A program made the translations under genes and the position numbers. Under the pieces are notes generated by a model. It was not told the origin of the DNA and did no database searches. It worked only from the letters and a program-made list of their open reading frames with translations. Of a stretch of 52,125 bases of DNA, positions 1 through 52,125 are shown piece by piece. The DNA comes from a virus: positions 1 to 52,125 of IMG/VR virus record IMGVR_UViG_3300025642_000006; one strand, given 5' to 3'. Every line of letters starts with the position of its first letter. The stretch's first letter is position 1.

Positions 1-121
1 TGGGCGAAATGAACATTGCCGGGATGGTTCCGTCTCCATTCGCCGAGCCATCGAGGTGCCCGCGTATGAGTGATCTGTTGCTATGGTCGAGAGATCGGAA
101 GTTCGGATTGTCTCTGAATGA
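1..121. repeat. Left copy of 121-bp terminal direct repeat (contig circularity overlap)
   Basis: Bases 1-121 are identical to 52005-52125. The repeat lies inside a gene (JAB peptidase) that reads through the junction in frame, which is what a circular or circularly permuted molecule cut at an arbitrary point gives. The length equals a common assembler k-mer size, so it is more likely an assembly overlap than a biological terminal repeat. Confidence 0.93.
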
Positions 122-560
122 GACCATTCTGCTGGAGGGACTAAAGGAATGCACGGATTCCGGTTCCGAAGAAACTGGCGGCATACTTGTCGGCTATTAC
201 ACGCCCGCGCACGATTGCGCCGTTGTCACCGCACTCGGCGGACCGCCGGAGGACTCCATCCGTGGGCCGAGGCTCTTTGAACGAGGGACAAAAGGCATCC
301 AACGCTGGATTTCCCGTCTGTGGCGGGAACAGAGGCACTTCTATCTTGGTGAATGGCATTACCACCCAGGAGGAACGCCTGTTCCCAGTCCGGACGATAG
401 AGAGCAGATGCAGAAATTGAGTAAGGACAGAAACCTGAAATGCCCAGAGCCCATATTGCTGATCATTGGCGGAAACCCAAGAGGAGCGTGGATAGCGAAA
501 GCGTATGTTTTTCCTGTGGATAAAGAATATGTCGCACTGACGGCAATGGGGCGGAGGTGA
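9..560 (+). CDS. JAB/JAMM (MPN) zinc metallopeptidase, possible isopeptidase/deconjugase
   Basis: A standalone JAB-domain protein. The full JAMM signature is visible: an upstream Glu in EETGGILVGYY (about residue 54) and GEWHYHPGGTPVPSPDD (residues 114-130) supplying the H-x-H zinc pair, the Ser and the Asp. In the family these residues bind zinc and cleave isopeptide or peptide bonds. Relatives include bacterial deconjugases beside E1/E2-like enzymes (CBASS Cap3, BilB type), and JAB domains also occur in phage tail-assembly proteases. Because the molecule is circular, the real start is probably the in-frame ATG at 51971, fourteen codons before base 9, preceded by AAAGGG; this gives 197 aa. 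It is first in an operon with a 29-codon gene and an XRE regulator. No E1, E2 or ubiquitin-like gene is visible, so the substrate must come from elsewhere. Family assignment is firm; the target is inference. Confidence 0.85.
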   Translation: MNIAGMVPSPFAEPSRCPRMSDLLLWSRDRKFGLSLNETILLEGLKECTDSGSEETGGILVGYYTPAHDCAVVTALGGPPEDSIRGPRLFERGTKGIQRWISRLWREQRHFYLGEWHYHPGGTPVPSPDDREQMQKLSKDRNLKCPEPILLIIGGNPRGAWIAKAYVFPVDKEYVALTAMGRR

Positions 561-562
561 TT

Positions 563-652
563 ATGCAGGCCATCCCGTACACGGATTTTCCCCTTGAGGA
601 GATGAAAATATGGGTACAGAATGGCGTGATGATGCTGCCGTCTGAGTACTAA
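563..652 (+). CDS. 29-aa protein of unknown function
   Basis: Starts three bases after the JAB stop codon with one of the best ribosome binding sites in the window (GGAGGTGAT, four bases before the ATG at 563) and ends TAA at 652. The product begins MQAIPYTDFPLEEMKIWVQ and ends MLPSEY. It has no cysteines and no membrane segment. Its position between the JAB peptidase and the XRE regulator, plus the strong Shine-Dalgarno, argue for real translation. No homology is recognised. Confidence 0.6.
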   Translation: MQAIPYTDFPLEEMKIWVQNGVMMLPSEY

Positions 653-678
653 ACCAAAACGACACGAAAGGGAATCCG

Positions 679-1059
679 ATGAAAATCAGCATAACGACAG
701 ATGAAACGAGAGTCTCCGAACTTGTGAAGAGCGGTGGGTGGGCATACACCCACCGCTACAACCAGACGCAGTGCGGATGTGATGCTATTGAACACATGTT
801 GGTAGAGGCTATAAACAGGCCGGCGATCATTGCAAGTATTCTAGCAGCGTCTTACGACCAGAACCCGGAATACGTGAAGGCAGCCCGCGCCGCCCTGGGC
901 ATGACGCAGGCCGAGCTTGCCGAATCGCTGGGCGTGGCGACCGATACAGTATCCTCGTGGGAGCAGGGGGAGCGGAACCCCTCCGCACCTGCCAAGAAGC
1001 TCATTGACATGATGACTAAGCGAACGAAGAAGAACCGACCAGCATCCACCAGTACATGA
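679..1059 (+). CDS. XRE-family helix-turn-helix regulator
   Basis: 126 aa. The C-terminal half (about residues 67-113) is an HTH_3/XRE domain: ALGMTQAELAESLGVATDTV is the helix-turn-helix and SSWEQGERNPSAPA the following conserved stretch. This arrangement is common in MqsA-type antitoxins and small phage repressors. The first 60 residues are a separate N-terminal segment with a CGC motif that I do not recognise. RBS AAGGGAA precedes the ATG. It is the last gene of the JAB operon and is followed directly by repeats and a terminator, so it may autoregulate; the CGGAC repeats in the operon leader are candidate binding sites. A phage control role is inference, since no integrase is present. Confidence 0.82.
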   Translation: MKISITTDETRVSELVKSGGWAYTHRYNQTQCGCDAIEHMLVEAINRPAIIASILAASYDQNPEYVKAARAALGMTQAELAESLGVATDTVSSWEQGERNPSAPAKKLIDMMTKRTKKNRPASTST

Positions 1060-1089
1060 AAGCGTACTGGTACTGAAAAGCGTACTGGT
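1048..1089 (+). repeat. GTACTGGT repeats at the end of the regulator gene
   Basis: ACCAGTAC at 1048-1055 and GTACTGGT at 1064-1071 form a perfect 8-bp inverted repeat, and GTACTGGT recurs at 1082-1089. The longer unit AAAGCGTACTGGT is directly repeated. They overlap the 3' end of the XRE gene and lie just before the terminator; they could be an operator or an extra RNA hairpin. Confidence 0.55.
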
Positions 1090-1097
1090 TCCCCCAG

Positions 1098-1131
1098 ACG
1101 GCCCGTGTTTAACCGCACGGGCCGTTTTCTT
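1098..1131 (+). terminator. Rho-independent terminator of the JAB-XRE operon
   Basis: A perfect 10-bp stem ACGGCCCGTG (1098-1107) / CACGGGCCGT (1116-1125) with an 8-base loop, followed by TTTTCTTT on the + strand. The complementary strand has no U tract, so it serves the rightward operon only. Confidence 0.9.
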
Positions 1132-1459
1132 TCCCATTTCCAACCGGGCACGGATGGAACGGAATAATTACCCGCGATATATTCCGTTTCTCGAATGACA
1201 ATAAAAACCGCACAAACACGGCATAGGATTGCATTTCACAAACGGAACGGAATAATTACATTCCTATTTCTCCGATGGCCGCCACCCGATATTGGCTTAT
1301 CCCACCAAAGCGGAAAACCCCCACTGTACTGTGCAAGGTGTGCGCCTAACTGTGCATGGTGTGCAGCAAACTGTGCAAATTGCACGCTTGCCCGAGGTTT
1401 TGCCGCTCTTTGTTCCCTAGTTTGCGCTCTGTGTGCCTTAGTGTGTGCCTAACTTGTGT
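1132..1459. other. Convergent intergenic region with direct and inverted repeats
   Basis: No convincing gene. GGAACGGAATAATTAC occurs at 1156-1171 and again at 1244-1259. AACGGAATA near 1158 is also inverted as TATTCCGTT near 1180. From 1328 the motif ACTGTGCA(A/T)GGTGTGC is repeated at exactly 21-bp spacing (1328, 1349, and a diverged third at 1370), the third ending in the palindrome GTGCAAATTGCAC (1373-1385). More TGTGC-rich sequence runs to 1450. The spacing resembles iterons or a regularly phased protein-binding array. An open frame here (1195-1452) encodes a low-complexity Cys-rich product caused by these repeats and has no RBS. Confidence 0.6.
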
Positions 1460-1792
1460 CTATTCGTGTGCTACATATCCACCCTGCCTCATAATCCAAT
1501 CAGCTTCATTAGCATAGCGCACATCAGTGAACGCTATATCCCCTGCTGGCAAGGGCTGAACAGCCTTAATCCAGTAGTCGGGGTCTTCAAGCCTGCGCGA
1601 CCTTCCAAGCGAAACCATTAGATGCCTATACTCCTCCTTTTTTGCCTGTAGTTCATCAATAGTAATCATTAGTGTGTCGGCCAATTCTCGCTTTAATGGA
1701 TCAGCGAATGCTACCCTAGTAAAGGTAGATGGAAGAGCATCAAATGCTGTATCCTTACCAACCTTGCTATATCCTGCGAATCCTATAATCAT
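1460..1792 (-). CDS. Deoxynucleoside monophosphate kinase-like protein, C-terminally short
   Basis: The N-terminus is a P-loop (GYSKVGKDT, residues 7-15) in the setting typical of phage dNMP kinases (T4 gp1-like). The later FTDVRYANEADWIMRQGG matches the conserved DVR-x-x-NE segment that follows the lid. The family phosphorylates dNMPs to dNDPs for phage DNA synthesis. At 110 aa it is well below the usual 180-240 aa and stops just after this motif, so the C-terminal part is missing. It is the last gene of the leftward block, next to the repeat-rich convergent gap, suggesting truncation by rearrangement. Activity is uncertain. Confidence 0.75.
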   Translation of the reverse strand: MIIGFAGYSKVGKDTAFDALPSTFTRVAFADPLKRELADTLMITIDELQAKKEEYRHLMVSLGRSRRLEDPDYWIKAVQPLPAGDIAFTDVRYANEADWIMRQGGYVAHE

Positions 1793-2043
1793 GTTCTATT
1801 CCTTAACTTTGCACATTTATACAGTTCCTCAGCACCCATAAAATCAAAGATTTTCTCCATAACATCCTTTCGGTATAACGCTGGAATCCCCTCTATAAAA
1901 GTGCCTTTCCACTCTTCAGGAATATCAGCATACTCTCTAGCCATTCGTGCGATGTATTTGCATGAATAGTCCGGGTCGGTCCTGTCAACTTTTACACGGT
2001 CTATGGTAGTTCGTTTTATTCCTAACTGCGCCCTTCCGTTCAT
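1789..2043 (-). CDS. Hypothetical protein, 84 aa
   Basis: ATG at 2043 chosen because AAGGAG lies eight bases upstream; a GTG three codons earlier is possible. The gene overlaps the kinase by ATGA, indicating translational coupling. The product is soluble and charged, with DPDYSCKYIARMAREYADIP and an acidic C-terminal half. No family recognised. Confidence 0.7.
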   Translation of the reverse strand: MNGRAQLGIKRTTIDRVKVDRTDPDYSCKYIARMAREYADIPEEWKGTFIEGIPALYRKDVMEKIFDFMGAEELYKCAKLRNRT

Positions 2044-2249
2044 TTTCTGCACTCCTTAATCATTCGGTTTATTGCCTCCCTAAGTACCGGCCATTCAGCG
2101 GAATCTACTCGAATCTTGTTTTCAAGTTGTGAAACCTCGACGAACTCTCCACACGCTTCGTCAACAATAGTCACGGTGAACATCGCTTCATCGAATACTG
2201 CCATTCCCTCTGGTCCTACTATTACTTGCGTAGTTCTGATTTCGATCAT
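2040..2249 (-). CDS. Hypothetical protein, 69 aa
   Basis: Start at 2249 (MIEIRTTQVIVG...) selected by AAGGAGTG upstream; the longer frame has no RBS. The first half looks beta-rich (VIVGPEGMAVFDEAMFTVTIV) and the second half helical (WPVLREAINRMIKEC). Overlaps both neighbours by a few bases. Function unknown. Confidence 0.7.
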   Translation of the reverse strand: MIEIRTTQVIVGPEGMAVFDEAMFTVTIVDEACGEFVEVSQLENKIRVDSAEWPVLREAINRMIKECRK

Positions 2250-2458
2250 GCCAGACACTCCTTTGTTTTGCCGCCGCTCAAATTGGCGTCTGCCATATAC
2301 TTTGCGTACATACACCAGCATTCCGCCTCGCAATCAATCCTGCACATTACGCCGCACCCGCCGGGGTGTTCCCATCCTTCGGAGTCCGCCGGACACGAGC
2401 CGGTCTTGTCTGCCAGCAGCCTTCCGGCAGCCAATAAAGCATCTTTGTATATCGTCAT
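2246..2458 (-). CDS. Small Cys-rich protein, 70 aa, possible zinc binder
   Basis: Start at 2458 (MTIYKDALL...), with GGGAG upstream. Eight cysteines, most within about 45 residues (CPADSEGW, GGCGVMCRIDCEAECWC), plus a His suggest a metal-binding fold. Stop overlaps the next start by ATGA. Similar short Cys-rich proteins occur several times in this leftward block. Confidence 0.68.
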   Translation of the reverse strand: MTIYKDALLAAGRLLADKTGSCPADSEGWEHPGGCGVMCRIDCEAECWCMYAKYMADANLSGGKTKECLA

Positions 2459-2646
2459 TATTCTGTGCTCCCTTCTCGCTCCTTTTTTTTGCGCCCCTCC
2501 CTCATCTTGGCTACCCAAAACGGGGTCGGCTCTTCCGTGTGTTCTTTAAGCAGCGCACCGCTTGCGTTGGGCGGCAACACCAGCTTCGAGCCGACATCAT
2601 CCCACCAGCGCAACGCTTCTGTCATCATCTCGTTTGCTTGTTTCAT
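2458..2646 (-). CDS. Hypothetical protein, 62 aa
   Basis: ATG at 2646 preceded by AAGGGAAG. The N-terminus is helical (MKQANEMMTEALRWWDDVG) and the C-terminus is strongly basic then acidic. The stop overlaps the next start (TAATG). Probably a small accessory early protein; family not recognised. Confidence 0.62.
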   Translation of the reverse strand: MKQANEMMTEALRWWDDVGSKLVLPPNASGALLKEHTEEPTPFWVAKMREGRKKKEREGSTE

Positions 2647-2681
2647 ATCTTCCCTTCTTCCCTCGAATTGGCTACATGGCC

Positions 2682-2936
2682 CTAACTGGCGTTGGGTGCG
2701 AGTGAGATGATGAGTGAAAATAGCGAATCTGCACCCATGTTCCCACTATCGCCAGACTCGTTAAACAAATGCCACTTTCGATCCTGCCACCCAATTTTCC
2801 CGCCAAGTGTAACTTCGCGCTCAATCTCAAGGCAACCATCCTTTAAGCAGCAAACCAGATTCGTCGAGTCTACGGCGCGCCGCGTCTTGTTGAGGCGATG
2901 TAAATCTTCTCGCTGATCATAAATCTTTTCAGTCAT
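2682..2936 (-). CDS. Hypothetical protein, 84 aa
   Basis: RBS AGAAGGAG before the ATG at 2936. Contains a CC pair (NLVCCLKDGCLEIE) and a WQDRKWHLFNE stretch. No membrane segment. Lies in the leftward operon with two bases between it and the previous gene. Confidence 0.66.
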   Translation of the reverse strand: MTEKIYDQREDLHRLNKTRRAVDSTNLVCCLKDGCLEIEREVTLGGKIGWQDRKWHLFNESGDSGNMGADSLFSLIISLAPNAS

Positions 2937-2937
2937 T

Positions 2938-3189
2938 TCATACTCCTTCTGAGTCGCCGAGACTCACAATGTCGTTAGCCTGCTCAATGATTTTTATGAT
3001 TTGATCGAGGTCTTTTGTCATCTGACGGTAATCCTCTTGATACGTTCGGCGGGGTTCGTCTTCCCACCAATCACGCAAGGCTCGTAAATCCTCGCAGTGA
3101 TCGCGCAAGCTTTCAGCCAAGCCCAGCGGCAGGCTAACCAGCCCATCGAGGCTGCGGGGTGCTCCGGTCGTTTTATCTTTGTCGCTCAT
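2938..3189 (-). CDS. Hypothetical protein, 83 aa, helical
   Basis: RBS AAAGGTGA. Highly charged product rich in D, E, R and W (RALRDWWEDEPRRTYQEDY), followed by a likely amphipathic helix LDQIIKIIEQANDIV. Overlaps the preceding gene by four bases. No recognised domain. Confidence 0.65.
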   Translation of the reverse strand: MSDKDKTTGAPRSLDGLVSLPLGLAESLRDHCEDLRALRDWWEDEPRRTYQEDYRQMTKDLDQIIKIIEQANDIVSLGDSEGV

Positions 3190-3494
3190 AATTCACCTTT
3201 CGTTTTGTTCCGAGCCTCATCGGTGTCGTTCGGAAACATCTCAAAAATATCCACCACGGCTTGCTGAGCCACTATATTCGCTTTGTCTTTATACTTGCCA
3301 TCGCACGGGGCATTTAAAGCACCGGATCGAATTGCCCACCATACATCATTCTGCGCTTGGCCAATTAGGTGCTTCATTTTCGGATCCGCCTTAAACATCG
3401 CGAGGCGTTTCTTTGCCAGTCGTTCTTTTTCCTTGAATGATTTTAGACGAACAGCTTTCTTCTCTTCGGTGTAAGGGTTGTATTCCTTGCTCAT
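3186..3494 (-). CDS. Hypothetical protein, 102 aa
   Basis: RBS AAAGGAAGG. The N-terminal 40 residues are Lys-rich and likely coiled (EEKKAVRLKSFKEKERLAKK); the rest is mixed alpha/beta with a WWAIRSGALNAPCDGKYKDK segment. The basic N-terminus could bind nucleic acid, but no family is recognised. Confidence 0.65.
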   Translation of the reverse strand: MSKEYNPYTEEKKAVRLKSFKEKERLAKKRLAMFKADPKMKHLIGQAQNDVWWAIRSGALNAPCDGKYKDKANIVAQQAVVDIFEMFPNDTDEARNKTKGEL

Positions 3495-3890
3495 TTAGCC
3501 TTCCTTTCGTTCGTCGATAAGGTTGCACTTTGGGCAGTAGCAAAGGACCCTGCCCATTTCGCTCATGCCGTAACGATTAGGCGGGAAGGTAAATTCTGAA
3601 CCGCAAGCAGGACAAAGCTGTTTAGAGGAACGCGCCTTCGGCAGCCGCGCATCGCCACCCTTTGCCTCCCACTTATCGCAGTTCGCTTTCCACGCCTGAC
3701 GCGTGCTTCCCGTTCCATTGCACTCGAATGTTCTTCTGTGGTACGACGGGATTAGGAAATGTGTGCACGTCGCGCATGTTCTCGTTTCCGGGTTCATAGG
3801 GCACCAAGCTTCATGCTTCACAGATGCGGCTCTCGTTGCGTAAGGCGCACCATGCTGACAATAAGCACAAGTATATGATTCCGTTGGCAT
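3495..3890 (-). CDS. Multi-zinc-finger-like protein, 131 aa
   Basis: Three Cys clusters are visible: CAYCQHG with a later HEAWC, CATCTHF, and a C-terminal zinc ribbon CPACGSEFTF...CYCPKC. RBS AGGAGAGG. Zinc ribbons of this type are found in nucleic-acid-binding phage proteins. It overlaps the next upstream gene, which carries a similar N-terminal Cys cluster, so the two may be related. Specific role unknown. Confidence 0.7.
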   Translation of the reverse strand: MPTESYTCAYCQHGAPYATRAASVKHEAWCPMNPETRTCATCTHFLIPSYHRRTFECNGTGSTRQAWKANCDKWEAKGGDARLPKARSSKQLCPACGSEFTFPPNRYGMSEMGRVLCYCPKCNLIDERKEG

Positions 3891-4213
3891 TACTGAACCT
3901 CTCCTGTCCTGTGATGGTACGCATCAACCCAGTCGATAAACCCTGCGTCTTTGGCCAGCTTGTCGGCTCCGCGTTTGACTTCTGCCTCGCTGTTTTCGCT
4001 TGCTGGCCACGGGTCCGAAACCATAATCAACTCGCACAGGGCAAAGAGGAACGGATTGCTTTCTGCCCGCTTCTTATACGCTCCGCACCAGTCGTTTTTA
4101 GAAAACCACGCTTTATTCTTCCGACAGTCACCCCAGTCGTCATCCTCATGTACTCGATCGAAATACCTGCACGACTCGCAATTTCCCGCATAGTCTTTTT
4201 TACTAGTCTTCAT
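3890..4213 (-). CDS. Small protein with N-terminal Cys cluster, 107 aa
   Basis: Start ATG at 4213 preferred, with GAAGG just upstream; a GTG four codons earlier is also open. NCESCRYFDRVHEDDDWGDC followed by DWCGAY gives a C-x2-C...C...C zinc-binding pattern, close in style to the CATCTHF segment of the next gene. The remainder is helical. Function unknown. Confidence 0.66.
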   Translation of the reverse strand: MKTSKKDYAGNCESCRYFDRVHEDDDWGDCRKNKAWFSKNDWCGAYKKRAESNPFLFALCELIMVSDPWPASENSEAEVKRGADKLAKDAGFIDWVDAYHHRTGEVQ

Positions 4214-4234
4214 GTTTACCTTCACTTTCTTCCA

Positions 4235-5131
4235 TTAACTATATTTCAATAACGTGTGGCCGCTATTTGTATTTTCAAAGATGCTTCTCACCTTCGATAC
4301 GCCTAAAAGCATCTTGAAGAACTCAACCTCATGATTTGTTATTCTCCTCTTGATGCGTTTGAGCTTTCTAATAGCCGCTGCCTTTACAATGGCAGAACGC
4401 TTAGAAACCTTCTTGCCTATACCTAATGCGTCGGCCACCATGCGTCCATACTCAGGGCCATAACGTGCATTTAACCATTTGATACGCTCTATATCGGAAT
4501 AGACAATGGGGTCCTTTTCGTAAAAACAAGGTGTGTGAAGAGGAAATCTTTCTCTCATGGCAGAAGATAACCTAGTTAGTTTCTCCTCTTTGCACGATTC
4601 ACAGCGGCGATATTGAACATTCTTATATCCAGAGCCTCCCTTTATCCACCGATCGTAATTCTCATCTAATATGTCTCCTACTCCCTTATCATGCAGATAC
4701 AGAGAATGATCATATACATCCCATGTTATATCAAGGAGTGCACTCTCTTCATCAGGATATTCGATTTCGAGTCGTCCGCATATAGGACACCTAAATAACT
4801 TATCTGCGAATATAACCGTTAATATGTCGCTTGGTTGTTTAGGCGTCCTATTCCAGCGTGTTTCATAGGTATTAGGTGTGTCCGTATATTTAGGCCATTC
4901 AATCTCCATTCCATAGTGGTTACCGTGATAATAATCGTGATCGCGATAATCCGACCGGTTGCCGTTTATTACATTTTCATGTCCTCCTACAAACAACCCA
5001 TTGATTCCACAGGTTGTGCAATAGCTATTTATTCGATAGCGAGAACCTTCCTTACATGCCTTAAATATCCTTTGATTCACATAGAGATGACCGTACATCC
5101 TACTAATTATGATAATTCCATTAGGCTTCAT
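4235..5131 (-). CDS. Zinc-ribbon-containing protein, possible HNH-related, 298 aa
   Basis: Three CxxC knuckles: CTTCG (about residues 38-42), CPICG (about 115-119) and CESC (about 178-181). Between the first two is a His/Asp/Tyr-rich loop (DHDYYHGNHYG). The C-terminus is basic (KLKRIKRRITNHEVEF). The overall plan suits a nucleic-acid-binding protein or a diverged homing-type endonuclease, but no HNH triad is clear. RBS AAGGATG. Flanked by unrelated early genes. Confidence 0.65.
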   Translation of the reverse strand: MKPNGIIIISRMYGHLYVNQRIFKACKEGSRYRINSYCTTCGINGLFVGGHENVINGNRSDYRDHDYYHGNHYGMEIEWPKYTDTPNTYETRWNRTPKQPSDILTVIFADKLFRCPICGRLEIEYPDEESALLDITWDVYDHSLYLHDKGVGDILDENYDRWIKGGSGYKNVQYRRCESCKEEKLTRLSSAMRERFPLHTPCFYEKDPIVYSDIERIKWLNARYGPEYGRMVADALGIGKKVSKRSAIVKAAAIRKLKRIKRRITNHEVEFFKMLLGVSKVRSIFENTNSGHTLLKYS

Positions 5132-5132
5132 G

Positions 5133-5381
5133 TTACATCCTTAGAAGTATGTCTTTCAGTTCGCGCTCGGTTAGTGATAATCCACGCCGAAACATAACTG
5201 TCTTACCAGTTATTCTGTATCCAAGCGGCTCGGCATCAAAGCTGCGTTTAGCAGCCTCAGCTTGTATAATAGACTTCTCCGACTCTAGCCACGCCTTTTG
5301 CTCAGAATCGCCTCTAACGTGATCCTTAGCGAAGGTCTGCCTAGATTGCTCTGGGGTTAATTCCTTTACATTGACTAGCAA
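5133..5381 (-). CDS. Hypothetical protein, 82 aa, TTG start
   Basis: No usable in-frame ATG. The TTG at 5381 has GGAGA five bases upstream, making it the likely start and a rare non-ATG case in this block. Product LVNVKELTPEQSRQTFAKD... is charged and ends in a helix (LTERELKDILLRM). No family recognised. Confidence 0.62.
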   Translation of the reverse strand: MLVNVKELTPEQSRQTFAKDHVRGDSEQKAWLESEKSIIQAEAAKRSFDAEPLGYRITGKTVMFRRGLSLTERELKDILLRM

Positions 5382-5450
5382 CTTATCTCCACTAGCTAAA
5401 AGCAGTGATATAGGCTCGGATAGATATTTCTCTTGCTGATGATATGGACA

Positions 5451-5759
5451 TTACGCTAGCCGCTTAATTCCGGGAGCCGAGCTACATAGCATAAGCGGAT
5501 GAATCCCTCGTTTGCCTAGCGAATAGAATCGCATGATTATATGCTCATCAAGTCCAGTTTTATCAATAATCATTCCGATTGAATTAGGGTCGTCATCCAA
5601 TATGGTTGCAATAATCGTTCCTGCTTCAACCCAACTTTCTATTCCGCTAGTTATCAACGCACCGATTTGTTCGATTAGCCCTTCTTTATATTTTGGGTCT
5701 ATTCTCATTTTCTCAATCATGGATTCGCCTGCATCTAAGGATTCTATAACTTTATTCAT
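5451..5759 (-). CDS. Hypothetical protein, 102 aa
   Basis: Start at 5759 (MNKVIESLDAGESM...) chosen by CAGGAGA seven bases upstream. Predicted helical, with a middle region ITSGIESWVEAGTIIATIL and DEHIIMRFYSLGKRGIHPL. Nothing diagnostic. Confidence 0.64.
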   Translation of the reverse strand: MNKVIESLDAGESMIEKMRIDPKYKEGLIEQIGALITSGIESWVEAGTIIATILDDDPNSIGMIIDKTGLDEHIIMRFYSLGKRGIHPLMLCSSAPGIKRLA

Positions 5760-5760
5760 T

Positions 5761-6012
5761 TCATTCTCCTGCTTGTTTACTGTCCATTCCATACGTTAAC
5801 AAGTCAACCCCTTCATGTATGGATGAATGGGCGTATACGCACTCTCTCACCGGCTTCATATCTCCATTAGCAGTTAGCACTATTCGCGTGTTGTCTAACT
5901 TCCCGTGCTTATTTATGCACGGCCTTACGACTGTAACTTTATCTCCATAATCACGAACTATTATATGCTCGTATTGGTCCTGAAACTTACATGGGATAGC
6001 TGTTATTTTCAT
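5761..6012 (-). CDS. Hypothetical protein, 83 aa
   Basis: Start at 6012 (MKITAIPCKFQDQYEH...) with GGAGAT upstream. The first 45 residues look like an all-beta fold (HIIVRDYGDKVTVVRPCIN). Sits immediately downstream of the helicase gene in the same transcription unit; could be an accessory factor, but no homology is recognised. Confidence 0.64.
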   Translation of the reverse strand: MKITAIPCKFQDQYEHIIVRDYGDKVTVVRPCINKHGKLDNTRIVLTANGDMKPVRECVYAHSSIHEGVDLLTYGMDSKQAGE

Positions 6013-6026
6013 TTCATCTCCATCGT

Positions 6027-7325
6027 TTATAATACAATGCTCTCGGCCAGCGTGTAGGCTCCTGTAATGTAATCCCAATGGAATACTACCTTACCTATAG
6101 AGCCTATATTCTTATCCCTCACCTTGGTTATGTGTACTTCGGTTTGTCCGTCGTTTGTTTGGTATGATCTCCAGATGCTAATTCCTACATCCGCCTTGTT
6201 GCGGAAGTTCGCGGACCCAGATATATCATAAAGAGTTGGCACCCTATAGTCCCCATTATCTAGCGGAATCATCTTGGTAGGATGGGCTACTAGAATCATT
6301 TCTATATTATGCAGCCTTCCAAAGTTTCTCAGCTTAGATAGAAACTCGGATATATATTCCGTCTCGCTCATCTTGGGTGATCGTTTATGTTCCAGTTCAT
6401 TATATGGATCAATGATGCAGGAATCGCAGCCATACTTTTTCTTAATTAGCCGTATTTTATTTAGCAACCTATCCAGCGTCATCCCCGACTCTTCGGGTGT
6501 AATGATGGAGATATGCTCTGAAAGGTGTTTTAAGGCACCGTCACGCTCTTTCTGGCTCATAGGTGGATAATGATTGCGCTCAAACATTGGCTTGCCTACA
6601 AACTTCTCTGCTAGCTTCTGGAAGTGATTCTGCAAAGGATAGTTCTCAGGCGAGAATATTGCATACTTCCATTTATGATCTCGTATGGCATTGATAACGA
6701 TCTGATCTAACCACTCGCTCTTCCCACTCGAAGGTATTCCGGTAACTATTACCAATGTTCCATGCCTATGTTTCCAGTGGGCATCCATACGCTTCCAGCC
6801 TGTAGTAATACCTGCTGATAGTTCTGGATTTTTTATGTAGTCATTGATTGCGCTGGAATAGTCCGAGAACTTAGCGACCCGTGAGGACTCATATCCAGAA
6901 GCAGTCGTCATATCGGAAAGCCTGCCCATGATGTACTCGGATAGTTCGCCAGAGTTTTCCTCCTTAGAGCGTGAACACATTTCTACGCCTAGCTTAATCA
7001 TCTTGCGCTTAGTGGTACACTCTTGCAACTCCTTCACATAGTGGCTGATATTATCCGGCACAGCGTAGGAATCCAATATATCATCAAACGTAAGTGGATC
7101 AACAGAATCCAGCGATACATACTTCGCTCTAACGGTTGATATGTCTATGGGTTCATCATTCGCTATTAGCTCGTTAATACATTGCCAGCACAAGATATGT
7201 GATGGAACAATAAAGTCATCGCCGGATATGCCCGAACCCAAGACTTTATCATTAACCGAGGAATACTCGGTCATTACGCAAACAAGCACGTTTCTCTCTA
7301 TCTCGTTTTGTCCTAACTCGCTCAT
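6027..7325 (-). CDS. dnaB-like: Replicative DNA helicase, DnaB-like
   Basis: 432 aa. The N-terminal region (residues 1-110) resembles the DnaB helical domain. The RecA-like motor domain follows: ITTGWKRMDAHW, Walker A GIPSSGKS (196-203), Walker B CIIDPYNE (303-310), and MILVAHPTK (344-351) as the H3/sensor region. The family unwinds the fork 5'-3' as a hexamer. RBS GAGGAA. With Rad52-like, SSB-like and nuclease genes nearby but no polymerase, the phage probably recruits the host replisome. Length agrees with phage DnaB proteins. Confidence 0.88.
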   Translation of the reverse strand: MSELGQNEIERNVLVCVMTEYSSVNDKVLGSGISGDDFIVPSHILCWQCINELIANDEPIDISTVRAKYVSLDSVDPLTFDDILDSYAVPDNISHYVKELQECTTKRKMIKLGVEMCSRSKEENSGELSEYIMGRLSDMTTASGYESSRVAKFSDYSSAINDYIKNPELSAGITTGWKRMDAHWKHRHGTLVIVTGIPSSGKSEWLDQIVINAIRDHKWKYAIFSPENYPLQNHFQKLAEKFVGKPMFERNHYPPMSQKERDGALKHLSEHISIITPEESGMTLDRLLNKIRLIKKKYGCDSCIIDPYNELEHKRSPKMSETEYISEFLSKLRNFGRLHNIEMILVAHPTKMIPLDNGDYRVPTLYDISGSANFRNKADVGISIWRSYQTNDGQTEVHITKVRDKNIGSIGKVVFHWDYITGAYTLAESIVL

Positions 7326-7337
7326 TATTCCTCAATT

Positions 7338-7715
7338 CTACGGTTCGCATTTGAATTTGTAGATTTTAAGATCACCTACGGTTAATGCGTTTAGCATCTT
7401 CACATCCTCTCCAGTGATGATGAAGGTATAATCCGTCACAAGAGAGCCAAGATACTCCCTAGTTTTAGCTAAGAGCTTCTCGTAATGTGCAAGCGCTGCC
7501 GCCTCATCTCTCGATGCAGAGATATATTCTTCCTTTGTTTGGGATGTATCGAACAGGGCATCTGAAGAAGCATCCAATAGCTCCTGCCATGAAGTATACG
7601 CATTCGATAACTCAACTACTTTAGACTCCTTTCCTTCTAGGAACCTAATTAGTGCTACACTTCTGCAAGCTGTATCAGAGCGTATAAGTGAATCAATAAT
7701 TCTATCCGCATTCAT
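7338..7715 (-). CDS. Hypothetical protein, 125 aa, coiled
   Basis: RBS AAGGGAGA. Mostly helical and charged (RFLEGKESKVVELSNAY; RDEAAALAHYEKLLAKTREY) with a short beta-like C-terminus. Located between the helicase and the annealing protein, so a replication accessory role is possible but unproven. Confidence 0.64.
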   Translation of the reverse strand: MNADRIIDSLIRSDTACRSVALIRFLEGKESKVVELSNAYTSWQELLDASSDALFDTSQTKEEYISASRDEAAALAHYEKLLAKTREYLGSLVTDYTFIITGEDVKMLNALTVGDLKIYKFKCEP

Positions 7716-7724
7716 ATTTCTCCC

Positions 7725-8426
7725 TTATTTTGAGTAGGTGACAGACCATAGGTAGATGTCTCTGCGTGATTCAGCAGGAACATCATTTAGACACTTATGG
7801 CCGTGCTGCTTCATAGCTTCCTCAATAGTTCCTTCTTTCTTCTCTTCCAACACCATCATGGATGATTTGAAGCGTTCGAGCTTATCTTCGTCTTGGTCTG
7901 CAACTGGAGTCAGTGCCGACGCTTTCTTGATGGGGACTTTAGGGACAGCCTTCACCATAGGCTCAGGGAGGCTATTAGGAGCCTCCTCAGAGTATTTGCT
8001 ACCCTTGAACCAGTAAACATCCGCTCCAAGCCCCAACACCTTCATAGCGACGCTTAGGGCATCCGTAAGGGCCATCTTGTACGCCTCGTCTGAATGGTAT
8101 AGTCCGTTCTTCTCGCTGGCTACTAGCATGGACCCGCCTACTCCATCAATTCCGGCACTCCATTCTCCATCCACCTTTACCCATAGACGTACATGAACAT
8201 GTGATGCTCGTGTTTTCACTGAATCCTTCACATCCGCTTCATCCGTCCAGAAACGGATTACCTCGAACTTCCATCCGAACCCAACTGGTCCGAAAGTCTC
8301 TGTCATTTGGCGATATCTCCATAATGGAGATATGTCAGTCATTCCAGACAGGCGTCCGCCTTTGATTTCTTTTTTCGCTTCATTAGGCACTGATTGAAGC
8401 TGTTTCCAAACAGTTAAATTACTCAT
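7725..8426 (-). CDS. Rad52/Sak-like single-strand annealing protein
   Basis: 233 aa from ATG 8426 (AAGGAGA upstream). The N-terminal core follows the Rad52 pattern: FGPVGFGWKFEVI (about residues 45-57), then beta strands ASHVHVRLWVKVDGEW, DGVGGSM, and the hallmark YKMALTDALSVAMKVLGLG (116-134), matching the K-x-A-x-T-D-A-x-x-x-A/L motif of Rad52-type annealases. The C-terminal ~90 residues are Lys/Glu-rich and probably flexible. Such proteins anneal ssDNA in phage recombination and usually pair with an exonuclease, and a PD-(D/E)XK gene lies just upstream. Confidence 0.78.
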   Translation of the reverse strand: MSNLTVWKQLQSVPNEAKKEIKGGRLSGMTDISPLWRYRQMTETFGPVGFGWKFEVIRFWTDEADVKDSVKTRASHVHVRLWVKVDGEWSAGIDGVGGSMLVASEKNGLYHSDEAYKMALTDALSVAMKVLGLGADVYWFKGSKYSEEAPNSLPEPMVKAVPKVPIKKASALTPVADQDEDKLERFKSSMMVLEEKKEGTIEEAMKQHGHKCLNDVPAESRRDIYLWSVTYSK

Positions 8427-8526
8427 TGCATTCTCCTTTGTTTTAGGGAGTAATGCGCCCGGCACGACAACCACGGCGCACCTCCAAGATAATTATTCAT
8501 CCTCTATTTGCTGAACTTTTACAAGT

Positions 8527-8970
8527 CTATACTACGAACTTGCCGCCCTGCACGGGCTTTCCTCCTTGGGTTTTGCTGTTATGTCTTGTCTTCCAAGTTC
8601 TAACAGCGGCCTTCCAATCCGCCATTACTTTATCTTTTATTTTCCACCCTCGTGTTTGATAGTAGTCAACGAACTTGTTTCCATCTATTTCGAAGCCTAT
8701 TGTAGCTCCGTATGCAGTTACTTCTTCTGGTACTGGCGGTTTAAACCTGCGCTTGTGATCAACATCTAATTGGTGAAGTGGACATCCGATCATTGCGCGT
8801 GGATACAATCCATTAACCTTGTCAATGGAAGTAGCTCTACAAAAGGCGAAGAACTCACCCTTGAAACTAATTGTAGATAGAAGCTCGCACCGCCCAGACG
8901 AATAGGAACACATAGGTATTCCTCCTTCATCGAAGAAGCGCTCATATTCACGGAACACTGAATCCTTCAT
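8527..8970 (-). CDS. Phage replication accessory protein (C-terminal DWKAAVRTW motif)
   Basis: 147 aa, RBS AGAAGG. The C-terminal segment KFVDYYQTRGWKIKDKVMAD plus WKAAVRTWKTR is the conserved signature at the end of many phage replication/helicase-loader-like proteins (FxxYYxxxGWKxGxxxMxDWKAAVRxW). The N-terminal half has cysteines (PMCSYSSGRCEL; FCRA; GCPLHQLDVDHKRR) and may bind zinc. It lies between recombination genes. Helicase loading is inferred from the motif. Confidence 0.7.
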   Translation of the reverse strand: MKDSVFREYERFFDEGGIPMCSYSSGRCELLSTISFKGEFFAFCRATSIDKVNGLYPRAMIGCPLHQLDVDHKRRFKPPVPEEVTAYGATIGFEIDGNKFVDYYQTRGWKIKDKVMADWKAAVRTWKTRHNSKTQGGKPVQGGKFVV

Positions 8971-8971
8971 A

Positions 8972-9716
8972 TTATGCCTTCTGAATAGTTTTCCACGAAT
9001 TGTTCAACTCAGCGATACGGTACGCATAGGAGAAATACTCCCATCCATATTTTAGTTCCTGCTCCGACCACTCCTTGAATAGAAGCATCTCTCCAGACTC
9101 CCTTGAGAAGTATACGTTTGCACACTTCGCATTAGGGAATTTAGTCCCTAGCCGATAAGCGGCTAGCTGCGCCACTTCCCTCAATTTTGGGATCACGCCC
9201 ACCTTCACCAACTGTTTTCCAGTCGAGCAGCCATGTTGGAGATGCAATGTCCGGCGTACCACCAAAGGCATAGTGAACACCTTCAACCTCGCCTTTGAAT
9301 ACGAAACACGCTTCCGAATCGTATGCAGACAAGTGCCTATCCAATAGGATTCCTGCTGCCGCCTTACACGCATTAGCTAATGCAGGATCACCAGGAAGCG
9401 TTCCAGTCTTTAGCGTCATCTCTATAGCACCATGATATTCTGTGCCCCTGTTAGCAGCCTCTTCCCGTCTAGCTGCACATAGCGCCATTCCCGCCTGTAC
9501 GTTCCCGGCTTCTACTCCGGCCTCTACGGCCAGCTTAGCCACCCACTGGAGCAATCCCCCTATCTCAGACGCTTGATCCAAGATAGTGTTGACGCTTTCA
9601 ACAGCTCCATCAACTACGGCCTTTGCTCTAAGCACACGCTTAGACTCTTCGCCGTTCTTTTTAAGTTGAATATAACGCTTCGCCCCGCTAACGGTCTGAA
9701 CATACCAATGACTCAT
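8972..9716 (-). CDS. PD-(D/E)XK (RecB/Cas4-like) nuclease, interrupted by a +1 frameshift
   Basis: Two reading frames together give one nuclease. Frame A runs from ATG 9716 (AGGAGG) to a stop at 9141 and contains AFGGTPDI and WLLDWKT, the D...D-x-K core. Frame B (ends 8972) continues with LREVAQLAAYRLG, NAKCANVYFSRESGEML and KEWSEQELKYGWEYF, which are the QLAAYR and C-terminal motifs of the same family. Skipping one A in the run at 9185-9188 (CCC AAA A TTG) joins them as ...RDPKLREVAQLAAYRLG, a natural family sequence of about 247 aa. This is a programmed +1 shift, a recent mutation, or a homopolymer sequencing error. In phages such enzymes resect DNA ends for the annealing protein. Confidence 0.78.
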
Positions 9717-10111
9717 GCTTCCTCCTCTTCTTGCCCACAAACAGGGCAGGGTTTTAGTTCATACTTACCGGCTTCTTCCGCCGCACCTTCGATAGAATCA
9801 TACGCTTTGCGCAGATTCCCTATCCACACACTGACATACCCCTTCCCATCACACTCGTGACATACAGCAATGCTACAGGTACGCACCTTGCGATTAGTAA
9901 CGTGATCAACTACCGATTGCCGTTCTTCCAGAATGCCATCAGCGATCATTTCCGTAATACGTGGTCGGACATAATTCATATCACTCATGCCGAGCCTATT
10001 ACAGACTTGCCGATCAGTGAGAGTCGCCGATCCATAGGCTTCATATATTACTTTCTTTCTAGCTGATGGCTTTAGCTCGTCCCATGCAGCGAGGCTGTTT
10101 TCATGTATCAT
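9713..10111 (-). CDS. Winged-helix plus zinc-knuckle protein, 132 aa
   Basis: RBS AAAGGAGAG. Residues ~15-65 read as a winged helix (ATLTDRQVCNRLGMSDMNYV then RPRITEMIADGILEE). A C-terminal metal site is suggested by CHECDGKG and CPVCGQ. The stop overlaps the nuclease start by ATGA. Probably DNA binding, perhaps a regulator of the early block; the specific role is not known. Confidence 0.7.
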   Translation of the reverse strand: MIHENSLAAWDELKPSARKKVIYEAYGSATLTDRQVCNRLGMSDMNYVRPRITEMIADGILEERQSVVDHVTNRKVRTCSIAVCHECDGKGYVSVWIGNLRKAYDSIEGAAEEAGKYELKPCPVCGQEEEEA

Positions 10112-10120
10112 GGCTCTCCT

Positions 10121-10396
10121 TTATATTTTAATTATCAGCGCATATATTGCATTCTTCAATGCCTGCTCTAAATGCTGATTCATATCCGATATAGCATAGT
10201 CTTTTCCAAGTCCTGTTTCCCCGGCGATAGCGCACATCGTATAATAAACATACGCATAATGGGGAAACTTCTCTGTGGTATATGGCTCAAGAAGCGACGC
10301 TGCGATCCGCTCATCCAACCCTTTCCTCAATGAGGACAAGCGTTGAATCATATCCGTTTGACGCTCTAGTTCTTGAATCTGCTTTTCTTTATCCAT
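10121..10396 (-). CDS. Hypothetical protein, 91 aa
   Basis: RBS AAGGAG. The N-terminal helix (EKQIQELERQTDMIQRLSSL) is a likely coiled coil, followed by a compact helical region with YAYVYYTMCAIAGETGLGKD. No nucleotide-binding motif is actually complete. Function unknown. Confidence 0.65.
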   Translation of the reverse strand: MDKEKQIQELERQTDMIQRLSSLRKGLDERIAASLLEPYTTEKFPHYAYVYYTMCAIAGETGLGKDYAISDMNQHLEQALKNAIYALIIKI

Positions 10397-10538
10397 TACC
10401 TACTCCTTTGTTTTGCTTCATTGCTCGTTCACATCTTTCTACCCAGACAATGAAAGATAGTTCGTCTAGTTGCTTGTCCGTGTAATATGAGATAACGGCT
10501 TCTATCTCCGGTACACTTGGCACATTTGGTTTATTCAT
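10389..10538 (-). CDS. Small hypothetical protein, 49 aa
   Basis: ATG at 10538 with AAAGGAG seven bases upstream; stop TAA at 10389-10391, overlapping the following gene. Product MNKPNVPSVPEIEAVISYY... is acidic then basic, helical from residue 10. It overlaps the stop of the SymE-like gene (TAATG), which supports coupled translation. Confidence 0.6.
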   Translation of the reverse strand: MNKPNVPSVPEIEAVISYYTDKQLDELSFIVWVERCERAMKQNKGVGNG

Positions 10539-10690
10539 TATGCTCCTTTACTAATTACTATTGTTTCTCCAACGATTCGGACTTCCAGCCTGTCCCCTAT
10601 AGAGAACAATTCTTTAAGCCAACGTCCTCGCAAACGGAGTAATGGACACTTTTCAGAGCTAAGCCATCCTAATGTGATTTTAGTCCTCAT
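10538..10690 (-). CDS. SymE/AbrB-like swapped-hairpin mini-protein, 50 aa
   Basis: ATG at 10690 with AGGAGAGG upstream; stop at 10538-10540. The segment PLLRLRGRWLKELFSIGDRL followed by EVRIVGETIVI matches the SymE pattern (P-x-hydrophobic-x-hydrophobic-x-G-x-W-L-x-x-x-x-F-x-x-G-D, then V-x-V...G-x-hydrophobic-V-I). SymE is an AbrB-fold protein known in E. coli as an SOS-induced toxin that condenses nucleoids; short phage versions also occur. Here it sits in a string of coupled small genes. Toxicity is not shown. Confidence 0.7.
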   Translation of the reverse strand: MRTKITLGWLSSEKCPLLRLRGRWLKELFSIGDRLEVRIVGETIVISKGA

Positions 10691-10705
10691 TAGCCTCTCC
10701 TTTGT

Positions 10706-10882
10706 TTATATCAGCTCGAACAGATAATCCGGCTCTAAGCCGAAATACTCCTCGCAGAAGTATTCCGTATCTTGACCTTCTTCTATTCCCTGCCTCAGCT
10801 CCCGCGAAGCTGCTGCAATTTCCTTGTCTGCTTCCTCTTCCGACATCCCATCACGGTCCATCAAAACCTGCTTTAAACTCAT
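10706..10882 (-). CDS. Small acidic phage protein, 58 aa (MDRDGMSEEEAD...GLEPDYL motif)
   Basis: ATG at 10882 preceded by GGAGAAG; stop TAA at 10706-10708. MSLKQVLMDRDGMSEEEADK near the N-terminus and EEYFGLEPDYLFEL at the C-terminus form a pattern seen in many small hypothetical phage and plasmid proteins. Strongly acidic and helical. Function unknown. Confidence 0.72.
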   Translation of the reverse strand: MSLKQVLMDRDGMSEEEADKEIAAASRELRQGIEEGQDTEYFCEEYFGLEPDYLFELI

Positions 10883-11439
10883 GACTTCTCCTCTTCCCGT
10901 TTTTTAAGACACGCTGCACACATTTCGCCTTTCCCATATTGGATAAGTGCATCGACGTACTTCCCGCACCGGGAACACCATATCTTAATGCTCGGAATCC
11001 TTTCATAGAGCGAGTCAATACACGCCTTGGCCTCAGCGGCCACAAACTCCTCGGTGTATTCCCTTCCTTCGTCCCAAATGTGCTGGTAGTCGCACCCGAT
11101 TTTTACGCATTGTTTTTCTCCGTCGAATCCAGTTACTTTTGAGTACCGCGTCATTCCACTATGCCAGTCTAAGTTAGACATAAGCGGCTCGGAGTAGTAA
11201 TCATAATGGATAAAAGACAGATTCGATTCCTTCGGATCCAACCAGAAACGCTCTCTAATATCTTCTGGGAGCGAGTCTATGAGAATGAAAAGATAGAACG
11301 TCCAGCACGCCTTGTCGAACCGTGTAAAACGTTGTATCTCGAACGAAATGCCTTTATATTTTCCAGCCCATACGGTTTTTTCTTCCATGTCTTGTGTCAA
11401 ACTCATGACTTCTCCTTTCATGGTGTACTTCTTGTTCAT
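10879..11439 (-). CDS. Zinc-ribbon protein, up to 186 aa
   Basis: Two starts have good RBSs: 11439 (GGGAG; MNKKYTMKGEV...) and 11406 (AAGGAG; MSLTQDMEEK..., 175 aa). The C-terminus has a CSRCGKYVD...CAACLKKR zinc ribbon; the middle is a mixed fold rich in aromatics (FDKACWTFYLFILIDSL). The later start reduces the overlap with the upstream membrane gene from 86 to 53 bp. Function unknown. Confidence 0.68.
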   Translation of the reverse strand: MNKKYTMKGEVMSLTQDMEEKTVWAGKYKGISFEIQRFTRFDKACWTFYLFILIDSLPEDIRERFWLDPKESNLSFIHYDYYSEPLMSNLDWHSGMTRYSKVTGFDGEKQCVKIGCDYQHIWDEGREYTEEFVAAEAKACIDSLYERIPSIKIWCSRCGKYVDALIQYGKGEMCAACLKKREEEKS

Positions 11440-11578
11440 AATGCTCCCTTCGCTGTTTTTGCAGGCCCATGACTTTCAGTCCCGTTCCAATCCCTGCCAT
11501 AATAGCCAGGGTGATTATGAAGGCCGTATAAGCCTTCCCGGTCAGCTTTATCAGCCATATAGTAAAGTCTTCAATCAT
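11354..11578 (-). CDS. Small single-span membrane protein, 74 aa
   Basis: ATG at 11578 with AGGAGG seven bases upstream. One hydrophobic segment (YTAFIITLAIMAGIGTGLKV, residues 17-36) is followed by a basic, His/Arg-rich C-terminal tail. It overlaps the start of the next gene by 50-90 bp. It could be an early membrane effector, but nothing identifies it. Confidence 0.62.
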   Translation of the reverse strand: MIEDFTIWLIKLTGKAYTAFIITLAIMAGIGTGLKVMGLQKQRREHYEQEVHHERRSHEFDTRHGRKNRMGWKI

Positions 11579-11735
11579 ATCTTACCCTCCTCATGTTATG
11601 CCATAGAACACGTTTTAAGGTGTCTAGGAGCGATTATTGCACTAAAGGCATATATAGACCTGCCTAATAGCGCCAAACCCCTTCTAGGTGCCTCTATGCA
11701 CGATTGCAGCCATTAGCCGAAAGAAGCGTAATTGC
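11579..11735 (-). other. Short gap without a gene
   Basis: No reading frame with an RBS. On the leftward strand TTGGCG followed 16 bases later by TATATG is a weak promoter candidate for the membrane-protein gene and downstream genes. Confidence 0.3.
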
Positions 11736-11849
11736 TTACTTGCTCTCAAGGCATCCTGCGGCATCGAGCGCCTCCCAGTCAGACGGATGTGGGCAACCGA
11801 TGGCAACGACGATTAGAGCTCCGTGTTTCTGTTTCAGTTTCATGTTCAT
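11736..11849 (-). CDS. Tiny hypothetical protein, 37 aa
   Basis: ATG at 11849, GGAGG upstream, stop TAA at 11736. Product MNMKLKQKHGALIVVAIGCP continues to HPSDWEALDAAGCLESK: a basic N-terminus, a short hydrophobic strand and two cysteines. The strong RBS supports translation. Confidence 0.5.
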   Translation of the reverse strand: MNMKLKQKHGALIVVAIGCPHPSDWEALDAAGCLESK

Positions 11850-11850
11850 C

Positions 11851-11907
11851 TCATTTCCTCCAACTGGTGTTTCCGTCATTCGTGGTTATCCAGTACCACG
11901 CCTGCAT
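11851..11907 (-). CDS. Possible 18-aa leader peptide
   Basis: Reads MQAWYWITTNDGNTSWRK and stops overlapping the RBS region of the 37-aa gene. The four Trp among 18 residues and the position just upstream of a stronger gene would fit a translational leader, but the RBS is poor. Confidence 0.25.
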   Translation of the reverse strand: MQAWYWITTNDGNTSWRK

Positions 11908-11915
11908 TCTCTCTT

Positions 11916-11993
11916 TTAGCAATCTCTCCACAGTGGAGAGGTGCCAGAAAGAACGTATTTACAGGGATTGAGATACATTCTTTCTGTATTCAT
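11916..11993 (-). CDS. Tiny ORF, 25 aa
   Basis: ATG at 11993 with AAGGAG nine bases upstream; stop at 11916-11918. Product MNTERMYLNPCKYVLSGTSP then LWRDC. Its 3' end contains the CTCTCCACAGTGGAGAG palindrome, so the DNA may matter as much as the peptide. Confidence 0.4.
   Translation of the reverse strand: MNTERMYLNPCKYVLSGTSPLWRDC
11924..11940. promoter_or_regulatory. Perfect 17-bp palindrome CTCTCCACAGTGGAGAG
   Basis: Eight-base arms around one central base. The outer half AATCTCTCCACA (11921-11932) is the exact complement of the TGTGGAGAGATT unit tandemly repeated before the rightward promoter at 13248-13270. A 16/17 match lies at 32656-32672 and a 15/17 match at 38541-38557. Likely a shared protein-binding site. 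Confidence 0.6.
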
Positions 11994-11997
11994 GGTC

Positions 11998-12090
11998 TTA
12001 TTCTCCTTTGCGGCATTGCCGCTGGTTAGTGTACAGGCGCGTTGTGCGCGTGAGATTGTCTATTATGCGTTCAGCATCTTCAAATGCCAT
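11998..12090 (-). CDS. Tiny ORF, 30 aa
   Basis: ATG at 12090; stop at 11998-12000. Product MAFEDAERIIDNLTRTTRLY then TNQRQCRKGE: helical and basic. Its end supplies the AAGGAGAA ribosome binding site of the next tiny ORF. The RBS of this ORF itself is weak. Confidence 0.35.
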   Translation of the reverse strand: MAFEDAERIIDNLTRTTRLYTNQRQCRKGE

Positions 12091-12092
12091 AC

Positions 12093-12200
12093 CTATTGGT
12101 TCAGTACTGTAACGACAGAACGGATACGCGCTCTCAATCGCAAGTTGCGTATATGATAGCAAGTAGTTGCCTTGGCGATTGTTGTCTTTGCTGTTTTCAT
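12093..12200 (-). CDS. Tiny basic protein, 35 aa, first in the leftward block
   Basis: The ATG at 12200 has AAGGG nine bases upstream; an ATG three codons earlier is too close to the RBS. Product MKTAKTTIAKATTCYHIRNL then RLRARIRSVVTVLNQ is strongly basic, possibly nucleic-acid binding. It is the most upstream candidate gene of the leftward operon. Confidence 0.45.
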   Translation of the reverse strand: MKTAKTTIAKATTCYHIRNLRLRARIRSVVTVLNQ

Positions 12201-12209
12201 GGTATTCAT

Positions 12210-13247
12210 CCCTTCTAGGCTATTGTTAATACTATATAGTGCCTCATAAATACACACCCCTCCGGACACCACCACCCCCCCTAAATATTTGCACACCCAA
12301 CCGCAGCACGTATTTAGCGACGCCCTCATCTGCGAGAGCCGCTCCCAGGACGTGAGCCTTGCTATAACTTGGCAGGCCGAAGGTAAGCTGCACACCCAAC
12401 CGCTTGCACCGCAACAGCATGGATGTTCGCCGACGGGAGAGGCAGTGTCAGTGCTAACGTCACCGCCGGGGTGCCACGGGGTCCCCTTGCCCCCTCCGGC
12501 CATTAGGGGTGTTAGTAGGGAAACATCGCCGTACACTATGAGAATCGCCCTAAACCTGGGATGGCTAGTGGGTTGATATTATTGGGAAAGACTAAGCTAA
12601 GGGCGGTATTATTGAGATTGTGTTAGCTTGATTTTAGCTTGGTGGGTTTGTGTTGATTGAGTTGAGTGGGGTTTATTGGCATTGATGTGATGAAGTAGTA
12701 CTTTAGTATCACCTTGGGGAGATTATTTGGGTGGGTTAGTACAACGTCGCATAACACGAAAGATCGGGAAGGGGTATTAGATGTGCGTAGAAGGGGGAGG
12801 AAGATTGAGCTAGGTCTTTATATGGGTAAATGCACAGAACGTCTTCTATGGGGCTTAGAACGTGTTTTAGAGGCACTGTAGGGGAGGGGGGTGTACGGGG
12901 GTGTAGATTAGCGGAGGGGTAGTGTGGGAAGTGGAGGATAGGTGGTAGAAATGCGGAAGTACAGAATCCGGCTATATATATAGTACAGTTGGTTAAGATA
13001 TAACACAGGGTAGATAATATATAAACACAGGGTATAGATAGTACATAGAGAGTGAGAAAAGAAACCCATCTTCCTATAACAAGAAAGAAAAATATAAAAG
13101 AAAGAATAAAAGGGTTTCTTCCCTTACGAGATGGGCAGTTAAAACACACTTTCGAGATGAGAGCTTGCCGAAGGTTCAAGCGGTCCATCGAGTGGGGGAA
13201 CCGTCGAGACGCTCGGCCAGCCTCGCTAAAGTTGTTGGTATGAATCT
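12210..13247. other. Divergent non-coding region; candidate replication origin/control region
   Basis: About 1 kb between the leftward and rightward blocks with no credible gene. 12240-12530 is C-rich on the + strand (runs such as CCCCCC). From about 12540 it flips to strongly G/T- then G/A-rich, so strand bias inverts at the transcription and probably replication divergence point. TGCACACCCAACCGC is exactly repeated at 12290-12304 and 12389-12403. G-runs at 12881-12919 could form a quadruplex. An AT-rich stretch (12970-13050) holds AACACAGGGTA at 13002-13012 and 13024-13034 (22-bp period), like a DNA-unwinding element with iterons. GAAACCC / GGGTTTC and CCCATCT / AGATGGG complementary pairs between 13062 and 13136 suggest structured RNA. 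Confidence 0.55.
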
Positions 13248-13270
13248 TGTGGAGAGATTGTGGAGAGATT
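13248..13270. promoter_or_regulatory. Tandem TGTGGAGAGAT sites upstream of the rightward promoter
   Basis: TGTGGAGAGATT at 13248-13259 and again at 13259-13270, an exact 11-bp period (about one helical turn), ending four bases before the -35 box. The same 12-mer forms one half of the palindrome at 11924. This is the usual position of an activator or operator array. Confidence 0.62.
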
Positions 13271-13274
13271 TATG

Positions 13275-13303
13275 TTGACAGTATTTTGGGAAAAGCATAT
13301 AGG
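13275..13303 (+). promoter_or_regulatory. Sigma70-type promoter of the rightward block
   Basis: TTGACA at 13275-13280, a 17-base spacer, and TATAGG at 13298-13303. About 90 bases separate it from the first gene (13393). The perfect -35 and ideal spacing make it the best candidate start for the rightward transcript. Confidence 0.72.
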
Positions 13304-13392
13304 CATAGGGTGTTGAAGGTGAATTAGGGAGCTTAGTTTTTATACGCTCGCAGTCAGGCAAGGACTTACGCTGATTAAGGCAGGAGGTTGTT

Positions 13393-13578
13393 ATGGTAGT
13401 GAAGACCAAACAAATGCGATTGATCCAATACGAGTTGACGTTAATGCGCCGAGAAGTAGACTATCTAAAGGGTTTGATGGACGGGATAGGTAGAGCTACG
13501 CCATTTGGTTATCGACTTGATTGCAGCAGAAGCGACTGCACCGTAAGGGATGACAATGAAGCGAAGGGTTGTCCATGA
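13393..13578 (+). CDS. Hypothetical protein, 61 aa
   Basis: First gene after the rightward promoter, RBS AGGAGG seven bases upstream. The first 35 residues form a charged helix (MRLIQYELTLMRREVDYLKG); the C-terminus has three Cys (DCSRSDCTV...KGCP). Stop overlaps the next start by ATGA. Could be an early regulator; not recognised. Confidence 0.65.
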   Translation: MVVKTKQMRLIQYELTLMRREVDYLKGLMDGIGRATPFGYRLDCSRSDCTVRDDNEAKGCP

Positions 13579-13901
13579 CGCGAAGTAAGGTCAAGAAGCT
13601 ATCGGTAAGGGATGTCAAGATACCGGACAGCATAGAGGCATTCTTTACGACGGAAAGCGTCAATGCTCGAACCATGTTCATGAGTGCCCAGATTGATGCA
13701 GTTTGCATGAAGGTATTGGAATCGGTTACAGTGCAGAACTTGTTGGACCTATCGCCTATTCAGCGGTTGAGAATAGCGAAGGACTTGATTACGATGCGTA
13801 AGGAGCTTTTAGTGAACAATGTCATATCCGATAGGGATGTGGATAGTGCGCTAGAAGGGTTGAAGAAAACAAAGAACAAACCTCAAGAAGAGGAAGAGTG
13901 A
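13575..13901 (+). CDS. Hypothetical protein, 108 aa
   Basis: ATG at 13575, RBS GAAGGG; a TTG two codons earlier is less likely. Helical, with a basic N-terminus (MTRSKVKKLSVRDVKIPDS), a middle SPIQRLRIAKDLITMRKELL segment and an acidic poly-Glu tail. No known domain. Confidence 0.65.
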   Translation: MTRSKVKKLSVRDVKIPDSIEAFFTTESVNARTMFMSAQIDAVCMKVLESVTVQNLLDLSPIQRLRIAKDLITMRKELLVNNVISDRDVDSALEGLKKTKNKPQEEEE

Positions 13902-13911
13902 AGGGAGTAAT

Positions 13912-14178
13912 ATGAGCGAAGACAAAGTAGCATATGGGAAGAAAACGAGAGTAACGCGTGAGATAGCTATATTTCAGATGAAGTCTACAGATAAGGGTGT
14001 TGTAATTACGCTGGCTGATACACGACCGCCCGTTGGCATGACAAAAACGGCTCAGGTGAAGGCGTGGATGCTAGAGAACCTTAGCGGAGAGAAAGACGTA
14101 ACATTCGTAGCAGCTAGGGTATTGATTAGCGGAGTAATTGAGGAGAAGCCGGGCAAGCCCATCCGCCGGTTCGTATAA
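13912..14178 (+). CDS. Hypothetical protein, 88 aa
   Basis: RBS GGGAG. Looks like a small beta-sheet protein (KGVVITLADTRPPVG, DVTFVAARVLISGVI). Followed by the SSB-tail protein, so a DNA-metabolism role is possible. No family recognised. Confidence 0.63.
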   Translation: MSEDKVAYGKKTRVTREIAIFQMKSTDKGVVITLADTRPPVGMTKTAQVKAWMLENLSGEKDVTFVAARVLISGVIEEKPGKPIRRFV

Positions 14179-14202
14179 TAAAACAAAAAAAAGGAGTATG
14201 TT

Positions 14203-14433
14203 ATGGCTTATGAAGAACGTGATTTGAGCGGGGTATTATTCAAGAACAATAAAAAGACTAGCGAGAGGGCTCCAGACTATACTGGAAAATGCCTTATTGG
14301 CGGGGAGAGTCTGCGTATTGCTGCATGGATTAACGAAGGAAAGTCAGGGATTAAGTTCATGTCGTTGAAGTTCGAGGATGAATCGAATCAGGCGGCAGCT
14401 TCCGAAACGGTAAGTGATGACGTTCCCTTTTAG
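14203..14433 (+). CDS. Small OB-like/SSB-like protein with DDVPF tail, 76 aa
   Basis: RBS AAGGAG. The body SGVLFKNNKKTSERAPDYTG then KCLIGGESLRIAAWINEGKS resembles the DUF736-type group of small plasmid and phage proteins proposed to bind ssDNA. The C-terminus SDDVPF is nearly identical to the acidic SSB tip (DDIPF), which in bacterial SSB recruits replication and repair partners. It probably coats ssDNA or mimics the SSB tail. The tail is directly visible; ssDNA binding is inference. Confidence 0.68.
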   Translation: MAYEERDLSGVLFKNNKKTSERAPDYTGKCLIGGESLRIAAWINEGKSGIKFMSLKFEDESNQAAASETVSDDVPF

Positions 14434-14439
14434 GCAATT

Positions 14440-15222
14440 ATGATCATTCCGCAAGAAGCTAAAGCCCTTGATCCTACAAAGAACATAACTGTTCTTCCGT
14501 ATGGTGTTATAGTTAACCCAAAGGTTCTCTATGACGAGTATATGGAGAAGTTCAAGGAGTTTAACCTAATTGCTCAATTATCGCGTAGCCATCTGACATG
14601 GTGGCTAGGCGATATGATCATTGCTGGAGAGAAGTTCTTTCCGAACAAGTACGAGCAGGCTGTAGATTTAACTGGATACAGCCTACAGTATTTAACCAAC
14701 TGCGTCTGGTTAGCTACGAAGTATAAGTTATCCGAGAGGAAGTATAGCAATCTAAGCCCATTTCACTATAGGGCTGTAGCTTCATTGCAGCCAGAAGATA
14801 GGGGAGCTATCCTGGAGTTGGCAGATGCAGAGGGATGGACCGTAAGGACAGTCGAGGCGAAGGTTCGTGGCGAAGACCCAGTATATACTCCCATCTCAGT
14901 TGAAGATATAAAAATACCAGACAGGCCGCCGGTTCACTTAAAGACAGCAAGGGTAGATAGACGGTTGATCTTTAGCCTAGAATTATTCAATTCATGGTGG
15001 AGGACGTATCCTACCAAGGCTCTTACTGCTAAGCGTGAAGCATTGGATAAGCGCATTGCAAAGGATGCGTGGGAGATGTGCAGGCACTTTTTCAACAAGG
15101 GAGTATTTGATGATAAGAGCAAAAAAGAAACCAGTAAAAAACAAGAAGCCGGTAAAGAAGTCCACGGGGAAGTTGAGGAAGGACGCACTAGCATTAGCGT
15201 CCGAGATAGCCAAGAAACGTGA
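14440..15222 (+). CDS. Helical DNA-binding-like (LmbU-like) protein, 260 aa
   Basis: Residues ~50-145 (HLTWWLGDMIIAGEKFFPN, SLQYLTNCVWLATKY, SERKYSNLSPFHYRAVASL, RGAILELADAEGWTVRTVEA) follow the pattern of LmbU-like and partition-associated helical regulators: a wHTH followed by a ParB-like helical segment. The C-terminus is low-complexity and charged. It overlaps the next gene by 113 bp, which is unusual here. The RBS is weak (AGGC), so translation may be coupled to the SSB-like gene six bases upstream. DNA binding is inference. Confidence 0.55.
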   Translation: MIIPQEAKALDPTKNITVLPYGVIVNPKVLYDEYMEKFKEFNLIAQLSRSHLTWWLGDMIIAGEKFFPNKYEQAVDLTGYSLQYLTNCVWLATKYKLSERKYSNLSPFHYRAVASLQPEDRGAILELADAEGWTVRTVEAKVRGEDPVYTPISVEDIKIPDRPPVHLKTARVDRRLIFSLELFNSWWRTYPTKALTAKREALDKRIAKDAWEMCRHFFNKGVFDDKSKKETSKKQEAGKEVHGEVEEGRTSISVRDSQET

Positions 15223-15592
15223 CTCTAATACATGCTGGATTTGTGGCAAGACGGTAAGTGGAAGTAACTGTCATGCGTCTCACATCATTCCTCGCAGCGC
15301 AGATGGACGACTAGCTCTACATCCATCGAATATAATGTGTAATTGCTATCACTGTCATATTAACATTTGGCACAAGAATCCGCTGGAGATGGGAATATGG
15401 TTTAGAAAGCATCATCCAGAAATGGAGTCATGGTTAGTAAGACAGAAAATCTACAACAAATGTATGGGCACAATCTCTAGGACGTGGGTAGAAGGGTGGT
15501 TAGAGGAGCTACAGCGCGTCGCAGCACTAAATACGGAGGAGATCACGTTATGGAACCAGTCCGCTATTACGAGTGTCGTATGGGTAGATTAA
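15110..15592 (+). CDS. NinG/Rap-like or HNH recombination endonuclease, 160 aa
   Basis: ATG at 15110 with GGGAG upstream. After a Lys-rich N-terminus come C-x2-C (TCWICGK, 41-47), CHASHIIPRSADGRLALHPS (54-73) and NIMCNCYHCHINIWHKNPLE (74-93). The H...N...C-x-C/H arrangement is a zinc-stabilised HNH (beta-beta-alpha-metal) core as in NinG/Rap junction endonucleases, and the trailing GIWFRKHHPEMESWLV also fits. NinG-type enzymes resolve recombination intermediates. Start lies 113 bp inside the previous gene. Confidence 0.73.
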   Translation: MIRAKKKPVKNKKPVKKSTGKLRKDALALASEIAKKRDSNTCWICGKTVSGSNCHASHIIPRSADGRLALHPSNIMCNCYHCHINIWHKNPLEMGIWFRKHHPEMESWLVRQKIYNKCMGTISRTWVEGWLEELQRVAALNTEEITLWNQSAITSVVWVD

Positions 15593-15720
15593 GCAAAGAG
15601 GAGATCATAGCCCTTATTAACGCTAAAAAGCAGGATAAGAAATATGGGTGGGAACTGGACTGCTTAGAGCTTGGCAGACAACTAGAGAGACTAAAGAAAG
15701 CAGAAGAAGATAATGATTAG
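15550..15720 (+). CDS. Hypothetical protein, 56 aa
   Basis: Start at 15550 supported by GGAGGAG upstream; the longer frame lacks an RBS. Helical and charged (SKEEIIALINAKKQDKKYGW; ELGRQLERLKKAEEDND). It precedes and overlaps terminase, the position where a small terminase subunit would be expected, but it is too short to assign as TerS. Confidence 0.6.
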   Translation: MEPVRYYECRMGRLSKEEIIALINAKKQDKKYGWELDCLELGRQLERLKKAEEDND

Positions 15721-17563
15721 TTGGAAAGGCCCGAGCGACTGGACTTACTTCTTCTTCACAGAGGATGGGTGTCAGGAGCTTACATACACACAGTACCTTG
15801 GAGATTTTCCAGAAACGGGTGAGGAGTCGTATCTAATGAGATACGTCAAGGACAGGGTTAATAGAGAAACCTTGTTCTTGGGAAGAACCATACTAAGTTA
15901 TGCGAAGTCATGGTTGAAGAATAATAGGGCTATGCGTGAGCATTTTGTTACGCTAAAGAAAGAGCAGGAAGAGAATCCGCTACAGTTCTATTGTCCTAAT
16001 GGAAAAGGCCAGCTAGCGTTTCTGAATGATAAGAACTATACCATAAGCGGCATGGTAGCCCCGAATCGTACTGGGAAAAGTACTTGTGCGTGGATAGACC
16101 TGTTACTTGATATTATACCATGCGATCCTACGTGGAAACTCTTTACAGAACATGGGGTAAAGTTTAGGCCATTTGCTCCGCCATCAGATGGATACGTTAC
16201 AGCTGTAGCTACCTATGAGCTTGTAAACTTAAAGAGTACGATATGGCCTCAGATCATTCGCAAGTGGACTCCAGTAAAGTATCTGGAAGAATATGGTATA
16301 AGGGGTAAGGGCGGAAGGCCGATCAACTGGAAGGATAGCCCTAGAATACAAACCAAACATCTTAATTTATGGATGATGTACTACAGCATGAGCCAGACGC
16401 CGTATGAATCGCAGGCCATTGATAGGTTCATGTGGGATGAGCAACCGGAAGAGGCTAAGTTTGATGGAGCAGATGAGCGGTTAAGAACTCGTAATGGAAG
16501 GCATGTATTCAGTTTAACTCCTCATAAGGTAGAAGGACGCGCAGAGACCGGAGCCGGGACGTTTGTGCATGATATGGCACTAGGCAATACTACAAAGGGT
16601 CATTCGATCGAGTTCTACAACTGTTCGCTACTGGACGACGTTCCAGATTGGATTTATCCAGAAATACAGAAGAAGGCCGCATTTAGGAAGTGGGTAGAAG
16701 AACCGATTAAGAACCATGACGAGAAGTCACGCAAAGAAGGTCGAGCCAGGTTATACGGAGAATGGCATGAAACCGGTGGGTTGGTATATGATGAGTGGGA
16801 TAGGGCTATACACCTTGTGGACCCATTCGACATACCGCCTAACTGGACTAGATATAGAAGCATGGATTGGGGAAGAGTAAACCCTACTGCGTGTCTATAC
16901 TATGCAGTGAATGAAATAGGAGATGTATATTTCTATGATATGTATTATAGGCATAACGCCCTAGTATCGGAGAGTGCGTTAGATATAATTACGAAGTCAG
17001 GGAATGTTAGACAACGTAATGGACGAATATCAGACACTAGGAATAGTGAAATAGTCGAGTGCTACGAAGAGGTGCAGAAAACGAAGTTCGTTAAGACTGT
17101 ATTAGATAGCAGGACATTCGCCAGCAAGCAGCCTAATTCATCACTGACTATAGGGCGACTATATCAGCTTAATGGACTATATGTTCGGCCTGCATCTGGG
17201 GAAACAACAGAGGCTACAATTCCTATCGTGAAGGAATGGCTAAAGCCCGACTTTAATAAGATACATCCACATACCGGCAAACCCGGAAAGCCGAGGATTT
17301 TCTTTTTTAGAACGCTATCAGTATTTATTAAGCATATAGAGCATTATATTAACACTCCGGTAGTGCGTAAGGGTAAGGACGGGGGAACACGGTTAGCAGA
17401 GCGTCCTAGAGCGGTAGATGACCACGATATGGACGCCTTTAGGTATGCCATTATAGATCGTCCGCGATATATCGATGGATATAATTATGTTGACAGTTTA
17501 GACGAAGAGAGTAATACGCAAAATAATAAGAGGCCATTATATGACAAATACACCGGCTATTAA
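15713..17563 (+). CDS. terL: Terminase large subunit
   Basis: 616 aa packaging motor and headful/cohesive-end nuclease. ATPase: Walker A APNRTGKS (116-123), Walker B RFMWDEQP (238-245), and coupling motif FSLTP (266-270). RNase H-like nuclease: SMDWG (Asp385), VLDS (Asp465) and DDHDMDAFRY (569-578), the three acidic clusters expected. It docks on the portal. The next gene starts inside its 3' end. No clear small subunit accompanies it. Confidence 0.93.
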   Translation: MISWKGPSDWTYFFFTEDGCQELTYTQYLGDFPETGEESYLMRYVKDRVNRETLFLGRTILSYAKSWLKNNRAMREHFVTLKKEQEENPLQFYCPNGKGQLAFLNDKNYTISGMVAPNRTGKSTCAWIDLLLDIIPCDPTWKLFTEHGVKFRPFAPPSDGYVTAVATYELVNLKSTIWPQIIRKWTPVKYLEEYGIRGKGGRPINWKDSPRIQTKHLNLWMMYYSMSQTPYESQAIDRFMWDEQPEEAKFDGADERLRTRNGRHVFSLTPHKVEGRAETGAGTFVHDMALGNTTKGHSIEFYNCSLLDDVPDWIYPEIQKKAAFRKWVEEPIKNHDEKSRKEGRARLYGEWHETGGLVYDEWDRAIHLVDPFDIPPNWTRYRSMDWGRVNPTACLYYAVNEIGDVYFYDMYYRHNALVSESALDIITKSGNVRQRNGRISDTRNSEIVECYEEVQKTKFVKTVLDSRTFASKQPNSSLTIGRLYQLNGLYVRPASGETTEATIPIVKEWLKPDFNKIHPHTGKPGKPRIFFFRTLSVFIKHIEHYINTPVVRKGKDGGTRLAERPRAVDDHDMDAFRYAIIDRPRYIDGYNYVDSLDEESNTQNNKRPLYDKYTGY

Positions 17564-17888
17564 GGAAATGCTGCCGCTTGGTAACTACGTTCTTGTAAAC
17601 AAGGCTATAACAGACCATCTGCGCGGAGCTAATGATGAGATATTGCTTTATATGCCAGAATCAGCAGTTCAAACTACAAGCTGGTGTGAAGTACTAGATG
17701 TAGGCCCGAAGTGTAAGTATATACGAAAAGAACATTGCGACGGGAAAACATTCGTCATTGTTCCTGAGTTAGATAATCGGATGGAAGTTGTTCGTATTGG
17801 AGATGGAAACGAATACCGCTTCGTTAAGGAAGATGTATTCTTAGACAAAGGCCCAAACCGAGGGTTTATTTATAGGAAGGAAGATTGA
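17541..17888 (+). CDS. GroES-like co-chaperonin
   Basis: 115 aa with the order of GroES features: an N-terminal LPLGNYVLVNKAI strand, a central flexible loop, SWCEVLDVGPKCKYI (the conserved G-x-V-x-x-V-G strand), then VVRIGDGNEYRFVKEDVFL at the C-terminus. T4 gp31 and similar phage GroES analogues remodel host GroEL to fold the capsid protein. Its position between terminase and portal fits a head-assembly role. It overlaps terL by 23 bp (RBS AAGAGG). No GroEL gene in the window, so it would work with host GroEL. Confidence 0.72.
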   Translation: MTNTPAIKEMLPLGNYVLVNKAITDHLRGANDEILLYMPESAVQTTSWCEVLDVGPKCKYIRKEHCDGKTFVIVPELDNRMEVVRIGDGNEYRFVKEDVFLDKGPNRGFIYRKED

Positions 17889-20002
17889 TGAAGAAACAAA
17901 AAAGCAGCATTCAAAATCTGGCAATCAATAAAGACATTGTAACCAAGTTCGTTGATTCAGCAAATTCTGAATATAATCGTGTAAAATCTCTCCGAGAGCA
18001 GTTCGAGGACTCGTGGGAAGTTGCAGATTATATGTATAAGGCTGCACAAAATAGAACCATCAATGCCGCCGAGGTGTCTAAGGGCATGAATCTTAAAGAC
18101 GATCCTAGAGCAAATCTTGGTTCTCCCATGTTCTGGCGTCAAATATCCCAAATTGCTTCCGAGGGTGTGGCAGTAGAGAATAGCCGCGATGTTCCATTTA
18201 AGTTCAATCCTATCGTAAACCAGAACGTACAGTATTCGAGCGATCAGGGGCAGGCGGAGTCAGACCAGCTAAACTCGCTTGTTCGCTATACGATGAAGCA
18301 TGATAAGTACAAGGAGAAATCTACGTGCTTCTGGACCAGTTTGGCGAAGTATGGAAACATTCCGTATATGATTAACTGGGCATTAGAAGTTCGGACGATT
18401 GACGTTGAAGAGCCGGTCTATGAGGTCATAACCGATGAAGCAGGCAACGAAGTAACCAAAATGACCGGAAGAAAGCGCGTGTCTAAAGAGGTTGTCGTAA
18501 AGGCGCACCCCGAACAGCGCATGTTGAATATCTTTGATATATTCGCCGATCCATACATTGGCGACCTTCAAAGCCAGTCCTGTGTAATTGTTCCTTCTAT
18601 TGTTAATAAATCGGCCATTTATAACGAAGTACGAAAAGGAATCTATGACGAAGACGCTTACGATCTACTCAGCGATGACGATGCTTGGGATGGACAAGAA
18701 GGTGTTGCATTCCGTCAACGGTTGCTAGAAAACAATGATAAGACGTGGGAAGAGAGTAAAGGCATAGACCAATATCTAAAATGGGATATATGGTTTCGCG
18801 CACCTATTGAGAATGGCAAGTGGGATGAAAAAGCAGTGCCAGTGTTGTATTTTGCAACAATCATAGGGAATACACTCGATGGCGGCAAGGTGATGACCAT
18901 CATTCGGAATCCAGACCCAGATGATGAAATACCCATTCGTATGATTCATCTATACCCAGATGATGCCGACCTTCTTTATCATGTAGCACCGGCTGATATT
19001 ATGCGCTCTAATTACAGCGCAGAATGCTCCTTGAAGTGTCTTACCATAGATAACATGGCCTTAGCCTGTAGACCTCCTACAACGATTCTAGAGGGAGAAA
19101 TGTACGTTAAGCCGGATGATCTTAAATGGGATGCCTCTGGCCGGGTATGGACAATAATAAGAGAAGGCGCCATACAGCAGATGGCTATTAGGGATAATAC
19201 GCAGCAAACGGTTGGATTGCTGGAATACTTCAAGGCTGAATCTCAGTCCGCGCTTGGTACGGATAAGAATCGGCTTGGAGAGAGCTTTGGAGCTAGAACT
19301 AGCGCATTGGAAGCAAATAACATCTTCCAGCTATCCTCTCAGCCTTCATTGGCTTGGATTAACTACGTTCTACAGCAGAAAATAGGATTCTTTGCCCAAA
19401 AGACTAAAAGTCTTTGGAGAGCGTATGGAACACCTTCTGTAATCAATGCTATTACGGACATGCCATTGCTGCCCAATGTAAGCCCAACGGATATGATGGG
19501 CGACTTTGACACACAGATTGATATTGTGGATGAATATATCAATGATATGCAAGCGCAACAGATGCTTATGGGATTGGTAAGAATGGTTGCACAGGCTCCA
19601 CAGCTTCTTAAATCAGATACCCACGAAATAGATATTGGCGCATTGATGAAGGATATATTCTCTAAATCTGGTCTGAATGGAGATAAATACATTCGCGCAA
19701 GACAGGATGGAGATGCAGCTAGATGGGCAGAGATGGAAAATGTAGCCATGACGCAGAATGGACAGGCTACAGTGGTTAACGTAGATGATAACGATTATAT
19801 CCACCTTCGTATCCATAAGAGCTACAGGATGCGTTATAACGGCTTTGAGGAGCAATTCCCGAACCTATCCTACCTTGATGCTCATATTCTTGAACACGAG
19901 GCTATTATTCAGTCTGAATCAGGCGATGCAGCCGCGCAAGCCCCTAACGGAGAAGTTCCAGTTGGTGGGGAAATGGCAGGCGCTATGTCGGTGGCACAAT
20001 GA
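17888..20002 (+). CDS. Portal protein
   Basis: 704 aa from ATG 17888 (GGAAGGAAGA upstream; a TTG one codon earlier is less likely). Size, position after TerL and before scaffold and capsid, and features such as EQRMLNIFDIFADPYIGDLQ and the mid-protein wing/stem region with HLYPDDADLLYHVAP match the large podovirus-type portal family. It forms the dodecameric vertex for packaging and tail attachment. The Ala/Gly-rich C-terminus is probably the flexible barrel tail. Confidence 0.85.
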   Translation: MKKQKSSIQNLAINKDIVTKFVDSANSEYNRVKSLREQFEDSWEVADYMYKAAQNRTINAAEVSKGMNLKDDPRANLGSPMFWRQISQIASEGVAVENSRDVPFKFNPIVNQNVQYSSDQGQAESDQLNSLVRYTMKHDKYKEKSTCFWTSLAKYGNIPYMINWALEVRTIDVEEPVYEVITDEAGNEVTKMTGRKRVSKEVVVKAHPEQRMLNIFDIFADPYIGDLQSQSCVIVPSIVNKSAIYNEVRKGIYDEDAYDLLSDDDAWDGQEGVAFRQRLLENNDKTWEESKGIDQYLKWDIWFRAPIENGKWDEKAVPVLYFATIIGNTLDGGKVMTIIRNPDPDDEIPIRMIHLYPDDADLLYHVAPADIMRSNYSAECSLKCLTIDNMALACRPPTTILEGEMYVKPDDLKWDASGRVWTIIREGAIQQMAIRDNTQQTVGLLEYFKAESQSALGTDKNRLGESFGARTSALEANNIFQLSSQPSLAWINYVLQQKIGFFAQKTKSLWRAYGTPSVINAITDMPLLPNVSPTDMMGDFDTQIDIVDEYINDMQAQQMLMGLVRMVAQAPQLLKSDTHEIDIGALMKDIFSKSGLNGDKYIRARQDGDAARWAEMENVAMTQNGQATVVNVDDNDYIHLRIHKSYRMRYNGFEEQFPNLSYLDAHILEHEAIIQSESGDAAAQAPNGEVPVGGEMAGAMSVAQ

Positions 20003-20226
20003 AGAACATGGAAGAACTATATCGAATCGTAACATCTAAAGAGTGGGAAGTATATATGATCCCACTTCTTGAAGAGAGACGTGATTCACAGATAAACATT
20101 CTTCTAGCATCAGAAGATGATAGGGCTAGAACCAAGATCAAAGTGTATAACGAAATTATCACCTTGCCCGAGTATATCCTTGCTCAAGTGAACAAAGATA
20201 GAAAAGGTGTTGACAGAATAGAATAA
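19999..20226 (+). CDS. Hypothetical head-region protein, 75 aa
   Basis: Overlaps the portal stop by ATGA. Helical (KEWEVYMIPLLEERRDSQIN, RARTKIKVYNEIITLPEYI). Lies between portal and scaffold, where small connector accessory proteins are common in podoviruses. No family recognised. Confidence 0.65.
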   Translation: MKNMEELYRIVTSKEWEVYMIPLLEERRDSQINILLASEDDRARTKIKVYNEIITLPEYILAQVNKDRKGVDRIE

Positions 20227-20247
20227 AATAACTAAGGAGAACGACAG

Positions 20248-20910
20248 ATGGACAAGGACACTCTTGACGCTGAATCCGTCGATACGGACACTCAAGCCGA
20301 AGAATCCCAAGATGGCGCTAAAGGAAGCAACTGGGAATCTAGGTATAAAGACATACAAAGGCACGATACTAAAGTTTCTCAGAAGTGCAAAGCTCTGGAA
20401 GAGCAACTAGGAACAGCACAGTCGTTGATTACGGCACTACAGACGCAACGCGTACCTGAAAAGGCCAATCAAAACGAACCAGACTGGCTTTCCGAAACCA
20501 AAGGGGTTGATCTGCTGGATGAACCCGACAAGATCATAGAAGTGCTAAAACGGTTCAGGAGTGATGAGCGAAAACAGCTCAGTGAACTTCTTCAACTACG
20601 CGATTCTGCGTTTGATGAGAAGATCAACACTATATCACCACGAACAATACAAGCGCGTGAACTCGTCGAGACGCACAGAGAAGACATTCAGCGGATTAAA
20701 GAAGATGACCCAGATATGGCGGATGTCCCGGACCTAGCGATTGCTAAGTTATTGGCAAAACAGCGTGGCCGAGATGATGATGGCGCACCCATGCTGCCAA
20801 GTATCGGAGGAAAACGGGTTGCCTCGAAAGGCAAGGCCAGTGTAGACCGAGAGATGGAAGCAATGATGCAAAAGCTATACCCCAAAGAACTTGGTTTCAA
20901 TAGAGACTAG
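20248..20910 (+). CDS. Scaffolding-like protein
   Basis: 220 aa, RBS AAGGAG. Acidic disordered N-terminus (DKDTLDAESVDTDTQAEESQ), a central coiled coil (KCKALEEQLGTAQSLITALQ), a charged helix region, and a basic C-terminal helix (DREMEAMMQKLYPKELGF). This layout and its place two genes before the capsid gene are typical of phage scaffolding proteins. Assigned by context, not by sequence homology. Confidence 0.72.
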   Translation: MDKDTLDAESVDTDTQAEESQDGAKGSNWESRYKDIQRHDTKVSQKCKALEEQLGTAQSLITALQTQRVPEKANQNEPDWLSETKGVDLLDEPDKIIEVLKRFRSDERKQLSELLQLRDSAFDEKINTISPRTIQARELVETHREDIQRIKEDDPDMADVPDLAIAKLLAKQRGRDDDGAPMLPSIGGKRVASKGKASVDREMEAMMQKLYPKELGFNRD

Positions 20911-20936
20911 CTCAAACAGAAAAAGGAGATATTTCA

Positions 20937-21314
20937 ATGGCAAACATTACAGAAGTAGAACGAAAACCAGCGCCAAGTGTGTCCGTCGATATTACCATGC
21001 TGGATCAACGTAGGGCAATCGAGGATGCGCATCAAACTGCGAATCCAGATTACTCTTATGCCTATCAGCGCCCTAACATCACCAATGGTGAGTTGGAGCA
21101 GTTGGGGTGGCAAAAGGTTACAGATGGCAAAGGCGAGTGCGTTCATCATGGCGGCGATCCATTGGTTCGTAAACCAAAGGCTAAACGCGATCAAGAGCGC
21201 AAGCGGGAAGACGATATTAGTTATAACATGGTTAAACATAAACTAGACCGGGCTGACAGAGAAGGAAAACTGACTCAAGTAGCATCCAAGAAATCAGCCA
21301 TTGGCAAAAAATAA
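20937..21314 (+). CDS. Hypothetical head protein, 125 aa
   Basis: RBS AAGGAG. The N-terminus is Ile/Val/Thr-rich, the middle mixed (NITNGELEQLGWQKVTDGKG, HHGGDPLVRK), and the C-terminal 50 residues are very basic (KPKAKRDQERKREDD...). Between scaffold and decoration genes. Could be a minor capsid or DNA-contacting protein. Confidence 0.62.
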   Translation: MANITEVERKPAPSVSVDITMLDQRRAIEDAHQTANPDYSYAYQRPNITNGELEQLGWQKVTDGKGECVHHGGDPLVRKPKAKRDQERKREDDISYNMVKHKLDRADREGKLTQVASKKSAIGKK

Positions 21315-21323
21315 GGAGACGAA

Positions 21324-21863
21324 ATGGCGTCTATTGCATTTACTATTAACCCGCGCATTGTTCGCAATGGTGGGCCTATCACGAGTGATGTATATAAATC
21401 ACACGCAACGACGTTGTGGCTTAAAGGCACGTTGTTGAAGTTCGCTTCCGGGCTGTTGACCCCGGTGGTGGATACTAAAAGCGGTGCGGCAGAGATTGAT
21501 ACCGACGATACGGGTACTGCGGTGCAGTTGTTCGTAGCTCTTGAGGATCATATTGTTGCTGGCACAGACTTCGTAGCAGTTCAGGAAATCCTGTCTGATA
21601 CGGTTCTGGAAATGCAGCTTTGTGCATCTAGCACGACCAGTCCGGCAACGGCGGCTGTTACTGCTGGAACGTCCTACGCTGGATATCAGTTGCAGAATGC
21701 CAGTTACGAAGGATCCGGCCTTGTGGCGCTGGATGTGGATGATACTACGACTCCTGTATTCCGGGTGGTTGAAGTTTCGTCTAATTACAAACCGTTTACC
21801 AACACCACGACGAAAGAATACGCGAAGGTACTTGTGAAAGTTCTTCCGACTATCGTTGCATAA
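21324..21863 (+). CDS. Capsid decoration-like protein
   Basis: 179 aa, RBS AAGGAG. Beta-rich and Thr/Ala/Val-rich: KGTLLKFASGLLTPVVDTKS, then ALEDHIVAGTDFVAVQEIL. The pattern of a head-stabilising decoration protein (a strand set that picks up initial values, then a regular beta domain) and the position directly before the major capsid gene support the call. Identified by architecture and location. Confidence 0.6.
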   Translation: MASIAFTINPRIVRNGGPITSDVYKSHATTLWLKGTLLKFASGLLTPVVDTKSGAAEIDTDDTGTAVQLFVALEDHIVAGTDFVAVQEILSDTVLEMQLCASSTTSPATAAVTAGTSYAGYQLQNASYEGSGLVALDVDDTTTPVFRVVEVSSNYKPFTNTTTKEYAKVLVKVLPTIVA

Positions 21864-21878
21864 TAAAGGGAGATTAAG

Positions 21879-22859
21879 ATGGCTGATTTTTCTATGACGG
21901 CAAGCGCCAAGAGCGCTATTCAATATAGTGGAGCAGATACCCATACTCGTGAACTGTTCGTTGAGTCTTTGGCTCGCGGACTGGACATGGTATGGAAACG
22001 TGACTTCACGGACAAACCGAAACAAGGTATGCTTTATATGTCCGAAGGGACTGTGAAACAACCTACGGCTAAGTTCCAGACCTTCCGCACGATTGGCGGA
22101 GTTGTGGGGCAGAACCGTGATACGGATGATATGGACTTTGTGACCCGTGCCGATGGCTTTGGGTTTGAAGTTGTTACCTATCCGTACCGTCAGGGTATCA
22201 AGATCGAACGCGAGCTTGAGGAAACGGACGATGTTGGCGTTATTCGCGGAATGCAGTCTGATCTGGCCGAGAACGCGCTTATGACGCAGGAATATGCAGT
22301 TGCCGATGTATTCAATCGTTCAATTGCACCTACGTCTGCGCCATTGCTGGCTGATGATGGAATGTATCTGATTGATTCAGATCGTCCTAACGCTAATCCA
22401 GAAGCCGGAACGTGGTCGAATGAGGAATCTACCTCTGCGATTACGCCGACCTCCTTGGCTACTGCTCAACTCAACGCTCGTAATACGACTGATGAGAACG
22501 GGTTCCCATATCCTCGGAATATCGTTAAGCTCCTCATTCACAAGAATGACGAGAAAACGGTTGAAGAGATTATGAAGTCGGATAAGAATCCGTTGAATGC
22601 GAACAATACATACAACACTATGTATAATCGCTTCAAATGGGAAGTCTACGACTACCTGACGACTCGGAGTATCTTCTATATTATGGACGATCCCAAGTCG
22701 GAGAAGAACGAATTGCGCTTCTACTGGCGCAAAAAGCCTGAGTTCAAAACCTGGGTTGGCGACAATCCTGATGTTACGAGTCAGCGCGTTCGTTTCATCT
22801 TTGGTATTGGCTGTGGCTCGCCTCGCAAGGTATGGCGTGGTGGTCTCGTTACGGCGTAA
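21879..22859 (+). CDS. Major capsid protein (HK97 fold)
   Basis: 326 aa, RBS AAGGGAG. Features of HK97/Mu-type major head proteins: N-terminal MADFSMTASAKSAIQYSG, then TRADGFGFEVVTYPYRQGIK (E-loop/P-domain region), an A-domain with PRNIVKLLIHKNDEKTVEEI, and the C-terminal RVRFIFGIGCGSPRKVWRGG. It lacks an obvious cleaved prohead-protease domain, and no protease gene is present, so scaffold removal is presumably by exit. It is the most abundant structural protein by position and role. Confidence 0.85.
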   Translation: MADFSMTASAKSAIQYSGADTHTRELFVESLARGLDMVWKRDFTDKPKQGMLYMSEGTVKQPTAKFQTFRTIGGVVGQNRDTDDMDFVTRADGFGFEVVTYPYRQGIKIERELEETDDVGVIRGMQSDLAENALMTQEYAVADVFNRSIAPTSAPLLADDGMYLIDSDRPNANPEAGTWSNEESTSAITPTSLATAQLNARNTTDENGFPYPRNIVKLLIHKNDEKTVEEIMKSDKNPLNANNTYNTMYNRFKWEVYDYLTTRSIFYIMDDPKSEKNELRFYWRKKPEFKTWVGDNPDVTSQRVRFIFGIGCGSPRKVWRGGLVTA

Positions 22860-22873
22860 CTAATGGTATAAAT

Positions 22874-22939
22874 GGCTCCCGTGGTTCGTTCCTGCTGCAA
22901 CCCTTCACCGGCAACACGACCACACGGATCACGGGAGCC
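22874..22939 (+). ncRNA. Long conserved-looking hairpin between capsid gene and next gene
   Basis: GGCTCCCGTG (22874-22883) pairs perfectly with CACGGGAGCC (22930-22939); inside it GTGGTTCGT and ACGACCAC extend the helix with one bulge, around a loop of roughly 25 bases. There is no U tail, so it is not a standard terminator. It may protect the capsid mRNA 3' end or lower transcription of the fibre genes. Confidence 0.5.
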
Positions 22940-22967
22940 GCCCATTAAAATACTAAAGGAGTATGAA

Positions 22968-23645
22968 ATGCGAAACTTGATATACATTGGAATGCTTTGC
23001 ATTATTGGTACGGCAATGGCCGCTACTGATGCAACAGTGTTTACTAGCGTACAAATAGATGACTTGTTAATAGATGACTCGTTGATCATTCCGGTATCTA
23101 CGTCAGCTCCGGCAAGCTCTGTATCTGCTACAGGTACTGTGACTGCTGCTGCTGCCGTTGCATTGGCAAGTGGAGAGACGGTTACGATTAACGACCAAAC
23201 CTATACGTTTACGACTAATACGCTGAGCGCTGCGAATCAAATTAAAATAGTCTCAGCTCCAGTAGGGGCTGCAGGCCACACTAACTCGGTTGCTATGACG
23301 AACTTGTTTCTAGCAGTAACCGTTGGTGGTACTAATAATCCTACCCTGTATTATAGTACGACGGTAAAGCCAGCTAATGTTGCGATTACAAAGGAAAGTG
23401 TAAGCGTCATTAAGGTTGCCTCCTCGTCCGGCTATCATGGTACGATTGGTAATGCGTTGCCACTTCTAGCGACACCAGTTGCTATAGAAGATGGAACGAA
23501 TCTGACTGTTAGCGGTTCTGGAACCTTGATTAGTGGAACCGATGGAACGGTTGGCGATGCTGGAACGATAGTACTGTATAGCACGGGCTTGTACTTTACT
23601 ATTCAGGACTCTACTGCTGGCGACGCAGTATGGACTACTAAATAG
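22968..23645 (+). CDS. Secreted beta-rich virion-region protein with Sec signal peptide, 225 aa
   Basis: ATG at 22968 preceded by AAAGGAG, so the upstream frame extension is not used. MRNLIYIGMLCIIGTAMAA is a clean signal peptide with an AMA site. The mature part contains the phage structural motif ETVTINDQTYTF, then SAANQIKIVSAPVGAAGHTN, a domain common in phage virion proteins, followed by Gly/Thr-rich beta repeats. A signal peptide on a head-tail-region gene is unusual; several later virion genes share it. Sits directly downstream of the capsid gene. Confidence 0.7.
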   Translation: MRNLIYIGMLCIIGTAMAATDATVFTSVQIDDLLIDDSLIIPVSTSAPASSVSATGTVTAAAAVALASGETVTINDQTYTFTTNTLSAANQIKIVSAPVGAAGHTNSVAMTNLFLAVTVGGTNNPTLYYSTTVKPANVAITKESVSVIKVASSSGYHGTIGNALPLLATPVAIEDGTNLTVSGSGTLISGTDGTVGDAGTIVLYSTGLYFTIQDSTAGDAVWTTK

Positions 23646-23654
23646 GATGTAATT

Positions 23655-24008
23655 GTGATTCATACATATAAGTTGTATGAAAGGGTTCGAAGGGAGTTCG
23701 GCACACAGGCCGACTCCCAACCCTTTAGTGATGCCTTTTTCTCGGCACTATTAAGCATCTCGAATGATTTGGATAACAAAGCATTTGTTGAGATGGTTGC
23801 TCCAGAAACAATGGAAGTAAACATAGATATAGACGAGAAGTATTACAGCGCGATTTATAGAGGCTTAAAGTACTATATCAATAATGGGCCTCAGTGGAAT
23901 GTAGAGCAGAAGGGCGATTTGAGGGCTGAATACTTTATGGAACTGCACAGAGCGCAGTCTATGTATTACGCTGATAATGCACCCTCTCCTTATGATCTAT
24001 CTGATTAA
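23655..24008 (+). CDS. Head-tail connector-like protein, 117 aa
   Basis: GTG start with AGGATG upstream; no other nearby start. Mostly helical, with QPFSDAFFSALLSISNDLDN and AIYRGLKYYINNG. Small adaptor/gatekeeper-like proteins of this size usually follow the capsid gene. The sequence match is not clear, so the call rests on length, fold class and position. Confidence 0.5.
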   Translation: MIHTYKLYERVRREFGTQADSQPFSDAFFSALLSISNDLDNKAFVEMVAPETMEVNIDIDEKYYSAIYRGLKYYINNGPQWNVEQKGDLRAEYFMELHRAQSMYYADNAPSPYDLSD

Positions 24009-24027
24009 CCCATGTTAGGGGCATGAA

Positions 24028-26532
24028 ATGGCTGATCGCTTTGACGATAGACTTGACTTGGATACGCTTAGCATTTCTCGCGCTAAATTCGTAGAACACA
24101 AACTATCCGGGTATAGTGACGATGCTGACGCTGTCATTCTATTCTCTGTTGCGGAGTCGCTTTCGGAAGAAGCTCTTGCGTATCTGAAACAAAACCATTT
24201 CTCCTACACGGACGAAACGCTTGATTTCAGAAAACTTATCGGCACGTATTACACCAAAGAACTAAAATACGACCGCAAACTTGGCGGAGTTATTCAGGCC
24301 TTAGTCCGCAACTACGATCGTTCCAGAACGTATAAGTCTGTAGACGCCTACGGAAGCAACAAGTGGACCTACTCAGTAAACGGAGCGCTGATAGAGCCTA
24401 CCATTGACGTTGGCAAGGCTATACTTGAGGCAGCATTCCCTGAAATCGTAGATGCGAACGTAACACAGAGCGAGACAAGGTATGAACAGAAAATAGATGG
24501 TCTTTGGTATGGAGAGGTAAATCTTGTAGAGGTCGCTCAGGCCGTTGTTGATTACGAGTTCGTAACGGACTATGACCAGATAAAGATTAGCGCATCCGCA
24601 GGGTATGACACAACGACCTATTCATCCGGAACTGGACACACCCATACAAGCAGCTCAGGAAGAAGCACCAGTCGCAGCGCCAGCACCTCCAGCTCTTCCG
24701 GCACCAGCGAGGTAAACTCTGAGTCCAGTGGAACTGGTTCTTCGCAAGCATCAACGACGGGAACGTCAATATCTACCTCAAGCTCGTCCGGACATTCGTC
24801 AGAGTCCTCAAGCTCGTCGGGTCTCTCTTCGTCTGTATCAAGTTCAAGTGGAGTAACTAGCTCAACGTCTAGCGCATCGGGAAGGTCTTCGTCAGCGTAT
24901 CGTTCAAGCGGGACAAGCGCGTCAGACACAAGCAGCACCGGAACCACAAACTCAGACTCATCCTCAACCGGAACGTCCCAGACCAACACCTCTACATCCG
25001 GAACGTCAAGCTCTAGGTCCAGCTTCAGCGGAACAAATAATTCAAACGCAAGTTCAAACGGAACCACAATATCGAACTCCAGCTCAAGCGGGGAGTCTTC
25101 TTCGAGATCAAGCTCAAGCGGGGAGTCTACTAGATTTTCGCACTCTGCGTATAGCAGAAACGGTGCTTCAACAAGCTCAAGTACCGGAACGTCGGACGTC
25201 GATTCTACTTCTAGCGCAAACTCTTCTTCTACTGGAGAGAGCAGTTCAAGCAGCACCGACAATTCTACAGGAGCATCTTCCACAACCTCAAATTCTACTG
25301 GGACCAGCTCTAGCGCCTCCCAATCAGACGCAAGTACTGAGGGCACAAGCACTAGAAGCGACAACCCAAAATCTGTAAGAATCGTAACGAAAACTTATAG
25401 CTCTTCAGGAAGCTCGACGTCGCACAACATCTTCAGGAGTAAAGTCCCAGACTCTAGCAAAAGCGGTTCTTCTTCTTCTTCTTCGACTAAGTCATCCAAA
25501 AGCAAAAGCACATCGACAGAATCAATAGCCGGAACTTTCAGTTCGCATGAGACTGGCTCTACTCACGCCCGTAGAACGTCTTCGTCTACTGGGGCAAGTA
25601 CTGGAATAAGAAGTAGCACAAGTTATGGAAACGGAACAAGAAGTTCCACAAGAAATACAACTGGGTCAAGCACTTCTAGTACATCAAGAACAGGAGCATC
25701 TACTAGTTCTGGTACCAGAAGTACAACGTCGTCGTCAGCCGGCTCGTCAACTATATCAAATAGTGGAACGTCTTCGTCTAATTCCAGACGGTCGCAGAGT
25801 AGCGATGGAATGTCGCATAGATCTTCTAGTCAGACTGGAACAAGCTCAAGGACGGCCAGTTCATCCGGCACTGGATCAAGGACATCGAGTCAGTCCGGAA
25901 AGACGTCTAGCAAGTCAAGTAGGATGGGGTCGAGTTCATCTACTACGACGCAGAGTGGAGAGGGCTCAAGAAGTTCTGTACAGTCGGGGACCGGAGCTAG
26001 GAGATCTTCCGAGTCGGGAACCTCAAGCAGGAACACGAGCCAGACTGGAACATCAAATAGAAACTCTAGCCAGACCGGAACAAGTAATAGAAACTCAAGT
26101 CGTTCTGGAACCAATCATAGCGTCTCAAGTTCAACTGGTCATAGCACAAGAATCTCAAGCGAGACAGGGAGAAGTTATAGGAGCTCCAGCCAGACAGGTA
26201 CTAGCAATGTAAACTCCAGTAGAAGCGGAAGCAGTACAAGCGTAACAAACGCAGATACAACTAATACCGGAGGAGTTAGACATACTCTAAGCACCAGCAA
26301 AAACATCACGATCACAACAATTACTTGGAGGCTGTTTGTAAAGCACCACCTAACGTATGAAGCCGCAATGATAGAGGCATACGGAAGTGGCGGAGTTCAG
26401 GCCAGCGTTCAAGAGGTGACATTTGGGGTTGCAAAAATCTACAGGTCGTCTTATGCTAAGCTATACAAGGTTCATGCCAATAGGCAGACCTCTGATTACT
26501 TGAATCCGACTCTGGAGTCGCTTCCTGAATAA
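24028..26532 (+). CDS. Giant Ser/Thr decapeptide-repeat protein
   Basis: 834 aa. Residues 1-190 are a folded, charged domain of unknown family (FRKLIGTYYTKELKYDRKLG; DVGKAILEAAFPEIVDANVT). Residues ~193-740 are almost only Ser, Thr, Gly plus one charged or polar residue per repeat, with Gly every 10 residues (GTSxxxSSxS; examples GTSQTNTSTS, GTSNRNSSQT). Fourteen consecutive exact 10-residue spacings occur in each half. The first half varies with Asn, Asp and Glu, the second with Arg and Lys. The C-terminal ~90 residues are folded again (TWRLFVKHHLTYEAAMIEAY). Synonymous Ser codons differ between repeats, so the period is held at protein level. Resembles serine-rich repeat adhesins, which are O-glycosylated; a glycosyltransferase gene follows. 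Virion location is inferred. Confidence 0.8.
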   Translation: MADRFDDRLDLDTLSISRAKFVEHKLSGYSDDADAVILFSVAESLSEEALAYLKQNHFSYTDETLDFRKLIGTYYTKELKYDRKLGGVIQALVRNYDRSRTYKSVDAYGSNKWTYSVNGALIEPTIDVGKAILEAAFPEIVDANVTQSETRYEQKIDGLWYGEVNLVEVAQAVVDYEFVTDYDQIKISASAGYDTTTYSSGTGHTHTSSSGRSTSRSASTSSSSGTSEVNSESSGTGSSQASTTGTSISTSSSSGHSSESSSSSGLSSSVSSSSGVTSSTSSASGRSSSAYRSSGTSASDTSSTGTTNSDSSSTGTSQTNTSTSGTSSSRSSFSGTNNSNASSNGTTISNSSSSGESSSRSSSSGESTRFSHSAYSRNGASTSSSTGTSDVDSTSSANSSSTGESSSSSTDNSTGASSTTSNSTGTSSSASQSDASTEGTSTRSDNPKSVRIVTKTYSSSGSSTSHNIFRSKVPDSSKSGSSSSSSTKSSKSKSTSTESIAGTFSSHETGSTHARRTSSSTGASTGIRSSTSYGNGTRSSTRNTTGSSTSSTSRTGASTSSGTRSTTSSSAGSSTISNSGTSSSNSRRSQSSDGMSHRSSSQTGTSSRTASSSGTGSRTSSQSGKTSSKSSRMGSSSSTTTQSGEGSRSSVQSGTGARRSSESGTSSRNTSQTGTSNRNSSQTGTSNRNSSRSGTNHSVSSSTGHSTRISSETGRSYRSSSQTGTSNVNSSRSGSSTSVTNADTTNTGGVRHTLSTSKNITITTITWRLFVKHHLTYEAAMIEAYGSGGVQASVQEVTFGVAKIYRSSYAKLYKVHANRQTSDYLNPTLESLPE
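24604..26246 (+). repeat. Ser/Thr decapeptide (30-bp) protein repeat array
   Basis: Coding repeat array inside the preceding gene: dominant period 10 codons with an invariant Gly, interrupted near the middle by a Lys/Ser-rich stretch containing KSVRIVTKTYSSSGSS. DNA identity between units is low because all six Ser codons and several Thr and Gly codons are mixed, unlike the near-identical propeller repeats at 46744. Confidence 0.85.
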
Positions 26533-26553
26533 CAACAAACAAGGGAGAACGGG

Positions 26554-27312
26554 ATGGATGTATTATACGTCGTAAGGAAATCCGACTGGAATCAGGAGTT
26601 GAAATACTCACTTAGAAGTGTTTGTGAGAACCTAAGTGGTACTGATAAGGTTGTTATTTGCGGACACCTTCCAAGATATATAGACCCTAGCATGGTTAAT
26701 CACATAGAGTGGATATTCCCGGAATACGACCCATCTAAAGAGAATGAACTGCTTATCAAGAAGCTGGTCTATGCAGTTAAAAACGGAGAACTTTCAGAAG
26801 ACTTCGTTTATATGTGTGATGATTTTTTGTTTATCAAAGAGGTTGAGCAGCAGGACATAAAGCCACTCGTGCTTGAGGACATGAACAAGATTTACCGTGG
26901 AAATGGCGATGGCAACAACTGGATCAAGATGCTTTGGAAGACATTTGACTGGGTGAAGGCTACCGGTGGATACGGATGGAACTGCGAGTCTCATACTCCA
27001 AAGATATTCAACAGAGACAAGTTCTTAGAGATGATGGAGCGTTATCGTCCTGCTTGGGAAAACTCAGTTCACATGTGCGATGCGATTTGTTATGAGACGG
27101 CCTATTTCAACTATGTTGGAATAGATAAGCAAGATGTTAGATATGGATACGGAGATCGGGTCGGTATACTTGAGTGGCATGCAGAGGAAGAGATAGTTAA
27201 TTCGTTAGCCGAACACGCAACCTATATGTATTACAACGATGCAGGGCTTTCAACAGCACTAAAGAACTGGATAGAACATAGATTTCCAAACAAGAGTAAA
27301 TATGAGTTATGA
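26554..27312 (+). CDS. Glycosyltransferase-like protein (Stealth/GT-A type)
   Basis: 252 aa, RBS AAGGGAGA. MDVLYVVRKSDWNQELKYSL then RSVCENLSGTDKVVICGHLP is the opening of Stealth-like sugar-phosphate/hexose transferases, and FVYMCDDFLFIKEV supplies the nucleotide-sugar/metal DD motif. HTPKIFNRDKFLEMMERYRP and the later GILEWHAEEE agree with the family. Enzymes of this class move a sugar or sugar phosphate onto an acceptor. It starts 21 bp after the Ser/Thr-repeat gene and overlaps the acidic gene, so those products are natural candidate acceptors or partners. Confidence 0.72.
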   Translation: MDVLYVVRKSDWNQELKYSLRSVCENLSGTDKVVICGHLPRYIDPSMVNHIEWIFPEYDPSKENELLIKKLVYAVKNGELSEDFVYMCDDFLFIKEVEQQDIKPLVLEDMNKIYRGNGDGNNWIKMLWKTFDWVKATGGYGWNCESHTPKIFNRDKFLEMMERYRPAWENSVHMCDAICYETAYFNYVGIDKQDVRYGYGDRVGILEWHAEEEIVNSLAEHATYMYYNDAGLSTALKNWIEHRFPNKSKYEL

Positions 27313-28232
27313 GTGATTCTGGATTTCAGTCAACTGGGCAAGACCTAAGCATTCCTTGGAGAGGGGATTCTGAGGAGGACTTGTCGATTCCAGAGCCTTC
27401 TATCAGTAACATTGTTATTGAAGAGGTAGGTCCAAGCGCATCTCGCCAAGAGCCAGAACCAGATGTTGATGATTCAATACTGCTAGAACGCAGAGATGAC
27501 TCAGAGAACGACGATGGTTCTTATCTAGATCAGGGCTATGAGGCTCCATACGAGATCATGGGCGTAGATGACTACGATATGGAAGACGAATACTTCTCGA
27601 TGCCTGACGAGCTTCCAGACGAAGAAGACGATATACTGGTTGATGATATAGATGCTCCAGATGCAGAAGAAGTTGTTGTTGACGATGCAGAGATGTTTGA
27701 GCCTGATGATGCTGAAGCAGCCCCGCCGGGAGCAGTTGTTCCAGAAGAAGACGACGAGCCATCTATGGATGATGAAGAGTCCGACTACGAGGATTTTCCG
27801 ATAGAGCCCGAAGAGATTGATAACGAAGTGGACGTAGAATCCGTAGAGAGCCCTACAGAAGACGAGGCCGTTGTTGTTTCGGACTCAGAACCTGCTGAAG
27901 AAGTAGACGAGGAAGATGATGCAGATATAGAGACCGTAGAGGGAGAGGATTACTCTGCCATAGACATTGAGCATAGACGCAGGGATCAGGATGTTACCGG
28001 AGTTCAGGATGAGCTTCCAGAAGAAGATGCGGAGGGCTCGTCGTTCAGCGGGGTTTATTGGTTCAAGGGGACGCGGTATGAGCTTTCTGGGACGGCCAAG
28101 GCGTATTGGTATCACAGCGAGGCAGCCAACGCTGGCTACTGGAGCGACGGCCCGATGCCTAGCCCGATGCCGGACATGCAATACTGGAGGGCAACGGCAG
28201 AATGCAACGCTGTAGAATATATTTCGTGCTGA
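27309..28232 (+). CDS. Highly acidic protein with C-terminal folded domain, 307 aa
   Basis: Starts by ATGA overlap with the glycosyltransferase. Residues 1-240 are dominated by Asp/Glu with Pro and Val (PDELPDEEDDILVDDIDAPD; EPAEEVDEEDDADIETVEGE) and are surely disordered. The last ~60 residues form a small aromatic domain (SFSGVYWFKGTRYELSGTAK, GYWSDGPMPSPMPDMQYWRA) ending in Cys. The strong negative charge could balance the Arg/Lys-rich half of the repeat protein. Base composition becomes visibly GC-richer from about 28020, inside the C-terminal domain. Function unknown. Confidence 0.68.
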   Translation: MSDSGFQSTGQDLSIPWRGDSEEDLSIPEPSISNIVIEEVGPSASRQEPEPDVDDSILLERRDDSENDDGSYLDQGYEAPYEIMGVDDYDMEDEYFSMPDELPDEEDDILVDDIDAPDAEEVVVDDAEMFEPDDAEAAPPGAVVPEEDDEPSMDDEESDYEDFPIEPEEIDNEVDVESVESPTEDEAVVVSDSEPAEEVDEEDDADIETVEGEDYSAIDIEHRRRDQDVTGVQDELPEEDAEGSSFSGVYWFKGTRYELSGTAKAYWYHSEAANAGYWSDGPMPSPMPDMQYWRATAECNAVEYISC

Positions 28233-30118
28233 TTGCGCTGGCCCTGCTTCCAACGCTGGCAAGCGCCGAGGGCTGGACGGCTGCGGCGTGGGATTTCGAG
28301 CATACTTGGTTCGCAAGCAACGCGCTTGTTACAAGGCCGATGTACGGGTACAGCGTTGAGGACGTAATCACCCAGACAAGTTTCACGAACTCAATCCCCA
28401 GGCTCGTGACGAAGGGCTATACGTTTCGGGGATGGTCGCAATCAGAAATGGACCCGACGACGAGCGGCGTTGTCTCGGTGTGTTACACGAATGTTTACAC
28501 GAACAACCTGCACCCGTTCGATTGCAGGATTACGACCCGCGCCTATTCAACAAACTTTATTTACGCAACAAACGCTTATGTGTTCGGGTCGGTCACGGGA
28601 GGCGTGATTACCGTGCTGCACCGAACTGAAACCGGGATGTACGCAACGAACATCCTGATGCAGCTTGACACGCTTCGGGATTATGAAATGTACATGGCTA
28701 TCTGGGAGCGAGCAAGGGCCACAAAGAACCAGTCGGTTATAAATGCAGCGCTCTATCTAAAGTGGTCAAGTGGGCTATACAGGCTGAGAAAGGTAATGAG
28801 TTGGATCGGGTATTATTGTGCTTACTTCCTAGATGCAAGCTGGTCGTCGTCGACAGCATCTAACAATTTTGATTTTAGCTCATATTTCGCGAGCGAAACA
28901 AACTTCCCAATCTATGGCGGCGAATATGTCGGGTATAATTATGATATTCCAGCATGGAATACGACTAACCTTGCCGTTTCTATTGGCGCACCGTCGAATC
29001 TTTATGGGTCAATATGGATTTATTCGGCAAATGTTAATAAGCACAAAGCGCCGTCCGGGGAGGAGTACGGAAGAGCGGTCACGTCTGAGGTAAATATAAT
29101 CAAATATCCGGGAGTTGTTTATTTAAACGATCCGAATTTAATTATCACAAACATTGCCTACAGGTACGACGGGACAACGACAAACGTTTCTGGAACAAAC
29201 GGCCAGCTTGTGTCCTTTATTACGGCAAACACAAACTATATCATAGAGGGGTTTACCGAGTGGGACTATGGCTACAGGTATGTCACGTCAACACTGAGTA
29301 GGATGGTGCTTGTGAAGGATACCCCTGCGTGGAGTACGAACGGGACGCTTAAAAATTACGAATACAGCGAAGGCCCGCCGGACTCACAATATGACAGCTT
29401 CAAAAGTTTATTTGACGAGTCGGACCACGGGAACACATCGTACTGGGGCTCGTCATCGTCGGTAGGCACCTATGATGTATATTGTAAGAAGGATGTTTAT
29501 CCACATCATGATGACTTTTTCGGAAGTACGCCGTTTGGTGCATGCGCCCGCGCACTGGTTACGGAAAATAAAATAATTCATACGTCGTCGTATTCCCTAA
29601 CGAATAGCACGTTCGTGGGGTATGATGTAGACTTTTATATAGCCATGAAAATGCCAAGATATGTAACCAGCTCAGTGTCGTGTTTTATAACGACCGAGGC
29701 CACGCCGACCGGTCTTAGCTATGCCACCATTTCAAGCCTTCCCCTTCCTATCTCTGCTGAGCAGGCGGTCTACGAAACGGAAGCATATCGAGGATTTATA
29801 GGATCAAGCTCGGTTCTGGCAACAGGGACGGTGGCCTATTCCGAAATGATATATGGGATAAACATATTATCAACGCTGGTGTCAGACGGAGATATAAGCA
29901 TGTCAATGATGGTCGGGTATAATCCCTACCAAACAAACGACATTGATATAACAAAGTTTTCATACGAGGCGCTCCCGTCTGGTACAAAATCGCCATACAC
30001 GGATAATGCCGGAGACATCGGGCCGTGGTGGTGGGCTATATTCGGAAGAACGCGCCCGGAGTACACCCCTTACGTCATCCGCAACTACGCAGTAACCAAC
30101 GGATTCAAGTATTATTAA
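28202..30118 (+). CDS. Secreted Asn/Thr-rich protein with Sec signal peptide, 638 aa
   Basis: Signal peptide from MQRCRIYFVLIALALLP to an ASA site. The mature part is Asn/Thr/Tyr-rich (YATNAYVFGSVTGG, NTTNLAVSIG) with a short KGYTFRGWSQSE stretch like InlB B-repeats, which occur in secreted surface proteins. No enzyme motif seen. Start overlaps the acidic gene by 31 bp and its RBS is distant, so translation may be coupled. GC content is higher than in the genes on either side. Probably a tail/fibre or surface component; not recognised. Confidence 0.65.
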   Translation: MQRCRIYFVLIALALLPTLASAEGWTAAAWDFEHTWFASNALVTRPMYGYSVEDVITQTSFTNSIPRLVTKGYTFRGWSQSEMDPTTSGVVSVCYTNVYTNNLHPFDCRITTRAYSTNFIYATNAYVFGSVTGGVITVLHRTETGMYATNILMQLDTLRDYEMYMAIWERARATKNQSVINAALYLKWSSGLYRLRKVMSWIGYYCAYFLDASWSSSTASNNFDFSSYFASETNFPIYGGEYVGYNYDIPAWNTTNLAVSIGAPSNLYGSIWIYSANVNKHKAPSGEEYGRAVTSEVNIIKYPGVVYLNDPNLIITNIAYRYDGTTTNVSGTNGQLVSFITANTNYIIEGFTEWDYGYRYVTSTLSRMVLVKDTPAWSTNGTLKNYEYSEGPPDSQYDSFKSLFDESDHGNTSYWGSSSSVGTYDVYCKKDVYPHHDDFFGSTPFGACARALVTENKIIHTSSYSLTNSTFVGYDVDFYIAMKMPRYVTSSVSCFITTEATPTGLSYATISSLPLPISAEQAVYETEAYRGFIGSSSVLATGTVAYSEMIYGINILSTLVSDGDISMSMMVGYNPYQTNDIDITKFSYEALPSGTKSPYTDNAGDIGPWWWAIFGRTRPEYTPYVIRNYAVTNGFKYY

Positions 30119-30198
30119 GCATATATAATATAGGCTGCAATTCGGGCTTGTAGGGGCATAACCAATATAGTAATGGACAAATAAAGAAGAGGTGAGAT

Positions 30199-31743
30199 AT
30201 GGCTACTAAGTACATGGATCAGGAAGTATGGGCTAATGGCAAAAGCATGACCCGTGGAGAAGCCCTTCGTAGTGGCATGTTCTATTCTTCCAAAGGAGGA
30301 GACAAGAGAGATGCCGTGCAAGACAAGGCATTTTTAGACTCTCTTCCAGCAGATCAACAAGTATTACAGAATAGCGCCGGAATAGATGAACCACAAAAGA
30401 TGCAATGGAATCCAAGTCCTTTTGGTGGGCCTTCCGAAGCTCAGCCTCAACAGCGTAGAAATCCTGCTACATATATTGGCGATGTGGTTGGTGCGGCAGG
30501 TACGGCAGTAGATATATATAACAAATTTCGTGGTAGGTTGGTAGATAAGCCAACTATGCCACAGCAAGCACAGGCAGCAACCATTCCTAGCGAATACAAG
30601 ATAACTCCTCAGCCTGCTCCGCCTATGGGACCAATGCAACAAGCTCCGCAACCTCTTGGTTCAATACAAGCTCCCCCCTACGCTCAGCCTATGGGGCCAC
30701 AAGCGCAGGCTCCCTCTTTTATCAAAGAATACCAAGATGCGCTAAATAAGACTAAAGACAGCCTATTCCCATCTACGATAAACAAATCGGATAGATCGTT
30801 CCCCGACGGCGGAGGCACTGGTACTCTTCCGGGAAGGCAAGGAGCCATTGCTACACAAGACGGCCAGTATCTTGGTGGTCAAGTTGGAAGCATTCCTAGA
30901 GGTGGCACCGAGATTCTTCCTAGATCAGCCCAAACAATTTATGATGATGCACAGGATCGCTATGCTGGAATGTCACCAGAAGGTCGTGCGGTGGCTATGT
31001 CGGGAGATATTAGAATACAGAACCGCATGATAGATGATGCAGCAAAACCTGGTGCCGATCCCTCGCTTAGCGCAGGACAGCGTTATGATGCGGCTAGGCG
31101 TGGTTTAGCCGCCCCAATGGGTGAGTTCCTCGCTAAAGCACCCGAAAGCCCTTCTGAGCGCATTAAAACGCTTGCTGGGATGCGTCAGGCGAATAAGGGT
31201 AATGTGCAGGCAGAGAGAGAAGCTAGTATAGAAGCGAATAGATCAGCCGAACGAATTGAGCAGCAAAGAATAGGCATTCAAAATGCTAGCGATATTGAAG
31301 AAAAGAAGCATAGCAATGCTCTAGAACTTCAACGCGATAATCAAAAAGCGGATATTGCGAAAACAGTATTTGAAGGATCACAAAAAATTGCATCCGACGA
31401 ACGGAATGCTCTTGTTAAGCTAGTAGAATCGCAGTTCGAAACATCGACCGCGCAAAACGATACTGAACGAAAAGCAGCACAAGAAAAGAACGATGCTGCA
31501 TTTTCAGTTGTATATCAAATGACCTTCAAGCCTTATGAAAAGGATTCCGGCGTAGACACGAAGACTATGATGGAAATACTTGGAAAAATGACTCCATTTG
31601 AGCAGAGTACGTTTAGTACATATTTTGCTGGTATAGATAAGGGTAAGAAGGCTGAAAAGATGGCAGAAATGGCTACGATGCGGACAGAAGATATATTGCG
31701 CGAAATGGCTAGAAAAGGTAGTCCGGCAGCAGCGACTAAATAG
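30199..31743 (+). CDS. Internal virion (ejection)-type protein, 514 aa
   Basis: RBS GAGGTGA. N-terminal half Gln/Pro/Ala-rich and disordered (QPAPPMGPMQQAPQPLGSIQ), C-terminal half helical and charged (EREASIEANRSAERIEQQRI; FETSTAQNDTERKAAQEKND). No catalytic motif. Next to a 2531-aa protein it fits the small-plus-giant pair of internal/ejection proteins of podoviruses that are injected with DNA. Call is by context. 80 bp of spacer precede it, the largest gap in this block. Confidence 0.65.
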   Translation: MATKYMDQEVWANGKSMTRGEALRSGMFYSSKGGDKRDAVQDKAFLDSLPADQQVLQNSAGIDEPQKMQWNPSPFGGPSEAQPQQRRNPATYIGDVVGAAGTAVDIYNKFRGRLVDKPTMPQQAQAATIPSEYKITPQPAPPMGPMQQAPQPLGSIQAPPYAQPMGPQAQAPSFIKEYQDALNKTKDSLFPSTINKSDRSFPDGGGTGTLPGRQGAIATQDGQYLGGQVGSIPRGGTEILPRSAQTIYDDAQDRYAGMSPEGRAVAMSGDIRIQNRMIDDAAKPGADPSLSAGQRYDAARRGLAAPMGEFLAKAPESPSERIKTLAGMRQANKGNVQAEREASIEANRSAERIEQQRIGIQNASDIEEKKHSNALELQRDNQKADIAKTVFEGSQKIASDERNALVKLVESQFETSTAQNDTERKAAQEKNDAAFSVVYQMTFKPYEKDSGVDTKTMMEILGKMTPFEQSTFSTYFAGIDKGKKAEKMAEMATMRTEDILREMARKGSPAAATK

Positions 31744-31758
31744 GAACGGAGAACGGGC

Positions 31759-34700
31759 ATGGCTGAGTCTTTGTATAGCGTAAATAAGCGCATCGAAGAA
31801 TACGATCCTTCCTTGTTAAGCCTTGGAGAAAGGCTTGCGCTAAACGATCCACAACTACGTCAAAGCGTTCAGGATACTGCTACTAGACAACAAGAGAAGC
31901 AGCAATACGAAGCCAAGAAGGATCAGTTCAGGGTAAAGGCTACGGGCGCATTCGATCCTCCAGAACCCACTACAGGGGATGTTATAGGCGATGTATTATC
32001 CGACTATAAAGACGGATTGGACTATGTACTAGGCAGTCCTACTAGAGACACCATTAAGGGTGCGCTAACTCTCTTTGGCGGTGATATAGACCGCAACAAG
32101 CCTATTGAAGAGTGGACCACACGCGATTACATGATTCAGGACATGGACGACCAGAATGCTCGTGCTAATGAATGGGCGCAGGGCAGTCGTAAACTAATCA
32201 TGGATGAATATGGTACAGGCGCAGGCGTAGCATGGGGTACTACGATGGCTGGATACCAGACAGCCGCCGCCATTGTAGGCACAATCTATGGTTCTAAAGC
32301 AATTCCTACAGGCGCAGCATTTACAGCACTTGGAGCAACAGGAAAGACTGGTGCAGCTTTAGCGAACATGACGCGAATTGGCGCATACAAGTTTGTTACT
32401 ACTCCGGGAACGATGGAAGAACGTGCTACGCAAGCGGCAAGATACGTCCTGTATGCTTTAACTCCATTTCTAAGCGGTCCGGCAGCTGGAAAGATCGCAG
32501 AACTAATCGGGTCTACAGCAAAGCAAGCCGATTATATGGCTAAGTTTATAGACTTTTTCGATAATACTGCTATTTCAGCAGGATTAGGTTTATATAGCGA
32601 AGTCGAATCTCAGGCGAAGCAAACAGCGCAGCAAGACGGCAAGCAATGGGAAAACCTCTCCACTGTGGAGAAGTTTTACTATAGGCTAGAAAAGATTACT
32701 CCAATTGCTCTTACAGACCTTATTTTCTCCTTATCCACAAAGGCGCAAAAACCACTATCACAAATTAAGGCCGAACTATCAGCCGATCCTGTTGGTGCGG
32801 AGTTAATCAAAGGCATAGACCTTAGCAAAGGTTCAGAGAAGCAGTTCCTTAAAGTCTTTCGTGGGGACTATGATTCCAAATCAGAAGTAGAATCCAAGAA
32901 GATACTAGCAGAGAACTTGGTACAGAAAAGCGGCGACACACTCAAAGCCGACGCTATGAACATTACTGGTGTTCTATCAGGGATCAAAGAGCTAGACACT
33001 CCTGACAAGCTCAGAACAGCCCTTGTTACGCTTCGCAACCTTGGTTTATCACAGGGAACAGCGCAAGAAGCATTAACCAAGAATGGCGATACACCTAGAG
33101 AAGGTGGAATTACAGACCGTGAGCGGTTCGTCATTGGAACCTTAATGCCAGAACGCATGGAAGCATTCGACAAGGATATTGAGAATAACAAGCGAGCCAA
33201 GCAGGAATATGAGCAGGATGAGGTTCTTACCGCTAGTGTGATGAAAGACCTAACGGCTGGTGGCACGATAGGCATGGAGAATGGACTATCCACACCAGAA
33301 GTAATGGCGAACATTGGCAAGCGAACAGGCGAAACTCCATCCGAAACATTGGCTAGGTCCAGCAAGTCTTTAGAGAGTGTAGCTCAAAGGGTATTAGAGA
33401 ACCGTCTGCTAGCGGCAAAACAAAATGGAATTGTATATACTTCTCAAGAAGCAGCGAAGGATATTGAAGTACTATTTAAAGAACTGGGATATGATGATGC
33501 CGATATTAAGGCATGGAAGAAAGACCCCGGCGACTTATTTAAAGTTGAAGCAGAACCAGCAAAGAGCATTTTCGATCAGCGCATAGCAGAAGCACAGGGA
33601 AAGGCCGAGTGGGGAAAATACGAGCAAGTCTTGCAGCAGAAGATTCTAGCCATTGAGGATATGGGCGAGAACGCTGACATGAAGGTTGCCATAGACGAGA
33701 CTAGGGACGACCTCTATCCTAGTGCTACAGAGGCCGAGAGAGCATCATTAGACCAATGGCACAAAGACGCTCAACGCATGGTACCTGTACAGGGTAAAGA
33801 AGGAATCGAACAGCGAGCCGTTAGGCTTAGTGATGAGCAAAAAGACTTCAATACCAAGGCGGATCAGGCATTTGACGAAGCGTGGGGAAATCTGGTCAGC
33901 AAGGGTGCGGCAGAAAAAGCAACGATGGGCGAAGTTGCCGACGAAGTCATTGAACGTATGGGAAGTAAATACGATCCTAGCGTAGTCCAACAGTGGCGCA
34001 ATGCTAACGTCCCTGTAGAAGGCCAGCAATCAGGATATGACAAGCGTATCCAGTCTGGTGAAAGAACGCAGAACATCCAGCAAGCCTATACGAAGTCTAT
34101 TCAAGATGGAACAATCCCGCTTACACGCGACGAGCGAATCAGTTTCATTGCAGACAAACTAGGCATTTCAAAGCAAGAAGCTACGCAAGCAGTATCAGAA
34201 TCAGAGCCTAAGCCGGAAGTGATTACGCCTAAAGAAGCGGACTATGCTAAGACATATACAGCAGAGCAGGCAAAGAATGCAGCAACAGCTAGAGCATTAG
34301 AACTATATTCAGAGCATATTAACGGAGCATTCAAGGATGAATCCGGTCCTAATCGAACAGATATTCTAGCGTCTATCATTGCAGAAGAGATGAAGGCTAA
34401 TCATCCTAATTTCAGCAAAGCAGACATAAAGGCCGCTATTACTGAAAAGATGCCGTGGAAGAGTTTTAAGCAATCTCCCGAGATGAAGCTATTGAAGATA
34501 ATGGAACAGAAGGAAGTTGCGCTAGAAGACGCAGAACGTAACGCAGCAACAGCGGAAGCCAAGGCTAAGGCTACTCAGGACAAGGCGGACTTTGAACTGG
34601 CAAGAGAATCACAGCGAATTATCTATTCAAAGCAGGCCACAAAAGAAGCTATTGCAATGGCCAATGAGAGATGGCCGTCCGCCTTCAACAATACAAAGAG

Positions 34701-37700
34701 AGCTGCCGCACTAGAGTATCTTGGCAAGATGTCGGAAGATTATGGGGCGAAACTTACTCCAAACAAAGAGGTTTTAGATAGTGCGTTTGCTGAAAAGAAA
34801 CTAACAGCCGCAGAAAAGGCCGATGCAGAGAATCGGGCCAATCAATTATATCAGAAGGCAGAAGAAACGTATGGACTTGCTAAGAAGGCTATGGAGGGTC
34901 AGGAAGATGCAGACAATCCAATAGCTATTGCAAGGAACGCAGTTATCGCAGCAAACAGGATAGATTATCCAAAAGGCAAGAAGGCCGATCTCATTGACTA
35001 TATTCGGGCCAAGAGCATAGACGAGATGTATAAGGCCGGAGATAATGTCATAGAAGCCGATTTTGGAGCAGCAGGAGGCGTTAAGCCATCCGAACCGGGT
35101 CTTAGGGTGGTTGGAGAACCCGACGCCGCACAGACGCTTAAAACGACTCCTAGCCCCACTACGGCAAAGGTAGATGCGAATGATAAAGCAAAGGTAGATG
35201 CGGCGGCAGCTAAGATAGCAGAAGAAGCAAAGACTTTGCCTAATGGTGGCACTTTGGCAGAGCTACGGGATAGACTCAAGAAGGCTGGAAGAACGAATGG
35301 CGAAAGCATAGGGGAAGCCAAAACGATTCAGGATAATGCAAGGAAGTCTCAGATAGATAAGGCGAAGGCCAACATTGATCCAGCATCTAAGCCTACTACA
35401 GCAATATGGAGAACTGGCAAGGGATATGGATATGAAGTAACCATTAAGTCGATTGAAAACGGAGTGGCTACGCTAGACAATGGCGCAAAGGTCAATGTAA
35501 GTGAGTTGTATAATAAGACACACGCGAATAGATCAATACCCAAATCTACAACCGGAATAGATAAGGATTTGATCGTAACTGGTAAGATTGAATACGCCCT
35601 TGACGTACTAGCCGATAAGATTGCAACATCCAAGAATCAGGGCGAAGCAGAAAAGGCCATCCTACGAAACGACGTTTTAGGCAAGATTGTTTATGGTAAG
35701 GCATACGATCTAAAGGTCGAGTTGTTGAAGCAGGAATTAAACGACTTCCTGAAAAACGATAAAGCAATTACAGACCCAAATAGAAACTCTATTGATTCCT
35801 ACAATAAGAACGACAATGCCGAGAGAGCAGAACTATCTAGGGCCATAGATCAGGTATTTGCTAATAAATTAACTGATCTTGCAAGAAAACGTCTTCCGTT
35901 GGAGGCAGAAGTAAGCACGCGCGAAACGATTCTATATTCTATATTTGGCAAAAGCTATATGCCCAGAAATGGCGACGAATTTAGCGAAAACCGCTCTCGT
36001 GAGTGGTATAATAAAAGAACCTTTGGTGGAAGCATGGGAACTAGGGTCGATACCGATCCGTCTTTAGCTCAAGCTCCAAAAATAGTCGAAGATGTTCAGA
36101 AAGAACTCATCCGGTTAATGAAGGGCGATAAAAACCTAATAGCCTTATTAAATACGTCCAAAAACGAAAAAGAGTTTATTGCTTCTGTAAATGAATATGT
36201 TGAGAAGAATCAAGTGGCACCCGGAGCGAAGGAAGCTAAGAACAAGGATGCGGTAGCACTAAAAGCATCAGTACAAAGCGCAGCGAAATTTCTAGAGGAG
36301 GTCGGCTCTGACAGGTTTCTTGAGATATTGATTGCTGCAAGAGATAATTATAATGCCAAGGGAGAGGTAGGCAAAGGCGACATTACTGCATCAGGTCTTA
36401 AAGAGCTTATTGGAGATAATCCTTTAGGCGTCAAGATTACCAATGCCCCAGAGAGTGCAGACAAAGACACCCTAGCATCCTATAGCAAAGACGGAATAGT
36501 CATCTACGCTGACCGCATGACTAGTCTAGCTCAAGCATGGCGTATCATGCTAGATGAAGTGAAGCATCGCGGGGTAGAGATATTGGGACGTGAAGGAAAG
36601 GGAAGCTGGCTCGATCGGATTATGAGCGGCTATGGCAAAGAACGGTGGACCGGGAAGCTGGAAGAAACGCTTCGTAAATACACCGACTGGGATGGTAAGC
36701 AGGATGCCAAAGAATATTTTGAGACTCTAAAAGAAGACAAGGGGCGGGTATTCGAGGAAATGGTAGTACATGCCAAGACGGAAATGCCTACAGCCTACCG
36801 TAAGATTATGTCCGACCTAAAACTTAGGGCAAGCAAGTTATTCCCCGGAGTGAAACTATCGGACAAAGACCTTCAAGCGCAGCTATGGAAAGCATTAGAA
36901 GCAGGCGTAAAGGATGAGGCATTTGAAGCAGCAGAAGGCATTCGTAGCGAAAAGGGGGCGTATGAGAAGAAGGAGCGTATCTTTGAAACAGCTACAACCA
37001 AATTTGGCAGCGTAAGCAAGGCCATTGAAGCCCGTGATGCAGCAGGCTACAAAGGTACTTGGATGAAGTTCGTAGCAGAGAATGCGCCAGCTAGGAATGC
37101 TCCTACTACCGAACAGCAAGGAAACCGCCTGTCGGACGTACTATTTAAAGACGTTATGACTCATAAACCACTAGCCGATTCAACGATTGACTCTATTCCG
37201 GGTCTACGTCAGGCAAGAGATGTTTTACATAGAGCTACAGGCGCAGGCGAAACACTTCCATCAGCCTTATCCCGAATGGGCAAGAAGATTAGCCAACGTG
37301 CAGCAGAAGACTTTAGCGCAGTAATTGGCGAGAACGCGCGTATTTATATGGGAGTGCAGAAGGTAAAGAACTCGAACCGTAAGTTGACCAAAAGCATAGG
37401 CTTGGACCGTATGGACAAGAATCTAGGCAAGGATGCGTCAGGACAGGTCATTAGAGGCACCAAGGCGATGAGATTGACGCTATCAGCCTATTCTCGCATG
37501 GGAAGGCTTAGCGAGGTCGTTAGAGCCTATCAGAACGCTTCTGGAGGCATAGACGCAAAAACCAAGGCAGCTAATGATGCTATAGCCAAGATTTCTACTC
37601 AAGAGGGAATCTCGGAAGCCCAATTAAAGAAGACTGTATATGCCTTCATGGGCAAGAAGGATACCGTAGATGGAAAGAGCGTCCTTCGCTATGACACCAA

Positions 37701-39354
37701 CCTAGCTCGTGAGTTTACCACCGATGAAGTAGGATCACTTAGAACCTATAAACTTCGTGCAACAGATGTATTACGCATAGCCAATGGAACCACCGCAGCA
37801 GAAAGACAGTGGTTGGATCGTGAATATGGCGGGATTACTAAACTATTGGGACCACAGTTAGAGGCATCCTACAATGCGCAGAATGAAGGCAAGAAACTAG
37901 AGATGATCGGTGGTTTCTATGCCACACTGTTAAGGGACTTTAAACCAAATACGCCTGAACAACGTATGGAGCGGCAACAGAACCCTCAATTTATATCCGA
38001 AGACTACAGAGAAGGCATTATTGCGCTCGATGTTGACAATACTCCTGCTACAAAGGCTAGGACGTTTAGTGATGCTCCGATCAAATGGATTGGCGCAGAT
38101 CGTATGTTAGAGAAGCATATTGCAGATGTAGCTAAGTACGTTAGCGGTAATCAGACGTGGAACGCATGGAAAGCCGGACTTCAAGACAACAAGAATGATA
38201 TAATCAAACGCTTTGGGGAATCCTACTACAGGAATATAATTTCAAATATAGAGAAGCAAGAAGGGGTTATTGATACCAGAAACGAGCAGGGAGAGCGTTT
38301 CGCAAACTGGGCACTAGGACGATTTACAAAGGTTATCTTGCAGAATCCGGTTACATGGGCAAAGCAAGTAGCTTCATTCCCAAGTTTTGCCGTTCCATTC
38401 GATTTCAAAGCATTAGGTTATGCGACTGCAAATCGAGCGACTGGTGAAGGTCGATCAATCATTAGAAAGATTCGAGAACAGTCACATACAGCACAGTGGA
38501 GATTAGAGAACGTCCGTGTAGAAACTGACTATTTGGGCGGATCTTCACAGTGGAGAGAAAAGTATAAAGCGTCAACAAAGTCTAAGTCATTGCTTGGGAA
38601 TATAGCCATGACTGGCAAGCTATCAGATATGGTTAGCAAGGTTACAGGTCGTGTAGACGCATGGACTATCAATGGTGGAATGCTTGCATCTTATGATTAT
38701 GTAAGGCGTACTACTAGTTTAAGGGGCGATGCCTTAATCAAAGAGGCTGCAAAGCAGTTTGATATAGCGCTAAATACTACTCAGGTAAGCGGAGAAATTG
38801 CATTCATGTCGCCATTGCGCTTATCCAGAGGCCCAATAGCCAGAACCTTCTCTTTCATGTCAGGAGCGACCTCAGCGGCATGGAATCATACGGCAACAGA
38901 TTTTCATAATTGGAGCAATAATAAAAGTGCAGCCAATACCGGACAGCTTATGAAGTCATTAACCGCAATTACAATGCAAGTAGCCATAGTAACGGCGATT
39001 AGCTATCAGATGAAGAAGCTCACATCAGATAACGATGAAGATGCAACAGATATTGCGTATAATGCGGCAAACAATGCTATAGCCATGACTCCTGCCGGTG
39101 GAGTTACTGGACCGGCTCTATTGTCGGCACTGGCTAAATATCTTGGCGATAATGCGCGAGCTTCTAAGCTGTCCTTTAGAGGCCGTGAAATGCCTCATCA
39201 AAAGCCATTCTCTCTGTTTAGGGACGCATTCGATGCAATACAGTCAGGGGATTCAGCAAAGGGTGCAAAGGCGATGCAGAAGCTGGCAGACTTCTTGTTA
39301 GGTCTCAATACGGAATACCCAACAAAGATATTACAAACCGCAAACGAGAATTGA
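31759..39354 (+). CDS. Giant internal virion/ejection protein, polyvalent type, 2531 aa
   Basis: Largest gene. RBS GGAG. N-terminal hydrophobic helices (YQTAAAIVGTIYGSKAIP; YVLYALTPFLSGPAAGKIAE), long Ala/Glu/Lys coiled segments rich in EA and AK, then a zincin-like motif region AWRIMLDEVKHRGVEILG where the first His of HExxH is Asp, so a peptidase site would be damaged. The C-terminal ~450 residues (RFTKVILQNPVTWAKQVASF ... PLRLSRGPIARTFSFMSG) match the membrane-associated end of other giant phage polyvalent proteins. No T7-like RNA polymerase motif was found. Probably ejected to build the DNA translocation path. Carries two copies of the CTCTCCAC-N-GTGGAGAG site at 32656 and 38541. Confidence 0.75.
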   Translation: MAESLYSVNKRIEEYDPSLLSLGERLALNDPQLRQSVQDTATRQQEKQQYEAKKDQFRVKATGAFDPPEPTTGDVIGDVLSDYKDGLDYVLGSPTRDTIKGALTLFGGDIDRNKPIEEWTTRDYMIQDMDDQNARANEWAQGSRKLIMDEYGTGAGVAWGTTMAGYQTAAAIVGTIYGSKAIPTGAAFTALGATGKTGAALANMTRIGAYKFVTTPGTMEERATQAARYVLYALTPFLSGPAAGKIAELIGSTAKQADYMAKFIDFFDNTAISAGLGLYSEVESQAKQTAQQDGKQWENLSTVEKFYYRLEKITPIALTDLIFSLSTKAQKPLSQIKAELSADPVGAELIKGIDLSKGSEKQFLKVFRGDYDSKSEVESKKILAENLVQKSGDTLKADAMNITGVLSGIKELDTPDKLRTALVTLRNLGLSQGTAQEALTKNGDTPREGGITDRERFVIGTLMPERMEAFDKDIENNKRAKQEYEQDEVLTASVMKDLTAGGTIGMENGLSTPEVMANIGKRTGETPSETLARSSKSLESVAQRVLENRLLAAKQNGIVYTSQEAAKDIEVLFKELGYDDADIKAWKKDPGDLFKVEAEPAKSIFDQRIAEAQGKAEWGKYEQVLQQKILAIEDMGENADMKVAIDETRDDLYPSATEAERASLDQWHKDAQRMVPVQGKEGIEQRAVRLSDEQKDFNTKADQAFDEAWGNLVSKGAAEKATMGEVADEVIERMGSKYDPSVVQQWRNANVPVEGQQSGYDKRIQSGERTQNIQQAYTKSIQDGTIPLTRDERISFIADKLGISKQEATQAVSESEPKPEVITPKEADYAKTYTAEQAKNAATARALELYSEHINGAFKDESGPNRTDILASIIAEEMKANHPNFSKADIKAAITEKMPWKSFKQSPEMKLLKIMEQKEVALEDAERNAATAEAKAKATQDKADFELARESQRIIYSKQATKEAIAMANERWPSAFNNTKRAAALEYLGKMSEDYGAKLTPNKEVLDSAFAEKKLTAAEKADAENRANQLYQKAEETYGLAKKAMEGQEDADNPIAIARNAVIAANRIDYPKGKKADLIDYIRAKSIDEMYKAGDNVIEADFGAAGGVKPSEPGLRVVGEPDAAQTLKTTPSPTTAKVDANDKAKVDAAAAKIAEEAKTLPNGGTLAELRDRLKKAGRTNGESIGEAKTIQDNARKSQIDKAKANIDPASKPTTAIWRTGKGYGYEVTIKSIENGVATLDNGAKVNVSELYNKTHANRSIPKSTTGIDKDLIVTGKIEYALDVLADKIATSKNQGEAEKAILRNDVLGKIVYGKAYDLKVELLKQELNDFLKNDKAITDPNRNSIDSYNKNDNAERAELSRAIDQVFANKLTDLARKRLPLEAEVSTRETILYSIFGKSYMPRNGDEFSENRSREWYNKRTFGGSMGTRVDTDPSLAQAPKIVEDVQKELIRLMKGDKNLIALLNTSKNEKEFIASVNEYVEKNQVAPGAKEAKNKDAVALKASVQSAAKFLEEVGSDRFLEILIAARDNYNAKGEVGKGDITASGLKELIGDNPLGVKITNAPESADKDTLASYSKDGIVIYADRMTSLAQAWRIMLDEVKHRGVEILGREGKGSWLDRIMSGYGKERWTGKLEETLRKYTDWDGKQDAKEYFETLKEDKGRVFEEMVVHAKTEMPTAYRKIMSDLKLRASKLFPGVKLSDKDLQAQLWKALEAGVKDEAFEAAEGIRSEKGAYEKKERIFETATTKFGSVSKAIEARDAAGYKGTWMKFVAENAPARNAPTTEQQGNRLSDVLFKDVMTHKPLADSTIDSIPGLRQARDVLHRATGAGETLPSALSRMGKKISQRAAEDFSAVIGENARIYMGVQKVKNSNRKLTKSIGLDRMDKNLGKDASGQVIRGTKAMRLTLSAYSRMGRLSEVVRAYQNASGGIDAKTKAANDAIAKISTQEGISEAQLKKTVYAFMGKKDTVDGKSVLRYDTNLAREFTTDEVGSLRTYKLRATDVLRIANGTTAAERQWLDREYGGITKLLGPQLEASYNAQNEGKKLEMIGGFYATLLRDFKPNTPEQRMERQQNPQFISEDYREGIIALDVDNTPATKARTFSDAPIKWIGADRMLEKHIADVAKYVSGNQTWNAWKAGLQDNKNDIIKRFGESYYRNIISNIEKQEGVIDTRNEQGERFANWALGRFTKVILQNPVTWAKQVASFPSFAVPFDFKALGYATANRATGEGRSIIRKIREQSHTAQWRLENVRVETDYLGGSSQWREKYKASTKSKSLLGNIAMTGKLSDMVSKVTGRVDAWTINGGMLASYDYVRRTTSLRGDALIKEAAKQFDIALNTTQVSGEIAFMSPLRLSRGPIARTFSFMSGATSAAWNHTATDFHNWSNNKSAANTGQLMKSLTAITMQVAIVTAISYQMKKLTSDNDEDATDIAYNAANNAIAMTPAGGVTGPALLSALAKYLGDNARASKLSFRGREMPHQKPFSLFRDAFDAIQSGDSAKGAKAMQKLADFLLGLNTEYPTKILQTANEN

Positions 39355-39386
39355 CAGCCATATACATAGTTGTTAAAGGGGATTTT

Positions 39387-42300
39387 ATGAGGAAGATAAT
39401 CAGCATAGCACTCTTTCTGATACTTGGAGCAATGGCACAGGGCTTTGTACCAAGCACCAGCACGGGAACATTCAGCCCAAGTACATCAGTAGGAGATTGG
39501 GATGCCTTTGCATGGGATTGGTCAGGTTATGACGACCAGCAAATAGAGGCAACCTTCGTTGCCGCATACACCTCAACAGGCCAGGTGACCTTTCGGCTGT
39601 CATATCCACTTCGCGGAGAGTGGTACCTTACCGTTAACAATAGTATCCTGAGTGCCGCATCCTTAAATAGCTTCCTTTCAGTAATGAACGTAGCTAGAAC
39701 AAACATACCTCCAGTAAAGAACTACTATGCAGAGTTTCTATATACCGAAGATGGAGAGACTAGAACCCTAGCAAAGGGACGTGTTAACGTATCATGGAGC
39801 TTATATCAGGGTACCAATGAAGCATCCTTCGTTCCGGCAAGCATTACTTATTCAATTACCAATAGTTATACCATATTAGGCATATCGAACTATGTGGCAA
39901 AAGTCGGGGATGAAATGACCGGCAATCTGATTATGTCCAATAATGCTGCCATAGTCTTTCGCAATGGTGGCAGAATTGAAGGTATTGGATACAGCGGGGC
40001 AGGCACAACAAACGTAATTATTGATGCTGACGGAAACGTAGGTATTAAAACAACGTCTCTCACAAAGGAACTCACCGTAAATGGTGATGTAATCGCTAAT
40101 TCTTATTATGGAAATGCTGCAACTCTTACTAACTATACCGAATCAGATGCAATATTTGTGGAATCAGTGGCGGGTGGTATTACCACGAACGATACGGCAA
40201 ACTGGGATACAGCCTATGGGTGGGAAAATCATGCTACATCAGGATATGCAAGCGTAAGCTATGCTGACGGCCTCGCTAGCGGCCTTTCGGTAGTAGATGT
40301 GGCTATCTATGCGGCGGCAAGCAATGCGGCCTCTACAGGGGCTTTAAACGCTGTTGCGGCGACTGTTGGAGTGGCATCAAACACTCTTAATACTAGAATC
40401 GCTAGTTTGAGTAATGGGCTAATATCCGCGAATGCTCAAATTACCTCTACCTCAGGAACCGTTTATACACTAGGCATTCAACTAGCTGCAGCCAGTAATA
40501 AGGCTAATACGGCCTATGGATGGGGAAATCCTGCCACGAATACCTATACTGCAAAGTCCTATGTAGACGGAATATCAAACGGATTGCACACTATAGACCT
40601 ATCTCTACAGTCACAAATAAACACCCTGTCAGGCACCGGAGATGTAGCGGAACTAGATAGTAGAATATATATTCTTGAGGGACGCACTTCTACCTATAAC
40701 AAAGCCTCTACAGATGCTATCGCCGCTACGAACTGGATTGGAACCAATAGCGCAAGAATTACAACTATTGAAGTATTAGGATCGAATACAGCATCTTCCC
40801 TTACTGCGTATAAGACCATTGCGCTAACCAACAACCAAACAAACATCACGCTAAAGGGAACCTTTGTTGGGAATGGTGCTGGATTAACCAATATCCCATT
40901 TGCGTCAGCAACAAATGTTGCAACGTGGTCTACCTTCCCTGCTACTGCTAATATAAATGCAGGAGAAAACCACCTTACGAATGTAGACAGTATAGCAGCA
41001 TCCGGCCTTATTACCGCTAGCTCTATGCATATATCTACCGCTACCATTGAGGAGTTCAGCGGAGATGACATAAACTTTAATGGCGGTGTTCTATATGATC
41101 TTATCGTAAGCAATGCTACTTACTATGGGAATGGCGCAGGGATTACCAACATACCCATTCAGACATCCGTTAGTGTGGGATACGGGTTAGAAGGTACTGG
41201 ATCAACAGGTGACCTTCTTAGGATAGATAGTGATGCCGTAGTAACGAACGAGCTAGACCCTGTGTTTAGCACATGGATCGGCACAAATACATACGTTCAG
41301 TCTGAAACGGACCCCTATGCGTTATACCTTAATGGAACGAAATCCATGACAGGAAACATTCTTCTTGGAACCAATTATGGCGCAGCTCCATCAGTAGCCT
41401 TTTCAAGAGGAGCGGGAGTATTGGCAAGAGATTATCTAAGTTCTACGGGAAGTGTTCTTCGATATAATGGCGTAGCAATCGTTAGCAATGGTGGAATAGT
41501 AGTGCCACTCGTTGGAGATGTAACCGGAACGAGTGCATCAAATGTACTTGGGTATTCTGTGGTAAAATTGAGCAATGTTGATGTGGATAGCCTTTCGTCG
41601 GAGTTCATGCGCTCAGGCTCTATCAATAGATTCGATAAGTTGTTAGTGGCAGATGAAGCAGCACTAGGTAGCGAGATCGTTAGCAATGGAACATTCGCTA
41701 GCGGAGAAGCATATTGGGCATTTAGTGGCGACGCCTACATTGCCGGCAGTCGTGCGCAAGTCGTAGATGGCCTTAGCGGAGTGATTGTATATACCAATTA
41801 TACCATAGTATCTAATGCTTACTACAAACTCAGCTTTGAAAAGGGTGGCACAAATGGAAGCCTCACGGCCTATCTTGGCACAGATAGTTATACTCCTAGC
41901 AGCAGTTCTTATGGAACTATGGTTAAATACTTTGAAAGTGATGGAGTTGGAAGTCAGCTAACCTTTGCTATTAGCGCAAATGCAGGAGTAACAGCATACC
42001 AATATGTAGATAGTGTTTCATTGAAGCGCGTAACAAACGGAGAGCTACGGGTAGTCGGGAATCTCTTTATTGATGGAAAACTACATGGAGATGGGAGTAG
42101 TCTGACTGGCATTTCGGTAGCAAATAGCATAACCAACAATCAAACCGGCGTCACCCTGAGCGGCACATTTGCGGGAACGCACACGGGCAGCGGTTCAGGT
42201 CTTACTTCTCTCCCGGCCTCTGTAGTCACTAACAACGCGCCAAGCGTCACCCTTGGTGGAACCTTTGCTGGCACTCATACCGGTAGCGGATCGGGGCTTA

Positions 42301-42869
42301 CGTCGGTTCCTTCCTTTGTAGTAACAAACGGCCAGACTAACGTCACGCTTGGCGGCAACTTCTCGGGGACATATACAGGAACTTATAATGGAGCCGTAGG
42401 AATATCAATGTACGGAAATGCGCTTCCGACAAACGACACCGCAGCTCAAAATTACGCGTTCTCCGATACTGCTCCGTTTATAAACTTAAACCCATTGTGC
42501 AAGCCAGTGTGGACTAATCGAACAATTGTCTTCACCAACAGTACTGACCCGGTCCTATTATTTACAAGCATTCCAATCGTTTCAGGAAATTCATATCGGG
42601 TGTCTGGAGTTGTTACTGGATCAACTCTTTATTTTAGCCAAATGAGCATTGGAGGAATAACAAACTATCTATCAGGAAATAATACGAATTACACCGGACT
42701 TTATGCAGCAATCAATACGAACTCTCTGCGCATGGTATTCTATATTGCTGCCGATCCTCTGGCATTTCCACCGGCTTATCTTACAAACCTATCGTTTTCG
42801 AGCTATTCATCGAATGACATAGGTCGTCTATGGAACGATCACGGAACCATGAAGTTGATGGGCTATTAA
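39387..42869 (+). CDS. Tail fibre/receptor-binding-like protein with Sec signal peptide, 1160 aa
   Basis: Start ATG at 39387, RBS AAAGGGG, not the longer frame. MRKIISIALFLILGAMA is a signal peptide cleaving at AMA|QG. Residues ~30-160 resemble a BppU-like baseplate N-domain (YAEFLYTEDGETRTLAKG). The shaft carries fibre motifs NWDTAYGWENHATSGY, FVGNGAGLTNIP, TNELDPVF and SGLTSLP. A CBM-like beta-sandwich is seen near SNGTFASGEAYWAFSGD. The C-terminus contains ~100 residues of another beta domain. A tail fibre beginning with an export signal is the oddity of this phage. Confidence 0.75.
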   Translation: MRKIISIALFLILGAMAQGFVPSTSTGTFSPSTSVGDWDAFAWDWSGYDDQQIEATFVAAYTSTGQVTFRLSYPLRGEWYLTVNNSILSAASLNSFLSVMNVARTNIPPVKNYYAEFLYTEDGETRTLAKGRVNVSWSLYQGTNEASFVPASITYSITNSYTILGISNYVAKVGDEMTGNLIMSNNAAIVFRNGGRIEGIGYSGAGTTNVIIDADGNVGIKTTSLTKELTVNGDVIANSYYGNAATLTNYTESDAIFVESVAGGITTNDTANWDTAYGWENHATSGYASVSYADGLASGLSVVDVAIYAAASNAASTGALNAVAATVGVASNTLNTRIASLSNGLISANAQITSTSGTVYTLGIQLAAASNKANTAYGWGNPATNTYTAKSYVDGISNGLHTIDLSLQSQINTLSGTGDVAELDSRIYILEGRTSTYNKASTDAIAATNWIGTNSARITTIEVLGSNTASSLTAYKTIALTNNQTNITLKGTFVGNGAGLTNIPFASATNVATWSTFPATANINAGENHLTNVDSIAASGLITASSMHISTATIEEFSGDDINFNGGVLYDLIVSNATYYGNGAGITNIPIQTSVSVGYGLEGTGSTGDLLRIDSDAVVTNELDPVFSTWIGTNTYVQSETDPYALYLNGTKSMTGNILLGTNYGAAPSVAFSRGAGVLARDYLSSTGSVLRYNGVAIVSNGGIVVPLVGDVTGTSASNVLGYSVVKLSNVDVDSLSSEFMRSGSINRFDKLLVADEAALGSEIVSNGTFASGEAYWAFSGDAYIAGSRAQVVDGLSGVIVYTNYTIVSNAYYKLSFEKGGTNGSLTAYLGTDSYTPSSSSYGTMVKYFESDGVGSQLTFAISANAGVTAYQYVDSVSLKRVTNGELRVVGNLFIDGKLHGDGSSLTGISVANSITNNQTGVTLSGTFAGTHTGSGSGLTSLPASVVTNNAPSVTLGGTFAGTHTGSGSGLTSVPSFVVTNGQTNVTLGGNFSGTYTGTYNGAVGISMYGNALPTNDTAAQNYAFSDTAPFINLNPLCKPVWTNRTIVFTNSTDPVLLFTSIPIVSGNSYRVSGVVTGSTLYFSQMSIGGITNYLSGNNTNYTGLYAAINTNSLRMVFYIAADPLAFPPAYLTNLSFSSYSSNDIGRLWNDHGTMKLMGY

Positions 42870-42881
42870 AGGAGATTTAAG

Positions 42882-44462
42882 ATGCGTAGCATAGTTCTAA
42901 TAGCATTATTTATAACAGCCTCAGCACTAGCTCAGGACACCGTGCTAAACAACGTCTCAATCATAGGCGGTTCAGGGGTAGAATCCGATCCCATATTCAG
43001 CGCGTGGGTAGAAACAGGCTCAGTAACCGCTGTAGAGTCCGACCCGGTATTCACTAACTGGCTAGACGATACCTTCCCCGCTACCCTCCTTGCCGCCACC
43101 TCGCTGCTCACCAGCAACCTCACCTCCGAGGCATCCGCCCGGATCGAAGCAGATGCCGCAATAACCGGTCGCATTGACGTGGTCGAGACGACCGCGCTGA
43201 CCTCCGTGAGGTGCTCCGGCGGCTGGTACAACCCGGACTGGTTCACATTGGCCATGCGCCCGTATCCTTACACGGTAATCAGCGAGGGCGAGACCAACGC
43301 GGTCTACAGCGTGTACGTGTCCAGCGTGGTGGTGGATACCGCCGCAGGGCAACTGCTGGAGCCGTCAATCTTGCGCATGAGTACTTTCACTGGGGCCGTT
43401 GAATATGCGGCGCTTAGCAACTGCACGATTGCCACCGTGACCGTGACAAATTACCTGTGGGGCGAGGAGCAGGTTACGGATTATGACGCCGTGATATTTG
43501 ACGAAGACCTTGAAGCGGGCACCGTGGCAGAAATCACAGCCACGCTCAACAGCTTCGCCCGATCCACCAGCCTGACCTACGCCGTGAGCAACCTCTACAC
43601 CTACAATCAATATCAGGGCGATGTGCCCGGATCACTCCGCGCCTACATCAACACGTCCTTGCAGGCTCGCGCAAGTGTGAGCAATCGCACGATGAACCTC
43701 TATGAGGACGGCTGGCCCACGACATGGACCCGCAATACGAACCTTTGGTGCGCTGGTGTGGATTTGACGTGCGCCTCGCCCTATAATTCGTTTGGGAACC
43801 CCGCCGAAAAGGGCGGAGTGGCCATCACCCGGCAGCATATCGCCTTTGCGGCTCATTATCCAATCACCAACGGGGCATCGTTGCTGTTTGTGGACGGGAC
43901 CAACGGCCTGTATTGGCGAGCGATGACGGACAGCCGGACCATCCCCGGCACGGATTGCCGAATCGGCCTGCTGGCCTCTGCGCTACCTGCAACCATCACC
44001 CCCGCGCAGCTCATGCAGGCATCCGACAACGGGCGGTTTCTTGGGGCGCTCAACATGGACGGCGGTATAGGAATCCGCTCAATCCACCTCAAGGCGGTAG
44101 AGAGCAACGACCCCAAAACCTTTGCAAAGTGGGCCTGCTCCGCCCGCATCACCGAGGCCGATACGACAGGCGGCATGATGGGACGCGACATTGCCGCCAT
44201 CGGCAGGACGGCGGACAGCCCTTATTCAGCCGCAGTCATTGTTGGTGATTCGGGGCAACCAACCTTTGTTGTGATCGGAACGAACACGGTGCTCTATTCG
44301 ACGTTTCATAGCTCGGGCGGAGGCCCAAATATCGGCGTACTTGCCCCGCAGATCGAAACGGCCATTGCCGCAATGGGAAACACTATCTACACCAATCTGA
44401 ACTATATCAATCTGGATTCCTGGCGTGATTACAACATGCCGCCCGTGATGGGAGGAGAATAA
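42882..44462 (+). CDS. Fibre-like protein with Sec signal peptide, 526 aa
   Basis: RBS AAAGGAG. MRSIVLIALFITASALA signal peptide (ALA|QD). N-terminal ESDPIFSAW and ESDPVFTNW motifs match those in the neighbouring fibres. From about base 43060 the codon usage switches abruptly to GC-rich and the protein changes to a single long beta domain ending in GGPNIGVLAPQIETAI, consistent with a horizontally exchanged tip joined to a phage stem. Role in receptor binding is inferred. Confidence 0.7.
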   Translation: MRSIVLIALFITASALAQDTVLNNVSIIGGSGVESDPIFSAWVETGSVTAVESDPVFTNWLDDTFPATLLAATSLLTSNLTSEASARIEADAAITGRIDVVETTALTSVRCSGGWYNPDWFTLAMRPYPYTVISEGETNAVYSVYVSSVVVDTAAGQLLEPSILRMSTFTGAVEYAALSNCTIATVTVTNYLWGEEQVTDYDAVIFDEDLEAGTVAEITATLNSFARSTSLTYAVSNLYTYNQYQGDVPGSLRAYINTSLQARASVSNRTMNLYEDGWPTTWTRNTNLWCAGVDLTCASPYNSFGNPAEKGGVAITRQHIAFAAHYPITNGASLLFVDGTNGLYWRAMTDSRTIPGTDCRIGLLASALPATITPAQLMQASDNGRFLGALNMDGGIGIRSIHLKAVESNDPKTFAKWACSARITEADTTGGMMGRDIAAIGRTADSPYSAAVIVGDSGQPTFVVIGTNTVLYSTFHSSGGGPNIGVLAPQIETAIAAMGNTIYTNLNYINLDSWRDYNMPPVMGGE

Positions 44463-44463
44463 C

Positions 44464-47400
44464 ATGACCCGTATCATATCCGCACTGTTGATCCTCCTCG
44501 CGGCATCCGCCCACGCGCAAGTGATCGGCGTCCTATCCAACCTGCTCGCCACGGCGGCCACCCCCGCTGAACTCACCGAGACGGTGCTGGAACTCAACTC
44601 CATTGTTATCAACGCTGGCGATATGCACGACCTGCGCGTCGGCGACGGAGTGACCCCTGGTGGCGTCCGAGTGTGGAACACCGACGCGCTTACCGAGCCG
44701 CCTCGCTCCTACCCGCACGGATTCGCGATGAACGGAAACACGATCTCGCTGAATGGGTCCTACACCATCGGCGCGGAAGGCCCACTTTGGTATCTCCGGT
44801 GCAATGGGTCGAACGTAATGTCCGTGCTGGCTAACTCCGGCTCGCTGGGCACGACCATCAGCGAGACCTACGCGGGGAGCAACATTCTGCGCGTGGTGGT
44901 GGCTGTCGAAGACGAGGCGCTTGATCCTCTCGTTGAATACTCGCAAAGCCTCATCACCCCGGCATGGACCGATTGCGTGTATACCGTGACCCGCCCGACC
45001 ACCAACCTTGTTCAGATCGACATTGAGATTCCAGAGGACGCCACCAACGGATATTTCAGGATCACCGCGCTCTCCGGATTCCGCGTGCGCTTTGGCATCC
45101 CGCTGGAAGCCCCAAGCGCGAGCGTAAGCGGTGGGCTGACCCTTGGTGGCACAACGAACGTCATCACCGACGATGGGACCAACCTAACCCGTAACGGCGT
45201 ACTGATTGCAGGCACAGGCGGAACAGGCAGCGGCTTCCCGGCCACCAACCACATGAACGCGGCTGGATACAACCTGACCAATCTCAACATCGCACAGGGC
45301 ACCACGGCCAACTTTGGGACGCTAAACGCGACCACGGTCAACGGGACGATCTTCAACGGGCGTGATATGACCTTGTCGGGCAACCTGAATATTGCCAGCA
45401 ATCTGAATTATACCATCAACCAGCAAACGACGGTCTACCTTGGGACCAACTACATCACCAACATCAACGTAACGGCACGGTGGACCACAAACAACACGTA
45501 CCTCTACACTAACGTCGTCGAGACGCATACGGCGTGGTACACCAACTACGTCACCTATGACACCTACATCAACAACGGAGGGTATTTCAACGCCTCAAAC
45601 GCGAATTGGGTAGCCTTCCCCGGCCTGTATATCGAGGGGACGAACACCGCGGCATCCGGCGTATGGGATTTCACTGACGCGATCGTATTGGGGCTAGGCG
45701 CAGGCACCGTCACCAACGCAGGGTACGGCCTCATAATGACCAACAACGTGATCGCCATTGATACAAGCATCGTCGCCACCGGCACACCGCTCTACGTCTA
45801 CAGCGAGACGGACCCAGCATTTGCTGCATCATCTAACTTGTTCTTACAGGCTGAAACTGATCCAGCCTTCACGAATTGGCTCGGTACCAACACCTACATC
45901 AAAACCGAATCCGACCCCGTCTGGGCATCCGAAAAGTCAAGCTATGCCACCGGCACCCCGCTCTACGTCTACAGCGAGACGGACCCGGCATTCACCAACT
46001 GGGTTGAGACGACCTTCACCAATGCCGTGACCAGCTTAGTCGCACAGGTGTCCGTTGCAGGCGTGTCCAGCGTAGAGGGGATCACAGGCGCGGTGCTAAT
46101 CAGCGGCGCCACCAACTCGGGCCAGACCATCTATCTGCCTGCATCGAGCGGCGCAACACAGACCAACACCATCACAGACACCATGACACAGCCGCTAAGG
46201 CTCTCTGGTGGGTTCTACGTTGGGACTGACACCAACCTAATCACCAACGTGGTTGAAGGTGCTGAGGGCTCAGGCACCCTAACAAACATCGTAATCAACG
46301 GGACCATGGGAACGACTACAGGTGCTCTGGCTTATGTTACCGTTGCGGGGGGAGGTGGCGGAATATCTGGGATAATAACTGATGCTACCTACACAAACGA
46401 CATGAGCGTTATGCAGACCGTAACGAATACGTACACTCTCACACCTGTGATCGAAAAAATTGTTTTGCGTGCAGAAACAACCAACCGCCCATTTAGCAAA
46501 TCAGTTATTGTTGATCTTTTTCACGGTGCAACGATAGCACCGGAGGCCCGTCAGCTCCGCGAGTCGTTTACATTCGAGGCTGTTGATTTGCAAACAAACG
46601 TAACATCTGGAGACTCAGAAATTGGCATTATACAGGCTCAGCAGTTGTATGACGACGATTTGTGCTATCTATCTGATAATGCGTCAACATCGGAGTATGT
46701 GCGGATTTTGTCGTCGGTTGATAGTGGGAGCTGGAATACGGACTATGATAGCACCGAAGCAGACATCTATTCCCTAGCTGTCTACGATGGCAAACTGTAT
46801 GCTGGTAGTGCTACTGGCGGCAAGGTTTTTGTGTATGATGGAACAACATGGTCAGAGTCTTATGATAGCACAGAAGAACGCATCTATTCCCTAGCTGTCT
46901 ACGATGGCAAACTGTATGCTGGTAGTGGTCCTGGCGGCAAGGTTTTTGTGTATGATGGAACAACATGGTCAGAGTCTTATGATAGCACAGAAGGATTTAT
47001 TCGTTCCCTAGCTGTATACGGTGGCAAACTGTATGCTGGTAGTGCTACTGGCGGCAAGGTTTATGTGTATGATGGAACAACATGGTCAGAGTCTTATGAT
47101 AGCACAGAAGAACGCATCTATTCCCTAGCTGTCTACGATGGCAAACTGTATGCGGGTAGTGGTACTGGCGGCAAGGTTTTTGTGTATGATGGAACAACAT
47201 GGTCAGAGTCTTATGATAGCACAGAAGGATACATCTATTCCCTAGCTGTCTACGGTGGCAAACTGTATGCGGGTAGTGGTACTGGCGGCAAGGTTTTTGT
47301 GTATGATGGCTCAACATGGTCAGAGTCTTATGATAGCACAGAAGGATACATCTTGTCCCTAGCTGTCTACGATGGCAAACTGTATGCTGGTAGTGGTACT

Positions 47401-47721
47401 GGCGGCAAGGTTTATGTGTATGATGGAACAACATGGTCAGAGTCTTATGATAGCACAGAAGAACGCATCTATTCCCTAGCTGTCTACGGTGGCAAACTGT
47501 ATGCGGGTAGTGGTGCTGGCGGAATAATCTTTAGATACACCTCAACAGGGCTCACGACCCTAGTCAATCCGTTAGCAAACTCATACGCGGCAGGATCAAC
47601 CATGTACCGATGCGCCGAGATGGGAGGATGGGTAGCCACGACGAACTGCACGCTTAGGGTCCAGACCGTTTCTGAGACATTAGACTATGATGTGATATCA
47701 ATATTTAAGGAGGTTCAATGA
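44464..47721 (+). CDS. Tail fibre with signal peptide and seven-bladed beta-propeller, 1085 aa
   Basis: RBS GGAGGAG. MTRIISALLILLAASAHA signal peptide (AHA|QV). Next comes an Mtd_N-like segment (TETVLELNSIVINAGDMHDL then RVGDGVTPGG), the usual start of phage tropism determinants, then NYTNVV-type Asn/Thr shaft, YSETDPAF and ESDPVW motifs, and a beta-propeller formed by seven ~39-aa blades (IYSLAVYDGKLYAGSGTGGK; VFVYDGTTWSES). The blades are near-identical at DNA level. Base composition is GC-rich to about 46270 and AT-richer after. Likely receptor or glycan binding through the propeller. Cleaved export is inferred from the signal. Confidence 0.78.
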   Translation: MTRIISALLILLAASAHAQVIGVLSNLLATAATPAELTETVLELNSIVINAGDMHDLRVGDGVTPGGVRVWNTDALTEPPRSYPHGFAMNGNTISLNGSYTIGAEGPLWYLRCNGSNVMSVLANSGSLGTTISETYAGSNILRVVVAVEDEALDPLVEYSQSLITPAWTDCVYTVTRPTTNLVQIDIEIPEDATNGYFRITALSGFRVRFGIPLEAPSASVSGGLTLGGTTNVITDDGTNLTRNGVLIAGTGGTGSGFPATNHMNAAGYNLTNLNIAQGTTANFGTLNATTVNGTIFNGRDMTLSGNLNIASNLNYTINQQTTVYLGTNYITNINVTARWTTNNTYLYTNVVETHTAWYTNYVTYDTYINNGGYFNASNANWVAFPGLYIEGTNTAASGVWDFTDAIVLGLGAGTVTNAGYGLIMTNNVIAIDTSIVATGTPLYVYSETDPAFAASSNLFLQAETDPAFTNWLGTNTYIKTESDPVWASEKSSYATGTPLYVYSETDPAFTNWVETTFTNAVTSLVAQVSVAGVSSVEGITGAVLISGATNSGQTIYLPASSGATQTNTITDTMTQPLRLSGGFYVGTDTNLITNVVEGAEGSGTLTNIVINGTMGTTTGALAYVTVAGGGGGISGIITDATYTNDMSVMQTVTNTYTLTPVIEKIVLRAETTNRPFSKSVIVDLFHGATIAPEARQLRESFTFEAVDLQTNVTSGDSEIGIIQAQQLYDDDLCYLSDNASTSEYVRILSSVDSGSWNTDYDSTEADIYSLAVYDGKLYAGSATGGKVFVYDGTTWSESYDSTEERIYSLAVYDGKLYAGSGPGGKVFVYDGTTWSESYDSTEGFIRSLAVYGGKLYAGSATGGKVYVYDGTTWSESYDSTEERIYSLAVYDGKLYAGSGTGGKVFVYDGTTWSESYDSTEGYIYSLAVYGGKLYAGSGTGGKVFVYDGSTWSESYDSTEGYILSLAVYDGKLYAGSGTGGKVYVYDGTTWSESYDSTEERIYSLAVYGGKLYAGSGAGGIIFRYTSTGLTTLVNPLANSYAAGSTMYRCAEMGGWVATTNCTLRVQTVSETLDYDVISIFKEVQ
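46744..47540 (+). repeat. Seven tandem ~117-bp near-identical repeats (propeller blades)
   Basis: Units start at 46744, 46861, 46978, 47095, 47212, 47329 and 47446, each 117 bp; the last ends in GAGGIIFRY. They differ mainly at a few codons (TEERIYS, TEGFIRS, TEGYIYS, TEADIYS, TEGYILS variants), which points to recent amplification or homogenisation. Seven units equal one complete propeller. Confidence 0.92.
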
Positions 47722-48512
47722 TGCGAAAACTATTATTATATGCAATTTGTTTAATGTGCTCAACGGCCATTTATGCTGGTTACTACTATACACAGGATGA
47801 GGAGGGTAATGTCACGCGCACAAAAGGCGACACCCCCTACCCGGAAGGGGCTATATGGCAGACCGATGTGAACTACCAGACCCCCGTTGACGATATCAAG
47901 GTTGATGATGGTAAAATCGTGAGGCGATCAGCGGAGGAAATAAAGAAACGGTTGCAATACGAAGTACTTTTCCGAGTTGATGGGAAACTGCATACAGAGT
48001 TGCTCGCGAAGAAGTCGCTTGATCCGCTTTTGGAATACGAGGTCATACTGGGTGGCAAGCGGAAATACCATATCGAGTTACCAACCGAACAGACCGGAAC
48101 GACTACCGATCCGGAAACCGGCGAAGAGTTGCCCGTAATGTCCGAAGTGCCAATTAAATACTGCAAACTGGTTGACGGCGAACTGGTAGCCATGACAGAG
48201 GCTGAGCGTACGGCGCGGGATGAGTACGATGCGCAGGTTGCAGAGGCAGCGCGTCTAGCCAGCCCCGTGCCCGACGTGACACCGTTACAGTTTCGCTTGA
48301 TCCTGTTATCGCAGGGGATCACCGAGGCGCAGATTGACGCGTTGCTTGAGACCATCGAAGACCCAACAGAAAAGGCAGTTGCCAAATTAACATGGAGCAA
48401 AGCCAGCGTGTTCAAACGGTCGCATCCGATGATTGCTTCAATGGGCGCGACGATGGGTTTCACCGCCTTGCAAATGGACGAGCTATTCAGAGCCGCAGCG
48501 GAGATTGAATAA
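47718..48512 (+). CDS. Exported fibre-associated/chaperone-like protein, 264 aa
   Basis: MRKLLLYAICLMCSTAIYA signal peptide (IYA|GY). RBS AAGGAGG serves either of two consecutive ATGs; the first overlaps the previous stop. The C-terminal ~80 residues (TPLQFRLILLSQGITEAQID; FKRSHPMIASMGATMGFTAL) match the C-terminal domain of phage proteins that follow tail fibres (DUF4376-like), often assembly chaperones. A chaperone with a signal peptide would only make sense if assembly happens after export. Confidence 0.66.
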   Translation: MMRKLLLYAICLMCSTAIYAGYYYTQDEEGNVTRTKGDTPYPEGAIWQTDVNYQTPVDDIKVDDGKIVRRSAEEIKKRLQYEVLFRVDGKLHTELLAKKSLDPLLEYEVILGGKRKYHIELPTEQTGTTTDPETGEELPVMSEVPIKYCKLVDGELVAMTEAERTARDEYDAQVAEAARLASPVPDVTPLQFRLILLSQGITEAQIDALLETIEDPTEKAVAKLTWSKASVFKRSHPMIASMGATMGFTALQMDELFRAAAEIE

Positions 48513-48763
48513 TGAGCGACGTGGGAGTAGTAGCGGGGTTGTTACAGTCCATTCTGGACGCATTTTCAAGGTGGTCAAAATATAGGGGGATAAAACGTGC
48601 AGCTAAAAATCTTAGTGACAAAGAAACGCGTGATGCAATGGACAATGTGCTTGGTGATGGTGGCGCTCATAACATGGGCGAGCGGTTGCGCAAGTACAAG
48701 TCCCGAGGACAGAGCAGCGGATACGATAGCAACAGTGCTGACACTGGAAGAAAGGTAGAATGA
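48512..48763 (+). CDS. Small hypothetical lysis-region protein, 83 aa
   Basis: Start overlaps the previous stop (TAATG). N-terminal hydrophobic helix (VGVVAGLLQSILDAFSRW) and a basic, flexible C-terminus. Contains a nested gene in another frame (48597-48758). Position at the head of the lysis-type cassette. No family recognised. Confidence 0.55.
   Translation: MSDVGVVAGLLQSILDAFSRWSKYRGIKRAAKNLSDKETRDAMDNVLGDGGAHNMGERLRKYKSRGQSSGYDSNSADTGRKVE
48597..48758 (+). CDS. Nested lipoprotein gene, candidate o-spanin-like
   Basis: Lies out of frame inside 48512-48763. From GTG 48597 (GGGGG upstream) or ATG 48633 it encodes MQLKILVTKKRVMQWTMCLV followed by MVALITWASGCASTSPEDR, a basic n-region, hydrophobic core and ASG|C lipobox. 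Mature part is ~24 residues. Embedded lipoprotein genes next to lysis genes are the hallmark of Rz1-type outer membrane spanins, but the surrounding gene does not look like an Rz protein. Start choice is uncertain. Confidence 0.55.
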   Translation: MQLKILVTKKRVMQWTMCLVMVALITWASGCASTSPEDRAADTIATVLTLEER

Positions 48764-48766
48764 CAT

Positions 48767-49156
48767 ATGAGCGACGCAATAGACAGATCGGTGATTCAGA
48801 CAATGATTGAACAGGCGGCGTCTATCGCGGCAACTCAAGCTCTGCAAAGCATCAAGCGCCCGACTCCCGAGTGCATCAATTCTTTCAGCGGACAATTTCA
48901 TGCTATTTCACTCACGCTTGCAGACATTACCAACACGCTAAAAAATATAGGCAAGACCCTTGAGGAGATCGGCGCACGTCAGGCTGGGTTCGGAGCGCGA
49001 CTCGATGCGACGGAAGATGCGATTGAGGATTTGCAGCGCTGGAAAAAGGGACAATGGAAAGTGTTTGCGTGGCTATGGAGTTGCGTTGCCGGGACGGGAG
49101 CATTCGTGTTCATCCGCTCGCTCGATAAACTGTTGACTAACTGGTTCGGGGACTAA
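48767..49156 (+). CDS. XhlA/holin-accessory-like coiled-coil membrane protein, 129 aa
   Basis: A predicted coiled coil (LTLADITNTLKNIGKTLEEI; RLDATEDAIEDLQRWKKGQW) is followed by one C-terminal membrane span (KVFAWLWSCVAGTGAFVFI). This is the architecture of hemolysin XhlA-type phage proteins that assist holins. RBS is not strong. Position after the lipoprotein and before the peptidase fits a lysis cassette. Not a spanin by topology. Confidence 0.65.
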   Translation: MSDAIDRSVIQTMIEQAASIAATQALQSIKRPTPECINSFSGQFHAISLTLADITNTLKNIGKTLEEIGARQAGFGARLDATEDAIEDLQRWKKGQWKVFAWLWSCVAGTGAFVFIRSLDKLLTNWFGD

Positions 49157-49160
49157 TGCA

Positions 49161-49559
49161 ATGACGCAGGACGATCTATACGCCATCATCAAGGAGCAGG
49201 TAGGATACGGACGGCTGCGCCCCCTTAAAGACGTGACCTATCACGATGGTATATCCTACCGGCAAATCGAACAATGGCGCAAAGGCTGGTGGCGCGGTGC
49301 ATGGTTCGGGCTAATCAACCCGGTGCCTGATTACACGCCAGAGAGTTTCGACTGTGACGACATCGCGGCTGACTTCGTGGCCTATTGCAGGCGGCAGAAT
49401 GCTTACAGCCGTAAGGCGCTCCCGATGTGTGTTGCATTCGTTCAGGGTCACGCACTGGTTCTGTTCGTAGATGATTCCGGCGTCAGGTTCTTCGACCCGA
49501 ATGAGGGCGAATCACCTCTGGTGGACGAAGGATCAATACTATATCTGGAGGGGCTATGA
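49161..49559 (+). CDS. Papain-like/agglutinin-C-type cysteine peptidase-like protein, 132 aa
   Basis: ESFDCDDIAADFVAYCR (Cys65), FVQGHALVLFV (His97) and VRFFDPN (Asp112) order as a C-H-D triad, and the DCDD...GHA...F-x-P pattern matches phage proteins related to the MOA agglutinin C-terminal cysteine peptidase/transglutaminase-like group. Located in the lysis region with no other recognised endolysin, so it could act as the endolysin or on a surface protein. No signal peptide. Function inferred from motif order. Confidence 0.6.
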   Translation: MTQDDLYAIIKEQVGYGRLRPLKDVTYHDGISYRQIEQWRKGWWRGAWFGLINPVPDYTPESFDCDDIAADFVAYCRRQNAYSRKALPMCVAFVQGHALVLFVDDSGVRFFDPNEGESPLVDEGSILYLEGL

Positions 49560-49981
49560 AAACAACCCTACGTGACCTGATTGAGTGTGCCGTTATTATA
49601 TGCGGCACCATCACAATCATCCTTGCCGTATCCTGCATCTCCCTGACCGAAGAGCAGCGCACCGACATTGAGAAAATCATTTCAGCCGTTCCTATTGCTA
49701 CGGCTACCCCATTGCCCCAACCGACACCCGTAACAATAACTAATACAGTTCCTGTAAAACACCCGGATGTTTCTGTTGGGGCATCCCTTGCCGGAGTTGC
49801 GCCGTTCGCGGAGGCGCACGGGATACCCGTTGCGTCTACTGGACGTGGCGACATGCTAGACATGCGCGGCATGTCTAATGCCGACGCACTCATTGCCGAG
49901 TGGTGCGAGCTTTCAGGTGGTGCGGCGTGTCCTGCACTAACCGACGCAGAGCCAGATGGGATATTTCACCAATGCCATTAA
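49556..49981 (+). CDS. Putative lipoprotein/membrane-anchored protein, 141 aa
   Basis: RBS GGAGG. MKTTLRDLIECAVIICGTIT then IILAVSCISL gives a long hydrophobic segment ending in a lipobox-like VSC. Then a Pro/Thr-rich linker (ATATPLPQPTPVTITNTVPV) and a small domain. A Pro-rich exported lipoprotein after a holin-like gene is compatible with an o-spanin. Alternatively a simple membrane anchor. ATGA-type coupling with the peptidase. Confidence 0.55.
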   Translation: MKTTLRDLIECAVIICGTITIILAVSCISLTEEQRTDIEKIISAVPIATATPLPQPTPVTITNTVPVKHPDVSVGASLAGVAPFAEAHGIPVASTGRGDMLDMRGMSNADALIAEWCELSGGAACPALTDAEPDGIFHQCH

Positions 49982-50241
49982 CGCCACTACAGTTCGAGTT
50001 CAACTGTGTCAACGGACACGCTGATCGTCTCAGGCGTGAGCTTGATAGTGTGGAGCATTCACTGCTGCATATCAAGGCGCAGTTGGCAGTGGAGGGGATG
50101 AGAGCAACCGATATTCTGGAGGTGCATAATGTGGCGACTGATATTTGCAATGTGGAGAATACGACTGAGACACCCGATCAGGTGGCTACGGATGAGAAAG
50201 TTATGGCGGGAGATACGGGTAGAGTCGAGGCCGAATTATGA
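49972..50241 (+). CDS. Hypothetical protein, 89 aa
   Basis: ATG at 49972 overlaps the previous gene by 10 bp. Product begins MPLTPLQFEFNCVNGHADRL; helical then acidic. Coupled to DUF1353 at its end (ATGA). No recognised domain. Confidence 0.55.
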   Translation: MPLTPLQFEFNCVNGHADRLRRELDSVEHSLLHIKAQLAVEGMRATDILEVHNVATDICNVENTTETPDQVATDEKVMAGDTGRVEAEL

Positions 50242-50771
50242 CCGCAATGTGGACAGGTAGCGGATACTCTAAGGCAATGACCAATGAGGAGCAACGCGCT
50301 CTTGGGTTGCCAACGTACAAGCGATTTTACCTGTTCAAGCACGAGCCAGATAATCGTGAGACGCTCTGTTACGACGGGGCTATGTTCCGTGTTCCTGATA
50401 ATTGCATTCACGATTTCGGATCAGGTCTTGAGTACACGCAGGGCATTCCGATTCTACGCCGGTGGTTCAGTAGAGACTCATATCCTCGCTCGGTTGTTTT
50501 GCATGACGCAGCATACAGCGGCACGTCAAATGACGAACTTTACGATATGGCGCCAAACCTTGCACAAGTTGGGACTCGGCATCAGTTGTGGATAAGCGTA
50601 GACAACGGCGACACATGGGCGGCCACTCCTGTATCAAGAGAGTTGGCTGACGAGTTGCTTCGTATCGGCATCCTAGCAGAGGGTGGACCCCGTTGGGTGG
50701 CATGGACGTACCATAAAGCTGTAAGATTATTTGGTAGATTTGTTTGGGATGATGGGATAGTAGAAGACTAG
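50238..50771 (+). CDS. DUF1353-family phage protein, 177 aa
   Basis: The family pattern is complete: AMFRVPDNCIHDFGSGLEYT followed by FSRDSYPRSVVLHDAAYSGT with the conserved HD (89-90), SRELADELLRIG, and a C-terminal YHKAVRLFGRFVW. Such proteins are found next to lysis or tail genes in many phages; their activity is not established, though a peptidase-like fold has been discussed. Overlaps the previous gene by ATGA. Confidence 0.78.
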   Translation: MTAMWTGSGYSKAMTNEEQRALGLPTYKRFYLFKHEPDNRETLCYDGAMFRVPDNCIHDFGSGLEYTQGIPILRRWFSRDSYPRSVVLHDAAYSGTSNDELYDMAPNLAQVGTRHQLWISVDNGDTWAATPVSRELADELLRIGILAEGGPRWVAWTYHKAVRLFGRFVWDDGIVED

Positions 50772-50794
50772 GCGAAAGCCTGAAAGGAGTAGAG

Positions 50795-51151
50795 ATGAAA
50801 AAGATTATTGCTGGATTGTTTGGGGTGATTATTGCTGTTTCTGTATACGCCGCTCAAGATGGTGGACTGTATAATAAAGCAGTAGGTTATCCGGGGTCAT
50901 TGCTGACTACCAAGGTAGGGGAATGGGGCGCTAAGAGCCTTACCGTAATCAATAGTGGCACTAATGTAGTATACTGCAATGTAAATGGGACGGTTGCAGA
51001 AGTTGCTGTGAACGCTGTTTCTGGCACCGGATCAGTAGCGATTGCGGTTTCTGGTAGCTATACATGGGAAGGCAACAACATTGGTAGCATCGCCATTGGG
51101 TGTGTGACTGGGTATGCGTCTACCGTGACGCTTCAATTCCATACGATGTAA
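50795..51151 (+). CDS. Small secreted protein with Sec signal peptide, 118 aa
   Basis: RBS AAAGGAG. Signal peptide MKKIIAGLFGVIIAVSVYA with a VYA|AQ site. Mature part is beta-rich and Ser/Gly/Thr-rich (SGTNVVYCNVNGTVAEVAVN; ISGSYTWEGN-like motif). Last gene of the rightward block, followed by a strong terminator. Could be a fibre-tip or surface component like the other exported genes. Function unknown. Confidence 0.7.
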   Translation: MKKIIAGLFGVIIAVSVYAAQDGGLYNKAVGYPGSLLTTKVGEWGAKSLTVINSGTNVVYCNVNGTVAEVAVNAVSGTGSVAIAVSGSYTWEGNNIGSIAIGCVTGYASTVTLQFHTM

Positions 51152-51171
51152 GACTAGATTAGAGCAAAAAG

Positions 51172-51201
51172 AAGGGCCGGGAATAACCCCGGCCTTTTCT
51201 T
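51172..51201 (+). terminator. Rho-independent terminator of the late rightward block
   Basis: A 10-bp stem with one G-U pair: AAGGGCCGGG (51172-51181) with CCCGGCCTTT (51188-51197), loop of six bases, followed by T-rich TCTT. Placed 20 bases after the last gene. Confidence 0.88.
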
Positions 51202-51296
51202 ATGCCCTAGAAGGCCGCTTAGAGGCTCTAGGATTGATTTTGCTGTCTAAGCTAGGTGTGGATATGGCTTGCTATGCTAAACCCCGCCTACGCGCC

Positions 51297-51443
51297 CTAT
51301 TCGGCTAGTAGCGCAAATGCACTCGTAACCATAAAAGCCAAAGCAATTATAAAATATAGCATTGCGAATACGGCATTAGTATCTACATGGCCGAGGATGT
51401 TGAATAGCAGGCTAAACATCAAAGTCCTTTCAAACTTACTCAT
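51297..51443 (-). CDS. Small membrane protein, 48 aa, opposite strand
   Basis: ATG at 51443 (minus strand) with AAAAGGAG upstream, stop TAG at 51297-51299. Encodes MSKFERTLMFSLLFNILGHV then DTNAVFAMLYFIIALAFMVT: a basic N-terminus and one or two hydrophobic spans. The strong RBS supports a real gene. It is the only leftward gene in this part of the genome; possibly a holin-like or early membrane protein. Confidence 0.62.
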   Translation of the reverse strand: MSKFERTLMFSLLFNILGHVDTNAVFAMLYFIIALAFMVTSAFALLAE

Positions 51444-51735
51444 ATTTCCCTTCTCCTTTTAATAGACAACAATTATCTGCTATGCCAGAATCTACGCTAG
51501 GCTGCGGCATGATTGAGAGGGCTTTGATAGCTTTTTCTGATAGGCAGATGGGCTCGCCGGACGTGATTGCATTTCCTTCCGGCAGCGTCCCTTCCGTTCT
51601 GGATTTTGTGGTCGGGCGTCACATGGCTTTCGTGTATGGGGTAAAACTTGCGTGTGCGCAAGTCTTTTTCTTTGTTTTGTTGTGTTTGTGTTCCGTTGGT
51701 TTGGAGAAAATAGTTTTAAAAAAGTGTAATTACCG
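51444..51735. other. Intergenic region between divergent genes
   Basis: No gene with a plausible RBS. An open frame from 51482 lacks a Shine-Dalgarno. Contains CCGGAC at 51557 and an inverted GGACG / CGTCC pair near 51558-51591, related to the CGGAC repeats downstream. Confidence 0.4.
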
Positions 51736-51764
51736 GTTGACAAGGGCGGTACAATGTCCTATAT
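51736..51764 (+). promoter_or_regulatory. Near-consensus sigma70-type promoter of the JAB-XRE operon
   Basis: TTGACA at 51736-51741, 17-base spacer, TATATA at 51759-51764, matching the consensus at the -35 and nearly so at the -10. A leader of about 200 bases separates it from the JAB start at 51971. Confidence 0.78.
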
Positions 51765-51821
51765 ATTATATTGACGATAAGTTATTCCAGATTGTGAATG
51801 GAACCATTAAGTGTGTTTAGG

Positions 51822-51924
51822 GTGTCCGCCGTCCGCCGTCCGGGGGTATTACATACCCCCCCGGACAGGACGGACAACGTACGAGAACACCAGACCGGAC
51901 AGAAAACGGACGTTGACCGGACGA
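51822..51924. promoter_or_regulatory. Cluster of CGGAC/GTCCG repeats and hairpin in the JAB leader
   Basis: Three GTCCG units (from 51822, 51830, 51837) face five CGGAC units (near 51862, 51870, 51895, 51907, 51917). The central part forms an imperfect hairpin: GTCCGGGGGTAT / ATACCCCCCCGGAC around a short loop. The density points to an operator for the XRE protein or an iteron-like array. Confidence 0.6.
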
Positions 51925-51970
51925 GATGGAATAGGAATGGGAAAGCAACAAAACGAAAGGGAAAAAGAAC

Positions 51971-52125
51971 ATGAACGGAACAATCGCAGAGAAGACTGAC
52001 GGTGTGGGCGAAATGAACATTGCCGGGATGGTTCCGTCTCCATTCGCCGAGCCATCGAGGTGCCCGCGTATGAGTGATCTGTTGCTATGGTCGAGAGATC
52101 GGAAGTTCGGATTGTCTCTGAATGA
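51971..52125 (+). CDS. 5' part of the JAB peptidase gene (continues at the left end)
   Basis: ATG at 51971 follows AAAGGGAAAAAGAAC. It is in frame with the start at base 9 after the 121-bp overlap (52013 equals base 9), adding MNGTIAEKTDGVGE to the N-terminus. Confidence 0.7.
   Translation, partial: MNGTIAEKTDGVGEMNIAGMVPSPFAEPSRCPRMSDLLLWSRDRKFGLSLN
52005..52125. repeat. Right copy of the 121-bp terminal repeat
   Basis: Identical to bases 1-121; see the left copy. Confidence 0.93.

Follow-up and report, generated by a model that had tools for sequence, protein, structure and literature searches.

The DNA analysed here (the window) is the whole of virus record IMGVR_UViG_3300025642_000006, 52,125 bases in length. 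Its two ends carry an exact 121-bp repeat, which argues that the genome is complete or was assembled as a circle. This 52-kb genome is that of a podovirus-like bacterial virus, whose structural genes follow the order terminase, Cpn10-like protein, portal, scaffold-like protein, capsid, a 257-aa protein, a 117-aa adaptor candidate, and a repeat protein. The features of this region and of the genome end are:

17885..20002, plus strand: portal protein, SU10 type (SU10_portal, E 7e-13)
21879..22859, plus strand: major capsid protein (Phage_capsid_4, E 2e-5; phrog_371, E 2e-4)
23655..24008, plus strand: 117-aa head-tail adaptor candidate; in relatives this protein contains an inserted domain
24028..26532, plus strand: 834-aa repeat protein, an open reading frame that is intact in three contigs
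24028..24597, plus strand: residues 1-190 of the repeat protein, an N-terminal domain that likely anchors it in the virion, given its homology to proteins of the relatives L120/L123
24628..25437, plus strand: Ser/Thr/Gly array, block 1 (residues 201-470), 26/26 Gly on the same parity
25465..26271, plus strand: Ser/Thr/Gly array, block 2 (residues 480-748), 31/31 Gly on the same parity
24650..25582, plus strand: hypervariable patch, with all 12 differences from contig L002
26272..26529, plus strand: residues 749-834, the non-repetitive C-terminus of the repeat protein
26554..27312, plus strand: 252-aa Stealth-fold relative of sugar-phosphate transferases, with an altered active site
27309..28232, plus strand: 307-aa acidic protein of no known family
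28202..30118, plus strand: 638-aa protein with a signal-peptide-like N-terminus, missing at this place in relatives
52005..52125, no strand: terminal direct repeat, an exact copy of 1-121 (121 bp)

A preliminary description of this DNA had proposed that the repeat protein, the enzyme and the acidic protein form a phage glycoprotein system, and the arrangement that it gave is correct: a 21-bp gap separates the repeat-protein gene from the enzyme gene, which overlaps the acidic-protein gene by 4 bp. A Shine-Dalgarno-like AAGGGAG lies upstream of the enzyme ATG; scans for promoters and terminators gave matches that did not rise above the level of shuffled sequence. On inspection the acidic protein is rich in Asp and Glu, and profile scans gave it no Pfam or PHROG match.

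Searches with the portal protein yielded five distant relatives (L119, L120, L121, L123, and L124; portal identity 34-40%); the locus itself is covered in L120 and L123/L124. When the N-terminal domain, the capsid and the portal were run by tblastn against 50,697 phage records, no match was obtained. The run from terminase through portal, scaffold, capsid and adaptor to the repeat protein is conserved in L120 and L123/L124. Their adaptor candidate resembles that of the window at both ends (local alignment z 4.9-8.0), and residues 13-90 of the repeat protein align with the next structural gene of L120/L123 (hhalign, E 2e-4), a pairing that is also obtained by Smith-Waterman alignment (z 7.8 and 9.2). 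From this homology and from gene position, the N-terminal domain would anchor the repeat protein at the head-tail junction or tail. The proteins at the same position (598 aa in L120, 411 aa in L123/L124) have a different middle part without a Ser/Thr array, and no similarity to them was detected in the C-terminal part of the repeat protein. In these relatives the counterpart of the 514-aa gene follows within ~0.25 kb, and none of the array, the enzyme, the acidic gene and the 638-aa gene is present at the site, so that all of 26.5-30.1 kb is inserted when compared with L120/L123. No Stealth enzyme was found in any part of the records of these relatives, which may be fragments. Since array, enzyme and the other genes are all missing there, either they were acquired here or the relatives lost them.

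The enzyme had been labelled Stealth-like from its sequence, and this label is right. The Stealth_CR2 profile gives E 1.2e-8, although the score of 35.5 bits lies just under the curated cut-off of 39.4, and Stealth_CR3 gives E 0.03; phrog_7999 is matched with E 1.6e-21, residues 1-251 aligning to positions 1-228 of the 230 in the profile. When the protein is modelled (mean pLDDT 84) and compared by Foldseek, the top 13 solved structures are Stealth phosphotransferases without exception, including GNPTAB (7s6n, 9bgf; E 7e-10, TMq 0.72) and M. tuberculosis CpsY (8j2n; E 5e-9, TM 0.67/0.65), and the family profile retrieves the same GNPTAB/CpsY chains by sequence. The predicted fold is that of the Stealth, GT-A-like enzymes, and the protein would descend from sugar-1-phosphate transferases.

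Alignment with 22 phage relatives indicates which parts of the active site have been kept. The base His is present as H147, in an HxP motif with P149 that is found in 22/22 relatives; also present are both Asp residues of the NDD motif (D89/D90), the CR2 Arg (R8), and a candidate for the Mn-binding Asn (N228). However, NDD has become CDD, with Cys88 replacing an Asn that is present in 22/22 relatives, and Glu181 stands in place of the CR3 Arg of RTxYGN, which 21/22 relatives keep. In L008 and L015 this Arg lies 29-30 residues past the base His, a spacing identical to that of human H956-R986 and of CpsY R419; the window enzyme has no Arg in residues 166-195. Further changes are Phe for Gly185, Arg196 for the Lys of DVK, and, in the final motif, Tyr226 for Ser. 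Human GNPTAB is inactive when it carries N406A or D408A, and R986K leaves it notably less active or inactive; CpsY loses activity 200-500-fold with N322A and altogether with R419K (PMC11418123, PMC10668966). With both the NDD Asn and the CR3 Arg, two defining residues of the active site, replaced, the enzyme may have acquired a new specificity or may carry out no transfer at all. Two residues, K70, near the donor-binding Glu, and N228, could perhaps compensate for those lost. The intact 252-aa reading frame, the zero differences in the enzyme gene across two other contigs, and the confident fold argue that the enzyme has been maintained, at least recently.

It has been possible to ask of many other loci whether enzyme and array travel together. 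At 30 further viral loci with the enzyme (~28 distinct), no Ser/Thr-rich neighbour (a protein with a 60-residue stretch that is 50% or more Ser/Thr) was present in the available flanks. Among the 12 larger enzyme records, which were read fully or nearly so, one (G036, L032) encodes equally Ser/Thr-rich proteins, and these are TTTP-type linkers rather than decads; conversely, no Stealth enzyme was found in 18 records with other Ser/Thr/Gly repeats. Elsewhere the enzyme gene lies beside terminase and portal (mycobacteriophages Fionnbharth and Boilgate, and L009), beside genes for the tape measure and minor tail proteins (L022 and L027), beside a galactosyltransferase-like protein and a major head protein (L029), beside a glycosyltransferase (L018), or beside the portal (L035). 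Such neighbourhoods fit an enzyme that modifies virion or surface molecules in general; they do not fit one that is dedicated to a Ser/Thr array. The idea of a glycoprotein system thus survives in part: a putative structural protein does lie beside a relative of sugar transferases, and distant relatives lack both. The data lend no support to a dedicated repeat/enzyme pair, and no conserved three-gene system was seen in the loci and records compared. The enzyme does occur among unrelated neighbours, which the preliminary description would have counted against its idea. Separation in the other direction, a relative that keeps the repeat protein and lacks the enzyme, was not encountered, because the relatives lack both.

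One reading of these data, to which we give a little less than even odds, is that the enzyme has its target elsewhere, in a host surface glycan or a different virion protein, or that what remains of it binds sugars or is inactive, and that its adjacency to the array is a coincidence at a site where phages gather added genes. The many different neighbours of its relatives, the loss of catalytic residues, and the insertion of the whole 26.5-30.1 kb stretch favour such an account; against it stand the intact frame, unchanged in two other contigs, and the confidently predicted fold.

Doubtful, in our estimate, is dedicated glycosylation, in which the enzyme takes a sugar-1-phosphate (or a sugar) from a nucleotide-sugar donor and attaches it to Ser/Thr residues of the array, the product being a bristle of phage proteophosphoglycan that would serve in shielding or adhesion. 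The two genes are adjacent, separated by just 21 bp, and both are missing in relatives; H147, D89/D90, R8, and N228 are kept; and the phage relatives lie among head and tail genes, in L018 and L029 beside other glycosyltransferases. Virion glycosylation is known in mycobacteriophages, as cited in PMC12619734. The chemistry would also suit, in that an acceptor hydroxyl attacks the beta-phosphate in Stealth enzymes (PMC11418123), so that any modification here would be predicted to be sugar-phosphate-Ser/Thr and not an ordinary O-glycan, and GlcNAc-P-Ser occurs on protein in Dictyostelium, an organism that possesses the GNPTAB-like gpt1 as well (PMC6994554). Against this stand the replacements CDD for NDD, E181 for the CR3 Arg and R196 for Lys, the abolished or severely reduced activity of GNPTAB and CpsY when the NDD Asn or the CR3 Arg is mutated (PMC11418123, PMC10668966), and the lack of the repeat/enzyme pairing in any other phage among those compared. 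Because of the altered active site, modification of the repeat protein by the neighbouring enzyme is put forward only tentatively.

The array itself is highly regular. The preliminary description had noted one Gly per ten Ser/Thr-rich residues, and within residues 199-770 of the repeat protein there are indeed 35 exact G-x9-G decads, with a Gly autocorrelation at lag 10 of 35 observed vs 5.7 expected (z 13.1) and further peaks at lag 20 (z 10.9) and lag 30 (z 10.0). Even lags are filled and odd lags are empty or almost so. In particular, all 57 array glycines hold one parity per block; the sole odd spacing, of 19 residues, falls at the junction of the two blocks, and the remaining non-decad spacings are all even (2, 4, 6, 8, 12, 14, 16, 22). 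Thr is enriched on the parity opposite Gly (Fisher P 1e-6), as is Asn (P 0.003), while Arg is enriched on the even parity of Gly (Fisher P 0.004). All six types of Ser codon are mixed within the array, and Tandem Repeats Finder reports merely 2.7 DNA copies; this weak repetition of the DNA and the mixed codons argue that the periodicity is kept at the level of the protein. Even Gly spacing could also be a relic of growth by two-codon units. A degenerate DNA scan of all viral contigs for three successive GT-type decads returned the array's own copies in L133 and L143, and its other matches were mostly five-residue GTTGT-type repeats, stop-containing runs and other low-complexity repeats. A sequence search with block 2 against solved structures gave no match.

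Judged by this pattern, successive residues seem to point to one face and the other in turn, as expected of extended beta structure. A flexible, mucin-like spacer of low complexity, without ordered structure, is by comparison an unlikely description of the array. Ser and Thr make up 58% of residues 199-770, as such a spacer would have it, and AlphaFold gives the whole repeat protein a pLDDT of 32 with no secondary structure in the array, a prediction that was made from three input sequences and is uninformative for arrays of this kind. However, the strict parity of 57 glycines, which makes the array resemble an alternating beta-type shaft and not a mucin-like coil, is not expected of a coil, and neither are the face-specific substitutions described below. 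The even spacing argues for an ordered shaft that needs no glycans. The earlier suggestion of a bristle or fibre that carries glycans is favoured by the structural gene run and weakened by the loss of the NDD Asn and CR3 Arg from the enzyme.

Two further contigs, L002 and L003, are near-identical to the window. Within 10,865 compared positions L002 shows 12 differences, all of them inside the array, a clustering with P ~2e-10 if changes were spread at random over 10.9 kb. Of the 11 codons affected, 10 encode another amino acid, and in this single contig pair, on which the pattern of variation rests, 10/10 amino-acid changes stand an odd number of residues after the nearest upstream Gly and so on the face away from the glycines; the single synonymous change lies at an even offset. 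As the odd-offset share of random non-synonymous changes is 53%, the 10/10 result has a P of 0.0017, and the parity pattern had been recorded before the L002 differences were looked at. Since the non-synonymous excess in L002 is not significant (P 0.16) and L003 has just one array difference, common to L002, the clustered differences could also stem from recombination with another strain or from an assembly fault in the repeats. Variation by a diversity-generating retroelement or similar programmed mutagenesis, to which clustered and mostly non-synonymous changes might point, is very improbable, given a patch as long as 0.9 kb with no donor sequence within the window and, for a self-encoded element, which is rejected, the absence of a reverse transcriptase from the genome (PF00078 absent, controls positive).

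Taken together, these data are best explained, with a probability of roughly 0.5, by a lineage-specific virion fibre or bristle that has a beta-type, two-faced shaft with one variable face and that belongs to a gained block of genes. Beyond its putative anchoring N-terminal domain, ~550 Ser/Thr/Gly residues would form the alternating beta-type shaft in two blocks. The face with the Gly/Ser parity would be packed or shared, and invariant; the opposite face would be exposed and strain-variable, and would presumably contact the host surface or particles. The array, the Stealth-fold enzyme, the acidic protein and the 638-aa protein would have been gained at the locus as a block in this lineage, and the enzyme may decorate fibre hydroxyls. 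The strict even Gly spacing, the altered active site, and the locus-specific gain go beyond the preliminary description. It is improbable, as a more specific proposal, that the product is a proteophosphoglycan fibre in which a re-tuned Stealth enzyme puts sugar-1-phosphates on the exposed, variable face of the Ser/Thr/Gly beta-shaft.

If the two-faced shaft is real, it represents a fibre design made almost purely of Ser, Thr, and Gly, in which variable positions can be read from sequence; as a proteophosphoglycan fibre, it would confine variation to one fibre face. If the enzyme does modify the array, the phage would have a route of protein phosphoglycosylation and a simple system for coating its virion. 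To our knowledge, it would be the earliest known case of protein phosphoglycosylation in a phage. Whether or not these conditions hold, phrog_7999, the compact phage Stealth family whose function is listed as unknown, gains a fold assignment and a residue map.

The locus shares features with several known systems. Like the serine-rich repeat adhesins (SRRP, with GtfA/GtfB), it has Ser-rich repeats beside a relative of sugar transferases; unlike them, it has a Gly-phased array in a phage context, with no GtfA/B, accessory secretion genes or LPXTG cell-wall anchor (the repeat protein ends in ...NPTLESLPE), and no other glycosyltransferase was found among the window proteins scanned, which do not include every small open reading frame. 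The likeness is limited to composition and a nearby sugar enzyme. The L120 and L123/L124 proteins share the N-terminal domain and the place after the adaptor, but have another variable middle module, no Ser/Thr array, and no enzyme downstream. We know of no Ser/Thr array in mycobacteriophage virion glycosylation. This process (Freeman et al. 2023, cited in PMC12619734) likewise involves a phage-coded sugar enzyme in the structural region, but it is reported to modify the C-termini of capsid and tail-tube subunits. The enzyme shares with GNPTAB/CpsY the fold, both NDD Asp residues, the base His, the CR2 Arg, and the candidate Mn-binding Asn; it differs in its Cys for the NDD Asn, in its lack of the CR3 Arg, and in its minimal length of 252 aa without spacers. 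Its full-length homologues are the phrog_7999 and mycobacteriophage gp6-type proteins (Fionnbharth, Boilgate), which are ~30% identical and also lie in structural gene runs, but which keep RTxYGN, DVK and NDD and have no Ser/Thr array alongside. Whatever the window enzyme does, this family thereby gains a recurrent place in structural gene runs, and its role is testable in cultured mycobacteriophages.

A GroES/Cpn10-like gene lies immediately 5' of the portal gene, a position that is conserved in distant relatives found by portal-based searches (L119, L120 and L123):

Window 17541-17888, GroES/Cpn10-like gene (E 0.0019)
L120 5248-5790, GroES/Cpn10-like gene (E 3.5e-7)
L123 4320-4877, GroES/Cpn10-like gene (E 7e-6)
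L119 970-1272, ORF at the same place, without a Pfam match

The matches of L120 and L123 exceed the Pfam cut-off. This gene of the structural operon is a candidate phage co-chaperonin.

The head-tail adaptor candidate, a 117-aa protein in the window (23655-24008), is split in the relatives' version by an inserted domain of ~190 residues:

L123 12931-13851, adaptor candidate with inserted domain
L120 11735-12658, adaptor candidate with inserted domain

Also within the structural run is the following gene:

Window 31759-39354, 2531-aa protein

Neither half of its product has a PHROG match; the protein may belong to the virion, as an internal or ejected component. In the near-identical contig L003, 6 of the 17 differences from the window cluster within ~160 bp of this gene (window 34506-34668).

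Phage relatives of the window's Stealth-fold enzyme adjoin glycosyltransferase phrog_1579 in one viral locus (L018 5273-7338) and galactosyltransferase-like phrog_1721 in another (L029 3881-10585). Head genes also stand beside the Stealth genes in these neighbourhoods, and the two stretches are candidate virion-decoration cassettes.

Two proteins of the window's structural region have signal-peptide-like starts, namely those encoded at 28202-30118 (MQRCRIYFVLIALALLPTLASA) and at 22959-23645 (MRNLIYIGMLCIIGTAMA); the latter also carries a sub-threshold CBM_5_12 match (E 0.002). Such N-termini are unusual among phage virion genes.
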